The translations under genes were made by a program, and so were the position numbers. Of a stretch of 64,000 nucleotides of DNA, positions 1-64,000 are shown one piece after another. The stretch's first letter is position 1; the number at the start of each line of letters is the position of its first letter. The notes under the pieces are model-generated. The model made no database searches, had not been told where the DNA came from, and saw nothing but the letters and a program-made list of their open reading frames with translations. The DNA is from Rhizorhabdus dicambivorans (GTDB lineage: Bacteria; Pseudomonadota; Alphaproteobacteria; Sphingomonadales; Sphingomonadaceae): positions 2,706,001 through 2,770,000 of the forward strand of contig NZ_CP023449.1 in assembly GCF_002355275.1 (NCBI RefSeq), written 5' to 3'.

Positions 1-1173
1 GGTCAACGCCAGACGGGCGGCCAGGGCCTGTTCCGGCCCGAGGACAATCTGGAATCGAGCTACGCCCGCGATGCGCTGCGGCAGCTCTATCTCCTGATCG
101 TTCGCGGCAAGGTCGAGGGGTGCTCGCTGGGTCGCTTCGAGTCCGCGACCGGCCTGAAATTGACCGATGAGGGCGGCATCAAGGACGAGTTGCCGCCGAT
201 CACCACGTTCCTCAACCGCCTGCTGGCGCTGACCATCGAGCTTCAGGGCATCCTCTTCACCGCCTTCGAGCAATTACTCGACGCCAAGGTGGCCGGAGCC
301 ATCGCCAGCGGCGTTTATGATGTCGGGCTGGAAACGCTGACGGCGGAGAGTTTCGTCGTCGCGGAGCGCACGACCATCTACACCCATCCGGCAACGGGCG
401 CGCAGACGCGGCTGCTCACCATCACCGAGCGCCGCCGAAACCAGCCAACCGCGCTCGATACGGCGCTCGGTTGGCTCGACGATCCGCATGCCCGGCTGCT
501 CATCAACGCGCGGTCGGGACGCGCTGCTGTCCAGGTGCCGGCGCCGTCAATCATGCTCGACGACGGCGAGATCGAACGTCGCGTCCGCCTGATCCGGCCG
601 ATGGAACAGCAGCACGCAAGCCTCGCCATGATGGAAGACAGCCATTGGCAGGAAGCCGCTCGCGACAGCTTTGCAGCGGTCTGGCAACGTGAAGTCGCCG
701 AAGTGCCGGCCTATACCGATGGCGCCATCCACATGGTCAGCGGTTTGCTGCTGCCGGTGTGGAAGCGCCTGCCGAACGAGTCGACGCGCGTCTATCGGCT
801 CCAGACCGACGATGGCGAACGCATCATCGGGCGGCGGGTTTCGCCCGCCTGGGCCATGAATGCCGCCTCGACGGAAACGGCCAATCTCAGCAGCGATGAT
901 GCCTACGCCGCTCTGGTGGATGGTCGCACCATCCTCGACCTGGCCAGCGGGCTCCAGCTTCGCCGCGCGCGCGTCATGGGCGCGAACCGGATCGAACTGT
1001 CCGGCTTCACCGACACCATGCGGGATCGCCTGCGCGCATATGGCCTCTTCAGCGAGATCATCTCCTGGAAGCTGCGCTTCTTCATCCCGGTCGATGCCTC
1101 TGGTCCCGCCATCATCGGCAAGCTGCTCGCCACCTATCCGGTCGAGCGGATCAGCGAGCGTGAGGCAGCGTGA
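1..1173 (+). CDS. Strawberry-notch-like protein, C-terminal part (5' end outside window)
   Basis: The frame is open from base 1, so only the last 390 codons are visible. The sequence resembles the C-terminal domain of strawberry-notch (SBNO)-type helicase-like proteins carried by alphaproteobacterial ICEs, in phrases such as GQGLFRPEDNLES and LYLLIVRGKVEGCSL. In that family the nucleotide-binding and helicase motifs lie further N-terminal, and none is visible here. The stop (TGA, 1171-1173) overlaps the start of the next gene as TGATG, so the two are probably translated together. This gene followed by a Toprim protein and a DUF2493 protein is a familiar ICE order, which supports the call. The role on the element is not established; unwinding or remodelling incoming DNA is only a guess. 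Confidence 0.7.
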   Translation, partial: GQRQTGGQGLFRPEDNLESSYARDALRQLYLLIVRGKVEGCSLGRFESATGLKLTDEGGIKDELPPITTFLNRLLALTIELQGILFTAFEQLLDAKVAGAIASGVYDVGLETLTAESFVVAERTTIYTHPATGAQTRLLTITERRRNQPTALDTALGWLDDPHARLLINARSGRAAVQVPAPSIMLDDGEIERRVRLIRPMEQQHASLAMMEDSHWQEAARDSFAAVWQREVAEVPAYTDGAIHMVSGLLLPVWKRLPNESTRVYRLQTDDGERIIGRRVSPAWAMNAASTETANLSSDDAYAALVDGRTILDLASGLQLRRARVMGANRIELSGFTDTMRDRLRAYGLFSEIISWKLRFFIPVDASGPAIIGKLLATYPVERISEREAA

Positions 1174-2207
1174 TGGCTCGGCAGGACGCTTCGGAACTTG
1201 CACACAGTCTCGGCCGACAGGCCGAGGCGGTCTGCCGCCACTATCTCTCCAACGGCCACCGGCAGGGCAACTACTGGCAGGTTGGCGATGCTCGCAATGT
1301 CGCAGGCCGCTCCATGTTCGTGCGCCTGCGCGACACCCCGAAGGGACCAGCGGGCAAATGGACCGACGCCGCCACCGGCGAACATGGCGACCTTCTCGAC
1401 ATCATCCGGGAATCGCTCGGCCTCATCGACTTCGCAGACGTTGCTCAAGAGGCGCGCACCTTCCTCAGCCTGCCGCATCCCGAACCCGAGCCGGCATCAC
1501 GCCGCGGACTGGCGCCAGCGCCATCGGGGTCGCCCGAGGCGGCACGCCGTCTCATCGCCATGACGCAACCGATCACCGGGACCATCGTGCAGACCTATCT
1601 GCGCAGACGCGGCATTGTGCTTTTGCACGGAACCGGAAACCTGCGCTTCCACCCCCGCTGCTACTACAAGCCCGACGATGGCCCGACCGAGACCTGGCCC
1701 GCCATGATCGCCGCCGTCACCGACCTCGCTGGCAAGATCACCGGCGCGCACCGCACCTGGCTTGCGCCTGACGGCTCCGACAAAGCCCCCATCGACACAC
1801 CACGCAAGGCGATGGGCGATCTCCTCGGCAATGCAGTCCGCATCGGTGCGCCCGGCAGCGTAATGGCGGCAGGCGAAGGTATCGAGACCATGCTGTCGCT
1901 CCGGCAGGTCCTGCCCGATATGGCGATGGCGCCGGCGCTTTCGGCAGCGCATCTGGCCGCCATCCTGTTCCCGGCGACTTTGCGGCGGCTCTATATCGTC
2001 CGAGACGACGATCCGGCCGGTGACGGCGCGCGGGACATGCTGATCGAACGGGCGAACGCCGAGGGAATCGAGGCCATTACATTGTCGCCGGCATTCGGGG
2101 ACTTCAACGAGGATTTGCGGCGGCTCGGTATCGACGCGCTTCGGGCAGGCGTTCGAGTGCAGCTCGCTCCAGAGGACGTCGCACGCTTCATGGACCTTGC
2201 CGCTTAG
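1173..2207 (+). CDS. Toprim-domain (primase-like) protein
   Basis: A 344-residue protein. The C-terminal half carries a Toprim fold: the conserved glutamate lies in GEGIET near residue 233 and the acidic DxD cluster in RDDDPAG near residue 278. The N-terminal half has a DnaG/phage-primase-like look (EHGDLLDIIRESLGLIDF), but I do not see a clear zinc finger. Such proteins are thought to prime or process element DNA; this is family inference. The start ATG at 1173 overlaps the preceding stop; a GTG three bases earlier (1170) is possible. The coupling suggests one operon with the strawberry-notch gene. Confidence 0.75.
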   Translation: MARQDASELAHSLGRQAEAVCRHYLSNGHRQGNYWQVGDARNVAGRSMFVRLRDTPKGPAGKWTDAATGEHGDLLDIIRESLGLIDFADVAQEARTFLSLPHPEPEPASRRGLAPAPSGSPEAARRLIAMTQPITGTIVQTYLRRRGIVLLHGTGNLRFHPRCYYKPDDGPTETWPAMIAAVTDLAGKITGAHRTWLAPDGSDKAPIDTPRKAMGDLLGNAVRIGAPGSVMAAGEGIETMLSLRQVLPDMAMAPALSAAHLAAILFPATLRRLYIVRDDDPAGDGARDMLIERANAEGIEAITLSPAFGDFNEDLRRLGIDALRAGVRVQLAPEDVARFMDLAA

Positions 2208-2554
2208 CCGGAAGGGGCTGACAGGTGGCGCGCAGCCCCCATGCCGCAACGATGCGCCAGTGACGACAAAAAGACCGCGCCTCGGCCTTCGAGAGGGCGA
2301 TCGGCCATCAGCCGTGCCGGATCAGCAATGGCTGCGGCCGACGATTTTCCGGCGGCGCATGTCCACCCCACGCGGCAGGCCGCGCGGGGACCCCGAACCC
2401 GCGCCTTTCCATCGCGAAACAAAATCGCCGGCCTTTGCCATCCTCCGCTGGCGCTTCGGCCCTACGCTTCGCTCCGGGTGCAGGTCCGTCCCGCCCGACG
2501 GCTTCGTCGCCATGAAGGCCGCGACGGTCGCGGTCCTTGCCGACGGAGCATCCC
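2208..2554 (+). other. 347-bp gene-free leader upstream of the DUF2493 gene (leader copy A)
   Basis: I see no credible gene here. The last 145 bases contain blocks that recur in the long leader of the DUF736 gene at 5834: TCGCGAAACAA (2412-2422), GCCATCCTCCGCT (2437-2449), and then a TCCGTCC...CGTCGCCATGAAGGCCGC-like stretch. The spacing between blocks is similar in both places. This suggests a shared 5' regulatory or structural element rather than random spacer. Confidence 0.5.
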
Positions 2555-3481
2555 ATGAGCGAGCACGACGACTACGAACCGCACCACGAGTCATCCCCGA
2601 CCGACTATCTGATCCAGGACTTGCAGCTCCACGGCTACCGTCCCTCCGAAGACGAGTTGGACCAGCGCCCGCCACCGGAAGACCGCATCATCGAAGGCGC
2701 CGTCGCCGACATCTTCGACGCCCTGGTCGCCACGATCACCGACACCAGCCTCGACTTCGATCTCCCCGATCTCCTCTGGTCGACCGTCAATATGTTCCAC
2801 CGCGCCGTGGACCGCATCGAACAGAAGCTCGACGACAACGAGCAGGCGCAAAGGCAGCTTCAGCGCGAACAGGATGGCTCCGAGGTGAAGTCCCTCCAGC
2901 TCGAGCACCTCATCGACATCGGCATGAACCTGATCGACCGCCGCGACGGCATGGAAACATTTCGCGAGGCCGCCGCTGGACGCTACCTCGTCGCCACCGG
3001 CTCACCCTGGTCGCAACGCACCGGATCACGGGTCAACCATCGCAACCTCACCGCGTCGCTGATCGACAGCCGGGATTTCCTCGCCGCCAGGAGGCGCGCA
3101 GATACCGAGGTACTCGTACCCGCCGGCCCGAAGATCGCCTTCTCGGGCGGCGACACCGCCGACCACAAGCAGATCTGGGCCAAGCTCGATCAGATCCATA
3201 CCAAGCACCCCGACATGGTGCTGCTGCATGGCGGCTCGCCGAAAGGCGCCGAAAAGATCGCTTCCCGCTGGGCCGACAGCCGCAAGGTGCCGCAGGTCGC
3301 CTTCAAGCCGGACTGGACGAAGCACGCCAAGGCCGCACCGTTCAAACGCAATGACCAGATGCTCAGCATCGTGCCGATCGGGGTCGTGATCTTCCCCGGC
3401 ACGGGCATTCAGGACAACCTGGCCGACAAGGCCCGCAAGATGGGCATCCCGGTCTATCGGTTCGGCTCGGGCGGCGCGTAA
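2555..3481 (+). CDS. DUF2493 (SLOG superfamily) protein
   Basis: A 308-residue protein. From about residue 194 it has a Rossmann-like SLOG/DUF2493 domain (KIAFSGGDTADHK, then LHGGSPKGAEKIASRWAD, ending VIFPGTGIQDNLADKAR). Relatives bind nucleotide-derived ligands; the substrate is unknown. The N-terminal 190 residues are helical and charged, without a family I know. ATG 2555 is chosen because it follows GGAGCATCCC; an upstream TTG (2537) has no ribosome site. Genes of this family are constant members of alphaproteobacterial ICE leading regions. A long leader precedes it and a toxin-antitoxin pair follows about 90 bp after its stop. Confidence 0.8.
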   Translation: MSEHDDYEPHHESSPTDYLIQDLQLHGYRPSEDELDQRPPPEDRIIEGAVADIFDALVATITDTSLDFDLPDLLWSTVNMFHRAVDRIEQKLDDNEQAQRQLQREQDGSEVKSLQLEHLIDIGMNLIDRRDGMETFREAAAGRYLVATGSPWSQRTGSRVNHRNLTASLIDSRDFLAARRRADTEVLVPAGPKIAFSGGDTADHKQIWAKLDQIHTKHPDMVLLHGGSPKGAEKIASRWADSRKVPQVAFKPDWTKHAKAAPFKRNDQMLSIVPIGVVIFPGTGIQDNLADKARKMGIPVYRFGSGGA

Positions 3482-3510
3482 GCGCCGCCGGGACCGGCCG
3501 CCTTGAAAAA

Positions 3511-3568
3511 TGATAGCAATTTATATATGATGCTATCACCGCTATCAAGTTTGCAGGAGGCGCTATCA
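3511..3568 (+). promoter_or_regulatory. Four-copy GCTATCA operator overlapping the fitA ribosome site and start
   Basis: A perfect inverted repeat, TGATAGCA (3511-3518) and TGCTATCA (3531-3538), encloses an AT-rich core (ATTTATATATGA). Two further direct copies of GCTATCA lie at 3541-3547 and 3562-3568. The last copy touches the A of the fitA start codon, and AGGAGG (3555-3560) lies between the two. This layout fits autorepression by a ribbon-helix-helix antitoxin, as known for FitAB: bound protein would cover both promoter and ribosome site. Confidence 0.75.
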
Positions 3569-3822
3569 TGCCCGCAGTTACGATCAGGAATCTGTCCGAC
3601 GCGACGCACCGCGCCCTCAAGGTGCGGGCGGCGCAGCACGGCCGCAGCGCCGAAGCGGAAATGCGCGACATCCTCGAAATGGCTGTCCGCCCCGATACGC
3701 GCCTCCGGCTCGGCACGGCGCTCGCGGAACGCAGCCGCCGCCTCGGCTTGACCAATGAGGATGTCGAGGCCCTCGACCAGGCTCGTGACAAGGCGCCCGC
3801 CAAGCCGATGAGCTTCGAATGA
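3568..3822 (+). CDS. FitA-like ribbon-helix-helix antitoxin
   Basis: 84 residues. The first 45 (PAVTIRNLSDATHRALKVRA, then the EAEMRDILE helix) have the Arc/FitA ribbon-helix-helix pattern that binds DNA as a dimer. The C-terminal tail (LDQARDKAPAKPMSFE) should wrap and inhibit the toxin. The stop overlaps the toxin start as ATGA at 3819-3822, and the gene is preceded by a strong AGGAGG. The repeated operator upstream supports autoregulation. In an ICE such a pair usually stabilises the element after segregation; that role is inferred. Confidence 0.88.
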   Translation: MPAVTIRNLSDATHRALKVRAAQHGRSAEAEMRDILEMAVRPDTRLRLGTALAERSRRLGLTNEDVEALDQARDKAPAKPMSFE

Positions 3823-4241
3823 TCCTCCTCGACACCAATGTCGTATCGGAGGCGATGAAGCCCGCTCCCGACGAGGCCGTGCGCGCATGGCTCGACGAGC
3901 AGGCGGCGGAAACACTCTTTCTCTCCAGCGTCACCATCGCCGAGCTGATGTTCGGCATCGGCGCGCTCCCCGAGGGCAAGCGCAAGGAGCGTCTCACCGA
4001 AGCCCTAGATGGGGTGATGGAACTGTTCGCAGACCGCGTCCTCCCGTTCGATGTCGATGCTGCGCGCCGCTATGCGGATATCGCCGTCAAAGCCCGAGCG
4101 GCCGGGAAAGGCTTCCCTACTCCGGACGGCTACATCGCGGCGATCGCAGCCGCCAAGGGTTTTGCCGTCGCCACGCGCGACAACAGCGCATTCGACGCCG
4201 CGAATGTCACGGTCATCGATCCCTGGAAGGCCGGGCACTGA
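3819..4241 (+). CDS. FitB/VapC-type PIN-domain ribonuclease toxin
   Basis: 140 residues with a PIN domain. The acidic metal-binding residues are visible in LLDTNVVSE (Asp near residue 5), TIAELMFGI (Glu near 43) and PTPDGYIAA (Asp near 102), with a late acidic/polar set in TRDNSAF. PIN toxins cut RNA in a metal-dependent manner. The gene is translationally coupled to the antitoxin by a 4-base overlap. Length and motifs are those of an intact, probably active toxin. Confidence 0.9.
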   Translation: MILLDTNVVSEAMKPAPDEAVRAWLDEQAAETLFLSSVTIAELMFGIGALPEGKRKERLTEALDGVMELFADRVLPFDVDAARRYADIAVKARAAGKGFPTPDGYIAAIAAAKGFAVATRDNSAFDAANVTVIDPWKAGH

Positions 4242-4522
4242 CATCCGGCGAGCGGCAGCGCAGGTGAGGCCAGGCGATCCGGCAGCAACAGTCCTCGCGG
4301 CAAGCAGACAACCCGGTCTCCTGATCGGACGATCACCCCCGCTTCAAGACGCTGATCCTTGGGTTCAGCCGATGGCCTGACGCCATCAACCCGTAAAGGG
4401 TCGGACTACGCATAGCGTGCCGCCGCTCCGGCTTCGCCTACGCGGTGATTGCGGCCACCGGCCGAACTCTTCGGGCGCCTGTCAGCGGGGGATGGACCTC
4501 CGCTCAAACAGGAGCCAGGTCG

Positions 4523-4690
4523 ATGTCCTTCCAAACCGCTCACGCCTTCGCCTTCAGCCTCGCTACCACCCTGATGGCGGCCATCGTCATCTATCGCGCC
4601 GGAGACGGCACGCTCTCCGTCACCCCGACGTCGGAATATGATGGCGATGAAAACGCCATCGTCGGCGAAATCGACCCCTTCGCCTCATGA
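4523..4690 (+). CDS. Small 55-residue membrane-anchored protein of unknown function
   Basis: A start at ATG 4523, nine bases after AGGAGC, gives 55 residues beginning MSFQTAHAFAFSLATTL. Residues 5-25 form one likely transmembrane segment or uncleaved signal (FAFSLATTLMAAIVIYRA). The rest is an acidic tail (SEYDGDENAIVGEIDPF). Earlier in-frame starts would add a sequence with no ribosome site. I do not recognise the family. It lies between the toxin-antitoxin pair and another small membrane protein. Confidence 0.5.
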   Translation: MSFQTAHAFAFSLATTLMAAIVIYRAGDGTLSVTPTSEYDGDENAIVGEIDPFAS

Positions 4691-4824
4691 GGCGAACCGG
4701 GTCGCGCAGTCGGCGGACGCTTCACGCTTCTGCTCCCCCCGCGGCTCGAATTCTGCTAATCTCGCATGTGCGCCGTGGTGGTGGTGGAGGCGCGTCCGTC
4801 TGACATTTGACGAAAGACACCACC

Positions 4825-5265
4825 ATGATCTTCATCGGCATTCTCCTCAGCATCGCCGCCATCGGCTTCCTCTGCTGGCTCCTCTTCACGCTTGCAGTGT
4901 TCGCTCTTCCGTTCTTCGCGGGCGTGACTGCCGGCACATGGGCCTATGGCACCGGCGCGGGCTGGCTCGGCGCGATTGTCGTCGGCTTTGTCGCCGCCGG
5001 CCTGACCTTCGGCATCGGCCAATTCCTGCTCGCCACCGTCCGTCCGACCTGGGCACGCCTGCTCATCGCAGCAGCCTTCGTCGCCCCCGCTGTCGTCGCC
5101 GGTTTCCATGCCACCCATGGCATCGTGAGACACACCATGCCGTCGGAGACATGGCAGACCGTGTTCTCGGTCATCGGAGCGATCGCGGTCGGCATCGTCG
5201 CCTTCGCGCGCATCACTGGAATGGCGGCCTCCGCCCCATCTGCCGGGCATGTTTCCCACGCCTAA
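4825..5265 (+). CDS. Multi-pass inner-membrane protein, unknown function
   Basis: 146 residues from ATG 4825 (a TTG at 4807 is less likely). Four or five hydrophobic segments are visible: residues 1-28 (FIGILLSIAAIGFLCWLLF), about 30-45, 50-75, 80-100 and 112-135. It has no charged catalytic motif and no family I can name. It is probably an element-encoded membrane protein, perhaps affecting surface or transfer traits; this is speculation. A 568-bp gene-free stretch follows. Confidence 0.6.
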   Translation: MIFIGILLSIAAIGFLCWLLFTLAVFALPFFAGVTAGTWAYGTGAGWLGAIVVGFVAAGLTFGIGQFLLATVRPTWARLLIAAAFVAPAVVAGFHATHGIVRHTMPSETWQTVFSVIGAIAVGIVAFARITGMAASAPSAGHVSHA

Positions 5266-5833
5266 ACCCGCAGAGCCCATCGCGGCGGGATCCAGCGGCA
5301 CATAGCCTTTGTCCCCCACGTCATCTGGTCGCCTGATGGGGAAGCGGCATCGCGAAGCATCGGCTACGCCCACCTGTCACGGAACGATGGAGCGCGTCGG
5401 GGCGGCAACGACATCGTGGCCGGCAGCCCCTCAGCCGAGGCGTTTCGTCAGAGCTGGCGGAATGGCGAAATACGCAGCGCAGGCCTGTTCGAGGGAGGTC
5501 TACCGTGATCGCCGATCGGACTTCCCGGTCCAATGCGAAGGTCGCCGCCGTCTCCACCGTCGATCCGTCCAGCACCCGCGCCAAAACGGCCTCTTCAATG
5601 GCCTGATCTGGCCGAAGGACGGCTTTGCCTCGAGCGCCTAAGCCACAACGGCTGGCCCCGACTTTCTTCCCCTGCCGGCTGCGCCGTCATTCCTCGCGAA
5701 ACAACAAAGTCGTGTCTGCGCCATCCTCCGCTTTGCTGCGGTCGCAAGCGATGTGCCGTCGCTCGCCTCCGTCCGGTCGATCGCCATCGAGGCCGCAATG
5801 GCGCGGGCTCGAAACGGAAAACGGAGACTTACA
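5266..5833 (+). other. 568-bp gene-free stretch with leader copy B before the DUF736 gene
   Basis: Open frames here have no credible starts and look like shadows of high G+C. The distal part repeats blocks from the leader at 2412-2554: TCGCGAAACAA (5694-5704), GCCATCCTCCGCT (5720-5732), then TCCGTCC and ATCGCCATCGAGGCCGC close to the start codon. Short self-complementary segments such as GCGATGTGCCGTCGC suggest local folding. I see nothing else in the first 360 bases. Confidence 0.5.
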
Positions 5834-6160
5834 ATGGCGACCATCGGCACCTTCAAGAAGACCGGCTCGAACGAATTCGGCGGCGAAATCGTCACCCTCA
5901 GCGTCCAGGCCAAAGGCGTGCGCATCGTCCCCGACCTGCGCGCCAGCGGCGAGAACGCCCCCAGCCACCGGGTCCTGGTCGGCCGCGCCGAGATCGGCGC
6001 CGCCTGGTCCAAGCGCTCCAACGAGGGCCGCGACTATCTGGGCCTCAAGCTCGACGATCCGAGCTTCAACGCTCCGATCTACGCCAACCTCTTCGATGAC
6101 GAAGACGGCGAAGGTTACTCGCTGATCTGGTCCCGCCCCAACGGCCGCCGCGCAGACTGA
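5834..6160 (+). CDS. DUF736 family protein (copy 1)
   Basis: 108 residues. The DUF736 signature is clear: MATIGTFKKTG at the start, GEIVTLSVQAKGVRIVP, then VGRAEIGAAW, YLGLKLDDPSF and a final YSLIWSRP. The biochemical role is unknown; the family is typical of conjugative elements of alphaproteobacteria. ATG 5834 follows GGAGACTTACA. A diverged second copy lies at 16465. The gene is followed by a strong hairpin and has its own long leader, so it is probably a single-gene transcript. Confidence 0.9.
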   Translation: MATIGTFKKTGSNEFGGEIVTLSVQAKGVRIVPDLRASGENAPSHRVLVGRAEIGAAWSKRSNEGRDYLGLKLDDPSFNAPIYANLFDDEDGEGYSLIWSRPNGRRAD

Positions 6161-6173
6161 GGCGGCTTCACGA

Positions 6174-6197
6174 GGCCCCGGCCGAAAGGTCGGGGCC
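6174..6197 (+). terminator. Hairpin terminator after DUF736 copy 1
   Basis: GGCCCCGGCC (6174-6183), a GAAA loop and GGTCGGGGCC (6188-6197) form a 10-bp stem with one G-T pair. It begins 14 bases after the DUF736 stop and is followed by a pyrimidine-rich CCTTCCTGCTC rather than a pure T tract. Confidence 0.65.
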
Positions 6198-6370
6198 GCC
6201 TTCCTGCTCAGATCGCACCCGATCGCAGATGAGTGCCCCAAATAGTCGGGTCACACCGAAGGCGCGCCCTCCAGCTTTACTGCAAAAGCCAGCCCACAAA
6301 ACCTTCGCTTCACTGACGACAACGTCTCGATTGTCCGAATCAGCAAATCGGCGGCAGCGCAACACGGCCC

Positions 6371-6375
6371 TTCGG
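6371..6375. repeat. Left copy of 5-bp target-site duplication (TTCGG)
   Basis: TTCGG immediately precedes the transposon end TGTCGG and is repeated exactly at 11229-11233 just beyond the other end. Five-base duplications are the rule for Tn7-like and Tn5053-like transposition. Confidence 0.9.
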
Positions 6376-6503
6376 TGTCGGTGTTCCATCTTTCGTGAAT
6401 CGGCGCGATTCAGAAACTGAGTCGGAACGATGATTTGAGTTCTATTGGCTTTGTTCCATTGCTGTGAACTGGTCCAAAAATGTGCCATCAACGTGAACTG
6501 AGT
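6376..6503 (+). repeat. Transposon left end: terminal repeat and TnsB-binding-like sites
   Basis: Three similar sites point inward: TGTTCCATCTTTCGTGAA (6382), TGTTCCATTGCTGTGAAC (6452) and TGTGCCATCAACGTGAAC (6481). They are spaced about 70 and 29 bases apart, as in Tn7 left ends, where sites are separated. The first overlaps the terminal repeat. Confidence 0.75.
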
Positions 6504-6513
6504 CGCGTTGCAA

Positions 6514-7137
6514 ATGGAGGGCAAGTTGCGCCGCATCCCGCTCAGCCGGCGATCGCATATGATCGGTTCGCAGTCCTTGGAAACCGGGGTCGCGGAGCAC
6601 GAAAGCGCTCTGGAGCGGGATTTCGTGACGCTCACGAGCTTTGCCGATGCTTGCGCCGTAGTGACGGCGCAGCCGGTTACAGTCCGGTTCCGGCAAAGCG
6701 GGCGGGCGCGGCGATATACACCCGACTTCCGCGTCGATTGGAGCGCAGGTTCCAGCGAGCTGGTGGAAGTCAAATATCGCGTCGATCTGCGTGCTGGCTG
6801 GCAGCATTTGCGGCCCGCCTTCGCGGCGGCCCGGCGCTGGGCGCACGAGCATGGCGCGCGTTTCAGGATCGCAACGGAGCTTGGCATCCGCGGACCGAGG
6901 CTCGAAGCGGCAAAGCGGCTCCTTCCCCTCAGAAATGCTCCCGTGGACCTGGCGCTGGCCGAGCTGGCGGTGGCGCGGGCGCGGGAGACGGCAATCGACT
7001 TCATCGAGCTGGTCGATGCGTTGCCGGCTTCGCGCGAAGTTGCGCTCGGGGTGGTCTGGCGGCTGATCGCGCGCGGGGCGCTGATCGTCGACTTGTCGGT
7101 TCCGATCGTGCCCGGTTCATCCGTGAGGGCGGCGTGA
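6514..7137 (+). CDS. tnsA: TnsA-like transposon endonuclease
   Basis: 207 residues from ATG 6514. The restriction-endonuclease-like core is visible: TPDFRV near residue 70 (metal-binding Asp) and VEVKYR near residue 85 (E-x-K). In Tn7, TnsA cuts the 5' ends of the element so that it moves by cut-and-paste. The N-terminus has the ESALERDF segment typical of the family and the C-terminus a winged-helix-like region (LASREVALGVVWRL-like). No clear ribosome site precedes the ATG; a start at 6559 is possible. The stop overlaps the tnsB GTG start as GTGA. Separate TnsA and TnsB proteins here contrast with the fused forms of some CRISPR-associated transposons. Confidence 0.85.
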   Translation: MEGKLRRIPLSRRSHMIGSQSLETGVAEHESALERDFVTLTSFADACAVVTAQPVTVRFRQSGRARRYTPDFRVDWSAGSSELVEVKYRVDLRAGWQHLRPAFAAARRWAHEHGARFRIATELGIRGPRLEAAKRLLPLRNAPVDLALAELAVARARETAIDFIELVDALPASREVALGVVWRLIARGALIVDLSVPIVPGSSVRAA

Positions 7138-8816
7138 CCGTCCCCGACCTGACAGAGGTTGCAGAAGCCGCCTGGGACGAGGCGCGGCGATGCCTTCCGG
7201 TGATCCGCCGTCTTGCGGAAAGCCCCAACCGGTCGCGGGCAGAAGTTGTAGCTGCGGGCGCGGAACTGGGATACGGGCCGACCCACATCTATAACCTGAT
7301 ACGCAGCTATGTGGCCGATCCGCGGCTGACGAGCCTGCTGCCGAGCAAGCGAGGCCGAGCGTTCGGCTACTCCAAGCTCGACAATGAGATCGAAGCGATC
7401 GTCAGCGAAGTGATCGACAGCCTGTATCTCACGCGGCAGAAACCCAAGATCGTCGATCTTGTCGCGGAGGTTCAACGTCGTTGCATCGCGCGCGGCTTGA
7501 ACGCACCAGGCCGCAAGGGAATTACCGCCCGGTTGCGGGCTCGGCCCGCCCGTGACGTAGTTGCCAAGCGAGAAGGCCGCAAAGTGGCCCGCGACCGCTA
7601 TGCACCGGCAGTAGGGTCGCTCGAGGCGCACTGGCCACTGTCGTTGATCCAGATCGACCACACGCTTGTCGACGTAATCGTGGTCGACAGCGAGACGCGC
7701 GCGCCGATCCAGCGTCCCTGGCTGACGCTTGCGATCGACGTCTGCACGCGCTGCGTTGCCGGCTTCCACCTATCGCTGGAACCCCCTTCAGCCACGTCCG
7801 TGGCGATGTGCCTTGCGCACGCTGCGCTCGGCAAGGAAACCTGGCTGGCCACGCGTGACATCGACGCGGTGTGGCCGGTTCGCGGCGTGCCGGAGCGGCT
7901 CCACCTCGACAATGCCAAGGAGTTCCGGTCGGAGGCGCTGAAGCGGGGGTGCGAGCAATATGGCATCGCCATCGACCACCGGCCTGTGCGAACGCCGCAC
8001 TATGGCGGGCATATCGAACGGCTGATCGGGACGATGATGGGCAAGGTCCATCTGCTGCCCGGAACGACCTTCTCGAACATCCGCGAGAAAGGCGACCTCA
8101 ATCCCGAAAAGAGCGCCGCGATGACGCTGGACGAGGTCGAGCGCTGGCTCGGCCATGCGATAGCCGGCGTTTATCATCGCGATCTGCATCGCGGGATCGG
8201 CACGACGCCGCTCGCTGCATGGCAGCGCGGCATCGCCGGCGACGGTCGGACGCTCGGCAGGGGCGAGCCCACGGCGGTCGCCGATCCGCGCCGCTTCCTG
8301 ATCGACTTCCTGCCGATCGAACGACGCCTGGTACGCCGCGAAGGAGTGTCACTGCACTCGATCCATTACTGGGCCGACGTGTTGGCGACCTGGGTTGGCC
8401 ATCCCGAGCGCATGATCGTGCGCTATGATCCGCGCGACCTCAGCCGCATCCATCTCCTCGGTCCCGACGGCACCTATTACGACCTTGGCTACCGCGATCT
8501 GCGTCGCCCGCCGATCAGCCTGTGGGAGCATCGCCTGGCGCTTAAGCGCCTTCGCGACGAGGGACGCGCGCAGGTCGACGAGGCCGCGATCTTCCGCACG
8601 ATCGAGATCATGCGCGGGATCGCCGACGAAGCAGTCCGAGCCAGCAAGACGGCGCGGCGCCAGCGGGAACGGCGGCTGCGCGTGATCCAGGGAGGGGCGA
8701 ACACGCCTGCGGCTGATCCGGCGGATGACGGTTCTCAGGCCCCGACCGAAACCGAACCGCTTCTGGATGGCACGCTACCTCCCGACAATATGCTGCCGTT
8801 CGAGGAATGGAGTTGA
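7134..8816 (+). CDS. tnsB: TnsB-like DDE transposase
   Basis: 560 residues from GTG 7134, which overlaps the tnsA stop. The DDE catalytic triad can be placed: Asp in IQIDHTLVD (near residue 175), Asp in LHLDNAKEF (near 259) and Glu in GGHIERLIGTMM (near 295). The region before it holds helix-turn-helix domains that should bind the end repeats. A Mu-type beta-barrel follows (DPRRFLIDFLPIERR) and the tail is charged. TnsB joins the 3' ends to the target. The open frame extends upstream across tnsA in another register, but that part is a shadow. Confidence 0.9.
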   Translation: MTVPDLTEVAEAAWDEARRCLPVIRRLAESPNRSRAEVVAAGAELGYGPTHIYNLIRSYVADPRLTSLLPSKRGRAFGYSKLDNEIEAIVSEVIDSLYLTRQKPKIVDLVAEVQRRCIARGLNAPGRKGITARLRARPARDVVAKREGRKVARDRYAPAVGSLEAHWPLSLIQIDHTLVDVIVVDSETRAPIQRPWLTLAIDVCTRCVAGFHLSLEPPSATSVAMCLAHAALGKETWLATRDIDAVWPVRGVPERLHLDNAKEFRSEALKRGCEQYGIAIDHRPVRTPHYGGHIERLIGTMMGKVHLLPGTTFSNIREKGDLNPEKSAAMTLDEVERWLGHAIAGVYHRDLHRGIGTTPLAAWQRGIAGDGRTLGRGEPTAVADPRRFLIDFLPIERRLVRREGVSLHSIHYWADVLATWVGHPERMIVRYDPRDLSRIHLLGPDGTYYDLGYRDLRRPPISLWEHRLALKRLRDEGRAQVDEAAIFRTIEIMRGIADEAVRASKTARRQRERRLRVIQGGANTPAADPADDGSQAPTETEPLLDGTLPPDNMLPFEEWS

Positions 8817-9709
8817 GCACCGACTATCCGCATCTGCACCCCTCGGCCCGTGCATGGGCCGATGAGGACGCAGCATCCCGGATACGGCGCGTTCGCGCGG
8901 ATCGGTGGATCGGCTATGCACGCGCAGACACCGCTCTGGCCGCGTTCGACGATGTGCTGTCGTTCCCGAAGCGGACACGGATGCCGAACCTGTTGCTGGT
9001 AGGCCAGACGAACAACGGCAAGACGATGATCGTCGAGAAGTTCCGGCGGAGCCACCCGCCGACAGCGGCCACCGATACTGCTGACGGTGTTGCCCATGTC
9101 CCGGTCCTCAAGATCCAGATGCCTGCGGGGCCTGACGAACGCCGCTTCTTCGGTGCGATCCTCGAAGAACTGGGCATGGGCCAATGGCACGGTGGCAATC
9201 TTGCGGGACGCCAAAGCGACGCTCTGCGGCTGATGCGGATGGTCGACGTTCGAATGCTCATCATCGACGAGTTGCACAATATCCTCTCCGGCGCCCGCAA
9301 CCAGCAGCGTCGCCTGCTCAACTTGCTGCGATGGCTCGGCAACGAGTTGCAGATCCCGCTCATTGGCGTCGGTACGGTCGAAGCGCTCTATGCGATCCGC
9401 AGCGATGACCAGCTCGCCAGCCGGTTCGAGCCAGTGCCTCTGCCGCTGTGGACCGAGGGCGCGGAATATCTGCGCCTGCTCAGCACGCTGGAGGCGCTGT
9501 TGCCGCTGCGCAAACCGTCCGGGCTCGCCGGTCCGGTGCTGGCGGGAACGATCTTCACGCGCTCCGAAGGCGTGCTCGGCGAAATCGTCGCCATCATCAT
9601 ACGTGCGGCCGTGGAAGCGATATCGTCCGGGGCGGAGGCGATCACGCTGCGGATGATCGAACGATCCAGGTTTACCTCTCCCTCGGACCGTCGTCGTGTG
9701 GAGATCTGA
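8807..9709 (+). CDS. tniB: TniB/TnsC-like AAA+ transposition regulator
   Basis: 300 residues. Walker A is GQTNNGKT near residue 66 and Walker B LIIDELHN near 151, followed by sensor-like IGVGTVEAL and an arginine-bearing DQLASRFEP. The short length resembles TniB of Tn5053 more than the ~550-residue TnsC of Tn7. It should form ATP-dependent filaments linking target recognition to the transposase. ATG 8807 overlaps the tnsB end by 10 bases; a TTG at 8813 sits at better distance from GAGGA and is an alternative start. Confidence 0.88.
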   Translation: MELSTDYPHLHPSARAWADEDAASRIRRVRADRWIGYARADTALAAFDDVLSFPKRTRMPNLLLVGQTNNGKTMIVEKFRRSHPPTAATDTADGVAHVPVLKIQMPAGPDERRFFGAILEELGMGQWHGGNLAGRQSDALRLMRMVDVRMLIIDELHNILSGARNQQRRLLNLLRWLGNELQIPLIGVGTVEALYAIRSDDQLASRFEPVPLPLWTEGAEYLRLLSTLEALLPLRKPSGLAGPVLAGTIFTRSEGVLGEIVAIIIRAAVEAISSGAEAITLRMIERSRFTSPSDRRRVEI

Positions 9710-11195
9710 GCTTTACGCAACGGAAGTCCACGAGCCACTCGCCCCGCTGAAGTATGTCCTGCCGGTCTATACGGCGCCGATCGCCGGCGAAGCGCTGCTG
9801 TCCTGGCTCTCCAGACTTGCCGCGATGGTCGGGCAATCGCCGCTTCTGTTCACCCGCCATGCGTTCGGGATAGATAGCTTGGGACGCCCCGAATGGTGGC
9901 GGCGTCCGACGACGGATCAGCGTGACAGGCTGCTGGCGGTCAGTGGCCTTACACCTCGGCAGCTCGATCGCATGACCTTGCAAGGTTGGTCGACAGCTCG
10001 GAATGATGAGACAGACACGCGGTTCAGCCCGAGGCGCGTCACCCATCCCAGGCAGTATGCGAGAGGTGTCCGCACGATGTTCGTCTGCGGGGAGTGTCTC
10101 GCCGAAGACGAGATACCGTATCTGCGGCGCGAGTGGCTGATCGGTTGGCAGGCAGTCTGCCCGCGGCACAGGAAGGTGCTGATGCGCGGATGCCCGCATT
10201 GCGGATGGAAGCTCAGCTCGCTGTGGCTTCGCGGCAAGGAACCGATCGACTGGCACCGTTGCACACGATGCCAAGGCGCTCTCGTGCTCGATGGCCCGCG
10301 CGCGATCGACGCCGTCATCACGTTGCAGAAGGCGATGGTTGAGACGAAGCGCCGCGGAGCCGGCGTGATCCCCGGCTTGGGCCTCATCCAATGGGAGTTG
10401 TTCACCGTTATCGTCGATCTCGTTCTGCGCGCAGTCTGGGCCGAAGCGAATATCGACCGCCGCGAAGCGCTGTTCGCGATGGTGGCAAAAGACCTCTCGC
10501 TGCTACGCGTTGGCAGGTTCCGGACCAACTGGAAGGGCAACTACGGCGCTTTGGCGCTGATGTCATGGATACTCGCCGAATGGCCCCACCAGCTGAGGCG
10601 CGTGCTTGAAATGCTCGACACTCCAAGCATCGATACCCTGCTTGGTCAGCTCGACGAACTGACCGAGGCATCGAAAATACGCGCCAGAACACTGATGCGC
10701 GATGTGCTGGATCATCGTCCCCAGACCGCGGGCTGGCGGCAATGGCTCAGCGGCTTGGTCGCCGATGGAATGGACTTCCGGGCTCTCGCGCAGGGAGCTG
10801 CCGAGTGGCGGCATATAGAGCGGTTTACCGCGCTTGCCATGCTGAGCGAGGGGCGGTCGATCAGAGACACGGCGAGGGTTCTTCAGGTCAGCACCAACAT
10901 GATCAAGCGGTGGATCGAGGTCGGAAGTACCTATGGAGTGGAAGCCGTCCTTAGACGGCCGCTGCGAATAACTGACCTCACCAACGACCAGATCGGAGAG
11001 ATCGCAGCGTGGCTTGCTACGATGCCGCGGCCTTCGCACTGGACGGGTGACACTATCCGCAGCGAGATCGCCGCGCGGTTCGGGCTAATGATCACGACAC
11101 ATGCCGCTTTGCGACTCTTCGTGGAAAACCATCCTCGACGACCCGAATGGTCCAAACGATCCCCAGTACGAAATGATGGAACCGGTACGCGTTGA
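9696..11195 (+). CDS. tniQ: TniQ family target-selection protein with extra C-terminal HTH region
   Basis: 499 residues from GTG 9696, overlapping tniB by 14 bases. The N-terminal TniQ domain is evident (PIAGEALLSWLSRLA, HAFGIDSL) and is followed by zinc-binding cysteine pairs: CGECLAED, CPRHRK, CPHCGW and CTRCQG (about residues 131-195). The remaining 300 residues include a helix-turn-helix (SIRDTARVLQVSTNMIKRWI near 385-405) and a basic tail. TniQ/TnsD proteins choose the insertion site. As the only target factor in the element, its long C-terminal part probably binds DNA, but the target cannot be read from one insertion. Confidence 0.88.
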   Translation: MWRSELYATEVHEPLAPLKYVLPVYTAPIAGEALLSWLSRLAAMVGQSPLLFTRHAFGIDSLGRPEWWRRPTTDQRDRLLAVSGLTPRQLDRMTLQGWSTARNDETDTRFSPRRVTHPRQYARGVRTMFVCGECLAEDEIPYLRREWLIGWQAVCPRHRKVLMRGCPHCGWKLSSLWLRGKEPIDWHRCTRCQGALVLDGPRAIDAVITLQKAMVETKRRGAGVIPGLGLIQWELFTVIVDLVLRAVWAEANIDRREALFAMVAKDLSLLRVGRFRTNWKGNYGALALMSWILAEWPHQLRRVLEMLDTPSIDTLLGQLDELTEASKIRARTLMRDVLDHRPQTAGWRQWLSGLVADGMDFRALAQGAAEWRHIERFTALAMLSEGRSIRDTARVLQVSTNMIKRWIEVGSTYGVEAVLRRPLRITDLTNDQIGEIAAWLATMPRPSHWTGDTIRSEIAARFGLMITTHAALRLFVENHPRRPEWSKRSPVRNDGTGTR

Positions 11196-11228
11196 TGGCA
11201 CCAGTTCACGAATGACGGAACACTGACA
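11163..11228 (-). repeat. Transposon right end: three tandem TnsB-like sites
   Basis: On the minus strand three sites lie head to tail: TGTTCCGTCATTCGTGAAC (from 11222), TGCCATCAACGCGTACCGG (from 11200) and TTCCATCATTTCGTACTGG (from 11181). The close packing contrasts with the spaced sites on the left, the same left-right asymmetry as in Tn7. The end itself reads TGTCAGTG from 11228. Confidence 0.75.
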
Positions 11229-11233
11229 TTCGG
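11229..11233. repeat. Right copy of 5-bp target-site duplication (TTCGG)
   Basis: Exact match to 6371-6375, directly abutting the right terminal repeat. Confidence 0.9.
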
Positions 11234-11324
11234 CAACCTCTTTGAGCTGGCAGAAACGGGACAATACGACTAAAATAGCCGTAGTTCTGGAGCGCGCGCC
11301 GGTTGCGATGGGAGGTGATCATGC

Positions 11325-11591
11325 ATGATCACCGCCCGACAATCACGGGCCGCACGCGCGTTGCTGGGTTGGACACAGGAGACGCTCGCTGACAAGGCCC
11401 GCCTATCGCTGACCGCGCTCAAGCGCCTCGAATCCGAAAGCGGGCTCGATGTGTACGAGACGACGCGCGATCAGGCACGCAGGGCCTTGGAAGCTGCCGG
11501 CATCGTCTTCCTGTCGACCGACCGAGGGCAAGGAGTGCTCCTGGTCGATGATCGCGGAAACAAGCCGAACCGATCTACAGGCTTACGCTGA
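11325..11591 (+). CDS. XRE-family helix-turn-helix regulator
   Basis: 88 residues. Residues 4-60 form a Cro/CI-type HTH (QSRAARALLGWTQETLADKA, then LTALKRLESESG), followed by the ARRALEAAGIVFL segment common in small phage- and ICE-type repressors. GGGAGGTGATC gives a good ribosome site before ATG 11325. Its position just before a QseM-like DUF2285 gene recalls QseC of ICEMlSymR7A, an HTH protein that controls qseM, but identity with QseC is inferred from position and size only. The Tn7-like transposon separates it from whatever used to lie upstream. Confidence 0.8.
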   Translation: MITARQSRAARALLGWTQETLADKARLSLTALKRLESESGLDVYETTRDQARRALEAAGIVFLSTDRGQGVLLVDDRGNKPNRSTGLR

Positions 11592-11687
11592 CCTGTGGGC
11601 AGCCAGGTTCCCCATCATTTGCACTGCCTCCATTTCGGATCAAACATGGATAATAGACAGGCACCGCATATTCGCCGAGTCTGCACC

Positions 11688-11948
11688 ATGACCGCACCAT
11701 TCCGGGACCTCGCGCCATCGGGGCAAGATCTCACCGATTACGACAAGTCGCACGCCAAACTATACATGCGCTTGCTGGATGCGGCCGCTGACGGCGCGCA
11801 TTGGGAGGAAGCCGTGCGGGTGCTGTTCGACCTTGATCCCGCCCGTGAACCCGAGCGCTGCCGACGCATCCATGACAGCCATCTCGAACGCGCCCGGTGG
11901 ATGACACACACCGGCTATCGGCATCTCCTGCGACAGGCACACCGCTGA
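11688..11948 (+). CDS. QseM-like small DUF2285 protein (putative antiactivator)
   Basis: 86 residues from ATG 11688 (MTAPFRDLAP); an in-frame ATG at 11646 would add 14 residues. The pattern ADGAHWEEAVRVLFDLDP, then RRIHDSHLERARWMTHTGYR, is that of short DUF2285 proteins next to fseA-type genes. In the Mesorhizobium symbiosis island, QseM binds and inhibits both TraR and FseA and so keeps transfer off. Here it lies between the XRE gene and the split FseA-like gene, which supports that role. No TraR/TraI pair is visible in the window. Confidence 0.65.
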   Translation: MTAPFRDLAPSGQDLTDYDKSHAKLYMRLLDAAADGAHWEEAVRVLFDLDPAREPERCRRIHDSHLERARWMTHTGYRHLLRQAHR

Positions 11949-11962
11949 GAGGCTTGCGAACC

Positions 11963-11989
11963 TGCGTGATGCCCTTTCGACATCACGCA
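11963..11989 (+). promoter_or_regulatory. Perfect 9-bp inverted repeat between the qseM-like and fseA-like genes
   Basis: TGCGTGATG (11963-11971) and CATCACGCA (11981-11989) are exact inverse copies around a 9-base centre. No T tract follows, so it reads more like an operator than a terminator. It starts 15 bases after the DUF2285 stop and about 90 bases before the fseA-like start. Confidence 0.5.
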
Positions 11990-12077
11990 ATGCCCTCCTC
12001 CGGACTTCCAACACCCTCGTCGTGCCCCGAAAAATCACACGCTCGACTTACGCGCACCACGCGGGAGAGTTGATGCG

Positions 12078-12419
12078 ATGAGGCCCGATACATCGAACTG
12101 GCGAGACGACCGCAGCTACGATTTCTTCGATACACTGCCGATCGAAGGTCTCGCCTGGGAGTGCCTTCGCAGATACCGCCCTTATCAGGACGATTACGCC
12201 AGTCTGGTCGATGCTGGCGCCGAGACTCAGCCGCTGCCTGACGACAGGCAGCAGCGCTGGGGGTTGCGATTTCCCGGCAAGACCAGGTCGTTCTGCCCTA
12301 CAGCAACAGGTGGTGTGGTCGCCGCAGAGCGATCCCGCCGTCCTCTTTCTGACAGCACGGCCGAACTTTCTGCCGTCCAGCTCAAACAGCCTCGCCGACA
12401 GCTTCGCTGCGGTCCGTGA
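12078..12419 (+). CDS. FseA-like activator, upstream frame (DUF6499 domain)
   Basis: ATG 12078 follows GGGAGAGTT. The first ~65 residues (RPDTSNWRDDRSYDFFDTL, then LAWECLRRYRPYQDDYASL, ending QQRWGLRFPGK) match the DUF6499 domain found at the N-terminus of FseA-type activators. After about residue 68 the frame decays into low-complexity sequence and stops at 12419. The expected continuation (VVWSPQSDPAVLFL, then DUF2285) lies in the +1 frame. As in ICEMlSymR7A, where FseA comes from a +1 programmed frameshift joining two genes, this frame alone should give only a short product. Confidence 0.75.
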   Translation: MRPDTSNWRDDRSYDFFDTLPIEGLAWECLRRYRPYQDDYASLVDAGAETQPLPDDRQQRWGLRFPGKTRSFCPTATGGVVAAERSRRPLSDSTAELSAVQLKQPRRQLRCGP

Positions 12420-12840
12420 TGGCCCTGAAGGAACCTATGCCGGTCTTCCCGAGCACAACCTCCAGCTACTCTTCCTACCCGGCATATCCGCACACGACCA
12501 GCTTGCGGCGGTCGTCCCCATCGATGACGACATCCTCGATCGCATTGATGCGCTGACACGCCTCGCGCGCGCCTGGCTCCAGCGTCCGCCATTGCGCGAC
12601 ACGCGCATGACCGCCGAGCAGCGTCGCCGCTTTCGCCTCAAACTTCGTGCTGCCGACGGCCGCATGAACGGCGCGACCTATCGCGACATCGCCATCGCAA
12701 TCTACGGCGCGGCGCGCATCGATACCGATCCTTGGAAGACCTCGCCGCTGCGGGATGCCGTGATCGCCTTCGCCGAAGCCGGATTGGCCCTCATCGATGG
12801 CGGCTATCTGCACCTGCTTCGGCATCGTCGGCGCACCTAG
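12277..12840 (+). CDS. FseA-like activator, downstream frame (DUF2285 domain), reached by +1 frameshift
   Basis: The +1 frame is open from 12082 to 12840 but has no ribosome site at its first ATG (12211). A slip of one base at CCC-G (12273-12276) would give RWGLRFP then ARPGRSALQQQVVWSPQSDP, which reads as continuous protein. The C-terminal 100 residues are a DUF2285 domain with an HTH-like core (ATYRDIAIAIYGA, then DPWKTSPLRDAVIAFAEAG). The fusion would be about 253 residues. FseA activates rdfS, the excisionase gene that begins the DNA-processing operon; an RdfS-like gene starts 136 bp downstream here. The exact slip codon is my guess. Confidence 0.7.
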   Translation, partial: ARPGRSALQQQVVWSPQSDPAVLFLTARPNFLPSSSNSLADSFAAVRDGPEGTYAGLPEHNLQLLFLPGISAHDQLAAVVPIDDDILDRIDALTRLARAWLQRPPLRDTRMTAEQRRRFRLKLRAADGRMNGATYRDIAIAIYGAARIDTDPWKTSPLRDAVIAFAEAGLALIDGGYLHLLRHRRRT

Positions 12841-12976
12841 CCTGCGCCAACAACAGGGGTGGGGAATTTAGCCATCCCAAGTCCCCCATCCATCCCGCCG
12901 GAGGTTCTCCGCCACCGTTGTCGCTGTCAGCCGCTGATCGCCAGCGGCCCCCAGCAACCCCACGGAGGCCCGCCCC

Positions 12977-13258
12977 ATGCGACCCGATACCGCCGCGCTC
13001 CCGCCACGCTACCTGCGGACCAAGGAAGCCGCTGAATTTCTCAGCCTGTCTGCGCGCACTCTCGAAAAACACCGCACCTACGGCACTGGTCCGGCCTATC
13101 ACAAACTCGGCGGGCGCGTCGTCTATTCGGTCGACGATCTGGAGACCTGGGCCGAGCGCGGCGCCGTGACCTCGACGTCCGATCCGCGCGGCTCCGTGCT
13201 TCCCGCAAAGCGCCAGACGCTACCGACCGGCCAGATCGCCGGCCGATACGCACGCTGA
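12977..13258 (+). CDS. RdfS/excisionase-like HTH protein
   Basis: 93 residues. A MerR/AlpA-type HTH covers residues 10-60 (LRTKEAAEFLSLSARTLEKH, then YHKLGGRVVYSVDDLETWAE). Proteins of this kind act as recombination directionality factors. RdfS in ICEMlSymR7A has this fold and heads the operon leading to the relaxase, the same place as here. CGGAGG precedes ATG 12977. The 136-bp upstream gap is the likely target of the FseA-like activator. It may also act as a transcription factor for the operon. Confidence 0.75.
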   Translation: MRPDTAALPPRYLRTKEAAEFLSLSARTLEKHRTYGTGPAYHKLGGRVVYSVDDLETWAERGAVTSTSDPRGSVLPAKRQTLPTGQIAGRYAR

Positions 13259-13276
13259 TCGTGGCTGGTCCCTTTC

Positions 13277-14437
13277 ATGGTGGTGCGTCGTCGTGACCCT
13301 TCGGAGCGTGGGCAGCTCGACCTGTTTCGCGCGCTTCCCGGCGACTTCGCGCCACGAGACGCGCAGGATCTCATGGCCTATCCCTTCTTCTCCCTCTCGA
13401 AATCACACCGCATAGCGCCGATCGACTTTTCGGCGGGCGGCGTCTCCATCCGGGTAGAGGCCGTTCCCGATCATGGCATGGCCACGATCTGGGACGCCGA
13501 CATCCTGATCTGGGCCGCGAGCCAGATCGTCGAGGCCCGCGACGCGGGCCTGCGCACCTCGCGTCTGATGGCGGCGACACCCTATGAGATCCTCACCTAT
13601 GTCGGGCGCGGCACATCCATGCGCGACTATCAGCGGCTCAAGGCCGCGCTCGACCGGCTGCAATCGACCACCATCTCGACGTCGATCCGCCAGCCCGCTG
13701 AAGGCCGCCGTCACCGCTTCTCGTGGATAAACGAGTGGCAGGAGCGCACGGATCGCCAAGGACGACCGGATGGCATCGAGCTGATCGTCCCCGACTGGTT
13801 CTACAAGGCCGTCCTCGATGACGCGCTCATCCTCACTATCGACCCGGCCTATTTCGATCTCACCGGCGGCCTCGATCGCTGGCTCTACCGCATCGTGCGC
13901 AAACACGGCGGCCGTCAGCGCGGCGGCTGGCGTTTCGACCTACGCCACCTCCACCTCAAATCCGGCAGCCTGTCGCCGTTCAAGCGCTTCGCCTTCGAAC
14001 TGCGAGACATCGTGCGGCGCCAACCACTGCCCGGCTACCTCCTGTCGCTCGAAGTGGAAATCGGCGGGCGCACGCTGCTGGCTTTCGAGCCACTGGCCGC
14101 CTGTGGAAAACCTGTGGGCGGCCTCGTGCTATCGGGAACCCGACCTATCGTGCCATCGGGAACCCGAGGCTCGTGCCATCAGGAACCCAGTCCGGCCTTA
14201 ACTTCTGGAAATCGTGGGCGGATTCGCGCCCTTAACTTAGAGTCTAACCAAGAATCTAACTTTGAAGAGCGCGCGCGCGATGTGGAAAACCTCATCCGCA
14301 CCGCCGCAGCGAACCTCCGCGCCGCCGGCAAATCACCGCGCAAGGGTGCTCCAGCAGCTCAGACGGGCCGGAAAGAGAGCGAACCGGCTTCCCCCGATCA
14401 GCTTCCGCTCCTCGATCCGCCTGGAGGTGCGCGATGA
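13277..14437 (+). CDS. Replication initiator protein A (RepA-like)
   Basis: 386 residues. It belongs to the replication-initiator-A family of plasmids and ICEs: QLDLFRALPGDFAPRDAQDLM at the start, then PFFSLSKS, DADILIWAASQI, a winged-helix region (IRVEAVPDHGMATIWD to RFAFELRDIVRR) and a disordered C-terminal third. Such proteins allow temporary rolling-circle or theta replication of excised elements. It begins 18 bases after the RdfS-like gene and overlaps parA by ATGA. The 3' part carries direct repeats (see 14102-14289), so the gene may contain its own origin. Confidence 0.85.
   Translation: MVVRRRDPSERGQLDLFRALPGDFAPRDAQDLMAYPFFSLSKSHRIAPIDFSAGGVSIRVEAVPDHGMATIWDADILIWAASQIVEARDAGLRTSRLMAATPYEILTYVGRGTSMRDYQRLKAALDRLQSTTISTSIRQPAEGRRHRFSWINEWQERTDRQGRPDGIELIVPDWFYKAVLDDALILTIDPAYFDLTGGLDRWLYRIVRKHGGRQRGGWRFDLRHLHLKSGSLSPFKRFAFELRDIVRRQPLPGYLLSLEVEIGGRTLLAFEPLAACGKPVGGLVLSGTRPIVPSGTRGSCHQEPSPALTSGNRGRIRALNLESNQESNFEERARDVENLIRTAAANLRAAGKSPRKGAPAAQTGRKESEPASPDQLPLLDPPGGAR
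14102..14289 (+). other. Candidate replication origin with iterons inside repA
   Basis: Three direct repeats of GTG(C/T)(C/T)ATC(G/A)GGAACCC occur at 14126-14142, 14150-14166 and 14173-14189, with 23-24 bp periodicity (about two helical turns). TGTGGAAAA, one base off the DnaA-box form TGTGGATAA, lies on both sides (14103 and 14281). An A+T-rich patch between 14235 and 14275 contains GAGTCTAAC and GAATCTAAC. Iterons, A+T-rich DNA and DnaA-like boxes together are the parts of an iteron origin. The encoded peptide here is low-complexity, so the DNA rather than the protein may be conserved. Confidence 0.5.
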
Positions 14438-15087
14438 TCGTCGCGTTCCTCAACCAGAAAGGCGGTGTCGGCAAGACGACGCTGGCGCTCAACCTCGCCG
14501 GCGAACTCGCCGGGCGCGGTCAGCGCGTCACCCTTATCGACGCGGACCCACAGGGCTCGGCCCTCGACTGGTCTGAGCAGCGCAGCCATGAGGGCCTGCC
14601 GCGCCGGTTCGGCGTCGTCGGCCTGGCGCGCGACACGCTCCACCGCGAAGCGCCGGAACTGGCCCGCGATGTCGACCATGTCGTCATCGACGGCCCGCCG
14701 CGTGTCGCAGCCCTCATGCGCTCGGCGCTGCTCGCCGCCAACCTCGTGCTGATGCCGGCGCAGCCGTCGCCGCTCGACGGCTGGGCATCGGCCGAGATGC
14801 TGGCGCTGCTCGGCGAAGCCCGCGTCTATCGCCCGGAACTGGTCGCCCGCTTCGTGCTCAATCGCTGCGGTGCGCGCACCGTCCTGGCCCGCGAGACCGC
14901 CGAGACCCTGGCCGATCACGATCCACCGTTGCTCGCCACCACCATCGGCCAACGTATCGCCTTCGCCGCCGCCGCGCAGACCGGCCGCCTGGTCGCCGAA
15001 CTCGCCGATGCGACATCGGCCACACGCGAGATCGCGGCGTTCGCCGACGAACTCTTGCGTCTGCGGATCGACGGGGGCGCACAATGA
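14434..15087 (+). CDS. parA: ParA-family partition ATPase
   Basis: 217 residues. The deviant Walker A box is KGGVGKTT (residues 10-17), switch I DADPQGSALDW (about 36-46) and Walker B VIDGPP (near 86). It is a short, plasmid-type ParA with no N-terminal HTH. It overlaps repA and the following small RHH gene by 4 bases each. It probably partitions the excised, replicating element. Confidence 0.92.
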   Translation: MIVAFLNQKGGVGKTTLALNLAGELAGRGQRVTLIDADPQGSALDWSEQRSHEGLPRRFGVVGLARDTLHREAPELARDVDHVVIDGPPRVAALMRSALLAANLVLMPAQPSPLDGWASAEMLALLGEARVYRPELVARFVLNRCGARTVLARETAETLADHDPPLLATTIGQRIAFAAAAQTGRLVAELADATSATREIAAFADELLRLRIDGGAQ

Positions 15088-15335
15088 ACGAACGATCCCC
15101 TCGTCGTGGCTTCGCCTCGCGCCCCGCCAATCCCGACCAATGGATCAAGGCTGCGGACAACGCACCACGCGCCGCTGACGTCGCTGCGTTCACCGCCAGG
15201 CTCACCATCGATGTGACGCCCGAACTGCGCGGACGGATCAAGATCGCCGCGTTCGGGCGCGGCGTCACCGTCGCCGACATGCTGCGCGAGCTGCTCGCGC
15301 GTGAATTCCCCTCGACACCAGGAGACCCCACATGA
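15084..15335 (+). CDS. Small ribbon-helix-helix protein, probable ParA partner
   Basis: 83 residues. The C-terminal half (FTARLTIDVTPELRGRIKIA, then ADMLRELLARE) fits a CopG/ParG-like ribbon-helix-helix. A disordered, basic N-terminus of about 40 residues resembles centromere-binding ParG-type proteins that stimulate a ParA ATPase. It is translationally coupled on both sides (ATGA overlaps). The partner role follows from position and fold; I cannot point to the parS site. Confidence 0.7.
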   Translation: MNERSPRRGFASRPANPDQWIKAADNAPRAADVAAFTARLTIDVTPELRGRIKIAAFGRGVTVADMLRELLAREFPSTPGDPT

Positions 15336-15853
15336 CCGGCACTGCGGCTCCCCGCATGCGCGGCGGCCCGCTGCCGTCAGCGCTCCCCCATGACAGCATG
15401 ACCCACGTCGAACTGACGTGGATCGAGAAGAAGATCGAATACTGGATCAGGTTCGGCCGTGAGGCGCATGAACAGATCCTCGACCGCCGCCGGCGTGTCG
15501 TCTCCTTCCGTCCAAACACCGTATTCGCGTTCGTGCGATGGGCGGCCAACGACTTCGGCACGATCATCTCGCGCGTCGACATCGTGCGCGCAGTCGAGCC
15601 CGGAGAGCCCTACCAGACGCTGCCTTTCGTCCGGCCGGGCGGTGAAATCCTGCTCAGGATCGACGGATGGCCAAAGGTCGAAGACGTGCTGCGCCACGTC
15701 GATGCAATTGAAGCGATCGGCACCGAGGCGGACGCCGTTTCGCCGGAACACTGGCGTCACGTCCACAACCGGATGGCGGCTGGACATCAGCCGCGCACCT
15801 ATACGCTCGACCAGCATCGCGCCTTCCTCCTGCGCCGGAGGACGTGGTCGTGA
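15332..15853 (+). CDS. DUF2840 family protein
   Basis: 173 residues. Recognised by THVELTWIEKKIEYWIRFGR, DRRRRVVSFRP and FAFVRWAANDFGT, which are characteristic of DUF2840 proteins between parA and traF in alphaproteobacterial ICEs. The function is unknown; there are no membrane segments or catalytic motifs. It overlaps the previous gene by ATGA and the TraF-like gene by GTGA, so it is part of the same coupled operon. Confidence 0.88.
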   Translation: MTGTAAPRMRGGPLPSALPHDSMTHVELTWIEKKIEYWIRFGREAHEQILDRRRRVVSFRPNTVFAFVRWAANDFGTIISRVDIVRAVEPGEPYQTLPFVRPGGEILLRIDGWPKVEDVLRHVDAIEAIGTEADAVSPEHWRHVHNRMAAGHQPRTYTLDQHRAFLLRRRTWS

Positions 15854-16395
15854 CGCGCGCCGGTCTCTTCCTCGTCATGGCTCTCGCGACCACGGGCATC
15901 AGCTATCCGGCGCTCACCCCGATGCCGATCAAGCTCCTGTGGAACGCATCGGCGAGCGCCCCCATCGGCTTCTACACGATCGACGTCGATGGCCCGTTCG
16001 ACGTCACCGATCTCGTTGCCGTCGATGCGCCCGAGCCGCTCGCGACCTTCATGGCCGAACGCGGCTATCTTCCCAAAGGCGTCCCGCTGCTGAAGCGCAT
16101 TCTCGGCGTTTCCGGGCAGACCGTTTGCCGCTCGAACCTCTCCGTTACGATCGACGGCCTCGAGATGGGCGATGCGCTGCCGCGTGATCGCGCCGGGCGT
16201 GACCTCCCGGTCTGGCAGGGCTGCCGCCGTATCCCGACCGGCGAAGTCTTCCTCATGAACTGGCAGGTCCGCGACAGCCTGGACGGTCGCTATTTCGGCC
16301 TGACCTCCACCGACCAGATCATCGGCCGCGCCGTCCCCCTGTGGACCGACGAGGACGGAACGGGCCGCTTCGAATGGCGCGCACCGACGCGATGA
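15850..16395 (+). CDS. traF: TraF-type S26 signal peptidase of the conjugation operon
   Basis: 181 residues from GTG 15850 (GTG 15844 adds two residues). A single N-terminal membrane segment is followed by SASAPIGFYTI, which contains the catalytic Ser, and LLKRILGVSG, with the catalytic Lys. FLMNWQVRDSLDGRYFG corresponds to the conserved box E-like part. TraF of RP4 matures and cyclises the TrbC pilin, so the substrate here is probably the TrbC at 23199. It ends just before a strong hairpin. Confidence 0.88.
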   Translation: MTRAGLFLVMALATTGISYPALTPMPIKLLWNASASAPIGFYTIDVDGPFDVTDLVAVDAPEPLATFMAERGYLPKGVPLLKRILGVSGQTVCRSNLSVTIDGLEMGDALPRDRAGRDLPVWQGCRRIPTGEVFLMNWQVRDSLDGRYFGLTSTDQIIGRAVPLWTDEDGTGRFEWRAPTR

Positions 16396-16402
16396 ACACC
16401 TC

Positions 16403-16434
16403 GCCATCGGCGGGGGGCGGCGCCCACCGATGGC
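16403..16434 (+). terminator. Hairpin between traF and DUF736 copy 2
   Basis: GCCATCGG (16403-16410) pairs exactly with CCGATGGC (16427-16434), with a G+C-rich interior that can extend the stem, followed by TTTCCC. It could be a weak terminator or an mRNA-processing hairpin reducing readthrough inside the operon. Confidence 0.5.
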
Positions 16435-16464
16435 TTTCCCAACGTCGCCGCAAAGGAAGTCATC

Positions 16465-16812
16465 ATGCCTCAGATTGGTCAATTCACGCGCCAGGACACG
16501 GGCTTCGCCGGCAAGCTGGAGACGTTCACGCTCTTCCGCGATGTCGTCATCGTGCCGGCAGAGCCCTCCGATGCCGAGAACGCGCCGAATTACCGCGTTC
16601 ACGCCAGCGACGATGGCAAAGCCGAAGCAGGTCCGGAAATCGGCGCGGGCTGGAAACGCACCGGCGAGCGCGCGGGCGAATACGTTGCCGTACTGATCGA
16701 CGACCCTGCGCTGCCGCAGCCGATCCGCGCCAATCTGTTCCGCGACGATGACGCCGGGAACGCCTGGTCGCTGCACTGGTCGCGCCCGCGCGACCGCGCC
16801 GGGAAGGACTGA
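16465..16812 (+). CDS. DUF736 family protein (copy 2)
   Basis: 115 residues with the DUF736 pattern: MPQIGQFTRQDTGFAGKLET, PNYRVHAS, EIGAGWKR, YVAVLIDDPALPQPIRANL and a final SLHWSRPRD. It is clearly homologous to, but diverged from, the protein at 5834. AAAGGAAG precedes ATG 16465. Its place between traF and the lytic transglycosylase is constant in this ICE type. Function unknown. Confidence 0.9.
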   Translation: MPQIGQFTRQDTGFAGKLETFTLFRDVVIVPAEPSDAENAPNYRVHASDDGKAEAGPEIGAGWKRTGERAGEYVAVLIDDPALPQPIRANLFRDDDAGNAWSLHWSRPRDRAGKD

Positions 16813-16815
16813 CCG

Positions 16816-17595
16816 ATGTCCGGTCCTCGACCAACGATGAGCCGTAGGGATGCGCGCGGGCGGCATCACGCCGTCCGGCGCATGGCCTTCCTTCTCCTTT
16901 CCGGCCTGGCCCTCGCAGCAGGCGCACCGGACGCCGCTCTTGCCCAGTCCGTGTCGGCTGCGCGCACGGCCGCTGGCGATCCGCACGCCGCCTTCGTCAC
17001 CGAAGCCTCGCAGCGGTTCGGCATTCCCGAACACTGGATCGTCGCCGTCAAACGCGCCGAAAGCGCCGGCGATGTGCGCGCCATATCGTCGGCTGGCGCG
17101 CTGGGGTTGATGCAGGTCATGCCCGATACCTGGGCCGCGCTTCGCGTTCGCTATGGGCTCGGGCGTGATCCCTACGACCCGCGCGACAACATCCTCGCAG
17201 GCGCTGCCTACCTGCGCGAAATGTTCGACCGCTATCGCACGATCCCCGCAATGCTGGGGGCCTACAATGCGGGGCCTGGCCGCTACGACGAATACGTCCA
17301 GACCGGCCGCGCCCTGCCTGCCGAAACGCGGGCCTACATCGCGCTGCTGGCTCCGCAGCTAGGCGCACCATCGCCGGCGAGCACGCCATCAGTTGCGCCG
17401 CCACCGCCGCCGGATTGGCGGGAAGCGCCGCTCTTCGTCGTGCGTTCCGCCGACGCTCGTTCGGCATCATCGCCATCGGAAAGCGTGCGGTCGAACGACA
17501 GCCGCTCCTCCGTCGCGGCGCGCACTCCCGATACCGCCGAAGACTCGAACGCCCCGATCGTGGTCGCTCGCTCTGACGGGGGGGCGCCCCGATGA
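16816..17595 (+). CDS. VirB1/TrbN-like lytic transglycosylase
   Basis: 259 residues. It has a basic N-terminus and a secretion signal (MAFLLLSGLALAAGAPDAAL, cleavage after AQS). The SLT domain follows: catalytic Glu in KRAESAGD (near residue 78), GALGLMQVMP, and AYNAGPGRYDEY. The last 90 residues are proline- and serine-rich. It would open peptidoglycan in the periplasm for the transfer machinery. It starts 3 bases after DUF736 copy 2 and is followed by the oriT-like region. Confidence 0.9.
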   Translation: MSGPRPTMSRRDARGRHHAVRRMAFLLLSGLALAAGAPDAALAQSVSAARTAAGDPHAAFVTEASQRFGIPEHWIVAVKRAESAGDVRAISSAGALGLMQVMPDTWAALRVRYGLGRDPYDPRDNILAGAAYLREMFDRYRTIPAMLGAYNAGPGRYDEYVQTGRALPAETRAYIALLAPQLGAPSPASTPSVAPPPPPDWREAPLFVVRSADARSASSPSESVRSNDSRSSVAARTPDTAEDSNAPIVVARSDGGAPR

Positions 17596-17663
17596 GCTGC
17601 GGAAGTATCCTTCGCACTCTGTCGCATTCCGGCGTGACATGGAGGGCACAAGGGGGAGAGGCA

Positions 17664-17838
17664 GGCACAACAACCGCACGATGGCAGGATAAAAGGCCGC
17701 ACATTGCGCGGCGGTCGGGCGGTTGTTTTTGCAAGAGGTTTTGGCGCGCTCCACACATTGCCGTGCTCATCGGCAATGTGCGCCTGACGCCCAATTGCCT
17801 GTATCAGCGTGATTTTTCGCACATTGCGGCCTTGCGTC
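17664..17838 (+). other. Candidate oriT upstream of the relaxase gene
   Basis: This short non-coding stretch holds a 10-bp perfect inverted repeat, CACATTGCCG (17754-17763) and CGGCAATGTG (17771-17780) with a 7-base loop. It also has two more direct copies of CACATTGC at 17700 and 17820. A second structure pairs CAACCGC (17670-17676) with GCGGTTG (17719-17725), followed by a T run. Relaxase-adjacent repeats and stem-loops are the usual content of an oriT. The last CACATTGC is 12 bases before the relaxase start, so relaxase binding could also repress its own gene. Confidence 0.6.
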
Positions 17839-19578
17839 ATGGCCGATGACCACGAGTTTCGTGTTCGGCCTGGGCGCATCCGGTCAAACCGTGCGCAGTC
17901 GGCTCGGCCCTTCATCGCGCAGGCGCTGGCCGCCGCGAAGAAGGCGGGCGGCGGCGTCTCGCGCTCCGGGCGCGTCGCTCCCGCCAATCGCTCGCGCTTC
18001 GGCCGCGGCCAGCGCGCCAGCATCCAGGCGAACCGCCTCATCACTGCGCGCACGCGCGGCGCAGTCATCAAGGCCCGCGTCGTGCGGCACTCCGGCCGCA
18101 CCGCGCCGCTCGGCACGCATCTCGATTATCTCCGCCGCGATGGCGTGACCCGTGATGGAGAAAAGGCCCGGCTGTTCGGGCCGGGAACGGAGGAAGCTGA
18201 TGGCCGCGCCTTCGCCGGGCGATGCGAGGATGATCGCCATCATTTCCGCTTCATCGTCTCACCGGACGACGCCGTGGAGATGTCGGACCTCAAGTCCTTC
18301 ACGCGCGATCTTGTCGGCCAGATGGAAAGGGACCTGGACACGCGGCTCGATTGGGTCGCGGTCGATCACTGGAACACCGAGCATCCTCACGTCCATCTAA
18401 TCGTGCGCGGCGTCCGCGACGACGGCCAGGACCTCGTGATCTCGCGCGACTACATCAAGGAGGGCATGCGCGATCGCGCGCGTGACCTCATCACACAAGA
18501 GCTTGGCCCTCGCACAGATCTCGATATTCGCCGCACGCTCGAACGCCAGATCGAGGCGGAGCGCTGGACGCAGCTTGATCGGCAGCTTGTCCGCGACACT
18601 GGAAAGACCGGCGTCATCGATGTCGCCCCGCAGGTCGGCAGCCAGCCCGACGCCTACGCCGTCGAGAAGGTCGGCCGCCTGCGCAAACTCGCAGCCCTCG
18701 GCCTCGCCAGTGAAGTCGGCCCTGGCCAGTGGATGATCGACGATCAGGCTGAGGTGACGCTGCGCCAGATCGGCGAACGCGGCGACATCATCAAGCGCAT
18801 GCACCGCGCGCTCACCGAACGCGGTATCGACCGCGGCTCGGGCAACTACGTCCTGGCAGGGGAAAGCCTCGATGTGCCGGTCATCGGCCGTCTGGTCGAG
18901 CGCGGCCTTGATGATGAGCTGAAGGGAACGGCCTACGCCGTGGTCGACGGCGTCGATGGCCGGACCCACCACATCCGCTTGCCGCATCTCGATGCGGCAG
19001 GCGACAGCGCGCCGGGCTCGATCGTCGAGCTGCGCAGCTTCGAAGATGCTCGCGGCGAACGCCGCGTCGCGCTCGCCGTCCGCTCCGATCTCGATCTCCA
19101 GCATCAGGTGAACGCCTCGGGCGCGACCTGGCTCGACCGGCAATCCATCGCCCGCGAACCCGTCGCCATGTCGGAGGGCGGCTTTGGCGCCGAGGTGCGG
19201 CACGCGATGCGACAACGGGCGGAACATCTGGTCCACGAAGGTCTCGCCGAGCAGCAAGGTCGCCGCGTCATCTTCAGCCGCAACCTGATCGAGACGCTTC
19301 GGCGCCGTGAGGTCGACGCCGTTGCCGACCGGCTCGCGAAGGAGACAGGCCACCCGTTCAAAGCGGCCGGCAATGGAGAATATGTCGCCGGCACCTATCG
19401 CCAGCGCATGACGCTCGCATCCGGCCGCTTCGCGATGATCGATGACGGCCTCGGCTTCCAGCTCGTGCCCTGGTCGCCGTCCCTCGAAAGCCAGCTCGGC
19501 AAACACGTCTCCGGGGTCGCCCGCGGCGACGGCGGTGTCGACTGGAGCTTCAGCCGAAAGCGGGGGCTCGGCCTCTAA
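17839..19578 (+). CDS. Relaxase (RlxS/VirD2-like, DUF3363 type)
   Basis: 579 residues from ATG 17839 (MADDHEFRVRPGR). A basic N-terminus (~70 residues) precedes a HUH-type nuclease domain: the likely catalytic Tyr lies in HLDYLRRDGVT (near residue 98) and the metal-binding histidines in WNTEHPHVHLI (near 178). The C-terminal DUF3363 region (ERGLDDELKGTAYAVVDGVDG, VPWSPSLESQLGK) is characteristic of relaxases from Mesorhizobium-type ICEs. It should nick oriT and lead the strand through the coupling protein. I chose this start over 17809 because it lies after the last oriT repeat. It is followed 26 bases later by traG. Confidence 0.9.
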   Translation: MADDHEFRVRPGRIRSNRAQSARPFIAQALAAAKKAGGGVSRSGRVAPANRSRFGRGQRASIQANRLITARTRGAVIKARVVRHSGRTAPLGTHLDYLRRDGVTRDGEKARLFGPGTEEADGRAFAGRCEDDRHHFRFIVSPDDAVEMSDLKSFTRDLVGQMERDLDTRLDWVAVDHWNTEHPHVHLIVRGVRDDGQDLVISRDYIKEGMRDRARDLITQELGPRTDLDIRRTLERQIEAERWTQLDRQLVRDTGKTGVIDVAPQVGSQPDAYAVEKVGRLRKLAALGLASEVGPGQWMIDDQAEVTLRQIGERGDIIKRMHRALTERGIDRGSGNYVLAGESLDVPVIGRLVERGLDDELKGTAYAVVDGVDGRTHHIRLPHLDAAGDSAPGSIVELRSFEDARGERRVALAVRSDLDLQHQVNASGATWLDRQSIAREPVAMSEGGFGAEVRHAMRQRAEHLVHEGLAEQQGRRVIFSRNLIETLRRREVDAVADRLAKETGHPFKAAGNGEYVAGTYRQRMTLASGRFAMIDDGLGFQLVPWSPSLESQLGKHVSGVARGDGGVDWSFSRKRGLGL

Positions 19579-19604
19579 TCACCGAAGTAGAAAGGACCGC
19601 CGCA

Positions 19605-21596
19605 ATGTCCGCGACCAAAATCCTGTGGGGCCAGATCGCCATCGTCTTCCTCATCGTACTGCTCACCACTTGGGCGGCGACGCAATATGTCGCATGGAGC
19701 CTCGGCTTTCAGGCGCAGCTCGGCGCGCCCTGGTTTTCCCTGTTCGGCTTGCCGATCTACTATCCGCCGGCGTTCTTCTGGTGGTGGTATTTCTACGACG
19801 CCTACGCGCCGGAGGTCTTCGCCAAGGGCGGGATGATCTCGGCGTCGGGCGGCTTCATCGCCATAGCCGTCGCCATCGGCATGTCGGTCTGGCGCGCCCG
19901 CGAAGCGAAAAGCGCTGCGACCTACGGCTCCGCCCGCTGGGCCGGAAAGGACGAGGTGAAAGCCGCGGGCCTGCTCAGTCCCGACGGTGTCGTGCTCGGC
20001 CGCTATGATCGCGACTATCTCCGTCATGACGGCCCCGAGCATGTGCTTTGCTTCGCCCCGACCCGATCGGGCAAGGGCGTCGGCCTGGTCGTGCCGTCCC
20101 TGTTGACCTGGCCGGGCTCGGCCATCGTCCACGACATCAAAGGGGAAAACTGGCAGCTCACCGCCGGTTTCCGCGCCCGGCACGGCCGCGTTCTGCTGTT
20201 CGACCCAACCAACCCCAAATCGTCGGCCTACAATCCGCTGCTCGAGGTGCGCCGCGGCGAATGGGAAGTCCGCGACGTCCAGAACATCGCCGACATCCTG
20301 GTCGATCCCGAAGGCTCGCTCGAAAAGCGGAACCATTGGGAGAAGACCAGTCATGCCCTGCTGGTCGGCGCCATCCTGCATGTGCTCTACGCCGAGGACG
20401 ACAAGACATTGGCCGGCGTCGCCGCTTTCCTGTCCGATCCAAAGCGCCCGATCGAGTCGACGCTTGCCGCGATGATGAAGACCAGCCACCTCGGCGAGGC
20501 AGGGCCGCACCCCGTCGTCGCCAGCGCCGCGCGCGAGCTGCTCAACAAATCGGACAACGAACGCTCGGGCGTGCTCTCCACCGCCATGTCGTTTCTCGGC
20601 CTCTACCGCGATCCTGTCGTCGCCGAGGTGACGCGGCGCTGCGACTGGCGGATCAGCGACATGGTGGGCGGCAAGCTCCCGACCACGCTCTACCTTGTCG
20701 TGCCGCCGTCCGACATCAACCGCACCAAGCCGTTGATACGCCTGATCCTCAATCAGGTCGGCCGCCGTCTCACCGAGGATCTGCAAGCGAAGGCCGGGCG
20801 GCATCGCCTGCTGCTCATGCTCGACGAGTTTCCCGCCCTCGGCCGCCTCGATTTCTTCGAGTCCGCGCTGGCCTTCATGGCGGGCTACGGTCTCAAGAGC
20901 TTTCTGATCGCTCAATCGCTGAACCAGATCGAGAAGGCTTACGGCCCGAACAACTCGATCCTCGACAACTGCCATGTGCGCGTTTCCTTTGCGACGAACG
21001 ACGAAAGGACCGCGAAGCGGGTCAGCGACGCGCTCGGAACCGCGACCGAGATGAAGGCGATGCAGAATTACGCCGGGCATCGGCTCTCGCCCTGGCTCGG
21101 TCATTTGATGGTATCGCGCTCGGAGACCGCGCGACAGCTCCTGACACCAGGCGAGATCATGCAACTCCCGCCGAGCGACGAGATCGTCATGGTCGCCGGG
21201 ACGCCGCCGATCCGGGCGAAGAAGGCCCGCTACTATGAAGATGCCCGCTTCAAGGAACGCATCATGTCACCGCCGGGGCTGGCGCGGCCTGCTGAAGGTC
21301 GGCCCGACGATTGGAGCAAGCTGCCGACCCCCGCGCGCCCGGACATGACCGAAAACGCTGCGCCAACGACCAGCGGTGACGATGAAGAGGATTCCACCGA
21401 GTCCGAGCGTCGGCATCAGCCCGAACTCAACCGGGTGAACCCCATCGAAAAGAAGGCGCCGATCGATAATGAGTTTGAGATCGACTTGCCTGACGACACA
21501 GAGGACGCAGCCGCGCGCAACCAGCGGCTGACCCGCGTCATGCGCGGCGTTGCCCGCCAGGTCTCGCTCGATCCCAATGACGGCATGGAGTTGTAG
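19605..21596 (+). CDS. traG: TraG/VirD4 coupling protein (cluster 1)
   Basis: 663 residues. There are two or three N-terminal membrane segments (IAIVFLIVLLTTWAATQYVA and FIAIAVAIGMSV). Walker A APTRSGKGVGLV lies near residue 150 and Walker B LLMLDEFPALGRL near 405. FLIAQSLNQIEKAYG and RVSFATNDERTA are typical of TraG. It connects the relaxosome to the Trb channel. The acidic C-terminal tail of about 110 residues is variable and may recognise the relaxase. The copy at 61079 shares the same architecture. Confidence 0.95.
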   Translation: MSATKILWGQIAIVFLIVLLTTWAATQYVAWSLGFQAQLGAPWFSLFGLPIYYPPAFFWWWYFYDAYAPEVFAKGGMISASGGFIAIAVAIGMSVWRAREAKSAATYGSARWAGKDEVKAAGLLSPDGVVLGRYDRDYLRHDGPEHVLCFAPTRSGKGVGLVVPSLLTWPGSAIVHDIKGENWQLTAGFRARHGRVLLFDPTNPKSSAYNPLLEVRRGEWEVRDVQNIADILVDPEGSLEKRNHWEKTSHALLVGAILHVLYAEDDKTLAGVAAFLSDPKRPIESTLAAMMKTSHLGEAGPHPVVASAARELLNKSDNERSGVLSTAMSFLGLYRDPVVAEVTRRCDWRISDMVGGKLPTTLYLVVPPSDINRTKPLIRLILNQVGRRLTEDLQAKAGRHRLLLMLDEFPALGRLDFFESALAFMAGYGLKSFLIAQSLNQIEKAYGPNNSILDNCHVRVSFATNDERTAKRVSDALGTATEMKAMQNYAGHRLSPWLGHLMVSRSETARQLLTPGEIMQLPPSDEIVMVAGTPPIRAKKARYYEDARFKERIMSPPGLARPAEGRPDDWSKLPTPARPDMTENAAPTTSGDDEEDSTESERRHQPELNRVNPIEKKAPIDNEFEIDLPDDTEDAAARNQRLTRVMRGVARQVSLDPNDGMEL

Positions 21597-21600
21597 CACC

Positions 21601-22050
21601 ATGCCCGGACGCAAGAAGAAGGTGCCGATTTCCGTATATCTCGACCCCGCCATCATGGCGACACTATCGAACTATGCAGGCCGACGCGAACAACCGCTCT
21701 CCCTGATCGCAGAGGCCGCCATCGCGTCCTTCCTGTCGCCAGACGACGCGGAGCGGCGTGAAGCCGTGGTCGCCAAACGCCTCGACCAGATCGATCGCCG
21801 TCTCAACCGCATGGAGCGCGACATCGGGATCTCCGTCGAGACCATGGCCGTATTCATCCGGTTCTGGCTCAACACGACGCCGGCGCTGCCAGAGCCCGCA
21901 GCCCAGGCAGCGCGCGCCATGGTCGGGAAGCGCTACGAGGCGTTCATCGCGGCCCTTGGACGGCGCTTGGCCCAGGGACCGAAACTTCGGCAGGAGATCG
22001 TTGAAGATGTCGGCGAGTCGCCGTCCAGCCCGACAGAGAGCGATCCATAG
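21601..22050 (+). CDS. CopG-family RHH protein between traG and trbB (cluster 1)
   Basis: 149 residues. The N-terminal 45 (KKKVPISVYLDPAIMATLSN, then SLIAEAAIASFL) form a ribbon-helix-helix. A coiled-coil-like stretch follows (RLDQIDRRLNRMERDIG), then a hydrophobic helix (ETMAVFIRFWLNT). This protein is a constant member between traG and trbB in this family. It is probably a regulator or relaxosome accessory factor; no target is known. It begins 4 bases after the traG stop. Confidence 0.85.
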   Translation: MPGRKKKVPISVYLDPAIMATLSNYAGRREQPLSLIAEAAIASFLSPDDAERREAVVAKRLDQIDRRLNRMERDIGISVETMAVFIRFWLNTTPALPEPAAQAARAMVGKRYEAFIAALGRRLAQGPKLRQEIVEDVGESPSSPTESDP

Positions 22051-22194
22051 GCTTCAGCGCGCGTGGATCAATCGCATCGCCCAACCGCCGTTCTCCTGTA
22101 TTTGCACGCCACGCTACTACGACGACCGATACTTGTTGAATCAGCCTGATTCACGGCTCTTTTAATCACCCCGATCCGGGGACCGTCGTTTTCA

Positions 22195-22214
22195 GCCCCG
22201 TCAGAAAGCGGGGC
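22195..22214 (+). promoter_or_regulatory. Hairpin directly before the trbB start codon
   Basis: GCCCCG (22195-22200) and CGGGGC (22209-22214) flank an 8-base loop, ending 4 bases before ATG 22219. No purine-rich ribosome site is visible other than the GGGG within the stem. The hairpin could limit trbB translation; the 168-bp gap before it is the only break in the traG-trbI gene string. Confidence 0.35.
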
Positions 22215-22218
22215 CGAA

Positions 22219-23202
22219 ATGACCACAACCAGCCAGAAGCCGGAGGCGTTCGCGCGCGGTGCGCGCATGCTTCGCACCGCGCTCGGCTCGACCATCACCC
22301 ATTTTCTCGAAGACCCGGCCGTGGTCGAAATCATGCTGAACCCGGACGGTCGTCTCTGGGTAGATCGCCTCTCCGAAGGGCTGGCCGATACGGGTGAGAC
22401 GCTGTCGCCTGCCGATGGCGAGCGCATCGTGCGGCTGGTCGCTCACCATGTCGGCGTCGAGGTGCATCCGCGCAGCCCGCGAGTCTCCGCCGAGCTTCCT
22501 GAGACGGGAGAGCGGTTCGAGGGCTTGCTGCCGCCCGTTGTCGCCGCACCGGCCTTCGCCATCCGCAAGCCCGCCGTCGCGATCTTCACGCTCGACGATT
22601 ATGTGGCCGCCGGAATCATGTTCGCTGACCAGGCGGCGACGCTACGCGCAGCCGTGATGGCGCGCGCCAATATCCTTGTCGCGGGCGGCACTTCCACCGG
22701 CAAAACCACGCTGACCAATGCGCTTCTGGCCGAGGTCGCCAAGACGGCGGATCGCGTCGTCATCATCGAGGATACCCGCGAGCTTCAGTGCGCCGCGCCC
22801 AATCTTGTCGCCATGCGGACCAAGGATGGAGTGGCCACGCTCTCGGAGCTGGTTCGCTCTTCGCTACGCCTGCGCCCCGATCGCATTCCAATCGGCGAGG
22901 TGCGCGGCTCTGAAGCTCTCGATCTCCTGAAAGCATGGGGAACCGGCCACCCCGGCGGCATCGGCACGATCCACGCCGGGAGCGGCATCGGCGCGCTGCG
23001 CCGCCTTGAACAACTCATCCAGGAGGCCGTCGTCACGGTCCCGCGCGCCCTGATCGCCGAGACCATCGATCTTGTTGCCGTCCTTTCCGGTCGCGGCTCC
23101 GCGCGTCGGCTCGCCGAACTCGCCCGCGTCGATGGGCTCAGCCCGGACGGCGACTACGCCATCACCCCCGCAACCCTTGACCGCACAGGAGCGCCATCAT
23201 GA
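22219..23202 (+). CDS. trbB: TrbB, VirB11-like secretion ATPase (cluster 1)
   Basis: 327 residues. Walker [11 protein letters not shown] lies near residue 156, the Asp box IIEDTRELQ near 180, Walker B-like [12 protein letters not shown] near 220 and the His box [13 protein letters not shown] near 245. The N-terminal domain ([16 protein letters not shown]) is typical of TrbB. It would form a hexamer at the inner membrane powering pilus and channel assembly. It overlaps trbC by ATGA. Confidence 0.95.
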
Positions 23203-23534
23203 TCTGCACCAACACCATGCGCGTTCGCCGCTATGCCGCGACGGCCGCCGCCTTCACCTACATCAATTTCGTCCTCGTTCCCGCCGCCCATGCTTCCGGC
23301 TCGTCCATGCCGTGGGAAGCACCTCTCCAGAAGATTCTCGAATCCATCGAAGGGCCGGTCGCCAAGATCGTCGCCGTCATCATCATTATCGCCACCGGCC
23401 TGGCGCTGGCGTTCGGTGACACATCCGGCGGCTTCCGCAAGCTGATCCAAATCGTCTTCGGTCTCAGCATCGCGTTTGCGGCGTCGAGCTTCTTCCTGTC
23501 GTTCTTCTCGTTCGGCGGCGGGGCGCTCGTCTGA
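23199..23534 (+). CDS. trbC: TrbC, VirB2-like pilin (cluster 1)
   Basis: 111 residues. A signal peptide ends near AHA, and the mature part has two hydrophobic segments (VAKIVAVIIIIATGLALAFG and IVFGLSIAFAASSFFLSFF). FGDTSGGFRKLIQ lies between them, as in TrbC. The operon's TraF peptidase is the likely processing enzyme. The final base overlaps the trbD start. Confidence 0.92.
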   Translation: MICTNTMRVRRYAATAAAFTYINFVLVPAAHASGSSMPWEAPLQKILESIEGPVAKIVAVIIIIATGLALAFGDTSGGFRKLIQIVFGLSIAFAASSFFLSFFSFGGGALV

Positions 23535-23815
23535 TGGCGGCGGCATTCGAACAACTCGACGCGGTGCCGGGTTTCACCGTCCCGGTTCACCGGGCGCTGA
23601 CCGAGCACATTCTGCTCGGCGGCGCACCGCGCGCGCTCGCCATCCTGAACGGCACGCTGGCCGGAGCCGTGGGCCTTGGCCTGCGCCTCTGGCTCGTCGG
23701 TCTGCTGATCTGGGCCGTTGGCCACATCGCAGCCGTGTGGGCTGCAAAGCGCGATCCGCTCTTCGTCGAGGTCGGCCGCCGCCACCTGCGCATCCCCGCT
23801 CATCTGTCCGTCTGA
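23534..23815 (+). CDS. trbD: TrbD, VirB3-like protein (cluster 1)
   Basis: 93 residues. FTVPVHRALTEHILLGGAPR is the typical VirB3-like entry. A hydrophobic hairpin follows (TLAGAVGLGLRLWLVGLLIWAV) and then KRDPLFVEV, ending RHLRIPAHL. It is an inner-membrane partner of TrbE. It is coupled to trbC by overlap and lies 14 bases before trbE. Confidence 0.92.
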   Translation: MAAAFEQLDAVPGFTVPVHRALTEHILLGGAPRALAILNGTLAGAVGLGLRLWLVGLLIWAVGHIAAVWAAKRDPLFVEVGRRHLRIPAHLSV

Positions 23816-23829
23816 GGAGGCGTATCGTC

Positions 23830-26280
23830 ATGATGAATCTTGCCGAATATCGCCGCACCGCAACCCGCCTCGCTGACTATCTGCCCTGGGTCGCGCTCGT
23901 CGCCGATGGTGTCGTGCTCAACAAGGATGGCAGCTTTCAGCGCACGGCCCGTTTCCGCGGCCCTGATCTGGACTCCGCGGTCGCTGCCGAACTGGTCGCC
24001 GTCGCCGGGCGGCTCAACAACGCTTTCCGCCGTCTCGGATCGGGTTGGGCCATCTTCGTCGAGGCGCAGCGGCACGAGGCGTCGATCTATCCGGCAGACC
24101 TGTTTCCCGACGCAGCCGCAGCGCTCCTCGATGCCGAGCGCAAAGCCGATTTCGAGGAAGCCGGCGCGCATTACGTCTCCGGCTACTATCTCACCATCAC
24201 CTATCTGCCGCCGGCCGAGGACGCCGCGCGTACCGAAGCCTGGCTCTATGAGGGCCGCGAACGCGCAGGCATCGATCCGAAGGAAATCCTGAACACCTTT
24301 GTCGACCGCACCGATCGCGTGCTGGCGCTGCTCGACGGCTTTATGCCGGAATGCCAGTGGCTCGATAGCAGCGAGACGCTGACCTATCTCCATTCGACCG
24401 TCTCGACCAAACGGCACCGCGTCCGTGTGCCCGAAACGCCGGTCTATCTCGACGCGCTGCTCGCCGACCAACCGCTCACCGGCGGCCTGGAGCCGCGTCT
24501 CGGAACGGCGCATCTGCGCGTTCTCACCATTGTCGGTTTCCCAACCGCGACCACACCCGGCATCCTCGACGATCTCAATCGGCTCGCCTTCCCCTATCGC
24601 TGGTCGACGCGCGCCATCCTGCTCGACAAGACCGACGCGACCAAGCTGCTGACCAAAATCCGCCGCCAATGGTTTGCGAAGCGCAAAAGCATCGCCGCGA
24701 TCCTGAAAGAGGTGCTGACCAACGAGACGTCCGCGCTGGTCGATACCGACGCCTCGAACAAGGCGGCGGACGCCGATCTCGCCCTTCAGGAACTCGGCGC
24801 TGACTACGCCGGCCAATCCTATGTCACCGCGACGATCGCGGTATGGGACAACGATCCCCGCATTGCCGACGAGAAGCTTCGCCTCGCCGAGAAAGTCATC
24901 CAGGGCCGCGACTTCACGGCCATGACTGAAACGATCAATGCCGTCGATGCCTGGCTGGGCTCATTGCCAGGACATGTTTACGCCAACGTGCGCCAGCCCC
25001 CGATCTCCACGCTGAATCTCGCCCACATGATCCCGCTCTCGGCGGTTTGGGCGGGGCCGGAACGGGACGAGCATTTCGGTGCGCCGCCCTTGCTGTTCGG
25101 CAAGACCGAGGGCTCGACCCCGTTTCGGTTTTCTCTCCATGTCGGCGATGTCGGTCACACGCTCGTCGTCGGCCCGACCGGCGCCGGCAAATCGGTGCTC
25201 CTCGCCGTCATGGCCTTGCAGTTCCGGCGCTACACCGGTGCCCAGATCTTCGCCTTCGACTTCGGCGGTTCGATCCGCGCCGCCGCGCTCGCCATGGGCG
25301 GTGATTGGCACGATCTCGGCGGCGATCTCACCGAGGGCGTGGACTCCTCGGTCGCGCTGCAACCGCTCGCGCGCATTCACGACACGCCCGAACGCGCCTG
25401 GGCGGCCGACTGGATCGTCGCCATCCTGATCCGCGAAGGCATCGCGATCACTCCCGAGGTGAAGGAGCACCTTTGGTCGGCGCTGACCTCGCTGGCATCG
25501 GCACCGGTCGAGGAACGCACGATCACCGGCCTCACGGTGTTGCTCCAATCGAACGACCTGAAGCAGGCGCTGCGACCGTATTGCGTGGGCGGTCCCTATG
25601 GGCGGCTACTCGACGCCGAGGCCGAACATCTCGGCTCGGCATCGGTGCAGGCGTTCGAGATCGAGGGACTGGTCGGGACTGGCGCGGCACCCTCCGTCCT
25701 CGCCTATCTCTTCCATCGCATCGGCGACCGTCTCGACGGCTCGCCGACGCTGCTCATCATCGACGAGGGCTGGCTCGCACTCGACGACGATGCCTTCTCC
25801 GGGCAATTGCGCGAATGGCTGAAGACGCTGCGCAAGAAAAACGCCAGCGTCATCTTCGCCACGCAGTCGCTGTCCGACATCGACAACAGCAACATCGCCG
25901 CGGCCATCATCGAGAGCTGCCCGACAAGGCTGCTCCTGCCGAACGAACGCGCGATCGAGCCGCAGATCACGGAGATCTATCGGCGCTTCGGTCTCAACGA
26001 CCGCCAGATCGAAATCCTCGCGCGGGCCACTCCCAAGCGCGACTATTACTGCCAGTCGCGGCGCGGCAATCGCCTGTTCGAGCTGGGCCTTTCCGAAGTC
26101 GGCCTCGCGCTCGCCGCCACCTCCTCCAAGACCGACCAGTCAGAGATCGCGCGCACCGTCGCCGAGCATGGCCGCGAGGGCTTTCTCGCCGCCTGGCTGC
26201 GCCTGCGCGGCGCCGAGTGGGCTGCAGACCTCATCCCTGATCTCACGAACCTCACTCCCCAGCAGTCCCAGAAGGAGTAA
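23830..26280 (+). CDS. trbE: TrbE, VirB4-like secretion ATPase (cluster 1)
   Basis: 816 residues from ATG 23830; the open frame upstream overlaps trbC/trbD and is not used. The CagE/TrbE/VirB N-terminal domain occupies about residues 1-400. Walker A GPTGAGKSVL is near 447 and Walker B LLIIDEGWLAL near 640, with SVIFATQSLSDI following. It is the largest ATPase of the channel and needed for substrate transfer. The stop overlaps the trbJ start as TAATG. Confidence 0.95.
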   Translation: MMNLAEYRRTATRLADYLPWVALVADGVVLNKDGSFQRTARFRGPDLDSAVAAELVAVAGRLNNAFRRLGSGWAIFVEAQRHEASIYPADLFPDAAAALLDAERKADFEEAGAHYVSGYYLTITYLPPAEDAARTEAWLYEGRERAGIDPKEILNTFVDRTDRVLALLDGFMPECQWLDSSETLTYLHSTVSTKRHRVRVPETPVYLDALLADQPLTGGLEPRLGTAHLRVLTIVGFPTATTPGILDDLNRLAFPYRWSTRAILLDKTDATKLLTKIRRQWFAKRKSIAAILKEVLTNETSALVDTDASNKAADADLALQELGADYAGQSYVTATIAVWDNDPRIADEKLRLAEKVIQGRDFTAMTETINAVDAWLGSLPGHVYANVRQPPISTLNLAHMIPLSAVWAGPERDEHFGAPPLLFGKTEGSTPFRFSLHVGDVGHTLVVGPTGAGKSVLLAVMALQFRRYTGAQIFAFDFGGSIRAAALAMGGDWHDLGGDLTEGVDSSVALQPLARIHDTPERAWAADWIVAILIREGIAITPEVKEHLWSALTSLASAPVEERTITGLTVLLQSNDLKQALRPYCVGGPYGRLLDAEAEHLGSASVQAFEIEGLVGTGAAPSVLAYLFHRIGDRLDGSPTLLIIDEGWLALDDDAFSGQLREWLKTLRKKNASVIFATQSLSDIDNSNIAAAIIESCPTRLLLPNERAIEPQITEIYRRFGLNDRQIEILARATPKRDYYCQSRRGNRLFELGLSEVGLALAATSSKTDQSEIARTVAEHGREGFLAAWLRLRGAEWAADLIPDLTNLTPQQSQKE

Positions 26281-27065
26281 TGACCATGAATACGCTTCGT
26301 TCACGCCCGCGCGCGCTGTCGCTCGCGGCCTTCATCCTGGCGATACCGCTCGCCGCATCGCCGATGCTGACCGCGCCAGCGCACGCGCAATTCGGTTTCG
26401 GCGGTATCGTCTATGACCCTACCAACTACGCCCAGAACGTCCTGACGGCGGCGCGTTCCCTCGAGCAGATCAACAACCAGATCCGCTCGCTTCAGAACGA
26501 GGCGCAGAGCCTCATCAACCAGGCCAAGAATCTGGCGAACCTGCCGTACTCGGCGCTCCAGCAGATTCAGCAGAACGTCCTGCGCACCCAGCAGCTCCTC
26601 GGCCAGGCGCAGAACATCGCCTTCGACGTCGAGAACGTCGATCGGATGTTCCAGCAGCAATATGGCAGCGTCTCACTGTCGTCATCAGACGCCAAGCTCA
26701 TCACCGACGCTCGCTCGCGCTGGCAGAACACCGTCGGCGGCTTGCAGGACGCCATGCGCATTCAGGCCGGCGTCGTCGGCAATATCGACAGCAATCGCAC
26801 GCAGATGTCGAACCTCGTCAGCCAGAGTCAAGGCGCGCAGGGTGCGTTGCAGGCGACACAGGCCGGCAATCAGCTTCTCGCGCTGCAATCGCAGCAGCTC
26901 TCCGACCTGATCGCGCTGATCTCCGCCAACGGCCGGGCCACGGCGCTGACTGACGCGGAGCGCGCGGCGGCGGCCGATCAAGGCCGGGAGCAGCGCCGCC
27001 GCTTCCTCACGCCGGGCGCGGGCTATCAGCCCGGCAACGCGCAGATGTTCGGCAACGGCAACTGA
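26280..27065 (+). CDS. trbJ: TrbJ, VirB5-like minor pilus protein (cluster 1)
   Basis: 261 residues. A signal peptide ends at HAQ (about residue 37). The mature protein is a helical coiled-coil type (SLEQINNQIRSLQNEAQSLI) with VYDPTNYAQNVLTA near its start, both diagnostic of TrbJ. It is expected in the periplasm or at the pilus tip. The tail is glycine-rich. Confidence 0.93.
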   Translation: MTMNTLRSRPRALSLAAFILAIPLAASPMLTAPAHAQFGFGGIVYDPTNYAQNVLTAARSLEQINNQIRSLQNEAQSLINQAKNLANLPYSALQQIQQNVLRTQQLLGQAQNIAFDVENVDRMFQQQYGSVSLSSSDAKLITDARSRWQNTVGGLQDAMRIQAGVVGNIDSNRTQMSNLVSQSQGAQGALQATQAGNQLLALQSQQLSDLIALISANGRATALTDAERAAAADQGREQRRRFLTPGAGYQPGNAQMFGNGN

Positions 27066-27075
27066 GGTCGCGGCC

Positions 27076-27360
27076 ATGGACGGCAAGATGCTGGCCCGGC
27101 TGGGCGCCATCGTTTTCGTATCGTTCGCCATCACGGCGACGGCGATCGAGATGACCCGAAAGGACGCGGCCCCTGAAACGGAGCACGTCCACGCTGTCGA
27201 ACCCAAGCGCGATGCGCTCCGCGAAGGGCAGCGCCGGTGCCAGCAGCTTGGCCAGGCAGCGGCGAGCGATACCGACTGCATGCGTATCTGGGCCGAGAGC
27301 CGCGATCGCTTCCTCGGCCGCCCCCCGGCGCCTGCCGTCCCGACAATAGAAGGACGGTGA
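27076..27360 (+). CDS. trbK: TrbK-like entry-exclusion protein (cluster 1)
   Basis: 94 residues. One N-terminal membrane segment (LARLGAIVFVSFAITATAIE) is followed by a small domain with two conserved cysteines: RRCQQLGQAAASDTDCMRIW, then ESRDRFLG. This is the TrbK-alt pattern found between trbJ and trbL. It should block redundant transfer into cells already carrying the element. Cluster 2 has no counterpart. Confidence 0.85.
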   Translation: MDGKMLARLGAIVFVSFAITATAIEMTRKDAAPETEHVHAVEPKRDALREGQRRCQQLGQAAASDTDCMRIWAESRDRFLGRPPAPAVPTIEGR

Positions 27361-27363
27361 ACC

Positions 27364-28725
27364 ATGGGCGGCGCAGGTGTCATCGACAATTTCCTCGGGG
27401 TCTTCACCTCCTACATCAACAGCGGGTTCGGACTGCTCGGCGGCGAGGTCGCGTTCATCGCCACAACGCTGATCGTCATCGATGTGACGCTTGCCGCCCT
27501 GTTCTGGAGCTGGGGCGCGGAAGACGACATCATCGCCCGGCTGGTGAAAAAGACGCTCTTCGTCGGCGTCTTCGCCTATCTGATCGGCAACTGGAACAAC
27601 CTCGCCAAGATCGTCTTCGACTCGTTCGCGGGCCTCGGCCTCAAGGCTTCCGGCACCAGCTTCACCGCACAGGATCTGATGCGACCCGGCAAGGTCGCGC
27701 AGACCGGGCTCGACGCCGCGCGCCCCTTGCTCGAATCCATCTCCGACCTGATGGGCTGGATCGCGTTCTTCGAGAACTTCATCCAGATCGCCTGCCTGCT
27801 GTTCGCCTGGGCGTTGGTGCTGCTCGCCTTCTTCATCCTCGCGATCCAGCTATTCGTTACCCTGATCGAATTCAAGCTGACGACGCTGGCCGGCTTCGTC
27901 CTCATCCCGTTCGGCCTGTTCGGCAAAACCGCCTTCATGGCCGAGCGCGTGCTGGGCAATGTCGTCTCTTCCGGCATCAAAGTGCTGGTGCTCGCCGTCA
28001 TCATCGGCATCGGCTCAACGCTGTTCAGCCAGTTTACGGCCGGCTTCGGCGGCGCAACGCCCACCATCGACGACGCCATGGCGATTGTCCTTGCCGCGCT
28101 ATCGCTGCTCGGGCTCGGCATCTTCGGCCCCGGCATTGCTGCGGGTCTTGTCAGCGGCGGACCACAACTCGGCGCCGGTGCGGCGGTTGGCACCGGGCTT
28201 GCCGTCGGTGGCGCAGCACTCGCAGCTGGTGGCGCGGCGGGCCTTGCCATGAAGGGAGGAGCGGCTGCGATGTCCGGCGGCGCTGCCGCCGTGCGAGGCG
28301 GGGCAGCAGCGGCAGGCGGAGCCGCCGCTGCCTACAGCGTCGGCTCGCTCGGCCAGTCCGGCGCTGCCGGTGTCGCCTCTGGTCTCGGCGGTGTCGCCCG
28401 CGCTGCCGGAGCAGCCACCGTGTCACCCCTGAAACGCGCGACGGCGCGCGCCGCCGACGGCGTCAAGTCCAGCTTCTCCGAAGGTGCGAAGGCGGGCTTC
28501 GGGGCGACGGGCGGCTCCTCGACAATGAGCACGATACCCGGCTCAGGCTCCGCAGGCGAAGCCGCCGCCGCAGCGCCCCGCGACGATCCGCCCGACTGGG
28601 CCAAGCGCATGAAGCGCCATCAGTCCCTCAGCCACGGAGCCACCCTCGCAGCGCATGCCGTCAAATCCGGCGACAGCCATGGCGGCGGCTCTTCCGTCAA
28701 CCTCTCCGAAAGTAACCGCTCATGA
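27364..28725 (+). CDS. trbL: TrbL, VirB6-like polytopic membrane protein (cluster 1)
   Basis: 453 residues. It opens VIDNFLGVFTSYINSGFGLL and has at least five or six hydrophobic segments up to about residue 270. The conserved motif FKLTTLAGFVLIPFGLFGK is near 178. A long Ala/Gly-rich region follows (about 260-370) and a polar tail. It forms part of the inner-membrane channel. It starts 3 bases after trbK and overlaps trbF by ATGA. Confidence 0.94.
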   Translation: MGGAGVIDNFLGVFTSYINSGFGLLGGEVAFIATTLIVIDVTLAALFWSWGAEDDIIARLVKKTLFVGVFAYLIGNWNNLAKIVFDSFAGLGLKASGTSFTAQDLMRPGKVAQTGLDAARPLLESISDLMGWIAFFENFIQIACLLFAWALVLLAFFILAIQLFVTLIEFKLTTLAGFVLIPFGLFGKTAFMAERVLGNVVSSGIKVLVLAVIIGIGSTLFSQFTAGFGGATPTIDDAMAIVLAALSLLGLGIFGPGIAAGLVSGGPQLGAGAAVGTGLAVGGAALAAGGAAGLAMKGGAAAMSGGAAAVRGGAAAAGGAAAAYSVGSLGQSGAAGVASGLGGVARAAGAATVSPLKRATARAADGVKSSFSEGAKAGFGATGGSSTMSTIPGSGSAGEAAAAAPRDDPPDWAKRMKRHQSLSHGATLAAHAVKSGDSHGGGSSVNLSESNRS

Positions 28726-29411
28726 GCCTCTTCAAACGACCCGCCGCCCACTATGGGAAATCGCCCGAACCCGAAACACCCTATCAGCGCGCCGCGCAGG
28801 TCTGGGACGATCGCATCGGTTCGGCCCGCGTCCAGTCCAGGAACTGGCGCATCATGGCATTCGGCTCGCTGTTCCTGTCGGCCGGCTTCGCCGCCGCGCT
28901 GGTCTGGCAGTCGGCGCGCGGCACCGTCGTTCCCTGGGTGGTGCAGGTCGATCGACTCGGCCAGGCGCAGTCCGTTGCACCGGCGTCGGCCGACTACCGG
29001 CCGACCGATCCGCAGGTGGCCTGGCATCTTGCCCGCTTCATCGAGCAGGTAAGGAGCATCCCGGCCGATCCGATCATCGTGCGCCAGAACTGGCTGCGCG
29101 CCTATGACTGGACCACGGATCGCGGCGCCGGCGCGCTCAACGACTATGCCCGCACCAACGATCCTTTCACCAAGGTCGGCAAACAGCAGATCGCCGTCGA
29201 GGTTTCGAGCGTGATCCGTGCATCGGCGGATTCCTTCCGCGTGGCCTGGACCGAGAAGCGCTACGAAAATGGCCAGCTCGCGGGCACAGAGCGATGGACC
29301 GCCATCCTCACCATCGTCATCCAGACACCGCGCGACGCAGACCGGCTGCGCGCCAATCCGCTCGGCATCTACGTCAACGCCATCAACTGGTCGCGGGAGA
29401 TGTCCCAATGA
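28722..29411 (+). CDS. trbF: TrbF, VirB8-like protein (cluster 1)
   Basis: 229 residues. KRPAAHYGKSPEPETPYQRA at the N-terminus is the TrbF cytoplasmic tail. One membrane segment follows near residues 44-64 (IMAFGSLFLSAGFAAALVW), then a periplasmic NTF2-like VirB8 domain (PTDPQVAWHLARFIEQVRS to NPLGIYVNAINWSRE). It is an assembly factor of the core complex, coupled to trbG by overlap. Confidence 0.94.
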   Translation: MSLFKRPAAHYGKSPEPETPYQRAAQVWDDRIGSARVQSRNWRIMAFGSLFLSAGFAAALVWQSARGTVVPWVVQVDRLGQAQSVAPASADYRPTDPQVAWHLARFIEQVRSIPADPIIVRQNWLRAYDWTTDRGAGALNDYARTNDPFTKVGKQQIAVEVSSVIRASADSFRVAWTEKRYENGQLAGTERWTAILTIVIQTPRDADRLRANPLGIYVNAINWSREMSQ

Positions 29412-30388
29412 GCACGTCTCTGCGCATGTCCGGCTCTCCGGCTTTCCGTAAATCCGCTTTGGCGATGATGCTGCTCTCGGCAACGATGCTGGCGGGCTGC
29501 GCGACCTTCAAACCACCCACCATCAGCTACGACAGTGACGTGCCGCCGCTCCCAGCCGTGCCGGCGCCAGTCACGGAACAGCCGCCGCGTCCGCTGCACA
29601 CGCCTCCTGCCTGGACGGTCGCGCATGGTGGAACCGCCGCGAATACGCCGAGCGGCCGCGTGGAAAGCGCCAATGCTGCGGCGCGTGTCGAACCGCGACG
29701 CGAGGGCTATTATAACGCCATCCAGATCTATCCCTGGAGCGAAGGCGCGCTTTACCAAGTCTATGCCGCGCCCGGCCAGATCACCAACATCGCGCTCGAG
29801 CCGGGCGAAAGCCTGACCGGCGCAGGTCCAATCGCCGCCGGTGACACCGCCCGCTGGATCATCGGTGATACCGAAAGCGGTTCCGGCCTCTCGCGGCGCG
29901 TCCACATCCTCGTCAAACCGACGCGCCCCGACATCACCACGAACCTTGTCATCACGACCGACCGCCGCATCTACATGCTTGAGCTGAGGGCGGAGGCGAA
30001 ACCCTATATGCCGGCCGTTGCTTGGGCTTATCCCGCGCCACCGGCATCGCAACGCGGGACGGTCCCTGCGACGCCTATCCTTCCCGCTGCCGGCGCGCGT
30101 CACTACCGCTACGGCCTCACCGGCGACACGCCGCCCTGGCGGCCGGTCGCCGTCTATGACGACGGCAGGCGTGTGTATGTCGAATTTCCACGCGGCATCG
30201 CTCAAGGCGAGATGCCGCCGATCTTCGTCCTCGGCACCGACGGCGAGCCGCAGCTCGTCAACAGCCGCATCTACCAAAACATCCTGATCGTAGATCGCAT
30301 CTTCGGAGCCGCCGAACTGCGCCTCGGCAGCGGCAAGCAACAGCAGACCGTCAGGATCGTGCGAACCGATGGGAAACCTGCATCATGA
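29408..30388 (+). CDS. trbG: TrbG, VirB9-like lipoprotein of the outer-membrane core (cluster 1)
   Basis: 326 residues from ATG 29408, chosen for the ATGA overlap with trbF. A lipobox is visible (TMLAGC, Cys near residue 27), so it is probably lipidated. The VirB9 beta-sandwich domains follow: YNAIQIYPWSEGALYQVYAA, then NLVITTDRRIYMLEL, with a C-terminal AAELRLGSGKQQQTVRIV. It joins TrbI in the outer-membrane ring. Confidence 0.94.
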   Translation: MSTSLRMSGSPAFRKSALAMMLLSATMLAGCATFKPPTISYDSDVPPLPAVPAPVTEQPPRPLHTPPAWTVAHGGTAANTPSGRVESANAAARVEPRREGYYNAIQIYPWSEGALYQVYAAPGQITNIALEPGESLTGAGPIAAGDTARWIIGDTESGSGLSRRVHILVKPTRPDITTNLVITTDRRIYMLELRAEAKPYMPAVAWAYPAPPASQRGTVPATPILPAAGARHYRYGLTGDTPPWRPVAVYDDGRRVYVEFPRGIAQGEMPPIFVLGTDGEPQLVNSRIYQNILIVDRIFGAAELRLGSGKQQQTVRIVRTDGKPAS

Positions 30389-31569
30389 ACGACACCGACC
30401 ACGACAATGCCGAACCGCTGGACCAATCGACGCCCGTCGTCGATACGTCATCATCCATGCGTCTGCGGGCGGAACCTCCGCGTGTCACCCGGCTGTCCCG
30501 CAAAGTGCTCGCCGGCGTCGCCGCGGTTGCCCTCGTCGGTATCGGCGGCTCTCTCATCTACGCGCTCCAGACCCGCGATCCCGGCAAGAGCGCCGACGAA
30601 CTCTATTCGACCGACAACCGCACCACGGCCGACGGCCTAGCCGGCCTGCCACGCGATTACACCGGCCCGGTCCTCGGCCCGGCGCTGCCTGGAGACCTCG
30701 GCCGCCCAATCGTCAGCGCGCAAAATCAGGGGCATCCTGTCGTGCCGCCCGCCATGGCGGCGCCGGGGCCTGATCCCGAGGAACAACGTCGCCTCGCCGA
30801 ATTGGAGGCCGCACGCACCAGCCGCGTGTTTTTCCAGGCCGGTCCGGCCGCAACGTCGGCGACCGCTGGCCCGAATGTCCCGGGATTTGCCGGCGTGGGA
30901 GCTGGCACACAACCTGGTGCCGAGACGGCTCAAGATCGACAACTCGCGTTCCTCAATGCTCCCGTCGACCGCCGTACCATTGCGGCCGACCGCATCATGG
31001 CGCCAGCATCGCCCTATGTTCTCCAGGCGGGCGCGGTCATCTCGGCCGCCCTCATCACCGGAATCCGCTCCGATCTGCCTGGACAAATCACCGCGCAGGT
31101 GACGGAGAACATCTACGATAGCCCGACCGGCCGCATCCTCGTCATCCCACAGGGCACCCGGATCATCGGCCAGTACGACAATAGCGTCCAATACGGGCAG
31201 AGCCGCGTGCTTCTCGTCTGGACCAGGCTCATTCTCCCGAACGGCCGGTCCATTGTGCTCGAACGTCAGCCCGGAGGCGATACCCAGGGCTATGCCGGTC
31301 TGGAGGACGGCGTCGATTACCATTGGTGGGATCTCGCCAAAGCGGCGGGGCTCTCGACGCTTCTGTCAGTCGGGTCCGAGCTTGCCATCGATGACCAGGA
31401 CCGGCTTCTGCGCGCCATCCGCAATGGCGGCCAGGACACGATCAATGACGCTGGTCAGCAGATCGTTCGGCGCCAGCTCAACGTCGCGCCGACGCTGACG
31501 ATCCGGCCAGGCTTCCCTGTCCGCGTGATCGTCACCCGCGATCTCGTCCTCGAACCTTACGGAGGCTGA
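30385..31569 (+). CDS. trbI: TrbI, VirB10-like protein (cluster 1)
   Basis: 394 residues. There is a cytoplasmic N-terminus, one membrane segment near residues 40-58 (LAGVAAVALVGIGGSLIYAL) and a Pro/Ala/Gly-rich linker. The VirB10 domain follows (SPYVLQAGAVISAALITGI, GRILVIPQGTRIIGQYD, LLVWTRLILPNGRS). It spans both membranes and gates the channel. It overlaps trbG by ATGA. Confidence 0.95.
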   Translation: MNDTDHDNAEPLDQSTPVVDTSSSMRLRAEPPRVTRLSRKVLAGVAAVALVGIGGSLIYALQTRDPGKSADELYSTDNRTTADGLAGLPRDYTGPVLGPALPGDLGRPIVSAQNQGHPVVPPAMAAPGPDPEEQRRLAELEAARTSRVFFQAGPAATSATAGPNVPGFAGVGAGTQPGAETAQDRQLAFLNAPVDRRTIAADRIMAPASPYVLQAGAVISAALITGIRSDLPGQITAQVTENIYDSPTGRILVIPQGTRIIGQYDNSVQYGQSRVLLVWTRLILPNGRSIVLERQPGGDTQGYAGLEDGVDYHWWDLAKAAGLSTLLSVGSELAIDDQDRLLRAIRNGGQDTINDAGQQIVRRQLNVAPTLTIRPGFPVRVIVTRDLVLEPYGG

Positions 31570-31570
31570 C

Positions 31571-31810
31571 ATGACGAAATTGAAGCTCGGCCCGATCACC
31601 GAGGAAAAGCCGGTGAAGGCGACGCTGGAACTGCCCGCTTCGCTTCACCGGGATCTCGCGGCATATGCCGAGTTGCTGGGAAGGCAGACCGGCCAGCCCG
31701 TGCGCGATCCCGTCCAGTTGATTGTACCGATGCTGGAGCGCTTCATCGCCACCGATCGCGGGTTCGCCAAGGCCCGCCGCGCGAAGCCTGCGGGCGATGT
31801 TAGTTCATAA
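31571..31810 (+). CDS. DUF2274 protein at the end of trb cluster 1
   Basis: 79 residues. MTKLKLGPITEEKPVKATLE, then LPASLHRDLAAYAELLG and IVPMLERFIATDRGFAKAR, is the DUF2274 pattern regularly found after trbI. It looks RHH-like, so a regulatory role is plausible but unproven. It starts one base after the trbI stop, and its 3' end overlaps the convergent LysR gene by 6 bases. Confidence 0.85.
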   Translation: MTKLKLGPITEEKPVKATLELPASLHRDLAAYAELLGRQTGQPVRDPVQLIVPMLERFIATDRGFAKARRAKPAGDVSS

Positions 31811-32704
31811 ATCCACGCCCTGACGACGCGCCATCGTCTTCGCCATGCTGACAAAGCGCCTGAGCGCCGGATTGTCGTTCTTTGGCGACCACACGCCGTT
31901 GAAGGGAAGGACTTCGCCGATAATCGGCCGATAGCAGATGCCCGGCACATGGGCTGCTGTCGCCGCCTCGCTCATAACTGTAAGCCCGCTGCCGATCGCG
32001 ACGAGCGTCAACAGATTGTCGCGCCCGACAAACTGCGCCTGAATCTTCGGGTGATGGCCGAGATCGGCGACCCGCTGGACCAGATAGTCATGGACTTCCT
32101 GGCCCGGCGGTACATCGCTGACGATGAAGGTCTCGTGCGCCAGATCATGCCACCTCACCTCCTCCTTCCGGGCAAGGGCGTGTGCTTCCGGCAGCACCAC
32201 GAAAACACGTTCCGACCAGAGGTAGGTGGTCTCGCATCGGGGCCACTCCAACGTCCCCGTCAGAAAGGCGATGTCCAACCGGAACTGCCGGATCGCGGCG
32301 ACATGCTCCGCGGGATTGCCGTCAGCAACCTCGACATGCACGCCGGGGTGCTCTGCGGCGAAGGTCCGGAGAAGATCTGGCAGAAACCCCGAGGCCAGGG
32401 ACGAGAAGATGCCCACGCGCAATTGACCTTCCGTGCCGCGCCCCACCGCGTCCACGATCTCCGCGCCTTCATTGATGTATCGAAGAACCTTTTGGGCTTT
32501 CGACAAAAGCCGCTGTCCGGCAACGGTCAGGCATACACCGCCACTGTGACGGAGAAACAGTGCCGAGCCGAGCCCGTCTTCCAGGTCGCGTATCCGGCGG
32601 CTGATCGTGGACTCCTGTACGCCCAACGCTACGCCCGCCTTGCGGAAACTCCCATGCTCGGAAGCCGCCACGAAATACCGCAGATGTCGAAAATTCATAC
32701 TCAC
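31805..32704 (-). CDS. LysR-family transcriptional regulator
   Basis: 299 residues, full length for the family. The N-terminal winged HTH is clear (MNFRHLRYFVAASEHGSFRK, then GVQESTISRRIRDLEDGLGS). The effector-binding domain follows from about residue 90 (GQLRVGIFSSLASGFLPDLL). The start may be the second Met (32698). It is convergent with the trb operon. It has no obvious divergent partner, since the neighbour at 32842 runs in the same direction; its effector and targets cannot be read from context. Confidence 0.93.
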   Translation of the reverse strand: MSMNFRHLRYFVAASEHGSFRKAGVALGVQESTISRRIRDLEDGLGSALFLRHSGGVCLTVAGQRLLSKAQKVLRYINEGAEIVDAVGRGTEGQLRVGIFSSLASGFLPDLLRTFAAEHPGVHVEVADGNPAEHVAAIRQFRLDIAFLTGTLEWPRCETTYLWSERVFVVLPEAHALARKEEVRWHDLAHETFIVSDVPPGQEVHDYLVQRVADLGHHPKIQAQFVGRDNLLTLVAIGSGLTVMSEAATAAHVPGICYRPIIGEVLPFNGVWSPKNDNPALRRFVSMAKTMARRQGVDL

Positions 32705-32841
32705 ACCTGGAAATCGTCCGGGGAGCCCCCTTATCCCGAATGCCTGACAAAGACGCTGCGAGGCTTGTCAAAGCGATTTCCCAGCGTGGCGACAAAGTTC
32801 GTCGGCGCTCCCCGGCCATACCAGAGAGCGCCGACCGGCTA

Positions 32842-35800
32842 TCACTCTACGGATTTCTCTATGAATCCAAGTGTATTGGCATTCTCGACCAGCGTCCGAA
32901 CCTTGGCGCGATCGAGACCCTCCGGCACTTCGGCGTCAATCTCGAGCCGGATCTTCACCTGGCTGCCCGGCAACGTGGTGAGTTGCTCGACGATTGCTTC
33001 GACGATCTGATGGATGTCTCGGGCCGGACGCTCCGGTGAGATCATCACGGCGCCGGAGAACCGCGTCGGCTTCTTTTCCGGTTGCGGAGCCGAGGGCACG
33101 TCATCCGCAGGCTGCCCATCGGGCGCCGGCGTGCTGCCGCCGGTTCCTGGGGTAGCGTCGCCGGACCCAGGCTGCACGGGAGCCGGACGATGCGCCTCGG
33201 CCACCTCAGGCCTCACAATGACGCTATCGCCGTCGATCACGACCACGGCGCTTACCGCGCGCTCGATCGCCAGCCCCAGATAGGTGTCCGACTTCTCGTC
33301 CCATCGCTCTGCATAGGCGAAGGGGCCAGGCAACATGCCGTTCACGGCAGCCTGCACAGCCTTGATCAGGACGCCCTGATCCTTGACGCGCGGCAGATAG
33401 ATGTAGCGGTTGAGATATTCCCGTAGATCTTTCAGCGACAACCACGGCTTGTCGTTCCAGATATATTTCTGGAGGTCACGGTCGAGGCGCGACGGCCCCA
33501 ATTCCGTGAGCAGGCCCTCCTCGGCCACCAACTTCTTGCTGGCCCGCGCCAACAACCCGTCCTGAGCCGGGATTTTGCCCGACACCCACTCCCAATCGGC
33601 CTGGGCGCTCTCCTGGGCCGGATAATGGAGATAGCACCAGGCCTCTTTCAGGCGGGTCTTCATCGTCTCGTTCGCTTCGGCCAGTTTCGTCTTGGCCAAC
33701 GCGCTATCGCTCTGGGTAAGGTTCAACCGCTCGGTGTCGCGGACGATCTCCCCCCAGGCCAGCGAAGCACGAACTGCGTCTTTCAGATGATCGAGCTGAC
33801 GGCTTTCCGCGGCAATGAACACCAGCATGTTGCGATAGACGCGCGGCGTGCTGCCGCGCTGCGTGAGAATGTCCTTGGCCTCGACCAGCGCGTCAGAGCC
33901 ATCGCGGCCATTGTGGGGATATTTGACACCCAGCACGACGGCGCGAACACCGCCGGCTTCATCGGGAACTTCGGCCGACGAGGCTGGCGCGACCTGCACG
34001 GCATCGAAATGCCCGCGATCGGCAAGGCCGTTCACATATTTTCCGAGTTCCGCATCGATCGTCATATCGACCAGCGCTGCCTCGATCTGCGCGGCCTTAT
34101 CTGCCGCGATACGATTGAGGCTCGCCGACATCGAGTACCAGTAACGGCCAAGATCGGCGTGCATGAACTTGGCCTGGTTGGTCAGCCGCCTGAGCGCATC
34201 GCCGAAGATCGTCGGGCGTTCGCCAGGCTGTACGACGCCGAGGTTGATCTGCTTGTCGTCGAGGCCGGTGTTCTGTTGCTGCGCCGTGGGCGCGGTGCCC
34301 ATGAAGATCGCGCGTGCGACGCGCCGCGTCGCCGAATAGCGGTTCAGGTTGGGCGCCGACTGATCGACCTTGTAGGGCGTGGACGTCGTGCCATCGACAT
34401 CGCCGGCGATGATCGCCTGCCAGCTCACGTCAAGATAATGGAGCAGTTCCGGCTCCACGCGCGGCGAACTTACCGCCACGCTGCCGGGCATGATCATCAC
34501 CGACGGATCGGCATTCATCCACAGCTCGTGAATGGCCTGTGCCATCAGGCGCAGCACGCCGCGTGTGCGCTGGAATTTTTCGAGCGAACCCCAGCTCGTA
34601 TAGAGCTGATCGAACAGCTCGGGATGGATTGGATATGCCTTCTCCAGCTTGCGCCGGTAATCCTCGTCCGCGCAGCCTTGCGGGAAATCGTTGGCGTTCT
34701 CGCGGTAGAGCTTGGCGAACTGCTTCAGCGTGTTGTCACGGTGATGGAACTTGTCGCCGGGGATGTCCTTGAACAGCCGCCGCCTGACGATCTCATAGCT
34801 CTCCTCCTGGCTCGCTGGCCGCCACGAGGACTCCACGCGGCTGAAGGTCTGCTTGAGACGCGCCAGCGCTTCCTGACCTCCTTCGCCGCCAACCTCGATC
34901 TGCGAGGCCGGCAAAGATGCGACCAGCAGTGTGCCGGGACTGGCCTTGACCGCCTCGGTCAGCGACTGGACGAAGGACAGGTTGGCATCGAACGACCCCG
35001 AGGGCAGCCCCTCGACCTTGTAGATCTGTCGCAGGTAAGCGACCCATTCGTCGATCAGGATCAGGCAAGGCGCATATTTTTTGAAGAGCGCCTCCAGCAG
35101 GTTCGAGCCCGGCGCGATGCCGCTGGCGTCATTTTCCGCCACCATTGCATAGGCATCGGCGCCGCCGAGCTGCCAGGCGAGTTCACCCCATGTCGTGCGA
35201 ATCTTCCGATCGCCCTCGGCGTGGAGCACGTCCTGCGGTCCACGCGATGTGCCGACGAGCACGGCGCGGTTGATGGCATTCGGCACGCTGAGCCCCTGCT
35301 TCTCCAGCAGTTGATCGAGGCCGGAGAGGTCCTGGACCGGGGTCGGCCCCGCCATGTGATAGAGCGCCAACATCGAGTGCGTCTTGCCGCCACCAAAGTT
35401 GGTTTGCAGTTCGACCACGGGATCGCCGCCGCTGCCGGACAACCGCTTCGCAGCCCCGACCAGCAGGGTGCTCAAGCCCTCCGTCAGATAGGTACGGCTG
35501 TAGAACTGACGCGGATCGCGGTATTCCGGCGGCGCGCTCCCCGAATGCACCTTGGCGAGGTCGGCCGCGAACTCCGCCTGCTGGAACTCGCCGGTGGCGA
35601 CATCCTGGTGTGGCTCGACGATTTCACGCCACGGCAGCAGTCCCGCCACGGTCTCGACAGAAATCTCAAGACGCTGGGTTTTCCGCCGCTCCTCGTTGCG
35701 TTGAAGCTCGGTGAACTTCGTGCGCAGGATGGTGTCGCGCATCTTGCCGAGCTGCTCGGCTGTCTCGCCGGCGCTGATCGCCTCCATCAGACGCCGCATA

Positions 35801-36138
35801 GAATCGAGCGCGCGTTCGGCATCGTCGTAGGTGAAGGTCTCGTTGTGCGAGAGCTTGTTGCGGACATCGCCCAGCTCGTTGACCAGCGAGCGTTCGGCGC
35901 GGCCAAGCACCGCCTTGAACGCCTCGGCCCAGAAGCGATCCATCGCGTTGAACAACGCGGCCTGGTCCCAGCCGACTTCGCCGCTGCTGTTGGGACGCAG
36001 GTTCGGCAGCTTCTCCAGCACCTGTACCTGCCAGTGCCCCTTGAGCGAGGTTTCGAGCCGCTTTTCGACGAATGGGATCAGCGCCGAAGGCAGCAGCTCC
36101 ATCCCTTCAAACACATATTGGCGGGTGCTTTTTGCCAC
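32842..36138 (-). CDS. DUF499 (BrxC-like) ATPase of a putative anti-phage operon
   Basis: 1098 residues. The N-terminus (YVFEGMELLPSALIPFVEKR) is a SWIM-like helical region. Walker A LQTNFGGGKTHSML is near residue 249 and Walker B CLILIDEWVAYL near 361; the GGGKTH form is typical of DUF499/COG1483 ATPases. The last 100 residues include a proline-rich linker and VMISPERPARDIHQIVEA. Homologues serve as BrxC in some BREX systems and occur in other methylase-linked defence loci. It lies 13 bases after the DUF1156 methylase gene and is the last gene of the operon. It is intact by length and motifs. Confidence 0.88.
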   Translation of the reverse strand: MAKSTRQYVFEGMELLPSALIPFVEKRLETSLKGHWQVQVLEKLPNLRPNSSGEVGWDQAALFNAMDRFWAEAFKAVLGRAERSLVNELGDVRNKLSHNETFTYDDAERALDSMRRLMEAISAGETAEQLGKMRDTILRTKFTELQRNEERRKTQRLEISVETVAGLLPWREIVEPHQDVATGEFQQAEFAADLAKVHSGSAPPEYRDPRQFYSRTYLTEGLSTLLVGAAKRLSGSGGDPVVELQTNFGGGKTHSMLALYHMAGPTPVQDLSGLDQLLEKQGLSVPNAINRAVLVGTSRGPQDVLHAEGDRKIRTTWGELAWQLGGADAYAMVAENDASGIAPGSNLLEALFKKYAPCLILIDEWVAYLRQIYKVEGLPSGSFDANLSFVQSLTEAVKASPGTLLVASLPASQIEVGGEGGQEALARLKQTFSRVESSWRPASQEESYEIVRRRLFKDIPGDKFHHRDNTLKQFAKLYRENANDFPQGCADEDYRRKLEKAYPIHPELFDQLYTSWGSLEKFQRTRGVLRLMAQAIHELWMNADPSVMIMPGSVAVSSPRVEPELLHYLDVSWQAIIAGDVDGTTSTPYKVDQSAPNLNRYSATRRVARAIFMGTAPTAQQQNTGLDDKQINLGVVQPGERPTIFGDALRRLTNQAKFMHADLGRYWYSMSASLNRIAADKAAQIEAALVDMTIDAELGKYVNGLADRGHFDAVQVAPASSAEVPDEAGGVRAVVLGVKYPHNGRDGSDALVEAKDILTQRGSTPRVYRNMLVFIAAESRQLDHLKDAVRASLAWGEIVRDTERLNLTQSDSALAKTKLAEANETMKTRLKEAWCYLHYPAQESAQADWEWVSGKIPAQDGLLARASKKLVAEEGLLTELGPSRLDRDLQKYIWNDKPWLSLKDLREYLNRYIYLPRVKDQGVLIKAVQAAVNGMLPGPFAYAERWDEKSDTYLGLAIERAVSAVVVIDGDSVIVRPEVAEAHRPAPVQPGSGDATPGTGGSTPAPDGQPADDVPSAPQPEKKPTRFSGAVMISPERPARDIHQIVEAIVEQLTTLPGSQVKIRLEIDAEVPEGLDRAKVRTLVENANTLGFIEKSVE

Positions 36139-36151
36139 GTTCAGTTCCCCC

Positions 36152-38953
36152 TTAAATATCCAGCCGGATCTGACGATCGCCGCTTGTGTCGTGGATAGCC
36201 GCAGCCGCCTTGGTCAGCTCGGCCCAATCGGCGATCAGGGCGTTGTAGGCCGTGGCCTCTTTCGCATCCTTCCGCTTATTGGCGCTAATGTCGTAGAGGC
36301 AGTAGGCAAGATCCTTCACGGCCTCGGCTTGGGTGTTGATCTTCTTGAGCAGAACGGCGGTGTCGTGGGAAATGCCGTCCTTCTCATGCTGTCGGACGAG
36401 GTGCTGAAGGCACTCCCACACCGTCAGGTGGCGATCGTCCTCCGGGTCCCAATCCTCGTCGAGTTCGTCACGCACGAGGATACGGACTTTGCCGGCGGCG
36501 CTCTCGACGATGCCCGCGTGCTTAACGCTATCGACGGAAATGCCGCGCGCACGGGCAAGGTTGTCAGCGACACCGTAATCCGCCTTGCCGGTCCCGTTCT
36601 GCTCGAACCAAGTGATGGCGAACCGCGTGTCCGCGTCGAACTCACCCTGAATGCCGCCGAGATATTCGTCGAGTTCCCGATTGATGAGCTGGAGTGCGGT
36701 CTTCACGCTCATCGGATTGTCGTCCGACTCCAGCACGGCCTTGTAACGCGAGAACACACCCATGCCCGGGCCGATGGCTGATTGTGGCATATCTGCTGGT
36801 GCGATGGTGGCCGCCTGAAGCTCTGAGATCGCTGGCGGCAATTCACGTTTCAGGGCACGGATGAACTCGGCACGGGTGACGACCTCGGCCGTGCCCTCCT
36901 TTTTCCGGCACACCAAGACGACCGAATTTGCGAGAGCATTGGTGCCAGTAGCAATTGTCCGGGCTGAGCGCTCCGTGCGAACGGGCCAAGTTCCAACAAT
37001 CGCGTAGCCCGCTTCAATCACAGCCTGTAGGAAGGTTGCCCATCCAGTCGAACTCAGGCCGTCTTGCTCGACCTCGCTTTGCTTAAAGGCATAGTAGATT
37101 GTCGCAGGAAACGATGAAGACGATTGACGGGCGAGGCTGGATATCGCCGCCGTCATACCCGTCAGGAAATGCTCCTCAGCATTCGCTTTCCCGCCGTGTC
37201 GATAAGGTGTCGCGACCAACTCTTCTTCTTTAGGAACAGAAATAGTGCTTCCAAGATCAGGGTAAACATCCTTGATGTTACGCCTGAGCCATACATAGAA
37301 ATAATCGGACAGATCAGCGTAGCCGATATTGTCGTAGTATGGCGGGTCAGTCGAGACGACTGCTCCATTCGGCAAACGCACATTCTGCGCGTCGTGCTGA
37401 ATCTCAGTGCCGGCCGCGTTTGGACTTAGCCCGGAGAGAGCCTTCCAGACCCAATCAACGGCGCCGAGATAGTTTCCGGTACTATCGCTGAAGACATTAC
37501 ATTCAGCGAAATCCCAAGTCATCGGGATCGCCTGCCGAGCAAACGTGAAACGGATGAACTCCGATGACGACCATGTGGCGATCGAACTGCCAGCATCCGC
37601 AAGCCGGTCAATCGCAAACGACAGATACACGCTGACAGCTTCAGCGTAGGCTTTGGCACCTATGCCGCCATCGCGCAGCGGGGTCGGATCAGAAGAGAGC
37701 CCGGCGACCAATGCGTCGGTTTGAATCTGGGTTCGCGCTTTTTGGACCAGCTCGCTGAAGGTATTCAGCGCTACCAATTGTCGGTCCGTGAACAAGTCAC
37801 CGAAGGTCGCCAAACCGTAGTCCACAGTCCAGAAATTCCGTGGATCGTTCGGCAAACTGGTTCCCGGTTTCCACTCCGGTTTTGCCGAAAAGGCCAGACG
37901 CTCGTGCGCCTCTTCAGGTGTGACATACGCCCGGCCACGATTGCCTTCCGCAACAATCGCGATCAGCGTCTGACCCATGTTGCCAGCGCGGCCATTGCTT
38001 TTCACATAGTCAGGAGTGATCGCCGTATCCGACATAAGGCAGCGGAAATTCGCACCGCGACCGGCCTTGGTACCGTCCTTGGCAGCAGAGAGTTCGGCCT
38101 TTGTGCCGCCGCGCCTGATGCGATAGGAGATAGTCTTCGCCTGCTTGTTGACAATCGGCTCTACCCACGTTTCCTTCCCGGCCTTGGTGCTGAGCAGGAA
38201 GCTCGATGCGATCGGGACCTGCACGTTGGAGAAGGCAGGATCGGGGCTAGGCACCGTTCGTGCCCAGATCCAGGCGATCACCGTCCCCTTGCCGCCGCCA
38301 TGCTCCTTCGGCAAGTCCACCTGCGGGTAGAGATGCCCGATGCGTTCCCACGCCTTCTCGCGCATCCACTCGCCATAATATTTGACGTCCTCCGCTAGGC
38401 CCTCAGCGTTGCGATAGAATTGCCGATCCTTCACGCCGGGATGGATCGGCTCCTTGTCCTTGAACTTCGGCGGGATCTCGATCATCGCCTTGCCGATCAT
38501 CACCGCGACCGGGTTCAGGTCCGAACCATAGGCAGGCAGGCCGAGGCGCTGCGCCTCCAGCGGGATTGACCCGCCGCCCGAGAACGGATCATAGACCGGG
38601 GGCAGTTCGCCGCCGCAGCTCTTGCGGATTTCAGCGCGGGCGCGTTCCAGTACCTCCTCGTTGGTCGAGTTCTCCCACTTCACCAGGTCCTCGATGATGG
38701 CGAACAACCGCTTGCGCTCGGCCTCCTGCGCCTCGGGCGTCGGGAACTTTTCAAGGTCGCTCGACGGATCATCGACAAGCTGAGCGAACAACACGGCCCG
38801 GCACGCAGCCAACGGCCGTCGCGCCCACCACAGATGCAGCGTGGACGGGTGTCCATGTCGGATCGATTTTTCGCGTGCGGAGGCGGCGTTGATCGCTTCG
38901 AGCGGGATCGCAACCTCGATCAATTTCTTCTTGGTGTTAGTCGTCGAGGTCAT
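36152..38953 (-). CDS. DUF1156 adenine-specific DNA methylase (PglXI-like)
   Basis: 933 residues from ATG 38953. The DUF1156 N-terminus is clear (KKLIEVAIPLEAINAASARE, then STLHLWWARRPLAACRAVLF). Methylase motif I (VYDPFSGGGSIPLEAQRLG) is near residue 121 and catalytic motif IV DPPYYDN near 536. This order is that of COG1743 N6-adenine methylases, which act as PglXI in type 3-like BREX. The start lies inside the end of the preceding gene (17-base overlap). The central part, about 36880-38160, looks visibly lower in G+C than its neighbours, suggesting transfer. It probably marks host DNA for a linked defence complex. Confidence 0.9.
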   Translation of the reverse strand: MTSTTNTKKKLIEVAIPLEAINAASAREKSIRHGHPSTLHLWWARRPLAACRAVLFAQLVDDPSSDLEKFPTPEAQEAERKRLFAIIEDLVKWENSTNEEVLERARAEIRKSCGGELPPVYDPFSGGGSIPLEAQRLGLPAYGSDLNPVAVMIGKAMIEIPPKFKDKEPIHPGVKDRQFYRNAEGLAEDVKYYGEWMREKAWERIGHLYPQVDLPKEHGGGKGTVIAWIWARTVPSPDPAFSNVQVPIASSFLLSTKAGKETWVEPIVNKQAKTISYRIRRGGTKAELSAAKDGTKAGRGANFRCLMSDTAITPDYVKSNGRAGNMGQTLIAIVAEGNRGRAYVTPEEAHERLAFSAKPEWKPGTSLPNDPRNFWTVDYGLATFGDLFTDRQLVALNTFSELVQKARTQIQTDALVAGLSSDPTPLRDGGIGAKAYAEAVSVYLSFAIDRLADAGSSIATWSSSEFIRFTFARQAIPMTWDFAECNVFSDSTGNYLGAVDWVWKALSGLSPNAAGTEIQHDAQNVRLPNGAVVSTDPPYYDNIGYADLSDYFYVWLRRNIKDVYPDLGSTISVPKEEELVATPYRHGGKANAEEHFLTGMTAAISSLARQSSSSFPATIYYAFKQSEVEQDGLSSTGWATFLQAVIEAGYAIVGTWPVRTERSARTIATGTNALANSVVLVCRKKEGTAEVVTRAEFIRALKRELPPAISELQAATIAPADMPQSAIGPGMGVFSRYKAVLESDDNPMSVKTALQLINRELDEYLGGIQGEFDADTRFAITWFEQNGTGKADYGVADNLARARGISVDSVKHAGIVESAAGKVRILVRDELDEDWDPEDDRHLTVWECLQHLVRQHEKDGISHDTAVLLKKINTQAEAVKDLAYCLYDISANKRKDAKEATAYNALIADWAELTKAAAAIHDTSGDRQIRLDI

Positions 38954-41900
38954 AAACAAGCCTGTACGTTGCGGGATGAATGGTCAGTTCGCCGCCGTCG
39001 CGCAGTGTGCGCAGGCGAGCGCCCGTCATCTCGACGGGACCACCCTCCGGGTTGATGAGAATGAATGAGTAGAGTTCCGGCTTCTGGTCCAGCAGGCCCC
39101 AGACGTCGGCTTCGAGCTGGAGCGGTTCGTGCTCCAGGCAGTGGTCCTTGGGGTAATAATGCCGCAGGATCTCGCCACCGGCCGAGCGACGCTCCCACGG
39201 AAAGCGCGCGCCATTGGCGCGGCCTATCCAGCTTCCGTCCGCATGGAAGAAACGATCCTCGCCATCGGCCTTATAGCCCTGGGCCGCCGCAAATCTCGCC
39301 ATGACGCTCGGACGGGGCGGTTTGGGCGCGGCGCGGGGCCTGGTCGCCAGCTCCGTTTCGATCAGTTTACGGTCGGGCTCCCCCGTGGGCAGCGTGGGTA
39401 CAGGCTGCGGCGTGGCTTCGTCTTCCGCCGTGAGTAGATCAGCCACGCCTGTCAGCTCGGCATCACTCTGCGCGTCTTCGGCAACCTGATCGACGCCGTC
39501 GTCATCGCCGGGTTCAGCAACGGGCTGCGTCGCCACCGTCGGTGCGACAACAATATGCTCCGGACTAAGCGTGAAATTCTCTTTGAGATATTCCCTGATG
39601 TCCTCCGGCGAGCGCTCGAACGCATAGGCCAGCGCCGCGCGAATATCCGAACTCAGGTTCCTGCCGATCTCTTCCGGCACCCGCTTGGCGAGCTTGGCCT
39701 TGGACAGCGGGCTGACAAACAGCTTGCGCTCGAGCCATAGAATGTCGGTGAGCCGCGCGGTGCCAGCCGGGACTCCATCGAGATACGGAACGACCTCCAA
39801 CTTTGGGGTCTGGACCCAGCTCGTCGCAGCGATCGCCTCCGCCAGCGCCCGCACACGCTCGGTCTCGCCGGCGTCGGCAAGCTCAATCCGTCCGAGTTGA
39901 TTTCCGAACGCGGTGAGCCAGGCGCGGCGATCTTCCATGCCGGCCAGCAGCGACGGCTGATTGAAGTGTTCCTCGACAAGGTCCGAAAGCGCCGGCAATG
40001 CCGAGAATGGCGGCGCCTGCACGACTTCTCCCGATAGCCGTTGAAAATCGGCGGTCTTGCGCTTGACCCATTCGTGCAAGTGGCTCCACCGGAACAGGGT
40101 CTGCATGCTCAGGCCATAGGCGAGCGTCTCGACCGGCGCCCACTCGCCCACGAGGTTCAGCCAGTGTCCGCACTCATCCCAGATGCGCGTGGGGTAACGG
40201 ACCAGCAGGGTGCGAACCCGCCGGGCGTCGTCGGCCGACAGCCCCTTTCCCGAGGCCAGTGTCCCGAGCCATTGCAACGCCAGATCCGCCGATGGGCGAT
40301 CGGCGACACCGACACGATGCCACAGGCTGAGATCGAGCACCGACGCGCGCACGACCGCAGCGCCGGGAACATCCTCCTCGTCCGCTGTCAGGAATACACC
40401 GCCGGACGTCACCCACGTCCCGTCCTGGGCGAGGATCAGCTTCTCCGTCTTGAAGGCGGCTCTGATGTTCTGTGCGTCGGCGGTCGAGCACCCGTCGAGC
40501 ATCTGATCGAGGCGGCGATACCATTTCTCAACCTCATAGGCCGGAGCCTTGTCGGATTTGGCCAGGGCGCGCAGCCGGTCGAGCAGACGCCCGGGACCGC
40601 TCGGGGTGCTGCGGACGCCGAGAAGGTCGAGCAGCGGGCGGGTGGTTTCGCGATCGACCAGCCCATGCACAAAGGGCTCGACATCGATCAACGCCTCCGT
40701 TTCCGGCGTCCTGCGCACGAGATCCGCCGGAAGCTGGACCATGTTGCGGGTATCGGGAAGGCAGGGCTTGGCCCGCAGCTTCAGCAACCAGTCGGTCAGT
40801 AGGCGCTCTGATGAAATCGATCGCGTGGACCCGGTGGTCGCAACCTGCAACAGCCGAGCGCTGACGGCCCGCGACCAATAAGTGTCGCGCTGATCCAGTA
40901 TCTTGCCGACGATCTTCGTCCAGATGCCTGCGTCCGTCTTCGCCAGCACCTCCCAATGCCGCCAATAGTCCGCAGGGAAATCCCAGTCCTCAATAACGAA
41001 CTGGTTGGTGACATAGGGATAGTAGAGCGCGCTGCGGGCGCCGCGCGCCTGCGCTTCCGCTGTGAGTTGCTGTCGCCCGTAAAGGCTCTGCCGCTTCTGG
41101 ACCAGGGGTGCCATCGTCTGAAGCCCCGAACGGCCAGACGACACCCAGCGCAACCAATCCTCCCGCGTGCAGGATTTGAAACTCGCGACATAGTCGCCAT
41201 GCAGAAGTTGCGTCTTTCGGACCGCCTCCGGCAGCAACTCCTCCAGCGCGCCATTTTCGTCGAACAACACGCTCTTACTGATCACCCGCAGTGTTCGGTC
41301 AGCGCAGGCATATCGGAAAGAGTCGCCGATCGTGACACCAAGCTTGGCCGCGATCTGGGCAAGCTGGACGCACTCGACGAGTTTCGCCTGACCGGAACCG
41401 AAATAGTCGGCGGCGACCCGCTCGATCACCGCGTTGACGTCGCTCGTCCCGTCGAGACCGATCTCCTCCAGCACCGCGAAGGCCGCCTCGACGGGATCGT
41501 TGCGGCTTCCGCCCTCCGCCTTGTCCCGGCGCTGATCGGCGAGGAATCGAGTCCAGTTCTGGTTGAGGACGATCAGATGGCTGGCAAGGAATTCCCAATC
41601 TTCCTCCGATTGAAGCAACTTCTTTTCACCGAGCCGGACGATCTCCGACGTCGCGTAGAGCACCTCCTTGCCCTGCACGGGCACGATCCGCAGGGCGTCG
41701 GCATCATGGCACTGCCAGCCCGTCACCTCTGGCGCGATATAGGTCCACAGGTTCAGAAGATGGCGCCAGGTCGCAGGTTTCGGCAGATGCTTGCTGCGCA
41801 GACGCTCAAGCAAGTCCGACTTCGAGAACTCCTCGATCAACCCCCAGTGAACGAGCTTGGTCCGGTTCTTGGCTGAGACATGTTGGCAAAGCGCCGGCCG

Positions 41901-42605
41901 GGACTTGGTATCGAGCAGCGCCATCGCTTGGTCCGCCGGCCAGATGTCAAAGATCTGCCGTGGTACGGTGATCGCGGCCTTGGCCTCGACCAGGCCCCCC
42001 TCCTCGGTCAGGAGGATCGATTTGCCTTCTACGGCGGCGTCGAACGCCAATTCGACGATCGCGCCACATGCCCCCTCGAGCGTAGCGGCCTCTCGATCAA
42101 CGTCCGGCAGCAGACCGTAGGCGTCCGCCCGGTCCTGCGAGCCGGTCTTCGTCTGCTCCAGCCACTCCATCATAGCGCTGGCGGCTAACTCTCCAGCGCG
42201 GTTCAGGAGCCAGCGATTGGTTGGCGAGGTCTCCGGATCCTTGATCTTGAGACGTGCCGGATCCTGGATGAAGGGCGCATTGCAGGCGAAAGGCAGCGCC
42301 GTTTCGACGCCGGTCGGCAGCACGACATAGAGGCGGCCCTTCGCGCCCAGCACGATCTCCACCCGGCAGGGCGGGAAATCACCACCATCCTCGGCCCCCA
42401 GCATCCGCTCCTGGCGGATCTCGCCGAGCGCTTCCGACGGAAAGGATTCCTCTCCCGAACGCACGAGGAGCAAGGGATCTTCGGCTTTCTGATCCAGGGC
42501 CATCCATTCGCTCTCCGCGATGGGGCCGGGTCCGAGACTCTGCCAATGCACCTCACTATCGCCGATCTGAAGGCGACGGATCTTCTTGAAGAACAGCAAC
42601 GACAC
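38937..42605 (-). CDS. Large defence-associated protein, probably missing its N-terminal GHKL/sacsin-like ATPase domain
   Basis: 1222 residues from GTG 42605. It begins SLLFFKKIRRLQIGDSEVHW. In sacsin-N-terminal-type (GHKL ATPase) proteins of defence islands, a similar LLFLRxIRRIEI segment lies some hundreds of residues in, after the ATPase domain. The frame continues upstream without a stop only to 42674 and encodes nothing ATPase-like. The rest is helical, with no catalytic motif I can identify, and ends in a small basic/aromatic domain (DRFFHADGSWIGRANGARF). It is the first gene of the operon with DUF1156 and DUF499. I infer a 5' deletion at the integrase junction; a natural short form is possible. 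Confidence 0.6.
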   Translation of the reverse strand: MSLLFFKKIRRLQIGDSEVHWQSLGPGPIAESEWMALDQKAEDPLLLVRSGEESFPSEALGEIRQERMLGAEDGGDFPPCRVEIVLGAKGRLYVVLPTGVETALPFACNAPFIQDPARLKIKDPETSPTNRWLLNRAGELAASAMMEWLEQTKTGSQDRADAYGLLPDVDREAATLEGACGAIVELAFDAAVEGKSILLTEEGGLVEAKAAITVPRQIFDIWPADQAMALLDTKSRPALCQHVSAKNRTKLVHWGLIEEFSKSDLLERLRSKHLPKPATWRHLLNLWTYIAPEVTGWQCHDADALRIVPVQGKEVLYATSEIVRLGEKKLLQSEEDWEFLASHLIVLNQNWTRFLADQRRDKAEGGSRNDPVEAAFAVLEEIGLDGTSDVNAVIERVAADYFGSGQAKLVECVQLAQIAAKLGVTIGDSFRYACADRTLRVISKSVLFDENGALEELLPEAVRKTQLLHGDYVASFKSCTREDWLRWVSSGRSGLQTMAPLVQKRQSLYGRQQLTAEAQARGARSALYYPYVTNQFVIEDWDFPADYWRHWEVLAKTDAGIWTKIVGKILDQRDTYWSRAVSARLLQVATTGSTRSISSERLLTDWLLKLRAKPCLPDTRNMVQLPADLVRRTPETEALIDVEPFVHGLVDRETTRPLLDLLGVRSTPSGPGRLLDRLRALAKSDKAPAYEVEKWYRRLDQMLDGCSTADAQNIRAAFKTEKLILAQDGTWVTSGGVFLTADEEDVPGAAVVRASVLDLSLWHRVGVADRPSADLALQWLGTLASGKGLSADDARRVRTLLVRYPTRIWDECGHWLNLVGEWAPVETLAYGLSMQTLFRWSHLHEWVKRKTADFQRLSGEVVQAPPFSALPALSDLVEEHFNQPSLLAGMEDRRAWLTAFGNQLGRIELADAGETERVRALAEAIAATSWVQTPKLEVVPYLDGVPAGTARLTDILWLERKLFVSPLSKAKLAKRVPEEIGRNLSSDIRAALAYAFERSPEDIREYLKENFTLSPEHIVVAPTVATQPVAEPGDDDGVDQVAEDAQSDAELTGVADLLTAEDEATPQPVPTLPTGEPDRKLIETELATRPRAAPKPPRPSVMARFAAAQGYKADGEDRFFHADGSWIGRANGARFPWERRSAGGEILRHYYPKDHCLEHEPLQLEADVWGLLDQKPELYSFILINPEGGPVEMTGARLRTLRDGGELTIHPATYRLVYDLDD

Positions 42606-42627
42606 GGGGCTCTTCTGGGCACCATTT

Positions 42628-42797
42628 GTTCTCCCCGGCTTAGTCCGGGGAGATCCAGCAAGCGGCTGGTTTTACAGCATAAAATCATCGAAAATCGCTG
42701 GCAACCGTCCGGGTTGATCCAGCCGTATTCAGTCAAAGAGACACGAAAAGAGTCTCTTTTTGTGACTGCTGGATCGCCCGGGGAAATCCGGGAACAC
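42628..42797. other. Structured junction between the defence operon and the integrase gene
   Basis: Three hairpins fill this gap. CTCCCCGG (42631-42638) pairs perfectly with CCGGGGAG (42645-42652). AAAGAGAC (42735-42742) pairs with GTCTCTTT (42752-42759), followed by TTTTG. CCCGG pairs with CCGGG in the last 30 bases. GATCCAGCA (42652-42660) reappears inverted as TGCTGGATC (42767-42775), making the whole gap an imperfect inverted repeat of about 170 bp. No tRNA is visible. It may be an integrase attachment region, or terminators insulating the integrase. Confidence 0.45.
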
Positions 42798-42798
42798 G

Positions 42799-44076
42799 AT
42801 GATGCTGACACAACTCAAGATCACCTCCGCGAAACCCAAGGCAAGCCCCTACAACCTGTCTGATGGCCAAGGGCTGGCCCTCGTCATTCAGCCCACTGGC
42901 TCCAAGCTGTGGCGCTTTCGATATCGGTTCGCCGGGAAGGCGAAGACCCTGCACCTTGGGCCATGGCCTGGCACTTCGCTGGCCGATGCCCGGGAAAAAT
43001 GTCGCGAGGCGCGCAAGTCCATAGATACGGGCCTGGATCCGGTCCTGGAGAAGAAGCGTGCGAAGGTCACTGCCCGGTACGCCAATGCCACGACCTTCAA
43101 GGAAGTCGCGCAGGAGTATCTGGAAAAATGCGAGCGAGAGGGACGCGCAACCGTAACCCTCGACAAACTTCGCTGGCTGTTAGGGTTGGCATATCCGCTG
43201 ATCGGTACACACCCCATCAGTTCCATCACACCGACAGAGGCACTTGCCGTACTGCGGAAGGTCGAGGGGACAGGCCGTTATGAGAGCGCGCGCCGCATGC
43301 GGAGTGTCCTGAGCCGTGTGTTTCGGTACGGTATCGCGACCGCGCGTTGCGATCGCGATGTCGCCGCCGATCTGCGCGGTGCGTTGACGACCCCAAAGGT
43401 TCAGCATCACGCGGCTGTCACCGACCCCCTAGAGGTCGGCCTCCTGCTCAGGACTATCGACACCTATACAGGCCAGGAAGCCACACGAATGGCTTTGCGA
43501 CTATCTGCGCACTTGTTCGTCCGTCCGGGCGAATTGCGTCAGGCAGAATGGAGCGAGATCGACTTCGAGAAAGCGGTCTGGATCATACCGATCGAGAAAA
43601 TGAAGATGCGCCGCCCGCACAAGGTGCCGCTGTCACGTCAGGTGCTGGCGATGTTCGAGGAACTGCGCGAAGTTTCTGGCCACCGACAGCATCTGTTCCC
43701 CTGCATGGGTAGTCCAAGGCGCCCCATGTCCGAGAATTGTGTCAATCAGGCCCTTCGCCGATTGGGCTATGCCACCGATGAGATGACAGCTCACGGATTC
43801 CGCGCGATGGCGGCAACCCTTCTCAATGAGATGGGGCAGTGGAACCCCGACGCGATTGAAAGGCAACTGGCACATCAGGAAGCATCGTCGGTTCGCCGAG
43901 CTTATGCCCGCGGTGAATATTGGGACGAGCGCGTTGCCATGATGCAGCACTGGTCCGACTATCTCGATGACCTGCGGCAGGCTGCCGATACGGTCAGAGA
44001 GCCGAGGCCTGTCCGCAAAAAGCCCGGCACGCGGAAATCGAATGCCGGGCGTCCTCGTGGTCGGCCGAGGAAATAA
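42799..44076 (+). CDS. P4-type tyrosine integrase
   Basis: 425 residues; the first ATG is 42799 and a second follows at once. The N-terminal arm-binding DUF4102 domain covers about 1-95 (YNLSDGQGLALVIQPTGSKL, LGPWPGTSLADAREK) and the SAM-like core-binding domain about 100-190. The catalytic domain shows Arg 242 in VRPGELR, HGFR, LAH and the Tyr in RRAYARGEYWDER. It has full length and complete active-site residues. The basic tail (GRPRGRPRK) is an AT-hook-like extension. It runs convergently to a small excisionase-like HTH gene. Whether it belongs to the second trb cluster or to a separate insertion cannot be settled here. Confidence 0.93.
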   Translation: MMLTQLKITSAKPKASPYNLSDGQGLALVIQPTGSKLWRFRYRFAGKAKTLHLGPWPGTSLADAREKCREARKSIDTGLDPVLEKKRAKVTARYANATTFKEVAQEYLEKCEREGRATVTLDKLRWLLGLAYPLIGTHPISSITPTEALAVLRKVEGTGRYESARRMRSVLSRVFRYGIATARCDRDVAADLRGALTTPKVQHHAAVTDPLEVGLLLRTIDTYTGQEATRMALRLSAHLFVRPGELRQAEWSEIDFEKAVWIIPIEKMKMRRPHKVPLSRQVLAMFEELREVSGHRQHLFPCMGSPRRPMSENCVNQALRRLGYATDEMTAHGFRAMAATLLNEMGQWNPDAIERQLAHQEASSVRRAYARGEYWDERVAMMQHWSDYLDDLRQAADTVREPRPVRKKPGTRKSNAGRPRGRPRK

Positions 44077-44082
44077 GAAACT

Positions 44083-44128
44083 CACATCCTGCAAGGCGCG
44101 CGACATATGTGTCGCCTTGCAGGATGTG
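44083..44128. terminator. Long bulged hairpin at the end of the integrase gene
   Basis: CACATCCTGCAAGG (44083-44096) pairs exactly with CCTTGCAGGATGTG (44115-44128). Inside, CGACA (44101-44105) and TGTCG (44110-44114) continue the stem around a TATG loop after a 4-base CGCG bulge. No T tract follows on +, while the minus strand continues into GAGTTTCTTATT. It lies between convergent genes, so a bidirectional terminator is likely; an attachment-site palindrome is possible. Confidence 0.55.
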
Positions 44129-44138
44129 CCCGCTTAGA

Positions 44139-44333
44139 TCATTCGTTCTGAGACGTCAGCGCCTTCAGGCTCGCATATTGTATCAATGTTGCCCGGCCGA
44201 CTTTCACGACATCGAGATCGCCGGACTGGATGAGTTCGTAAATGCGGGATCGGCTGATGCCCGTGATGCGAACGGCGGTGGCGATGCGAACCGTCAGTGG
44301 CTCGAGCTTTTTCTCCCAGCCGCGCTTTATCAT
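44139..44333 (-). CDS. Small AlpA/excisionase-like HTH protein
   Basis: 64 residues. VRIATAVRITGISRSRIYEL, then QSGDLDVVKVGRATLI, is the MerR-like HTH and beta-wing of AlpA/Xis-type proteins. It starts within the end of the DUF2274 gene (4-base overlap) and so may be co-transcribed with trb cluster 2. It is convergent with the integrase. Pairing with the P4-type integrase as its directionality factor is the natural reading. Confidence 0.75.
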   Translation of the reverse strand: MIKRGWEKKLEPLTVRIATAVRITGISRSRIYELIQSGDLDVVKVGRATLIQYASLKALTSQNE

Positions 44334-44560
44334 TTTTGCCCCCGAAGCGCCGCTTCACGGGCGCGGACAAAGTTGCGGTCGCCTTCAAGGAAGGCCGTGA
44401 GCATGGCAGGAACGAGGTCGGCAACCGGCTCCTCGACGCCATAGGTGCTGGCGTAAAGGCCCGCATAGGCCTGAAGAGCCGACTGCAGGTCGGGCGTGAT
44501 GATGATCGTCAGCTTGACCGGGGTGCGGTCGGGCAATCTTGCCAGTTTCAAATCTGCCAT
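44330..44560 (-). CDS. DUF2274 protein at the end of trb cluster 2
   Basis: 76 residues: MADLKLARLPDRTPVKLTII, DLQSALQAYAGLYASTYG and MLTAFLEGDRNFVRAREAA. It is clearly homologous to the protein at 31571 but much diverged. It lies 10 bases after the trbI stop. Confidence 0.85.
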   Translation of the reverse strand: MADLKLARLPDRTPVKLTIIITPDLQSALQAYAGLYASTYGVEEPVADLVPAMLTAFLEGDRNFVRAREAALRGQK

Positions 44561-44570
44561 AATGCCTCCT

Positions 44571-45770
44571 TCATTGGCGCCAAGGCGCGAGGATCAGATC
44601 CTTGTGAACCACCAACCGCACGGTCGCGCCGGGCCGGATGGTTATCGTCGGCTGGATGTTGAGGTTGCGCGACGTGAGTTGATCTCCGGCCCGCGACACG
44701 TTCTGCTGCGTCGATTGCCGGATCGCCTGGACGAGATCGCTCTCGCCTGTGATGGTCAGCTCCGATCCCACCCCGAGCAGGCTCGCCAGAGCCACGCCCT
44801 TGAGCAGCGCCCAAGTGTGGAAATCCACCTTGTCCTGAAGCCCGGCATAGCCAGAAGCGTCAGTGGCCGGGACATTGTCGATCCGCAGCGAACTGCCGTC
44901 TGGCAGCATGATCCGCTGCCAGACGACCAGTGCCCGCTTCTGTCCGAATGCGACGACGCTATCGTAGCTGCCGATGAGACGCGATCCCTGCGGAATGAGC
45001 AGGATGCGGCCTGTAGGGCTGTCGAATACATGGGCCGTCACCTGTGCCGTCACCAGCCCGGGGAGATCGGACCGCAGCCCGGTAATGAGGCTTGCCGATA
45101 TGACGCTGCCAGCGGAAAGCAGATAGGGCGAAGGCGCGGCGGTAAGCTGATGCGGGTTAGTGTCGCCACTTTTGTCGAGCGTGCCGACGAACGCTGCCTT
45201 GCGGCCCTGCGCGTTCGGATCACGGTCGAGATCAAGCTGCGTCGTCGTAGCGGTCGCCTCGGTGGGCGCGGCAGTCTGCAGTGTGATCTGCGCATCACTG
45301 CCAGCTGGCGTGGTCCGTCCTTGCACCAGCAGACCGGACTCCCGTGCTGCCTTCAGCTCGGAGAGCTGACGTTCACGCTCCTGCGCCGCATGCTGGGCAT
45401 TGGTATCCGCTTCGGTGCCGACACCGGCTTCGGTCGCCATCGCTCTCTGATGGGCGAGGATCGGACGTCCCAGATCGCCGGGCAATGGCGGGCCGAGCCG
45501 AGGCGCCTCACCATAGCTGGCGGGCAGACCATTGAGAGCATCGGTCGAAGGGCGATTGCCCAGCTCCGACAGTTCCCGGGGCTCGGTCATCGCCGAGAAG
45601 ACACGCGGCTTCAGCGCGACCCATGCGACCGCCATCAGGCTGACAGAACCCAGTGCCGCGATCGTGATGATAACGCCGCGACGAAACCGGATCGCGCGCG
45701 CGGGCTTGGCACGGATGGCCAGTGTTTCCGGGTCGATCTTGGCGGTGGGAGAGGTGACGGCCTCGCTCAT
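44571..45770 (-). CDS. trbI: TrbI, VirB10-like protein (cluster 2)
   Basis: 399 residues. The membrane segment (VIITIAALGSVSLMAVAWVA) is near residues 33-52. A long polar linker follows and then the VirB10 domain (SPYLLSAGSVISASLITGL, GRILLIPQGSRLIGSYD, ALVVWQRIMLPDGSS). It matches the cluster 1 protein strongly in this domain but poorly in the linker. ATG 45770 overlaps the trbG stop. Confidence 0.95.
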   Translation of the reverse strand: MSEAVTSPTAKIDPETLAIRAKPARAIRFRRGVIITIAALGSVSLMAVAWVALKPRVFSAMTEPRELSELGNRPSTDALNGLPASYGEAPRLGPPLPGDLGRPILAHQRAMATEAGVGTEADTNAQHAAQERERQLSELKAARESGLLVQGRTTPAGSDAQITLQTAAPTEATATTTQLDLDRDPNAQGRKAAFVGTLDKSGDTNPHQLTAAPSPYLLSAGSVISASLITGLRSDLPGLVTAQVTAHVFDSPTGRILLIPQGSRLIGSYDSVVAFGQKRALVVWQRIMLPDGSSLRIDNVPATDASGYAGLQDKVDFHTWALLKGVALASLLGVGSELTITGESDLVQAIRQSTQQNVSRAGDQLTSRNLNIQPTITIRPGATVRLVVHKDLILAPWRQ

Positions 45771-46699
45771 GAGCGCTTGCCCTTCCGACCCACGCTCCCG
45801 TCAGCAACGCGATCGATCCTTACGATCTGGGGCTTTCTCGTCCCGAGCCGCAGTTCGGCCACGTCGAAGATGCGGTCGATGACATAGAAGCGCCCACGCA
45901 CACGGTAGTTGACCAACTCGGCTTCGCCGGACGGCCCGATGATGAACAGCGGCGGGGCTTCGCCGACCGCGATGCTGGCGGGAAACTCCACGAAGGTCTG
46001 CCGACCATCGTCGAACGCGCGCAATGGTCGCCATGCGGGTCGGTCACCGCTGACCGCATAGTCGAAGTGGAGACTGTCGACCGCCAGGCCTTCGGCGACC
46101 GGCGCCGTGGCGGCGGATTGCTCGGCCGCCTTGCGCAGGGCGATCAGCTGGTCGGCCGGATAGGTCCAGGAGAGCGCGGCCATTGCCGTGCGGGATGTCG
46201 CGGTCAGCTGGAGGTGATAGCTGCGGCGGTCGGTCGTTACGACGAGGTTGGTCGCAAGGCCGGCGGCAAATGGCTTCACCAATATATGCGTGCGCTTGTC
46301 AGCCCCTGTGCCGCTGGTGGTATCGCCGATCACCCAGCGCGCCGTATCGCCAGCTGCGACCGCGATCAGCGTTTCTCCCGCCTGCAAGGCGATATCGGTC
46401 ACGGCGCCGGGCGCGGTATAAACCTGATAGATCGCGCCATCGCTGAACGGGAATAGCTGAACCGCGTTCACAAAGGCCTGTGCCTGCGGCTCCTGCGTCG
46501 CCGCGCGGTTGGCTGCAGCTACGCGAGCGACATTGGGGCTCACCGGCTTTCGGAGGGCCACACGGCGAACAGGCCGCTTCGGCGTCGGAGCCGTGATAAC
46601 CGGAGCAACCATCGTTGCCGGAGATGGCGGCGCTGCCTGTTGGGCCGCTGCTGAAATGGGCGCAAGGGCGATAGCCAATGCCGCGAGGATGATTTTCAT
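45767..46699 (-). CDS. trbG: TrbG, VirB9-like protein (cluster 2)
   Basis: 310 residues. There is a cleavable signal peptide (IILAALAIALAPISAAAQ) and no lipobox Cys, unlike the cluster 1 lipoprotein. The VirB9 signature follows: FVNAVQLFPFSDGAIYQVYT, NLVVTTDRRSYHLQL and AELRLGTRKPQIVRIDR. It overlaps trbI and trbF by 4 bases each. Confidence 0.94.
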   Translation of the reverse strand: MKIILAALAIALAPISAAAQQAAPPSPATMVAPVITAPTPKRPVRRVALRKPVSPNVARVAAANRAATQEPQAQAFVNAVQLFPFSDGAIYQVYTAPGAVTDIALQAGETLIAVAAGDTARWVIGDTTSGTGADKRTHILVKPFAAGLATNLVVTTDRRSYHLQLTATSRTAMAALSWTYPADQLIALRKAAEQSAATAPVAEGLAVDSLHFDYAVSGDRPAWRPLRAFDDGRQTFVEFPASIAVGEAPPLFIIGPSGEAELVNYRVRGRFYVIDRIFDVAELRLGTRKPQIVRIDRVADGSVGRKGKRS

Positions 46700-47502
46700 A
46701 GGCGTGCCTCCTTGGCGGGCTGCGCTACGGCAGCGTTGTCGGGATCAAGGGGTGAGCCGAGCGGCAGCGCGGTCGGGGCCGCTGGCGCGATCGGCGCGGA
46801 GGGCTTCATCTGCGCGGGAGGATCAAGCTCGCGGCTCCAGTCGATCGCATCGACATAGACACCGAGGGGGTTCTTCCTGAGCGTGTCGGCATTAACCGGT
46901 GCCTTGATCATGACGGTCAGGATCGCGGTCCAGCGCGAAGTCCCCGCCTCGGCCCCGCGCTCATAGGCGGTCTCGGTCCATTTCACCTGAAAGGATCGGT
47001 CCGACGCCCGCACCACGCTCGTTACCTGCACCGACACGGTTCGCTCGCCGATGGCGGCGAAGGGATTGGCCCCGCGCGCATAGTCACCGAGAAACTGACT
47101 GCCCCGCTTGGTGGTGAAGTCATAGGCTTCAAGCCAGTTCTGCCGCACCAGCACCGGGTCGAGCGATCGGCCCCGGACATTGGCGATGAACTTCGAGAGG
47201 TGCCAGGCGACCTGTGGGTCGGTCGGCTGGTATCCTGCTTCGGCTTCGGTGATGGCGCGGGCCTCGCCGAGCCGGTCGACCTCTATGACATAGGGCGTGA
47301 CCCGGCTCTGGAGGGACTGGCAGACGAGGCCAGCCGACAGTCCGCTGGCGAGAGTGAGGCACCCAAATGCCATCAGTCGCCAGTTGCGGGCCTGCACCCG
47401 CGCAGACCCGATCCGCTCATCCCAGAGTTGCCCGGCACGCTGGTAAGGCGTCTCCGGCTCCGGGGTCTGCCCATAGCGCTGGGTAGCGCGCTTGAAGATC
47501 AT
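46696..47502 (-). CDS. trbF: TrbF, VirB8-like protein (cluster 2)
   Basis: 268 residues. KRATQRYGQTPEPETPYQRA is the cytoplasmic start, a membrane segment follows near 43-63, then the VirB8 domain (PTDPQVAWHLSKFIANVRG to NPLGVYVDAIDWSRE). The C-terminus is about 40 residues longer than in cluster 1 and Pro/Ala-rich. It abuts the trbL stop. Confidence 0.94.
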   Translation of the reverse strand: MIFKRATQRYGQTPEPETPYQRAGQLWDERIGSARVQARNWRLMAFGCLTLASGLSAGLVCQSLQSRVTPYVIEVDRLGEARAITEAEAGYQPTDPQVAWHLSKFIANVRGRSLDPVLVRQNWLEAYDFTTKRGSQFLGDYARGANPFAAIGERTVSVQVTSVVRASDRSFQVKWTETAYERGAEAGTSRWTAILTVMIKAPVNADTLRKNPLGVYVDAIDWSRELDPPAQMKPSAPIAPAAPTALPLGSPLDPDNAAVAQPAKEARL

Positions 47503-48804
47503 CTAGTCGTCCCTTTCCTTGATGTCGGGGGTGGCGGAAGCGCCGCCACGGTCGCCTTGCTGGATCGTATGCAGCGCGATCTGGCGGTGATGACGGGCGG
47601 TCTGCTGGCCGCGCATGGCGCGAGCCCAGGCGGGCACAGCGCCGTCGTCGCCCGATGGTGCTGACTGGCTACCGCTATTGCGATTGAGCGCGTTCCAGGC
47701 TGCGGCCCGGCCTTGCGATGCGGCTTCACCAAGCCCGAGGGCGCTCGAAGCCCGGTCACGGGCCGCATTGCCTGCGGCGCGCGCCACGCCGCCAAGGCCA
47801 GCAGTCATCGTCGGCTCCGGCGCGGCTTCCTTGCCGAGCGAATACGCCGTCGATGCTGCCGACCCCATCGACGTCCCGGCCCGCACCGCGCCAATCGCCG
47901 TGCCGCCCAGAGCACGCGCGCCACCAATGGCCGCGCCGCCAGCCACCATGCCGATCCCCGCCGCGCCAACGGCGGTGCCGAGCGCAGCGCCCGCGCCAAG
48001 TTGCGGAGCGCCAGCGACCAGCCCGGAGGCTATACCGGGAGCAAAGATGCCAAGGCCGAAAATGGTGAGGCTGGCGAGCATCAGGCTCATCGCCTGTCCA
48101 ACGTCGGGTTCCTGCCCCTGCAGTGCAGTCGTGAATTCGGTGAAGAAGTTCGAGCCAATGCCGACGATGACGGCGAGCACCATCACCTTGATGCCCGATG
48201 ACACGACGTTGCCGAGTACCCGCTCGGCGAGGAAGCTGGTGCGGTTCCACAGCGCGAACGGCACGAGGATGAAGCCGGCCAGCGAGGTCAGCTTGAACTC
48301 GATGATCGTCACGAACATCTGCACCGCGAGGATGAAGAAGGTGATGATGATGATCGCCCAGGCGAACAGCAGCACCGCGATCGTCAGGAAATTGTCGAAG
48401 AAGGTCGTGAACCCCATAAGTTCGGAGACTTGTTCGAGCAGCGGCCACGCTGCCGAAAATCCGGTGCTTGCGAGATGGCCGGGCTTCAGCAGGTCGGCGG
48501 CCGACAATGTGCCGCCACCAGCGGTCAGGCCCGCCTGCGCGAAGGACCGGAAGATGATGTCGGCGAGCGTCGAGAAGCTGTTCAGGATGAAGGCGAATGC
48601 GCCGACATAGAGGATCTTCTTGAGAAAGCGGCCGATGACATTGTCTTCGCCGCCCATCGCCCAGAACAGCCCGGCCAGCGTGATGTCGATCGCGATCAGC
48701 GTAGCCGTCAGGAAATGCACATCGCCACCGAGGAGGCCGAAGCCGGCATCGATGTAGCTGATGAACGCCTGCATGAAGCGGTCGATGACATTGAGATCGT
48801 TCAC
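47503..48804 (-). CDS. trbL: TrbL, VirB6-like polytopic membrane protein (cluster 2)
   Basis: 433 residues from GTG 48804, which aligns with the ATG of the cluster 1 protein (VIDRFMQAFISYIDAGFGLL). Several membrane segments surround FKLTSLAGFILVPFALW, followed by an Ala/Gly-rich region and a polar tail. It is the second inner-membrane channel protein of this type in the window. Confidence 0.93.
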   Translation of the reverse strand: MNDLNVIDRFMQAFISYIDAGFGLLGGDVHFLTATLIAIDITLAGLFWAMGGEDNVIGRFLKKILYVGAFAFILNSFSTLADIIFRSFAQAGLTAGGGTLSAADLLKPGHLASTGFSAAWPLLEQVSELMGFTTFFDNFLTIAVLLFAWAIIIITFFILAVQMFVTIIEFKLTSLAGFILVPFALWNRTSFLAERVLGNVVSSGIKVMVLAVIVGIGSNFFTEFTTALQGQEPDVGQAMSLMLASLTIFGLGIFAPGIASGLVAGAPQLGAGAALGTAVGAAGIGMVAGGAAIGGARALGGTAIGAVRAGTSMGSAASTAYSLGKEAAPEPTMTAGLGGVARAAGNAARDRASSALGLGEAASQGRAAAWNALNRNSGSQSAPSGDDGAVPAWARAMRGQQTARHHRQIALHTIQQGDRGGASATPDIKERDD

Positions 48805-48920
48805 GGGCTGGGATGTCCTGGCAGAGGGAAAGTTGCCGCGAGGCGGAGCCGGGGAGTGAAGCCCCGCCCCGCGGCGAGCAACGACGGCAAGGCGAAGCCG
48901 TCGTCGCCCATCCGGCGGCG

Positions 48921-49676
48921 CTATCGGGGCGTGTAGGCCGAGCCGGAACCGAGGAACTTCGTGGTGGCGGCGCGGGCATCGATCTGGGCCTGCGCGCGGC
49001 GGGCCTGCTCGATCGTCTCGGCGCGATATTGCGCGGCCATCATGTTCTGAATCTGGAACTGCTGCTTGGCCGTCAGCGCCAGCAACTGGTTGGTGGCCTG
49101 CTGAGCCTGCAACGATCCTTCAGCGCCCTGGCTCTTGGCCACGATCGCCGACAGGGTCTGGGCATCGGCAGCGACATTCTCGACGACCTGCGCCTGCACC
49201 GTCATGGTCTGCTGATAAGCGGACATTGCCGTATCGAGGCGACTGCGCGCTGCGATCACCTGCTCATTGGTGCGCAGCGCAGAGGAGAAGGCTTTCGGGA
49301 AAAGCTGGCTGAACTGCTGGTCGAGGCCAGATACCTGGAATCTTATGCCCTGAGCCTGGCCCATCAACTGGTCGACCTGCCGGAGGGTCTGGGTCAGCAC
49401 CTGCAACTCGGGGAAATCGATGGTCGTCAGATTCTTTGCCTGATTGATCAGGCTGTTCGCTTCGTTCTGCAGGGACTTGATCTGGTTGTTGATCTGCTGA
49501 AGTGTGCGCGCGGCGGTCAGGATGTTCTGGCTGTAGTTGCTCGGATCGAACACAGTGAGGGCCTGAGCGGGCGTCGCTGGCAATGTCAGGCAGAGGGCCA
49601 GCGAACCGCTGGCAGTGAGGGCGAGGGCACTCGCGATAAGATGTTTGTTGATTGAAAATTTGCGATGGGCGAACAC
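48921..49676 (-). CDS. trbJ: TrbJ, VirB5-like minor pilus protein (cluster 2)
   Basis: 251 residues from GTG 49676, preceded by AGGAGTCTTCC. A signal peptide ends near AQA. FDPSNYSQNILTAARTLQQI and NQIKSLQNEANSLINQAKNL identify TrbJ. The next upstream gene on this strand, trbE, is 6.9 kb away because of inserted cargo, so trbJ-L-F-G-I must now rely on a promoter near 49677-49975 or on readthrough. A hairpin (ACGACGGC/GCCGTCGT, 48881-48904) lies before trbL where trbK would be expected. Confidence 0.92.
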   Translation of the reverse strand: MFAHRKFSINKHLIASALALTASGSLALCLTLPATPAQALTVFDPSNYSQNILTAARTLQQINNQIKSLQNEANSLINQAKNLTTIDFPELQVLTQTLRQVDQLMGQAQGIRFQVSGLDQQFSQLFPKAFSSALRTNEQVIAARSRLDTAMSAYQQTMTVQAQVVENVAADAQTLSAIVAKSQGAEGSLQAQQATNQLLALTAKQQFQIQNMMAAQYRAETIEQARRAQAQIDARAATTKFLGSGSAYTPR

Positions 49677-49975
49677 AGGAAGACTCCTCGATCAGGGAGC
49701 CATATTTTTCTTCATTTGAGAGACTGGCGGCAGAACCTCTCTGGTGACGCCGTGTACTGTTTCAGTGCCACAGGCACAAATAGCCCGATCAGCGGGCATG
49801 ACTTGGTCGGAGACACAACTGCCGTTCTTAGGACATTTTCCGAACCGCAGTTTTGTCAGGCGAGTAAGCATGTCCTCATCGTCGATCCGTCCAGCGCGGC
49901 AATTTCCGCTCCGAACTATCTGCTCCGTTGCGTGGGGGCGCCGTTTGGCTATGTTCCCTTGAGAGAGGGGGAGAT
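49677..49975. other. 299-bp divergent gap between trbJ (cluster 2) and the OLD nuclease gene
   Basis: No convincing gene. It must carry the promoter of the plus-strand nuclease gene and possibly a new promoter for trbJ. The left junction of the inserted cargo is expected here, but I see no repeat marking it. Confidence 0.4.
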
Positions 49976-50376
49976 ATGCGCATCGATTTCGTTGAGGTTG
50001 CCAATTTTCGGAAGCTGATTTCGACAAGAATTGGACTGTCGCCTGAAAAGACTGTGTTCGTTGGTGCGAACAATAGCGGGAAAACCTCCGCTATAACCGC
50101 GCTTCGTTACTTCCTTGTCGATTGGGAGCGCTCGAGTTTCTGCTTCAACGACTTCACTCTTTCGCACTGGCCGGCCATTAATGCGATGGGCGAGAGCTGG
50201 GAGGATGCGCATGTCGCGGAAGCGGCGCTGCCGGCGCCAGCTTGGGACGAAGTCCTGCCATCGCTGGATGTCTGGCTCCACGTCGAGGAGCATGAGGTTC
50301 ACTACGTCCAGAAGATCTTGCCCACCCTTGATTGGGCAGGCGGGCGCCTGGGCGTCAGATTGCGCTATGAGCCGAA
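49976..50376 (+). pseudogene. OLD-family nuclease, 5' part (interrupted by IS3 element)
   Basis: ATG 49976 follows GAGAGGGGGAG. The first 133 codons encode the start of an ABC-type ATPase: MRIDFVEVANFRKLISTRI, then Walker A VGANNSGKTSAI near residue 33. Translation now runs into the IS and stops at 50473. Removing the IS and one GAA joins AA to G as an AAG codon and continues in frame at 51609 (EP-K-DGEQLQKDY), so the intact protein was about 777 residues. See the 3' part for the remaining domains. Confidence 0.85.
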
Positions 50377-50441
50377 TGGACTTGTAACGGTTTTGCGCCG
50401 GTCACCTGAGCGATTAGAGCTCGCAATAGGAGACCGACGAG

Positions 50442-50714
50442 ATGATCAAGCATACAGAAGAGTTCAAGCATGAGGCGGTGCGTATTGCGCTAACCAGCAG
50501 GTTGCCTCGCGACCGGGTCGCATCGGATTTGGGGATAGGGAAGTCGACGCTGGGCAAGTGGGTGTCGCAGTATCGGCCCAGTGATCTGGTTTCAGCGCCG
50601 CAGGCAGATCTGGCACGTGAGAATGAACGCCTTCGCCTTGAGAACCGTGTGCTGCGGGAGGAGAGGGAAGTACTAAAAAAGGCCACGCAGTTCTTCGCGA
50701 GCCAAAGGCCGTGA
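50442..50714 (+). CDS. IS3-family transposase OrfA
   Basis: 90 residues. It has an HTH (FKHEAVRIALTSRLPRDRVA, GIGKSTLGKWV) and a leucine-zipper-like helix (ENERLRLENRVLREEREVL). A slippery A AAA AAG (50675-50681) in this frame would allow a -1 shift into orfB, giving the OrfAB transposase, as known for IS3. OrfA alone normally represses. Confidence 0.9.
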   Translation: MIKHTEEFKHEAVRIALTSRLPRDRVASDLGIGKSTLGKWVSQYRPSDLVSAPQADLARENERLRLENRVLREEREVLKKATQFFASQRP

Positions 50715-51568
50715 AGTTCGCTTTTGTGCATAGCTGGCGGCACCGGTGGCCCGTTGAACTGCTCTGCCGTGTCATGCTTGTCAGTGAGCGCGGCTATCGA
50801 TCCTGGCGCTCGCGACCGATCAGCCAACGTGCGCGCACGGATATGAAAGTGCTGGCACATATCCGGGAACAGTATCGCCTCAGCCTTGGCAGCTATGGTC
50901 GTCCGAGGATGACGATGGAGTTGAAAGAGGTGGGGCTTTATGTTGGCGAACGCCGTGTCGGGCGCCTAATGAAGATCAACGGGATCAAGCCCGTTCGCAC
51001 ACGCAAGCACAAGGTTACGACTGACAGCCACCATCGTCTCGGCGTCGCGGCAAACTGGCTGGACGGTAATTTTGCCGCCGATGCCCCCAACCGGAAATGG
51101 GCGGGCGACATCACCTATATCTGGACGTCGGAAGGCTGGCTCTACCTTGCCGTCATTCTCGACCTGCATAGCCGTCGCGTCGTGGGCTGGGCAGTCAGCG
51201 ACAGGATGAAGAAGGACCTGGCAATCAGGGCGTTGGATATGGCGGTGCGCCTGCGCCAGCCTCCAGAGGGCTGCCTTTTCCATTCGGACCGCGGCAGCCA
51301 ATATTGTTCTTACGATTATCAGAAGAAGCTGCAGGCCTATGGCCTGCGTCCATCGATGAGCGGCAAGGGTAATTGCTATGATAACGCCTCTGTCGAGACG
51401 TTCTTCAAAAGCCTGAAAGCCGAACTCATCTGGCGCCAGAGCTGGCCAACGCGGCGTCAGGCAGAAGCTTCCATCTTCCAGTACATCAATGGCTTCTACA
51501 ACACCCGTCGCCGCCATTCATATCTGGGCGGCATCAGCCCGCTCGCGTTCGAAGCCAAGGTGGCATAA
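50711..51568 (+). CDS. IS3-family transposase OrfB (DDE domain)
   Basis: 285 residues in the -1 frame relative to OrfA, overlapping it by 4 bases. The retroviral-type integrase core is complete: Asp in WAGDITYIWT, Asp in FHSDRGSQY and Glu in NASVETFFKSLKAE, followed by YNTRRRHSYLGG. It is most likely made as the OrfAB fusion. Confidence 0.93.
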   Translation: MKFAFVHSWRHRWPVELLCRVMLVSERGYRSWRSRPISQRARTDMKVLAHIREQYRLSLGSYGRPRMTMELKEVGLYVGERRVGRLMKINGIKPVRTRKHKVTTDSHHRLGVAANWLDGNFAADAPNRKWAGDITYIWTSEGWLYLAVILDLHSRRVVGWAVSDRMKKDLAIRALDMAVRLRQPPEGCLFHSDRGSQYCSYDYQKKLQAYGLRPSMSGKGNCYDNASVETFFKSLKAELIWRQSWPTRRQAEASIFQYINGFYNTRRRHSYLGGISPLAFEAKVA

Positions 51569-51605
51569 TGAGATAGGTGACCGGCACAAAACCGTTACAA
51601 GTCCA

Positions 51606-53541
51606 GAAGGATGGGGAGCAGCTTCAGAAAGACTATCTAAGTGCCCGCAGCGACGCGCGTAAGCTGCAAGCCGCCGGAGCAGCACTCGCGCAGGAGAAAG
51701 GCGAATCGCCGGAAAACTTCCAGGTCGCTATCTGGCCCCAGTCTCTGGTCGAATTTCTGCAGCGTCGTGTCTCGAGTTATTTCGGGGTCAAAACCTATGT
51801 TCTCGACCCGGCAGCCTGCGTCGAACCCGAACACGGGCTGGCACGACCTCAGCAGCTCCTAGGTGCCGACCCGATCGACGGTGACCCCTTCAAGGGCCTG
51901 ATCCGTATTCACGAGATCAGTGCCCAACGCGGTTTCGGGCATGCAGGTGAGCAGGTGAACACAGAGGGCGAGACGAGCGCGAGCAGCGCGACCTCGCGGC
52001 GGCTGTCGGTGCAGCTACGCCAATATTACTCGCGTCATCTTGACCCGTATGAAAATCCGGATGCTCAGGATCTGCTGGCGCTGAGGGCAATCGAGGAAGC
52101 GCAAAAAGCGTTCAACCTGCGGCTGACCGACGGTTTCAAGAATCCCCTCACCGAGATGGACACGCTTGGATATCCGGGGGTCACCGACCCGAAGCTCAGT
52201 ATTTCGACGCGCATCCGACCCGTCGAGGGCTTGAACCACGACGCAGCGGTGCAGTTCGTCGTTCCGATGCAGGACGGCGACAATTCGGTCGATCTTTTTC
52301 TGCCCGAGGATTCGAATGGCCTCGGCTACCAGAACCTGATCTCGATGGTCTTCAGACTGATGGCGTTCCGCGACAGCTGGATGCGGGTCGGCAAGGCGCA
52401 GCACAAGGCTGCCGAAGACGACATTATCGCCCCGTTGCACCTCGTCCTGATCGAGGAGCCCGAGGTGCATTTGCACACGCAGGTCCAGCAGGTATTCATT
52501 CGGCAGGCGTATAAAATCCTGCGCAACCATGAGCTATTGCGTGCCAATCCAAATTTTGTGACCCAGATGGTCGTAAGCACGCACTCAAGCCACATCGCGC
52601 ATGAATGCAAATTCGAGTCGCTCCGGTATTTCCGGCGACTACCCGGAGGGCAAAAGACGATCCCAACCTCCTGCGTCATCAATCTGGAAAACGCGTTCGG
52701 CGGTGACCTGGATACCAAGCGGTTTGTTACACGTTATCTGAAGGTCACCCACTGCGACCTGTTCTTTGCCGACGCCGCGGTTTTGATCGAGGGACCAGCG
52801 GAGCGTATCCTCGTACCCAGTTTCGTGAATTCCCATGCCGAGTTCGCGAAGCTGTCGGAAAGCTATATTACTTGGCTGGAAATCGGCGGCAGTCATGCGC
52901 ACAAGCTGCGCAGTCTGATCGAGAAGATCGGGCTCACCACGCTGGTCATCACCGACATCGATTCCAAGGATGCCGATGGTGACACCGCGGCGCCTGTGCG
53001 CGGTGCTGCGCACACGTCCGGCAACTACACCCTGCGCAACTGGTGGCCGGCCATCAGCGATCTAGACGCCCTTCTGGACAAGCCCGAGGCTGAGAAGGAA
53101 AAAGCCTATGACGCCGAACGCTTCAAGCTCAGAATTGCTTATCAGTGCCCGGTCGAAGTAGAATTCAAGGGAACGACGACCGAGGCTCTTGCCTACACCC
53201 TCGAGGATGCGATCGTGGTCAGCAATCTCGACCTGTTCGCCGACCTTCCCGGGGCCGGGCTGATTGCGAAGTTTCGGGGAGCGATCGCCGATAGCGCCGA
53301 TTTTGCTGCGCTCAGCGCCGCAATGAAGCAAGCGCTGAAGGGCGGGAACAAGGCTGAATTCGCGCTGGACTTGCTTGAGATCGAGGACCCCAGCGACCTT
53401 AAGCCGCCGCATTACATCCGAGAAGGCCTCCTCTGGCTCGGTACGCAGCTCGAACGGAAAAAGGCCGAACTGGGCCTTGCCCAAATCCTCACGCTCGATC
53501 CCCCGTCGGATGAAGCGCCGGCACCCGAGATGCCAGAATGA
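51606..53541 (+). pseudogene. OLD-family nuclease, 3' part (TOPRIM domain; separated from its start by IS3)
   Basis: The original frame resumes at 51607 and runs 644 codons. Visible parts are the ATPase half-site HLVLIEEPEVHLHTQ with VVSTHSSHIAH, then a C-terminal TOPRIM nuclease: VLIEGPAERILVPSF and VITDIDSKD. With the 5' part this is an OLD (overcoming lysogenisation defect) ATP-dependent nuclease. Class 2 OLD genes sit next to a UvrD-like helicase, as in Gabija (gajA-gajB), and here a helicase overlaps by ATGA. At about 777 residues it is longer than typical GajA. It is inactive unless the IS excises or an internal start (GTG/ATG near 51577) yields a truncated product without Walker A. Confidence 0.82.
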
Positions 53542-55442
53542 CCGATAGCACTGCCTTCTCGAACGTCACGCTCGATGACGATGTCGAGAGCCAACTCGCG
53601 ACCTATCTCGACCTGGATCACCCACAGAGCTTTTTCATGTTCGCGGGCGCGGGCTCGGGGAAGACGCGGTCACTGGTAAATGCGCTTCGCCATGTCGCGG
53701 ACAAGTATCGCGACGTCCTGCGGTTGCGGGCGCGCCATGTCGCTGTAATCACTTACACCAATGCGGCTTGCGATGAGATCACGCGCCGGCTCGAATATGA
53801 TCCGCTGTTTGTGGTGCGCACGATCCATAGCTTCGCATGGATGCAAATTCAGAACTTCAATGCCGACATCCGTGTGTGGCTTCGGACCAATTTGCAGACT
53901 GACATCGAAGCCCTGATGATCGAGGAGGAGAAGGGGCGCGCCGGCACGAAAGCTTCGGCCGCGCGCCAGATCCAGATCGAATCGAAACAAAAGCGGCTCG
54001 GTCGTTTGGACGAGATCAAGGTCTTCACCTACAATCCGAGCGGAGACAATCGCGAACGAAACGCCCTGAATCATGCTGAGGTCATCAAGATTTTCTCGGC
54101 ATTCCTGCTCGAAAAATCACTTATGCAACGCATGTTCGTGGAAAAATACCCGTTCCTGCTGATCGATGAGAGCCAGGATACGAGCAAGACGCTGATCGAA
54201 GCGCTGTTCGCGGTCCAGCAGGCGCATGCCGATCGCTTCTGCCTCGGGCTCATCGGCGACACCATGCAGCGCATCTACCTCGACGGGAAGGAGCAGATCG
54301 AACGAGATATCCCGGAAGGCTGGGCGTTTCCAGAAAAGCGCCTCAATCACCGAAGCTCACATCGCATCGTTCGCCTTATCAACGACATCCGTGGTGGCGC
54401 CGATACGCACAAGCAGGAACCGCGCGACGATGCCGGTGAAGGTTGGGCTCGGCTGTTCGCCTTCTCCAGCGACCTTGACGACAAACCTGCCGCCGAGGAC
54501 CGAGTTCGCGCCTATATGGCGTTGCTGACCAATGACGATGCTTGGAATGACCCGGCAGCATGCAAGGTTCTGACGCTTGAACATCACATGGCAGCTAAGA
54601 GGATGGGGTTCGAGCCGCTGTTCGAGGCACTCGCCTCGGTTGACGAGTTTCGTACCAGCTTTCTGGACGGCAGTTTTCCGGCCACGCGGTTTTTCACGCA
54701 TTATGTGCTGCCACTGGTCTCTGCCCACCAACGTAACGACAAGTTCGCTATCGCGAAACTTGTCCGCGACGCTTCTCCTCTGCTGAGCAAGAACAATCTC
54801 AAGGGATCTGCGAGGCCCCTGGATCAGCTTCGACTGGCGCAATCCGCGATCGACAGTCTTCTAGCGCTCTGGACACCCGGAGAGCCCAACTGCGCTGCCG
54901 TGCTCGATAATGTTGCGGGCACCGGCTTGTTCCAAGTTCCGGAAAGCCTGAAAGCCGCGCTTGCCGCCCAGCGCATTGACGATATCGCGGAAGCCGAGGA
55001 TGAGGCGGCCGATCCGGTCGGCCGGAACCTTGAGGCGATACTGAACTTCCTCGACTGCCCCTTTTCGGTCATTGCGCCCTATGCCGCGTATGTCGCGAAA
55101 GAAGCGGCGTTTGACACGCATCAAGGGGTGAAGGGGCTAGAGTTTGATCGCGTCATGGTACTGATGGACGATGGCGATGCCCGGGGGTTCCTGTTCGGCT
55201 ATGAGAAGCTGCTGGGCGCGAAGGCACCCAGCGCGACCGATCTCAAAAATGCAGAAGAGGGCCGAGATTCGGCGATCGATCGAACGCGGCGACTATTTTA
55301 CGTGACCTGTAGTCGCGCCAAATCTAGTCTGGCGCTGGTTGCCTATTCGGCTGATCCAGCGGCCGTAAAAGCGCATGTCGTCGCGGCCGGCTGGTTTCAT
55401 GAGGACGAGGTCGTTCTTGCGTTGCCTGAAAATCCGCGGTGA
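53538..55442 (+). CDS. UvrD/PcrA-like helicase (GajB-like partner)
   Basis: 634 residues. SF1A motifs are visible: I FAGAGSGKTRSLV (near 37), Ia ITYTNAACDEI, II LLIDESQDTSK (near 208), III IGDTMQRIYLDG, V DTHQGVKGLEFDRVMV and VI RRLFYVTCSRAKSSL (near 585). The start overlaps the nuclease stop by ATGA, so the two were made together. In Gabija the helicase-like partner binds the OLD nuclease. The gene is intact, but with its partner broken the system is probably off. Confidence 0.9.
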   Translation: MTDSTAFSNVTLDDDVESQLATYLDLDHPQSFFMFAGAGSGKTRSLVNALRHVADKYRDVLRLRARHVAVITYTNAACDEITRRLEYDPLFVVRTIHSFAWMQIQNFNADIRVWLRTNLQTDIEALMIEEEKGRAGTKASAARQIQIESKQKRLGRLDEIKVFTYNPSGDNRERNALNHAEVIKIFSAFLLEKSLMQRMFVEKYPFLLIDESQDTSKTLIEALFAVQQAHADRFCLGLIGDTMQRIYLDGKEQIERDIPEGWAFPEKRLNHRSSHRIVRLINDIRGGADTHKQEPRDDAGEGWARLFAFSSDLDDKPAAEDRVRAYMALLTNDDAWNDPAACKVLTLEHHMAAKRMGFEPLFEALASVDEFRTSFLDGSFPATRFFTHYVLPLVSAHQRNDKFAIAKLVRDASPLLSKNNLKGSARPLDQLRLAQSAIDSLLALWTPGEPNCAAVLDNVAGTGLFQVPESLKAALAAQRIDDIAEAEDEAADPVGRNLEAILNFLDCPFSVIAPYAAYVAKEAAFDTHQGVKGLEFDRVMVLMDDGDARGFLFGYEKLLGAKAPSATDLKNAEEGRDSAIDRTRRLFYVTCSRAKSSLALVAYSADPAAVKAHVVAAGWFHEDEVVLALPENPR

Positions 55443-55582
55443 TCGAAACTAGACGTTCACTGACGTCGGGGTGAATGACAGGGTTTGGTCGCCACCTGCC
55501 TCCGCCTCGAACGCGCTGAAGTGATACAACGCGGTCTGGTGTCGATCAGTAGGTCATCCTACTATTATGCGCCTGTGGCCCC
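55443..55582 (+). pseudogene. Remnant of an IS3-type transposase gene
   Basis: A short frame reads VIQRGLVSISRSSYYYAPV, like the N-terminal SRSSYYY segment of IS3-family OrfB proteins, and then breaks off at the junction with a TonB-receptor tail. It is not the same as the intact IS at 50377. Recognition rests on about 18 residues. Confidence 0.4.
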
Positions 55583-55654
55583 AACGGCCTGTTCGACAGC
55601 TTCACGATCAACATCGGCCGCCAGTTCGGCCTCAGCGCCACACGCCGTTTCTAA
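55583..55654 (+). pseudogene. C-terminal tail of a TonB-dependent receptor
   Basis: The frame NGLFDSFTINIGRQFGLSATRRF then TAA resembles the last beta-strands of a TonB-dependent outer-membrane receptor, with the terminal Phe expected for the BAM signal. Everything upstream is missing. It lies 17 bases before tenA. A receptor gene directly upstream of tenA makes sense for thiamine-precursor uptake, so this looks like the edge of a captured chromosomal segment. Confidence 0.5.
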
Positions 55655-55671
55655 GGGAAGAGAACCAGCCC

Positions 55672-56334
55672 ATGAGCTTCTGCGACACGATCTGGCAGGA
55701 CGTCGCCCCGCTGCGCCGCGCGATCCTCGCCCAGCCCTTCCTTGCGGAGCTTGCCGATGGCTCGCTTCCGCCCGAGAGCTTCAGGCATTACATGCTGCAG
55801 GACAGCCTCTACCTTGCCGAATACGCTCGCGTGCTGGCGATCGCGGCCGCGAGGGCGCCCACAGCGGCGGGACGCCTCGAATTCTCGGACGGTGCCAAGG
55901 TCGCGGTGCAGGTGGAAGAGGCGCTGCACCAGGCCTTCTTCGTACAGTTCGGTGTCACCCCCGAAATGGGTCGGGAGGCCGAGGCGACGCCCGCGTGCCT
56001 TGGCTACACCAGCTACCTCGCCAGCCTTGCCGCAACGCGCAGCTACGAGGAACTGATCGCGGGCATTCTCCCCTGCTTCTGGGTCTATTGGGAAGTCGGC
56101 TGCGACATCAAGCCGCGCGCTGCCTCGCCCAATCCGTACGCAGCATGGATCGACACCTACGCTGCACCCTCCTTCGGCGAGGCAACCGATCGCGTTCGCG
56201 CACTGGTGGACGAAGCCGCCGACAATGCCACCCCGGCAACCCGCGCCGCCATGGCAACCGCCTTCCGCAACGCCACGCGCTACGAATGGATGTTCTGGGA
56301 TTCCGCCTACCGGCGTGAGGTCTGGCCGATCTGA
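55672..56334 (+). CDS. tenA: TenA-family protein (aminopyrimidine aminohydrolase/thiaminase II)
   Basis: 220 residues from ATG 55672, preceded by GGGAAGAGAA. The TenA/heme-oxygenase-like all-helical fold is recognised by FRHYMLQDSLYLAEYARVLA, LGYTSYLASLAA, ILPCFWVYWEVG and ATRYEWMFWDSAY. TenA proteins hydrolyse amino-pyrimidine breakdown products of thiamine for salvage; the catalytic Cys position fits ILPCFW. It is not a conjugation gene, and its place inside the split trb cluster marks it as captured cargo. A 232-bp gene-free stretch without visible signals follows. Confidence 0.88.
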   Translation: MSFCDTIWQDVAPLRRAILAQPFLAELADGSLPPESFRHYMLQDSLYLAEYARVLAIAAARAPTAAGRLEFSDGAKVAVQVEEALHQAFFVQFGVTPEMGREAEATPACLGYTSYLASLAATRSYEELIAGILPCFWVYWEVGCDIKPRAASPNPYAAWIDTYAAPSFGEATDRVRALVDEAADNATPATRAAMATAFRNATRYEWMFWDSAYRREVWPI

Positions 56335-56566
56335 GCGGCGCCTTCGAGACTTCCGTTCAATTGGTATGTGTGGCCCAGGTCACCGGGCCAGTCGCCATTC
56401 TAACGTGACTTCCCATGGCGGAACCATCCACGACGGTCTCGTCACAACGACGAGCCACAATGGTCGCTTCTGTCACAAGCGGCCATTGGGGACGGGCGGA
56501 CGAACGACCGAGATATGGTCGGAAATGCCTGAAGCACCTACTCAGGCGAAGCGAGCTATGCTGCTC

Positions 56567-59044
56567 TCAGAGGGACACGCTTTCACTCGTTTCGGTGGTT
56601 GGGATATTCTTGGCGCCTCCTACGCCAGTGAAATCCGCCAGCAGATCGGCGGCCCAGTCGAGATCAGAGGCGGTCAGGAGCCGCGCCGCGAAATCCGCCT
56701 GGCCGCCTTCGGTAAGCAGGCCATCTATCCGGGTCTGGCTGGCAGGATCAGATGCGCCGCACAGCGCGAGCGCGATCGGGCCAAGCCCAAGTTCGAACAG
56801 CCGGTTGCCGCGCGCTGATTGCAGATAATATTGCCGTTTGGGCGCAGCACGGCTGACCAGTTCGATCTGGCGATCGTTCAGGCCGAACCGCTCATAGGCT
56901 TCCCGGCTCTGCGGTTCGATCGCGCGATCGTTGGGCAGCAGGATGCGTTGCGGGCAGCTCTCGATGATGGCGGGCGCGATGCTGCTCGATGCAATATCGG
57001 CCAGGCTCTGGGTCGCTAACAGCACCGCGACATTCTTCTTGCGCAGCACCTTGAGCCATTCCCGGATCCGCGCCGCGAACAGCGGGTGGTCGAGGAAGAT
57101 CCAGGCTTCGTCGAGAATCAGCAAGGTCGGCCGACCGTCGAACCGCTCTTCCAGTCGGTGGAACAGATAGGTCAGCACCGGGGCGACCACGCCCGCCTGA
57201 TTCATCAGCGCCTCTGTCTCGAAGCATTGGACATCGGCAAAGGCCAGATGCTGCTCGGCCGCGTCCAGCAACCGGCCGTAAGGGCCATCAAGAGTGTAGG
57301 CTCCGAGAGCGGTACGCAGCGCATTGGACTGGAGTAACAGGGTGAGGCCGGTCAGCGTTCGTTCTTCCGGCGGCGCGGATGCCAGACTGCCCAGCGCCGA
57401 CCAGACGGCATCCTTTATCTCGGGCGTGACGATGACCTTTTCATGGGTGAGTAATGCGGCGATCCATTCCGCTGCCCAGCTTCGTTCGGTAGCATCGTCG
57501 ATCCGGCGCAGCGGCTGGAATGCCAGCGTCTCACCCGCGTCGGCGCCGAGCCCCAGCGCATGATGCGCACCGCCCATCGCCAACACGGCTGCCCGCGCGG
57601 AGAAGCCTTTGTCGAAGATATAGACCTGACTGTTCGCGTAGCGCCGGAACTGGAGTGCGATCAGTGCGAGCAGCACCGATTTGCCAGCGCCGGTCGGCCC
57701 GACGACCAGTATGTGCCCGACATCGCCCATATGGGTGGACAGGCGAAACGGAGTCGATCCGGCCGTGCTGGCATATAGCAGCGGCGGGCCGTTGAGATGG
57801 GCATTACGGGTCGGCCCGGCCCATACCGACGACAATGGCATCAGATGAGCGAGATTGAGCGTGTGGACCAGCGGCTGCCGGACATTGGCATAGGTCTGAC
57901 CGGGCAGCGATGACAGCCATGCCTCGACCGCGTTCACCCCTTCACGGATGGTGTTGAAGCCCAGCCCGTTGATGATCCGCTCGACCTGTCGGACCTTGTC
58001 TTCCACCCTGGCGCGATCCGTATCGGAGACCGTGATCGTCGTGGTCAGATAGCCGAAGGCGACATGATCGCCGCCCAGCACCTGCAGCGCTTCGTCGGCA
58101 TCGACCACTTTGTTGTCGGCGTCGCTGTCGAGCAGTTGCGACGGCTGGCTATACATCACTTCGCGCAGCAATGCGGTGATCGATTTGCGCTTGTTGAACC
58201 ACTGGCGGCGCAGCTTCGTCAGCGCCTTCGTCGCATCGCTCTTGTCGAGCGCAATGAACCGCGTGACCCAGCGATAGCCGAAATCCTGATGATTGAGGGC
58301 ATCAAGGATGCCGGGCCGGCTCATGTTCGGGAAGCCCATGACCGTCAGTGTGCGGATATGCGTGTCACCAAGACGGGGCTCCAGCCCGCCGGTCAGCGGC
58401 GTGTCTGCGAGCAGTGCATCAAGATAGATCGGGCTTTCCGGAACCGCGACTACATGCGGACGCGGAGAGATTGTCCCGTGGAGAAAGGTCAGCGTCTCAC
58501 TGTCGTCCAGCGCCCGCACTTCCGGCATGAAGCTGGCGAACAGGTCCAGCGCGCGGTTGCTCGTCGCGACGAAGCTCGCCAACGCACCGCGCCAGTCGCG
58601 GCCGTTTTCTGCATCAGGCCGTTCGACCAGTGACCGGCCTGCCGCTTCGGCGGTGTCAGGCGTCGGCAGCCAGGTCAGCGTCAGATGGTAACGGCTCTCA
58701 TAATGCTCACCTTCCTTAAGGAAGGCCGCGCGCCGCTCCTGATCGACCAGCCAGGAAGCCGCGTCCGGGAAATCGCTTTCGGGATAGGCATTGGCCTCCC
58801 GCCGCTCGGCATCGAAGAACAGCGCCCAGCCAGTGCCGAAGCGCTTGAGCACGTTGTTGGCACGGGCGCAGGCGGATACCAGTTCCCCTTCTGTGGCGGA
58901 TTCAAGGTCGGGACCGCGAAATCGCAGCACCCGCAGGAAGCTGCCATCCTTGCTGAGGATGACGCCGGGCGCGACGAGCGCGGCCCAGGGGAGATGATCC
59001 GCCAGCCGGTCGGAGCGACGACGATATTCTGCGAGGTTCAGCAC
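56567..59044 (-). CDS. trbE: TrbE, VirB4-like secretion ATPase (cluster 2)
   Basis: 825 residues, intact. MLNLAEYRRRSDRLADHLPW at the start, Walker A GPTGAGKSVL near residue 446, Walker B LLILDEAWIFL near 640 and VAVLLATQSLADI. The inserted cargo begins only after its stop, so the coding sequence was not damaged. The last 15 residues (IPTTETSESVSL) differ from cluster 1. The start overlaps the trbD stop region. Confidence 0.94.
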   Translation of the reverse strand: MLNLAEYRRRSDRLADHLPWAALVAPGVILSKDGSFLRVLRFRGPDLESATEGELVSACARANNVLKRFGTGWALFFDAERREANAYPESDFPDAASWLVDQERRAAFLKEGEHYESRYHLTLTWLPTPDTAEAAGRSLVERPDAENGRDWRGALASFVATSNRALDLFASFMPEVRALDDSETLTFLHGTISPRPHVVAVPESPIYLDALLADTPLTGGLEPRLGDTHIRTLTVMGFPNMSRPGILDALNHQDFGYRWVTRFIALDKSDATKALTKLRRQWFNKRKSITALLREVMYSQPSQLLDSDADNKVVDADEALQVLGGDHVAFGYLTTTITVSDTDRARVEDKVRQVERIINGLGFNTIREGVNAVEAWLSSLPGQTYANVRQPLVHTLNLAHLMPLSSVWAGPTRNAHLNGPPLLYASTAGSTPFRLSTHMGDVGHILVVGPTGAGKSVLLALIALQFRRYANSQVYIFDKGFSARAAVLAMGGAHHALGLGADAGETLAFQPLRRIDDATERSWAAEWIAALLTHEKVIVTPEIKDAVWSALGSLASAPPEERTLTGLTLLLQSNALRTALGAYTLDGPYGRLLDAAEQHLAFADVQCFETEALMNQAGVVAPVLTYLFHRLEERFDGRPTLLILDEAWIFLDHPLFAARIREWLKVLRKKNVAVLLATQSLADIASSSIAPAIIESCPQRILLPNDRAIEPQSREAYERFGLNDRQIELVSRAAPKRQYYLQSARGNRLFELGLGPIALALCGASDPASQTRIDGLLTEGGQADFAARLLTASDLDWAADLLADFTGVGGAKNIPTTETSESVSL

Positions 59045-59322
59045 GCGAGATGGCCTTTCTGGCGAAGATGGCGGATCAGGACGGGCGCGAAGTCCGGATC
59101 ACGGCGGGCGGCGAATACGGCGATGCTGTGCCCGATGGCCCACAGGGCGATGCCTGCGATCCACTGCTGTAGCCCGAGGCCAACGGCGGCGGCGATCGTC
59201 CCGTTCACGATCGCGATACCGCGCGGGGCGCCGCCGAGGAGGATCGGCGAACCGAGGCTCCCATGGATGGGAGCCTCGAAACCGGCCATATGGCCGCTGT
59301 TATGGTGCCCGCTGCCGGTCAC
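59038..59322 (-). CDS. trbD: TrbD, VirB3-like protein (cluster 2)
   Basis: 94 residues from GTG 59322, which overlaps the trbC stop as GTGA and aligns in length with the cluster 1 protein. ATG 59289 is a shorter alternative. FEAPIHGSLGSPILLGGAPR, then a hydrophobic hairpin and AARRDPDFAPVLIRHL. It overlaps the trbE start by a few bases. Confidence 0.88.
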   Translation of the reverse strand: MTGSGHHNSGHMAGFEAPIHGSLGSPILLGGAPRGIAIVNGTIAAAVGLGLQQWIAGIALWAIGHSIAVFAARRDPDFAPVLIRHLRQKGHLAC

Positions 59323-59660
59323 GCGATCAGTGCCCCGCCGCCAAAGCTGAAGAAGCTCAGGAAGAAGCTCGAGGCCGCAAAGGCGATCGAGAGGCCGAAC
59401 ACGATCTGGATCAGGCGACGGAAGCCACCGCTGCTTTCCCCGAATGCGAGCGTGAGGCCGGTGGTGATGATGACGATCACAGCGACGATCTTGGCGACCG
59501 GCCCCTGGACGGATTCCAGCACCTGCTGGAGCGGCTCCTCCCACGGCATACCGGAACCGGCGGCCTGGGCAGTGGTCGCGAAGGCGAGGGTCAGGCCGAT
59601 CGCGGCGCCGATGAGAAAGGTGGAGGCGCGATTTGGAATTCTGGCAAGCTGCATGGTCAT
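59319..59660 (-). CDS. trbC: TrbC, VirB2-like pilin (cluster 2)
   Basis: 113 residues from ATG 59660, with AAGGAGA before it. A signal peptide ends at AQA. GPVAKIVAVIVIITTGLTLA and IVFGLSIAFAASSFFLSFF are close to the cluster 1 pilin. No traF-type peptidase accompanies this cluster, so it would depend on the one at 15850 or a chromosomal enzyme. Confidence 0.92.
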   Translation of the reverse strand: MTMQLARIPNRASTFLIGAAIGLTLAFATTAQAAGSGMPWEEPLQQVLESVQGPVAKIVAVIVIITTGLTLAFGESSGGFRRLIQIVFGLSIAFAASSFFLSFFSFGGGALIA

Positions 59661-60661
59661 TCTCCTTTGGGATGTGAGGGAGCGAGGAGGTCGGCGAGCG
59701 CGTAGTTGCCGGTATCGGGATCGAGACCGGCGACGCGCGTGATGCTGGCGATGCGGCGCTGAAGGCCCCGGCCCGAGATGAACACGATGATGTCGATCGC
59801 CTCGGCGATCAGCCGGCGCGGCACGGTGACGACCGCTTCCTGCACCAGCCCTTCGATCCGGTAGAGCGCGGACATCGCGCTGTTGGCATGAACGGTCGCG
59901 ATGCCACCGGGATGCCCTGTGTTCCATGCCTTGAGCATGTCGAGCGCTTCGGGGCCGCGCACCTCGCCGACTATGATGCGATCGGGACGGAGACGCAGCG
60001 TCGAACGCACCAGATCGGCCATGGTGACGGTGCCCTGCCGGGTCCGCAGCGCGACCGTGTCGGCGGCCGGGCTTTGCAACTCCCGGGTATCCTCGATCAG
60101 GATGATGCGCTCATCGACCCAGGCCATTTCGGCCAGCAGGGCATTGGCGAGCGTCGTCTTGCCCGAACTCGTGCCCCCGGCGACGAGGATGTTGTAGCGT
60201 TGCGTGACGCAGGCTTTCAGCCGGTCGGCGGCTGCCTGTGCCATGATGCCATCGGCGACATAGTCGTCGAGGCTGTAAAGGCGTGTTGCAGGCTTGCGGA
60301 TCGAAAAGCAGGGTGCGATCGAGACGGGCGGCAGGACGCCTTCGAACCGCTCTCCGGCACGGCCCTCGATATGCGGGGGCAGTTCGGCCGACACGATCGG
60401 CGCATCGCCATGGACCTCGGCGCGGGCGTGAGACGCCACGAGGCGGATGATCCGCTCGACCTGCGCGGCATCCATCCGGATATCCGTGTCGCTGCGCCCT
60501 TCGCCAAGCCGGTCGAGCCGCAGCGCGCCATCGGGATTGACCATGATCTCGATCACGCGGGGATCGGCCAGCGCCTCGGCGATGGCCGGTCCCATTGCCG
60601 TGCGCAGCATGGCCCGGCGGCGACTTTCCGATAGCTTCGCGTCTGAGTTGCCTGCCGTCAC
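59657..60661 (-). CDS. trbB: TrbB, VirB11-like ATPase (cluster 2)
   Basis: 334 residues. Walker A GGTSSGKTTLANALL, Asp box [21 protein letters not shown] and His box GHPGGIATVHANS are all present. It overlaps both neighbours by 4 bases, unlike cluster 1 where a 168-bp gap with a hairpin precedes trbB. Confidence 0.95.
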   Translation of the reverse strand: MTAGNSDAKLSESRRRAMLRTAMGPAIAEALADPRVIEIMVNPDGALRLDRLGEGRSDTDIRMDAAQVERIIRLVASHARAEVHGDAPIVSAELPPHIEGRAGERFEGVLPPVSIAPCFSIRKPATRLYSLDDYVADGIMAQAAADRLKACVTQRYNILVAGGTSSGKTTLANALLAEMAWVDERIILIEDTRELQSPAADTVALRTRQGTVTMADLVRSTLRLRPDRIIVGEVRGPEALDMLKAWNTGHPGGIATVHANSAMSALYRIEGLVQEAVVTVPRRLIAEAIDIIVFISGRGLQRRIASITRVAGLDPDTGNYALADLLAPSHPKGE

Positions 60662-61077
60662 TGGCCGGACTCCGGCGCGGCGCTCATCTGATCGGCCAAT
60701 GTCCGGCGACCTGAAGCGATCTGGCGTCCGACCTGCGCGATGAAAGCCTCGAACCGTTTGGCGGCGATGGCCCGACCGGCATGGTCATTCTCGGCGAGCG
60801 GCGCCTGTATCGCCAGTTCGTAGCGGACGAACAGGGCGATGGTTTCGAGCTGAATATGCCCGTCGCGCTCCAGCCTGCCGATGGCGGCCGTAAGGCGATC
60901 AAGGCGGATGCCGAAACGATCCTCCAGTTCGGAGGCGCCGCGCCGGTTGAGCCATGCGGTGACCGCATCGGTCAGGATCGCTGATTTCGATGCGCCGGGC
61001 TTGGCCGCGAGCGCTTCAAGGCGATCGCTGACCGACCGGGGCAGGAATAGCTGGTGGCGGACCTTTTCGGCGCTCAT
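60658..61077 (-). CDS. CopG-family RHH protein between traG and trbB (cluster 2)
   Basis: 139 residues from ATG 61077 (MSAEKVRHQLFLPRSVSDRL). It has a ribbon-helix-helix N-terminus, then a coiled coil (FGIRLDRLTAAIGRLERDG) and FEAFIAQVGRQI, matching the cluster 1 counterpart at low identity. The upstream in-frame Met codons lie inside traG and are not needed. Confidence 0.85.
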   Translation of the reverse strand: MSAEKVRHQLFLPRSVSDRLEALAAKPGASKSAILTDAVTAWLNRRGASELEDRFGIRLDRLTAAIGRLERDGHIQLETIALFVRYELAIQAPLAENDHAGRAIAAKRFEAFIAQVGRQIASGRRTLADQMSAAPESGQ

Positions 61078-61078
61078 G

Positions 61079-63115
61079 TCAGAACCCCAGTTGCAGATCG
61101 TCAGGACGGCCAGTGCCGGCATCGATCCCATAAACAGCGCGGGCTGTGCCCAGCGCGCGGGCCTGATCCATCGCGCGCTGGTCGGCTACGATGTCGCCAT
61201 CGTCTTCGCCAAGGCCGAGCGGGTCGGCGGTCACCGGGTCAGGAGTGAGAGGCTGCTCGATTTCCTGCCCGGGATGCCGGGCCTGTTCGAGGCCACCGCC
61301 GGTGTCGTCGGTTTCCGCATCGGCTGTCGCTTTCAGCAGAGCGTCGGTGCCCCGAACAATGCCGGTCCAGTCATCGGGACGGGGCGCCGGACGATCGGCA
61401 TATGTGCCATCGGCCAGTACGGGTGGAGGCAACACCCGCGATTTGAACGTCGAATCCTCGAAATAGCGCAGCTTCGTCGCGCGGATCGGCGGGGTTCCGG
61501 CAACGAGCACCAGTTCGTCGGTCGCGGGAAGCTGCATCACCTCACCGGGCGTCAGCAATGCGCGGGCGGTTTCCTGCCGACTGACCATGACATGGGCGAG
61601 CCAGGGTGCGAGCCGATGCCCGGCATAGTTGCGCATGGCGCGTTGCTCGGTCGCGGTGCCGAGCGCGTCGGAAATGCGCTTGGCAGTCCGCTCGTCATTG
61701 GAGGCGAAGGCCACGCGGACATGGCAATTGTCGAGAATGGCATTGTGCTCGCCATAGGCTTTCTCGATCTGGTTGAGGCTCTGCGCGATGAGAAAGGCCC
61801 GCACGCCATAGCCAGCGAGAAAGGCCAGCGAAGTCTCGAAGAAATCCAGCCGCCCGAGCGCCGGGAACTCGTCGAGCATCATGAGGAGCTTGTGGCGGTT
61901 GGCCGCGCTTGCACCATTTTCGGCGTGCAGATGCTCGGTGAGGCGGCGACCGATCTGGTTGAGGACCAGACGGATCAGTGGCTTGGTGCGGCTGATGTCT
62001 GATGGCGGCACGACCAGATAGAGCGAAACCGGCGACTTGCCTTCGACCAGATCGGCGATGCGCCAGTCGCAGCGCGATGTCACGGTCGCGACGGTCGGAT
62101 CGCGATAGAGACCGAGGAACGACATGGCGGTCGAGAGCACGCCGGAGCGTTCGTTTTCCGACTTGTTCAGCACCTCGCGGGCCGCCGATGCGATAACAGG
62201 ATGGACCTTGGGCGCATCCGCCGTACCGAGATGATTGGTGGTCATCATCCGCTTGAGGGTCGCGGTGAACGGACGCTGCGGATCGGAGAGGAAGGATGCA
62301 ACGCGCGCCAGCGTCTTCTCTTCCTCGGCATAGAGAATGTGGAGAATCGCGCCGACCAGCAGCGAGTGGCTGGTCTTTTCCCAGTGGCTGCGCCGTTCCA
62401 GCGCGCCTTCGGGGTCGACCAGAATGTCGGCGATGTTCTGGACGTCGCGCACCTCATCGGTGCCGCGTCGTACCTCCAGCAGCGGATTGTAGCGCGCGGA
62501 GCGAGCGTCGGTCGGGTTGAACAGCAGGCAATGCGAGAAACGCGAGCGCCAGCCTGCGGTCAGTTGCCAGTTTTCGCCCTTGATGTCGTGAACGACCGCC
62601 GAACCCGACCAGCCAAGCAGCGTCGGCACGACTAGGCCGACGCCTTTGCCCGAGCGGGTCGGGGCGAATGCCATGATGTGCTCGGGACCGTCATTGCGCA
62701 GATAGCGGGGACCGATCCGGCCGAGAAAGACCCCGGCATCCTCGAACAGCTTTGCCGCACGCATGTCCCTGGCTGTCGCCCAGCGCGCAGAGCCGTAGGT
62801 GGTGATATTCTTGCGCTGACGGGCGCGCCAGAGTGACCCGAAGATTGCCGCTCCGCAAGCGATCAGGCCGCTCGTGGCCGCAATGCCTCCAGCCTCATCG
62901 AAGATTTCCGGCGCATAGGCGTCGAAGGAGAACCACCACGGAAAGATCGACCAGGGATGGTAGATCGGTTTACCGAACGCAACGAACCAGGGCGGGCCGA
63001 GTTCTGGCTGATAGGCCAGCTGTATCGCTGCCCACTGGGTCGCAGTCCAGATACCAGCGCTCACTACTGCGAGCACGACAAGGATTTGGCCAATCAGGAT
63101 TTTTGTCGGTGTCAT
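61079..63115 (-). CDS. traG: TraG/VirD4 coupling protein (cluster 2)
   Basis: 678 residues from ATG 63115, preceded by GGAGGGTCTC. It has N-terminal membrane segments, Walker A APTRSGKGVGLV near residue 152, Walker B LLMMDEFPALGRL (written MMLDEFPALGRL in the protein) and FLIAQSLNQIEKAYG. The C-terminal tail differs completely from cluster 1, so it may serve a different relaxase, yet none is encoded beside it in the window. Confidence 0.94.
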   Translation of the reverse strand: MTPTKILIGQILVVLAVVSAGIWTATQWAAIQLAYQPELGPPWFVAFGKPIYHPWSIFPWWFSFDAYAPEIFDEAGGIAATSGLIACGAAIFGSLWRARQRKNITTYGSARWATARDMRAAKLFEDAGVFLGRIGPRYLRNDGPEHIMAFAPTRSGKGVGLVVPTLLGWSGSAVVHDIKGENWQLTAGWRSRFSHCLLFNPTDARSARYNPLLEVRRGTDEVRDVQNIADILVDPEGALERRSHWEKTSHSLLVGAILHILYAEEEKTLARVASFLSDPQRPFTATLKRMMTTNHLGTADAPKVHPVIASAAREVLNKSENERSGVLSTAMSFLGLYRDPTVATVTSRCDWRIADLVEGKSPVSLYLVVPPSDISRTKPLIRLVLNQIGRRLTEHLHAENGASAANRHKLLMMLDEFPALGRLDFFETSLAFLAGYGVRAFLIAQSLNQIEKAYGEHNAILDNCHVRVAFASNDERTAKRISDALGTATEQRAMRNYAGHRLAPWLAHVMVSRQETARALLTPGEVMQLPATDELVLVAGTPPIRATKLRYFEDSTFKSRVLPPPVLADGTYADRPAPRPDDWTGIVRGTDALLKATADAETDDTGGGLEQARHPGQEIEQPLTPDPVTADPLGLGEDDGDIVADQRAMDQARALGTARAVYGIDAGTGRPDDLQLGF

Positions 63116-63271
63116 GAGACCCTCCGCCTGCACTCGACAAGGTGGTGCGGGCGAAGATCAAGATGACGACTTAACGAATTTTTCTACAGTCACTCTCGGG
63201 TGACACAGAGTACCTTTCCAGGGTTCCCTGACAAAGCTGTGTTCGAGCCTAAGAATGAAACTCGTAGCGTT

Positions 63272-64000
63272 TCAGTGCATGTTGCCAAGAGCGCGAGAAA
63301 ACTGCCTTGCGGCTGCCTTCAATTTTTCGGCGGTAGGGCCGTCAACAGCGATATCGAGAAACTGTTCATGGCCCACGACTCCAATTACCGCTGCCACATT
63401 GTCAAAAGCGTCCATTACGGGAGCAGCGATGGCATTGACGCCCCTGACCAATGCGTCTGACAGCGCAGCCACGCCATCAGCCCTGATTTTCGCCGCGAGA
63501 TCGTCAGTCCAGAAAGGTGGTGGTTCAGCCACATCCCTTATCTGCACGGCGCTCTTGTTCGCGGCGAACGCACGACCAGCGGCCGTGTGGTACAATGGCA
63601 ACGTCGATCCGACGCGAACGTTCAGGAACACCGGGCGAGCGCTCTCCTCGAGGCGCATCACGACGGGCCCGTTCTCGGTCCAGATCGACATCATGGCGGT
63701 TTCCCCTGTCGCATCGCGCAGGTCGGCGAGGATAGGGGCGGCGCATGAAATGACATTGAGATTTCGCAACCGTCCAAACGCCAGTGGTATCGTCAACGGA
63801 CCGGGTCTGAAGCGGCCCGTACTTGGGTCTTGCTCGATCAGTTGCGTGCGCATCAAACTCGCCAGATAGCGGTGCATTTTCGCCGGGTGCATGCCTGCGA
63901 TTTTAGCGATTTCCGTCAGGTTAACAGGGCGTTGCGCTTCAACGAAAGCATTCAAAATCGCGCCAGCAACTTCCACCGACTGCACGCCGCCGCAGTCTCG
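63272..64000 (-). CDS. IclR-family transcriptional regulator (5' end at window edge)
   Basis: The frame is open to the last base (GGVQSVEVAGAILNAF near the edge), so a few N-terminal residues are missing. The winged HTH (VNLTEIAKIAGMHPAKMHRY) and the IclR effector domain (SIWTENGPVVMRLEE, VGVVGHEQFLDIAVDGPT) are clear. It lies 156 bp upstream of traG on the same strand. It could be the chromosomal flank or an accessory regulator; its effector is unknown. Confidence 0.9.
   Translation of the reverse strand, partial: RDCGGVQSVEVAGAILNAFVEAQRPVNLTEIAKIAGMHPAKMHRYLASLMRTQLIEQDPSTGRFRPGPLTIPLAFGRLRNLNVISCAAPILADLRDATGETAMMSIWTENGPVVMRLEESARPVFLNVRVGSTLPLYHTAAGRAFAANKSAVQIRDVAEPPPFWTDDLAAKIRADGVAALSDALVRGVNAIAAPVMDAFDNVAAVIGVVGHEQFLDIAVDGPTAEKLKAAARQFSRALGNMH

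Follow-up and report, generated by a model that had tools for sequence, protein, structure and literature searches.

The segment at 12078-12840 of the window, a stretch of 64,000 nucleotides from Rhizorhabdus dicambivorans (contig NZ_CP023449.1), is very probably (about 0.93) fseA, which encodes a transcriptional activator that drives excision and transfer of an ICE, with a +1 slip of the ribosome at TTT-C linking its two halves. The slipping itself is predicted from the sequence. FseA-type frameshift systems have already been described. New here are a different ICE setting, a corrected slip site and, possibly, a detail of codon choice next to that site.

FseA homologues number 4709, and about 61% of them are encoded in two frames with a conserved +1 site beside WGL/UGGGGG (PMC10359603). 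The +1 site is conserved across alpha-, beta-, and gammaproteobacteria (PMC10359603). The locus in the window has the sequence features by which FseA is recognised, namely DUF6499, DUF2285, two frames in +1 relation at WGL/UGGGGG, and a QseM-type gene on the same element.

Two-frame layout of fseA and its conservation

The following features were assigned to fseA.

12063-12068, + strand: probable ribosome binding site of fseA, GGGAGA, judged from the sequence
12078-12419, + strand: 0-frame open reading frame with the DUF6499 domain (aa 7-66) and an unconserved tail past the slip site, stop TGA at 12417-12419
12259-12263, + strand: Shine-Dalgarno-like GGGGG inside the Trp-Gly codons (TGG GGG); the G run with its 6-nt spacer is common, and Gly GGG is in excess
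12267-12269, + strand: CGA codon, which occupies the E site while TTT is being held in the P site
12270-12273, + strand: slip site TTT-C, where the P-site tRNA-Phe would move from UUU to UUC
12274-12840, + strand: +1-frame part of fseA, with a middle domain and the DUF2285 DNA-binding domain (Pfam RovC_DNA-bd, E 3.8e-33)

In the Pfam search the 113 aa frame at 12078-12419 matched DUF6499/Trans_reg_dom (PF20109, E 2.6e-21), and its N-terminal region contains AWECLRRY, an AWEFLRRN-like motif. DUF2285/RovC_DNA-bd (PF10074, E 3.8e-33) was found in the +1 frame that ends at 12840. This +1 frame follows a TGA at 12079-12081 and stays open from 12082 to 12840. Its earliest start codon is ATG 12211, which has no Shine-Dalgarno-like sequence upstream, unlike ATG 12078 with its GGGAGA. 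DUF6499 and DUF2285 do lie in two different frames, that of 12078 and the one at +1. The first-pass annotation had described an FseA-like gene split in this way at 12078-12840, with a +1 frame open from 12082 that lacked a ribosome site of its own, and both descriptions held.

A single +1 step after WGLRF generates a single chain of 253 aa that contains both domains. When this joined product was aligned with homologues encoded in a continuous frame, no gap appeared over the seam (WGLRF-PA-RP in the window, WGLRF-GA-DP in the continuous homologue L140). The continuous homologues have the same domain order and are gap-free through the junction.

Conservation of the split was examined at two depths. 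A scan of contigs with the DUF2285 half gave 18 close-relative loci of 71-99% identity. Family searches of about 1,090 genomes plus fetched stretches gave 189 distinct loci with DUF6499 and DUF2285. All 18 close relatives (71-99% identical), which come from differing orders and assemblies, share the +1 split. They belong to Brevundimonas, Nitrospirillum, Sphingomonas, Rhizobium, Aureimonas, Novosphingobium, Hansschlegelia, Paracoccus, Shinella, Kaistia and other genera. Close relatives with a single uninterrupted frame, which the first-pass annotation had named as the sign of a simple mutation or sequencing error, numbered 0/18. Among the 189 distinct loci the DUF2285 half was at +1 relative to DUF6499 in 142, continuous in 45 and at +2 in 2, and in-frame stops were found in 0. 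The ratio of 142:2:0 (+1, +2 and in-frame stop) indicates that random decay is not the source of the split. The two loci at +2, L084 and L132, are probably decayed or misassembled copies. The length of the open frame was dropped as a criterion for split and continuous genes, since long 0-frame open reading frames arise by chance in some split loci (L096, L148).

On a tree of 148 rows the split or continuous label changed 10 times, compared with 33 times when labels were shuffled. The layout is therefore inherited, with only occasional switches. The R. dicambivorans genome itself has 5 DUF6499 loci, of which 4 are split, all with TTT-C (L001, L002, L003 and L005), and 1 is continuous. In loci L039-L047 the DUF2285 half is 92-99% identical across several alphaproteobacterial orders, pointing to a recent spread of the ICE.

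The variable sites among the close relatives were then sorted by codon position. Before the seam, 29, 24 and 43 of them fall in positions 1, 2 and 3 of the 0-frame codons (43/96 in the third). After the seam 150/267 are in +1-frame third positions, compared with 68 and 49 in the others. The phase of variation switches between about 12264 and 12287 (chi-square p 5e-7, with related sequences treated as independent), and the +1-frame third-position pattern runs from 12276 on. Constraint in the overlap, 12276-12419, is on the +1 frame. Because variation there follows the +1 frame, selection does not act at the protein level on the tail that ends the 113-aa product. Across the split loci the 0-frame tail past the slip site is anywhere from 1 codon upward, with a median of 19. 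Judged by this pattern, selection acts on the joined product and is purifying in both frames, each on its proper side of the seam.

The probable slip site TTT-Y and the signals around it

The slip site was sought in the 139 split loci with an identifiable Trp-Gly-Leu landmark. All but one of them (L121) have TTT with C or T as the next base (138/139). In 134 loci it is in register (C next in 132, T next in 2), and in 4 it lies one codon later by way of an inserted codon. TTT followed by A or G occurs in 0 of the 139. The split representatives have a median amino-acid identity of 28%. Unlike the split genes, the continuous homologues have no TTT-Y at the seam in 39/41 and no preference for CGA; TTT occupies the seam position in 2/41, and TTC, in 9, is the commonest Phe codon there. 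A gene for tRNA-Phe with the GAA anticodon is present in the R. dicambivorans genome. Since GAA reads UUU and UUC and nothing else, the restriction to C or T after TTT is what re-pairing of tRNA-Phe (GAA) demands. One continuous homologue, L140:601-1263, has the seam TGG GGG CTG CGG TTC GGC, which is near the split-site form except for TTC in place of TTT. It is possibly a case of a lost frameshift.

Codon choice at the seam was compared with a background drawn from the remaining codons of those genes; the counts include related sequences, which makes the p values too small. The Phe codon is TTT in 134/135 split loci, against 30% in the background and 2/11 in continuous loci. The Arg codon before TTT is CGA in 62/69 split loci, against 9% in the background and 0/10 in continuous loci. 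The Gly codon is GGG in 107/139 split loci against 14%, and is mildly raised (15/41) in continuous loci. The Leu codon is TTG in 74/133 split loci against 10%. A run of five G with a 6-nt spacer to TTT was found in 95/139 split loci, and in the window TTT-C likewise sits six bases past the Shine-Dalgarno-like TGGGGG. The UGGGGG tract at the FseA seam has been noted before (PMC10359603), and the preference for CGA may be a new detail.

We propose that, while the ribosome reads through TGG GGG TTG CGA TTT CCC, GGGGG at 12259-12263 can pair with the anti-Shine-Dalgarno sequence of the 16S rRNA. The latter was assumed, as a pattern search of the genome did not find the 16S 3' end. Once UUU occupies the P site, tRNA-Phe (GAA) would detach and re-pair with UUC at 12271-12273, a better match in the third position. 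Reading onward in the +1 frame would produce the 253-aa activator, which probably dimerises. A ribosome that stays in frame would make the 113-aa DUF6499 product with its meaningless tail. Slipping at UUU-C would probably be of low frequency, and it may throttle transfer, as the first-pass annotation suggested.

The +1 frameshift of E. coli prfB (release factor 2) also uses an upstream Shine-Dalgarno-like G tract and a slip of the P-site tRNA, with a 3-nt spacer. At fseA, in contrast, the A site holds CCC (or CGC) and no stop codon, and the spacer is 6 nt and not 3. The genes are unrelated, and fseA lacks the autoregulation by a release factor.

A downstream RNA structure was considered as a stimulator. 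None was consistent among nine folds, which were no better than shuffles (z -1.7 to +0.6), so a structure of this kind, if required, is missing, and an Rfam scan of 9000-17000 gave no match. More tentatively, and with rather less than even confidence, the skewed codons may form a larger and compact frameshift code, UGG GGG UUG CGA UUU CY, in which a rare E-site CGA (weak inosine-A pairing) and a U-rich UUG after the G tract take part. If so, the choice of the E-site codon would adjust the frequency of activator synthesis, and no downstream RNA structure would be needed.

Other explanations for the two frames

The slip had earlier been placed one codon later, at CCC-G (12273-12276), where tRNA-Pro would move from CCC to CCG, and the seam had been put at 12267-12310. 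A two-frame seam in that interval is real, but the conserved element is TTT-C (12270-12273), which precedes CCC-G by one codon. CCC followed by another base is in general a plausible slip codon, and CCC does follow TTT in 59/134 split loci. However, in 54 others TTT is followed by CGC, and elsewhere by CGT, CGG, CTC, CAC, TGC or TGT, none of which has an equivalent re-pairing; CCT accounts for a further 11. The base after CCC also varies (C, T or G) even in close, near-identical relatives, where CCC-C, CCC-T, CGC-T and other forms are seen. Because the codon after TTT and the base after CCC both vary, CCC-G is best seen as a local accident of the R. dicambivorans copy, and it was rejected as the slip site on conservation, TTT-Y being the sole common element. 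The comparison of homologous loci that had been suggested as a check thus upheld the two-frame layout and not the slip site proposed with it. We consider slipping at CCC-G improbable, although a minor contribution at the R. dicambivorans locus alone is conceivable. Slips at TTT-C and CCC-G yield the identical residues RFPARP here, so mass spectrometry cannot separate them.

The halves might also be two separate proteins that work as a pair, the DUF2285 half being translated from its own start, for example the ATG at 12211 in the +1 frame. Paired separate proteins have been suggested for rihF1a/rihF1b of Azorhizobium (PMC9601964), and the DUF6499 and DUF2285 domains interact in the FseA model (PMC10359603). 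A +1-frame start with any Shine-Dalgarno-like 4-mer ahead of it, however, was found in only 14/139 split loci, and a protein begun at ATG 12211 would carry some 20 extra residues that the DUF6499 region encodes in the wrong frame. Selection in the +1 frame starts at the slip site and not at a start codon, and independent starts would explain neither TTT-Y nor the constant +1 offset. Two independently started proteins are thus highly improbable. A sequencing error or a recent inactivating frameshift in a single-frame gene has in its favour that decay exists in the family, as in the two copies at +2, but it is refuted by the same layout in 18 close relatives and 142/189 loci and by the purifying selection seen in the 0 frame before the seam and in the +1 frame after it; its chance is negligible. 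Hardly any weight falls on transcriptional slippage, in which a second mRNA differing by one inserted or missing base would likewise join the frames. Such slippage normally needs long runs of A or T, whereas the window has only TTT then C, and the bases that follow vary.

The ICE around fseA and probable control of transfer

The ICE to which fseA belongs has the following features in the window.

11325-11591, + strand: small helix-turn-helix regulator gene (Pfam HTH_3, E 6.2e-5), putatively QseC-like; it adjoins the qseM-like gene as in ICEMlSymR7A
11688-11948, + strand: qseM-like gene, DUF2285 alone, antiactivator candidate (phmmer to QseM structure 7uqt, E 1.1e-19; Pfam DUF2285, E 1e-6)
12908-12923, + strand: block CCGCCACCGTTGTCG upstream of rdfS, kept in relatives, at the expected place of an FseA box half-site and the -35 (PMC10359603)
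12977-13258, + strand: rdfS-like gene (recombination directionality factor), likely target of FseA (phmmer to RdfS structure 8dgl, E 2.3e-9; Pfam HTH_17, E 8e-11)
13277-16395, + strand: repA, parA, a small open reading frame, a DUF2840 gene and a traF-like peptidase gene, the backbone from rdfS to the relaxase
16816-31569, + strand: transfer genes identified with Pfam, namely lytic transglycosylase, relaxase, traG and trb type IV secretion
42799-44076, + strand: tyrosine integrase gene, candidate integrase of the element (PF00589 at window 43432-43911, C1:2749432-2749911, E 2.5e-22)

The genes are in the order qseM-fseA-rdfS, and a DUF2285-only gene lies at an equal distance upstream of two further split fseA copies in the genome. 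In ICEMlSymR7A, FseA activates rdfS, and QseM blocks FseA through its DUF6499 part (PMC10359603, PMC5882170). By homology, an FseA dimer would here bind DNA upstream of the adjacent rdfS and turn on the excision and transfer genes, and the QseM-like protein encoded upstream would restrain the activator by binding its DUF6499 part. The interval ahead of rdfS, 12840-12976, contains two blocks conserved in relatives, GGGGTGGGGAATTTAGCCATCCC and CCGCCACCGTTGTCG, which are candidate FseA binding sites. Inverted hexamers with a 15-16 bp spacer, as in an FseA box, could not be assigned upstream of rdfS in the relatives' alignment, nor could an inverted-repeat partner of CCGCCACCGTTGTCG.

Directly upstream of the qseC-qseM-fseA module, at 6480-11195, are transposition genes of the TniA/TniB/TniQ type (Mu-transpos_C, TniB, TniQ), suggesting that a Tn5053/Tn7-like transposon was inserted beside the transfer regulators.

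FseA of ICEMlSymR7A (msi172-msi171) resembles the protein encoded here in domain order, +1 relation, WGL by UGGGGG, a QseM-like partner and a target of the rdfS type. The settings differ. The gene in the window lies directly between qseM and rdfS, whereas that of ICEMlSymR7A follows traI2 and is under TraR control. The window contains no LuxR-type gene, and its interval from rdfS to traF includes a Rep gene and a DUF2840 gene. This last arrangement is typical of ICEs other than ICESyms (PMC8627217), and it supports placing the fseA element outside the symbiosis ICEs. An FseA-type +1 activator in another ICE lineage, as the first-pass annotation had suggested, agrees with the conserved +1 layout and with this type of element.

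A search for autoinducer-binding LuxR-type genes found none in the 64-kb window, and the nearest chromosomal matches are ∼38 kb and ∼59 kb from fseA. Membership of the FseA family does not depend on control of fseA by a LuxR-type TraR and AHL. Some 2 kb upstream of each of two other fseA-like loci of the genome (L005/L219 and L004/L221; C1:4184081-4187022 and C1:2777580-2780606) lies a LuxR-type autoinducer gene; fseA is split in one of these loci and continuous in the other. The three split loci with an upstream QseM-like gene have no LuxR gene nearby.

Two further relatives were compared. The related conjugative plasmid pMLb of Mesorhizobium japonicum has an fseA that is likewise split, with TTT-C. 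RovC of Yersinia (PDB 6xz5) is a distant relative that shares the AWECLRR motif and the DUF2285 fold, at E 0.006 only.

The comparison of loci places the slip at a specific, testable codon, and a TTT-Y motif six bases past the G tract separates split from continuous genes. The same motif would aid the annotation of fseA genes that have been recorded as two fragments or left unannotated. The frameshift switch for transfer known from a Mesorhizobium symbiosis ICE appears to be intact in a different type of ICE, near-identical copies of which are found in Brevundimonas, Nitrospirillum, Rhizobium, Sphingomonas, Aureimonas and other genera.
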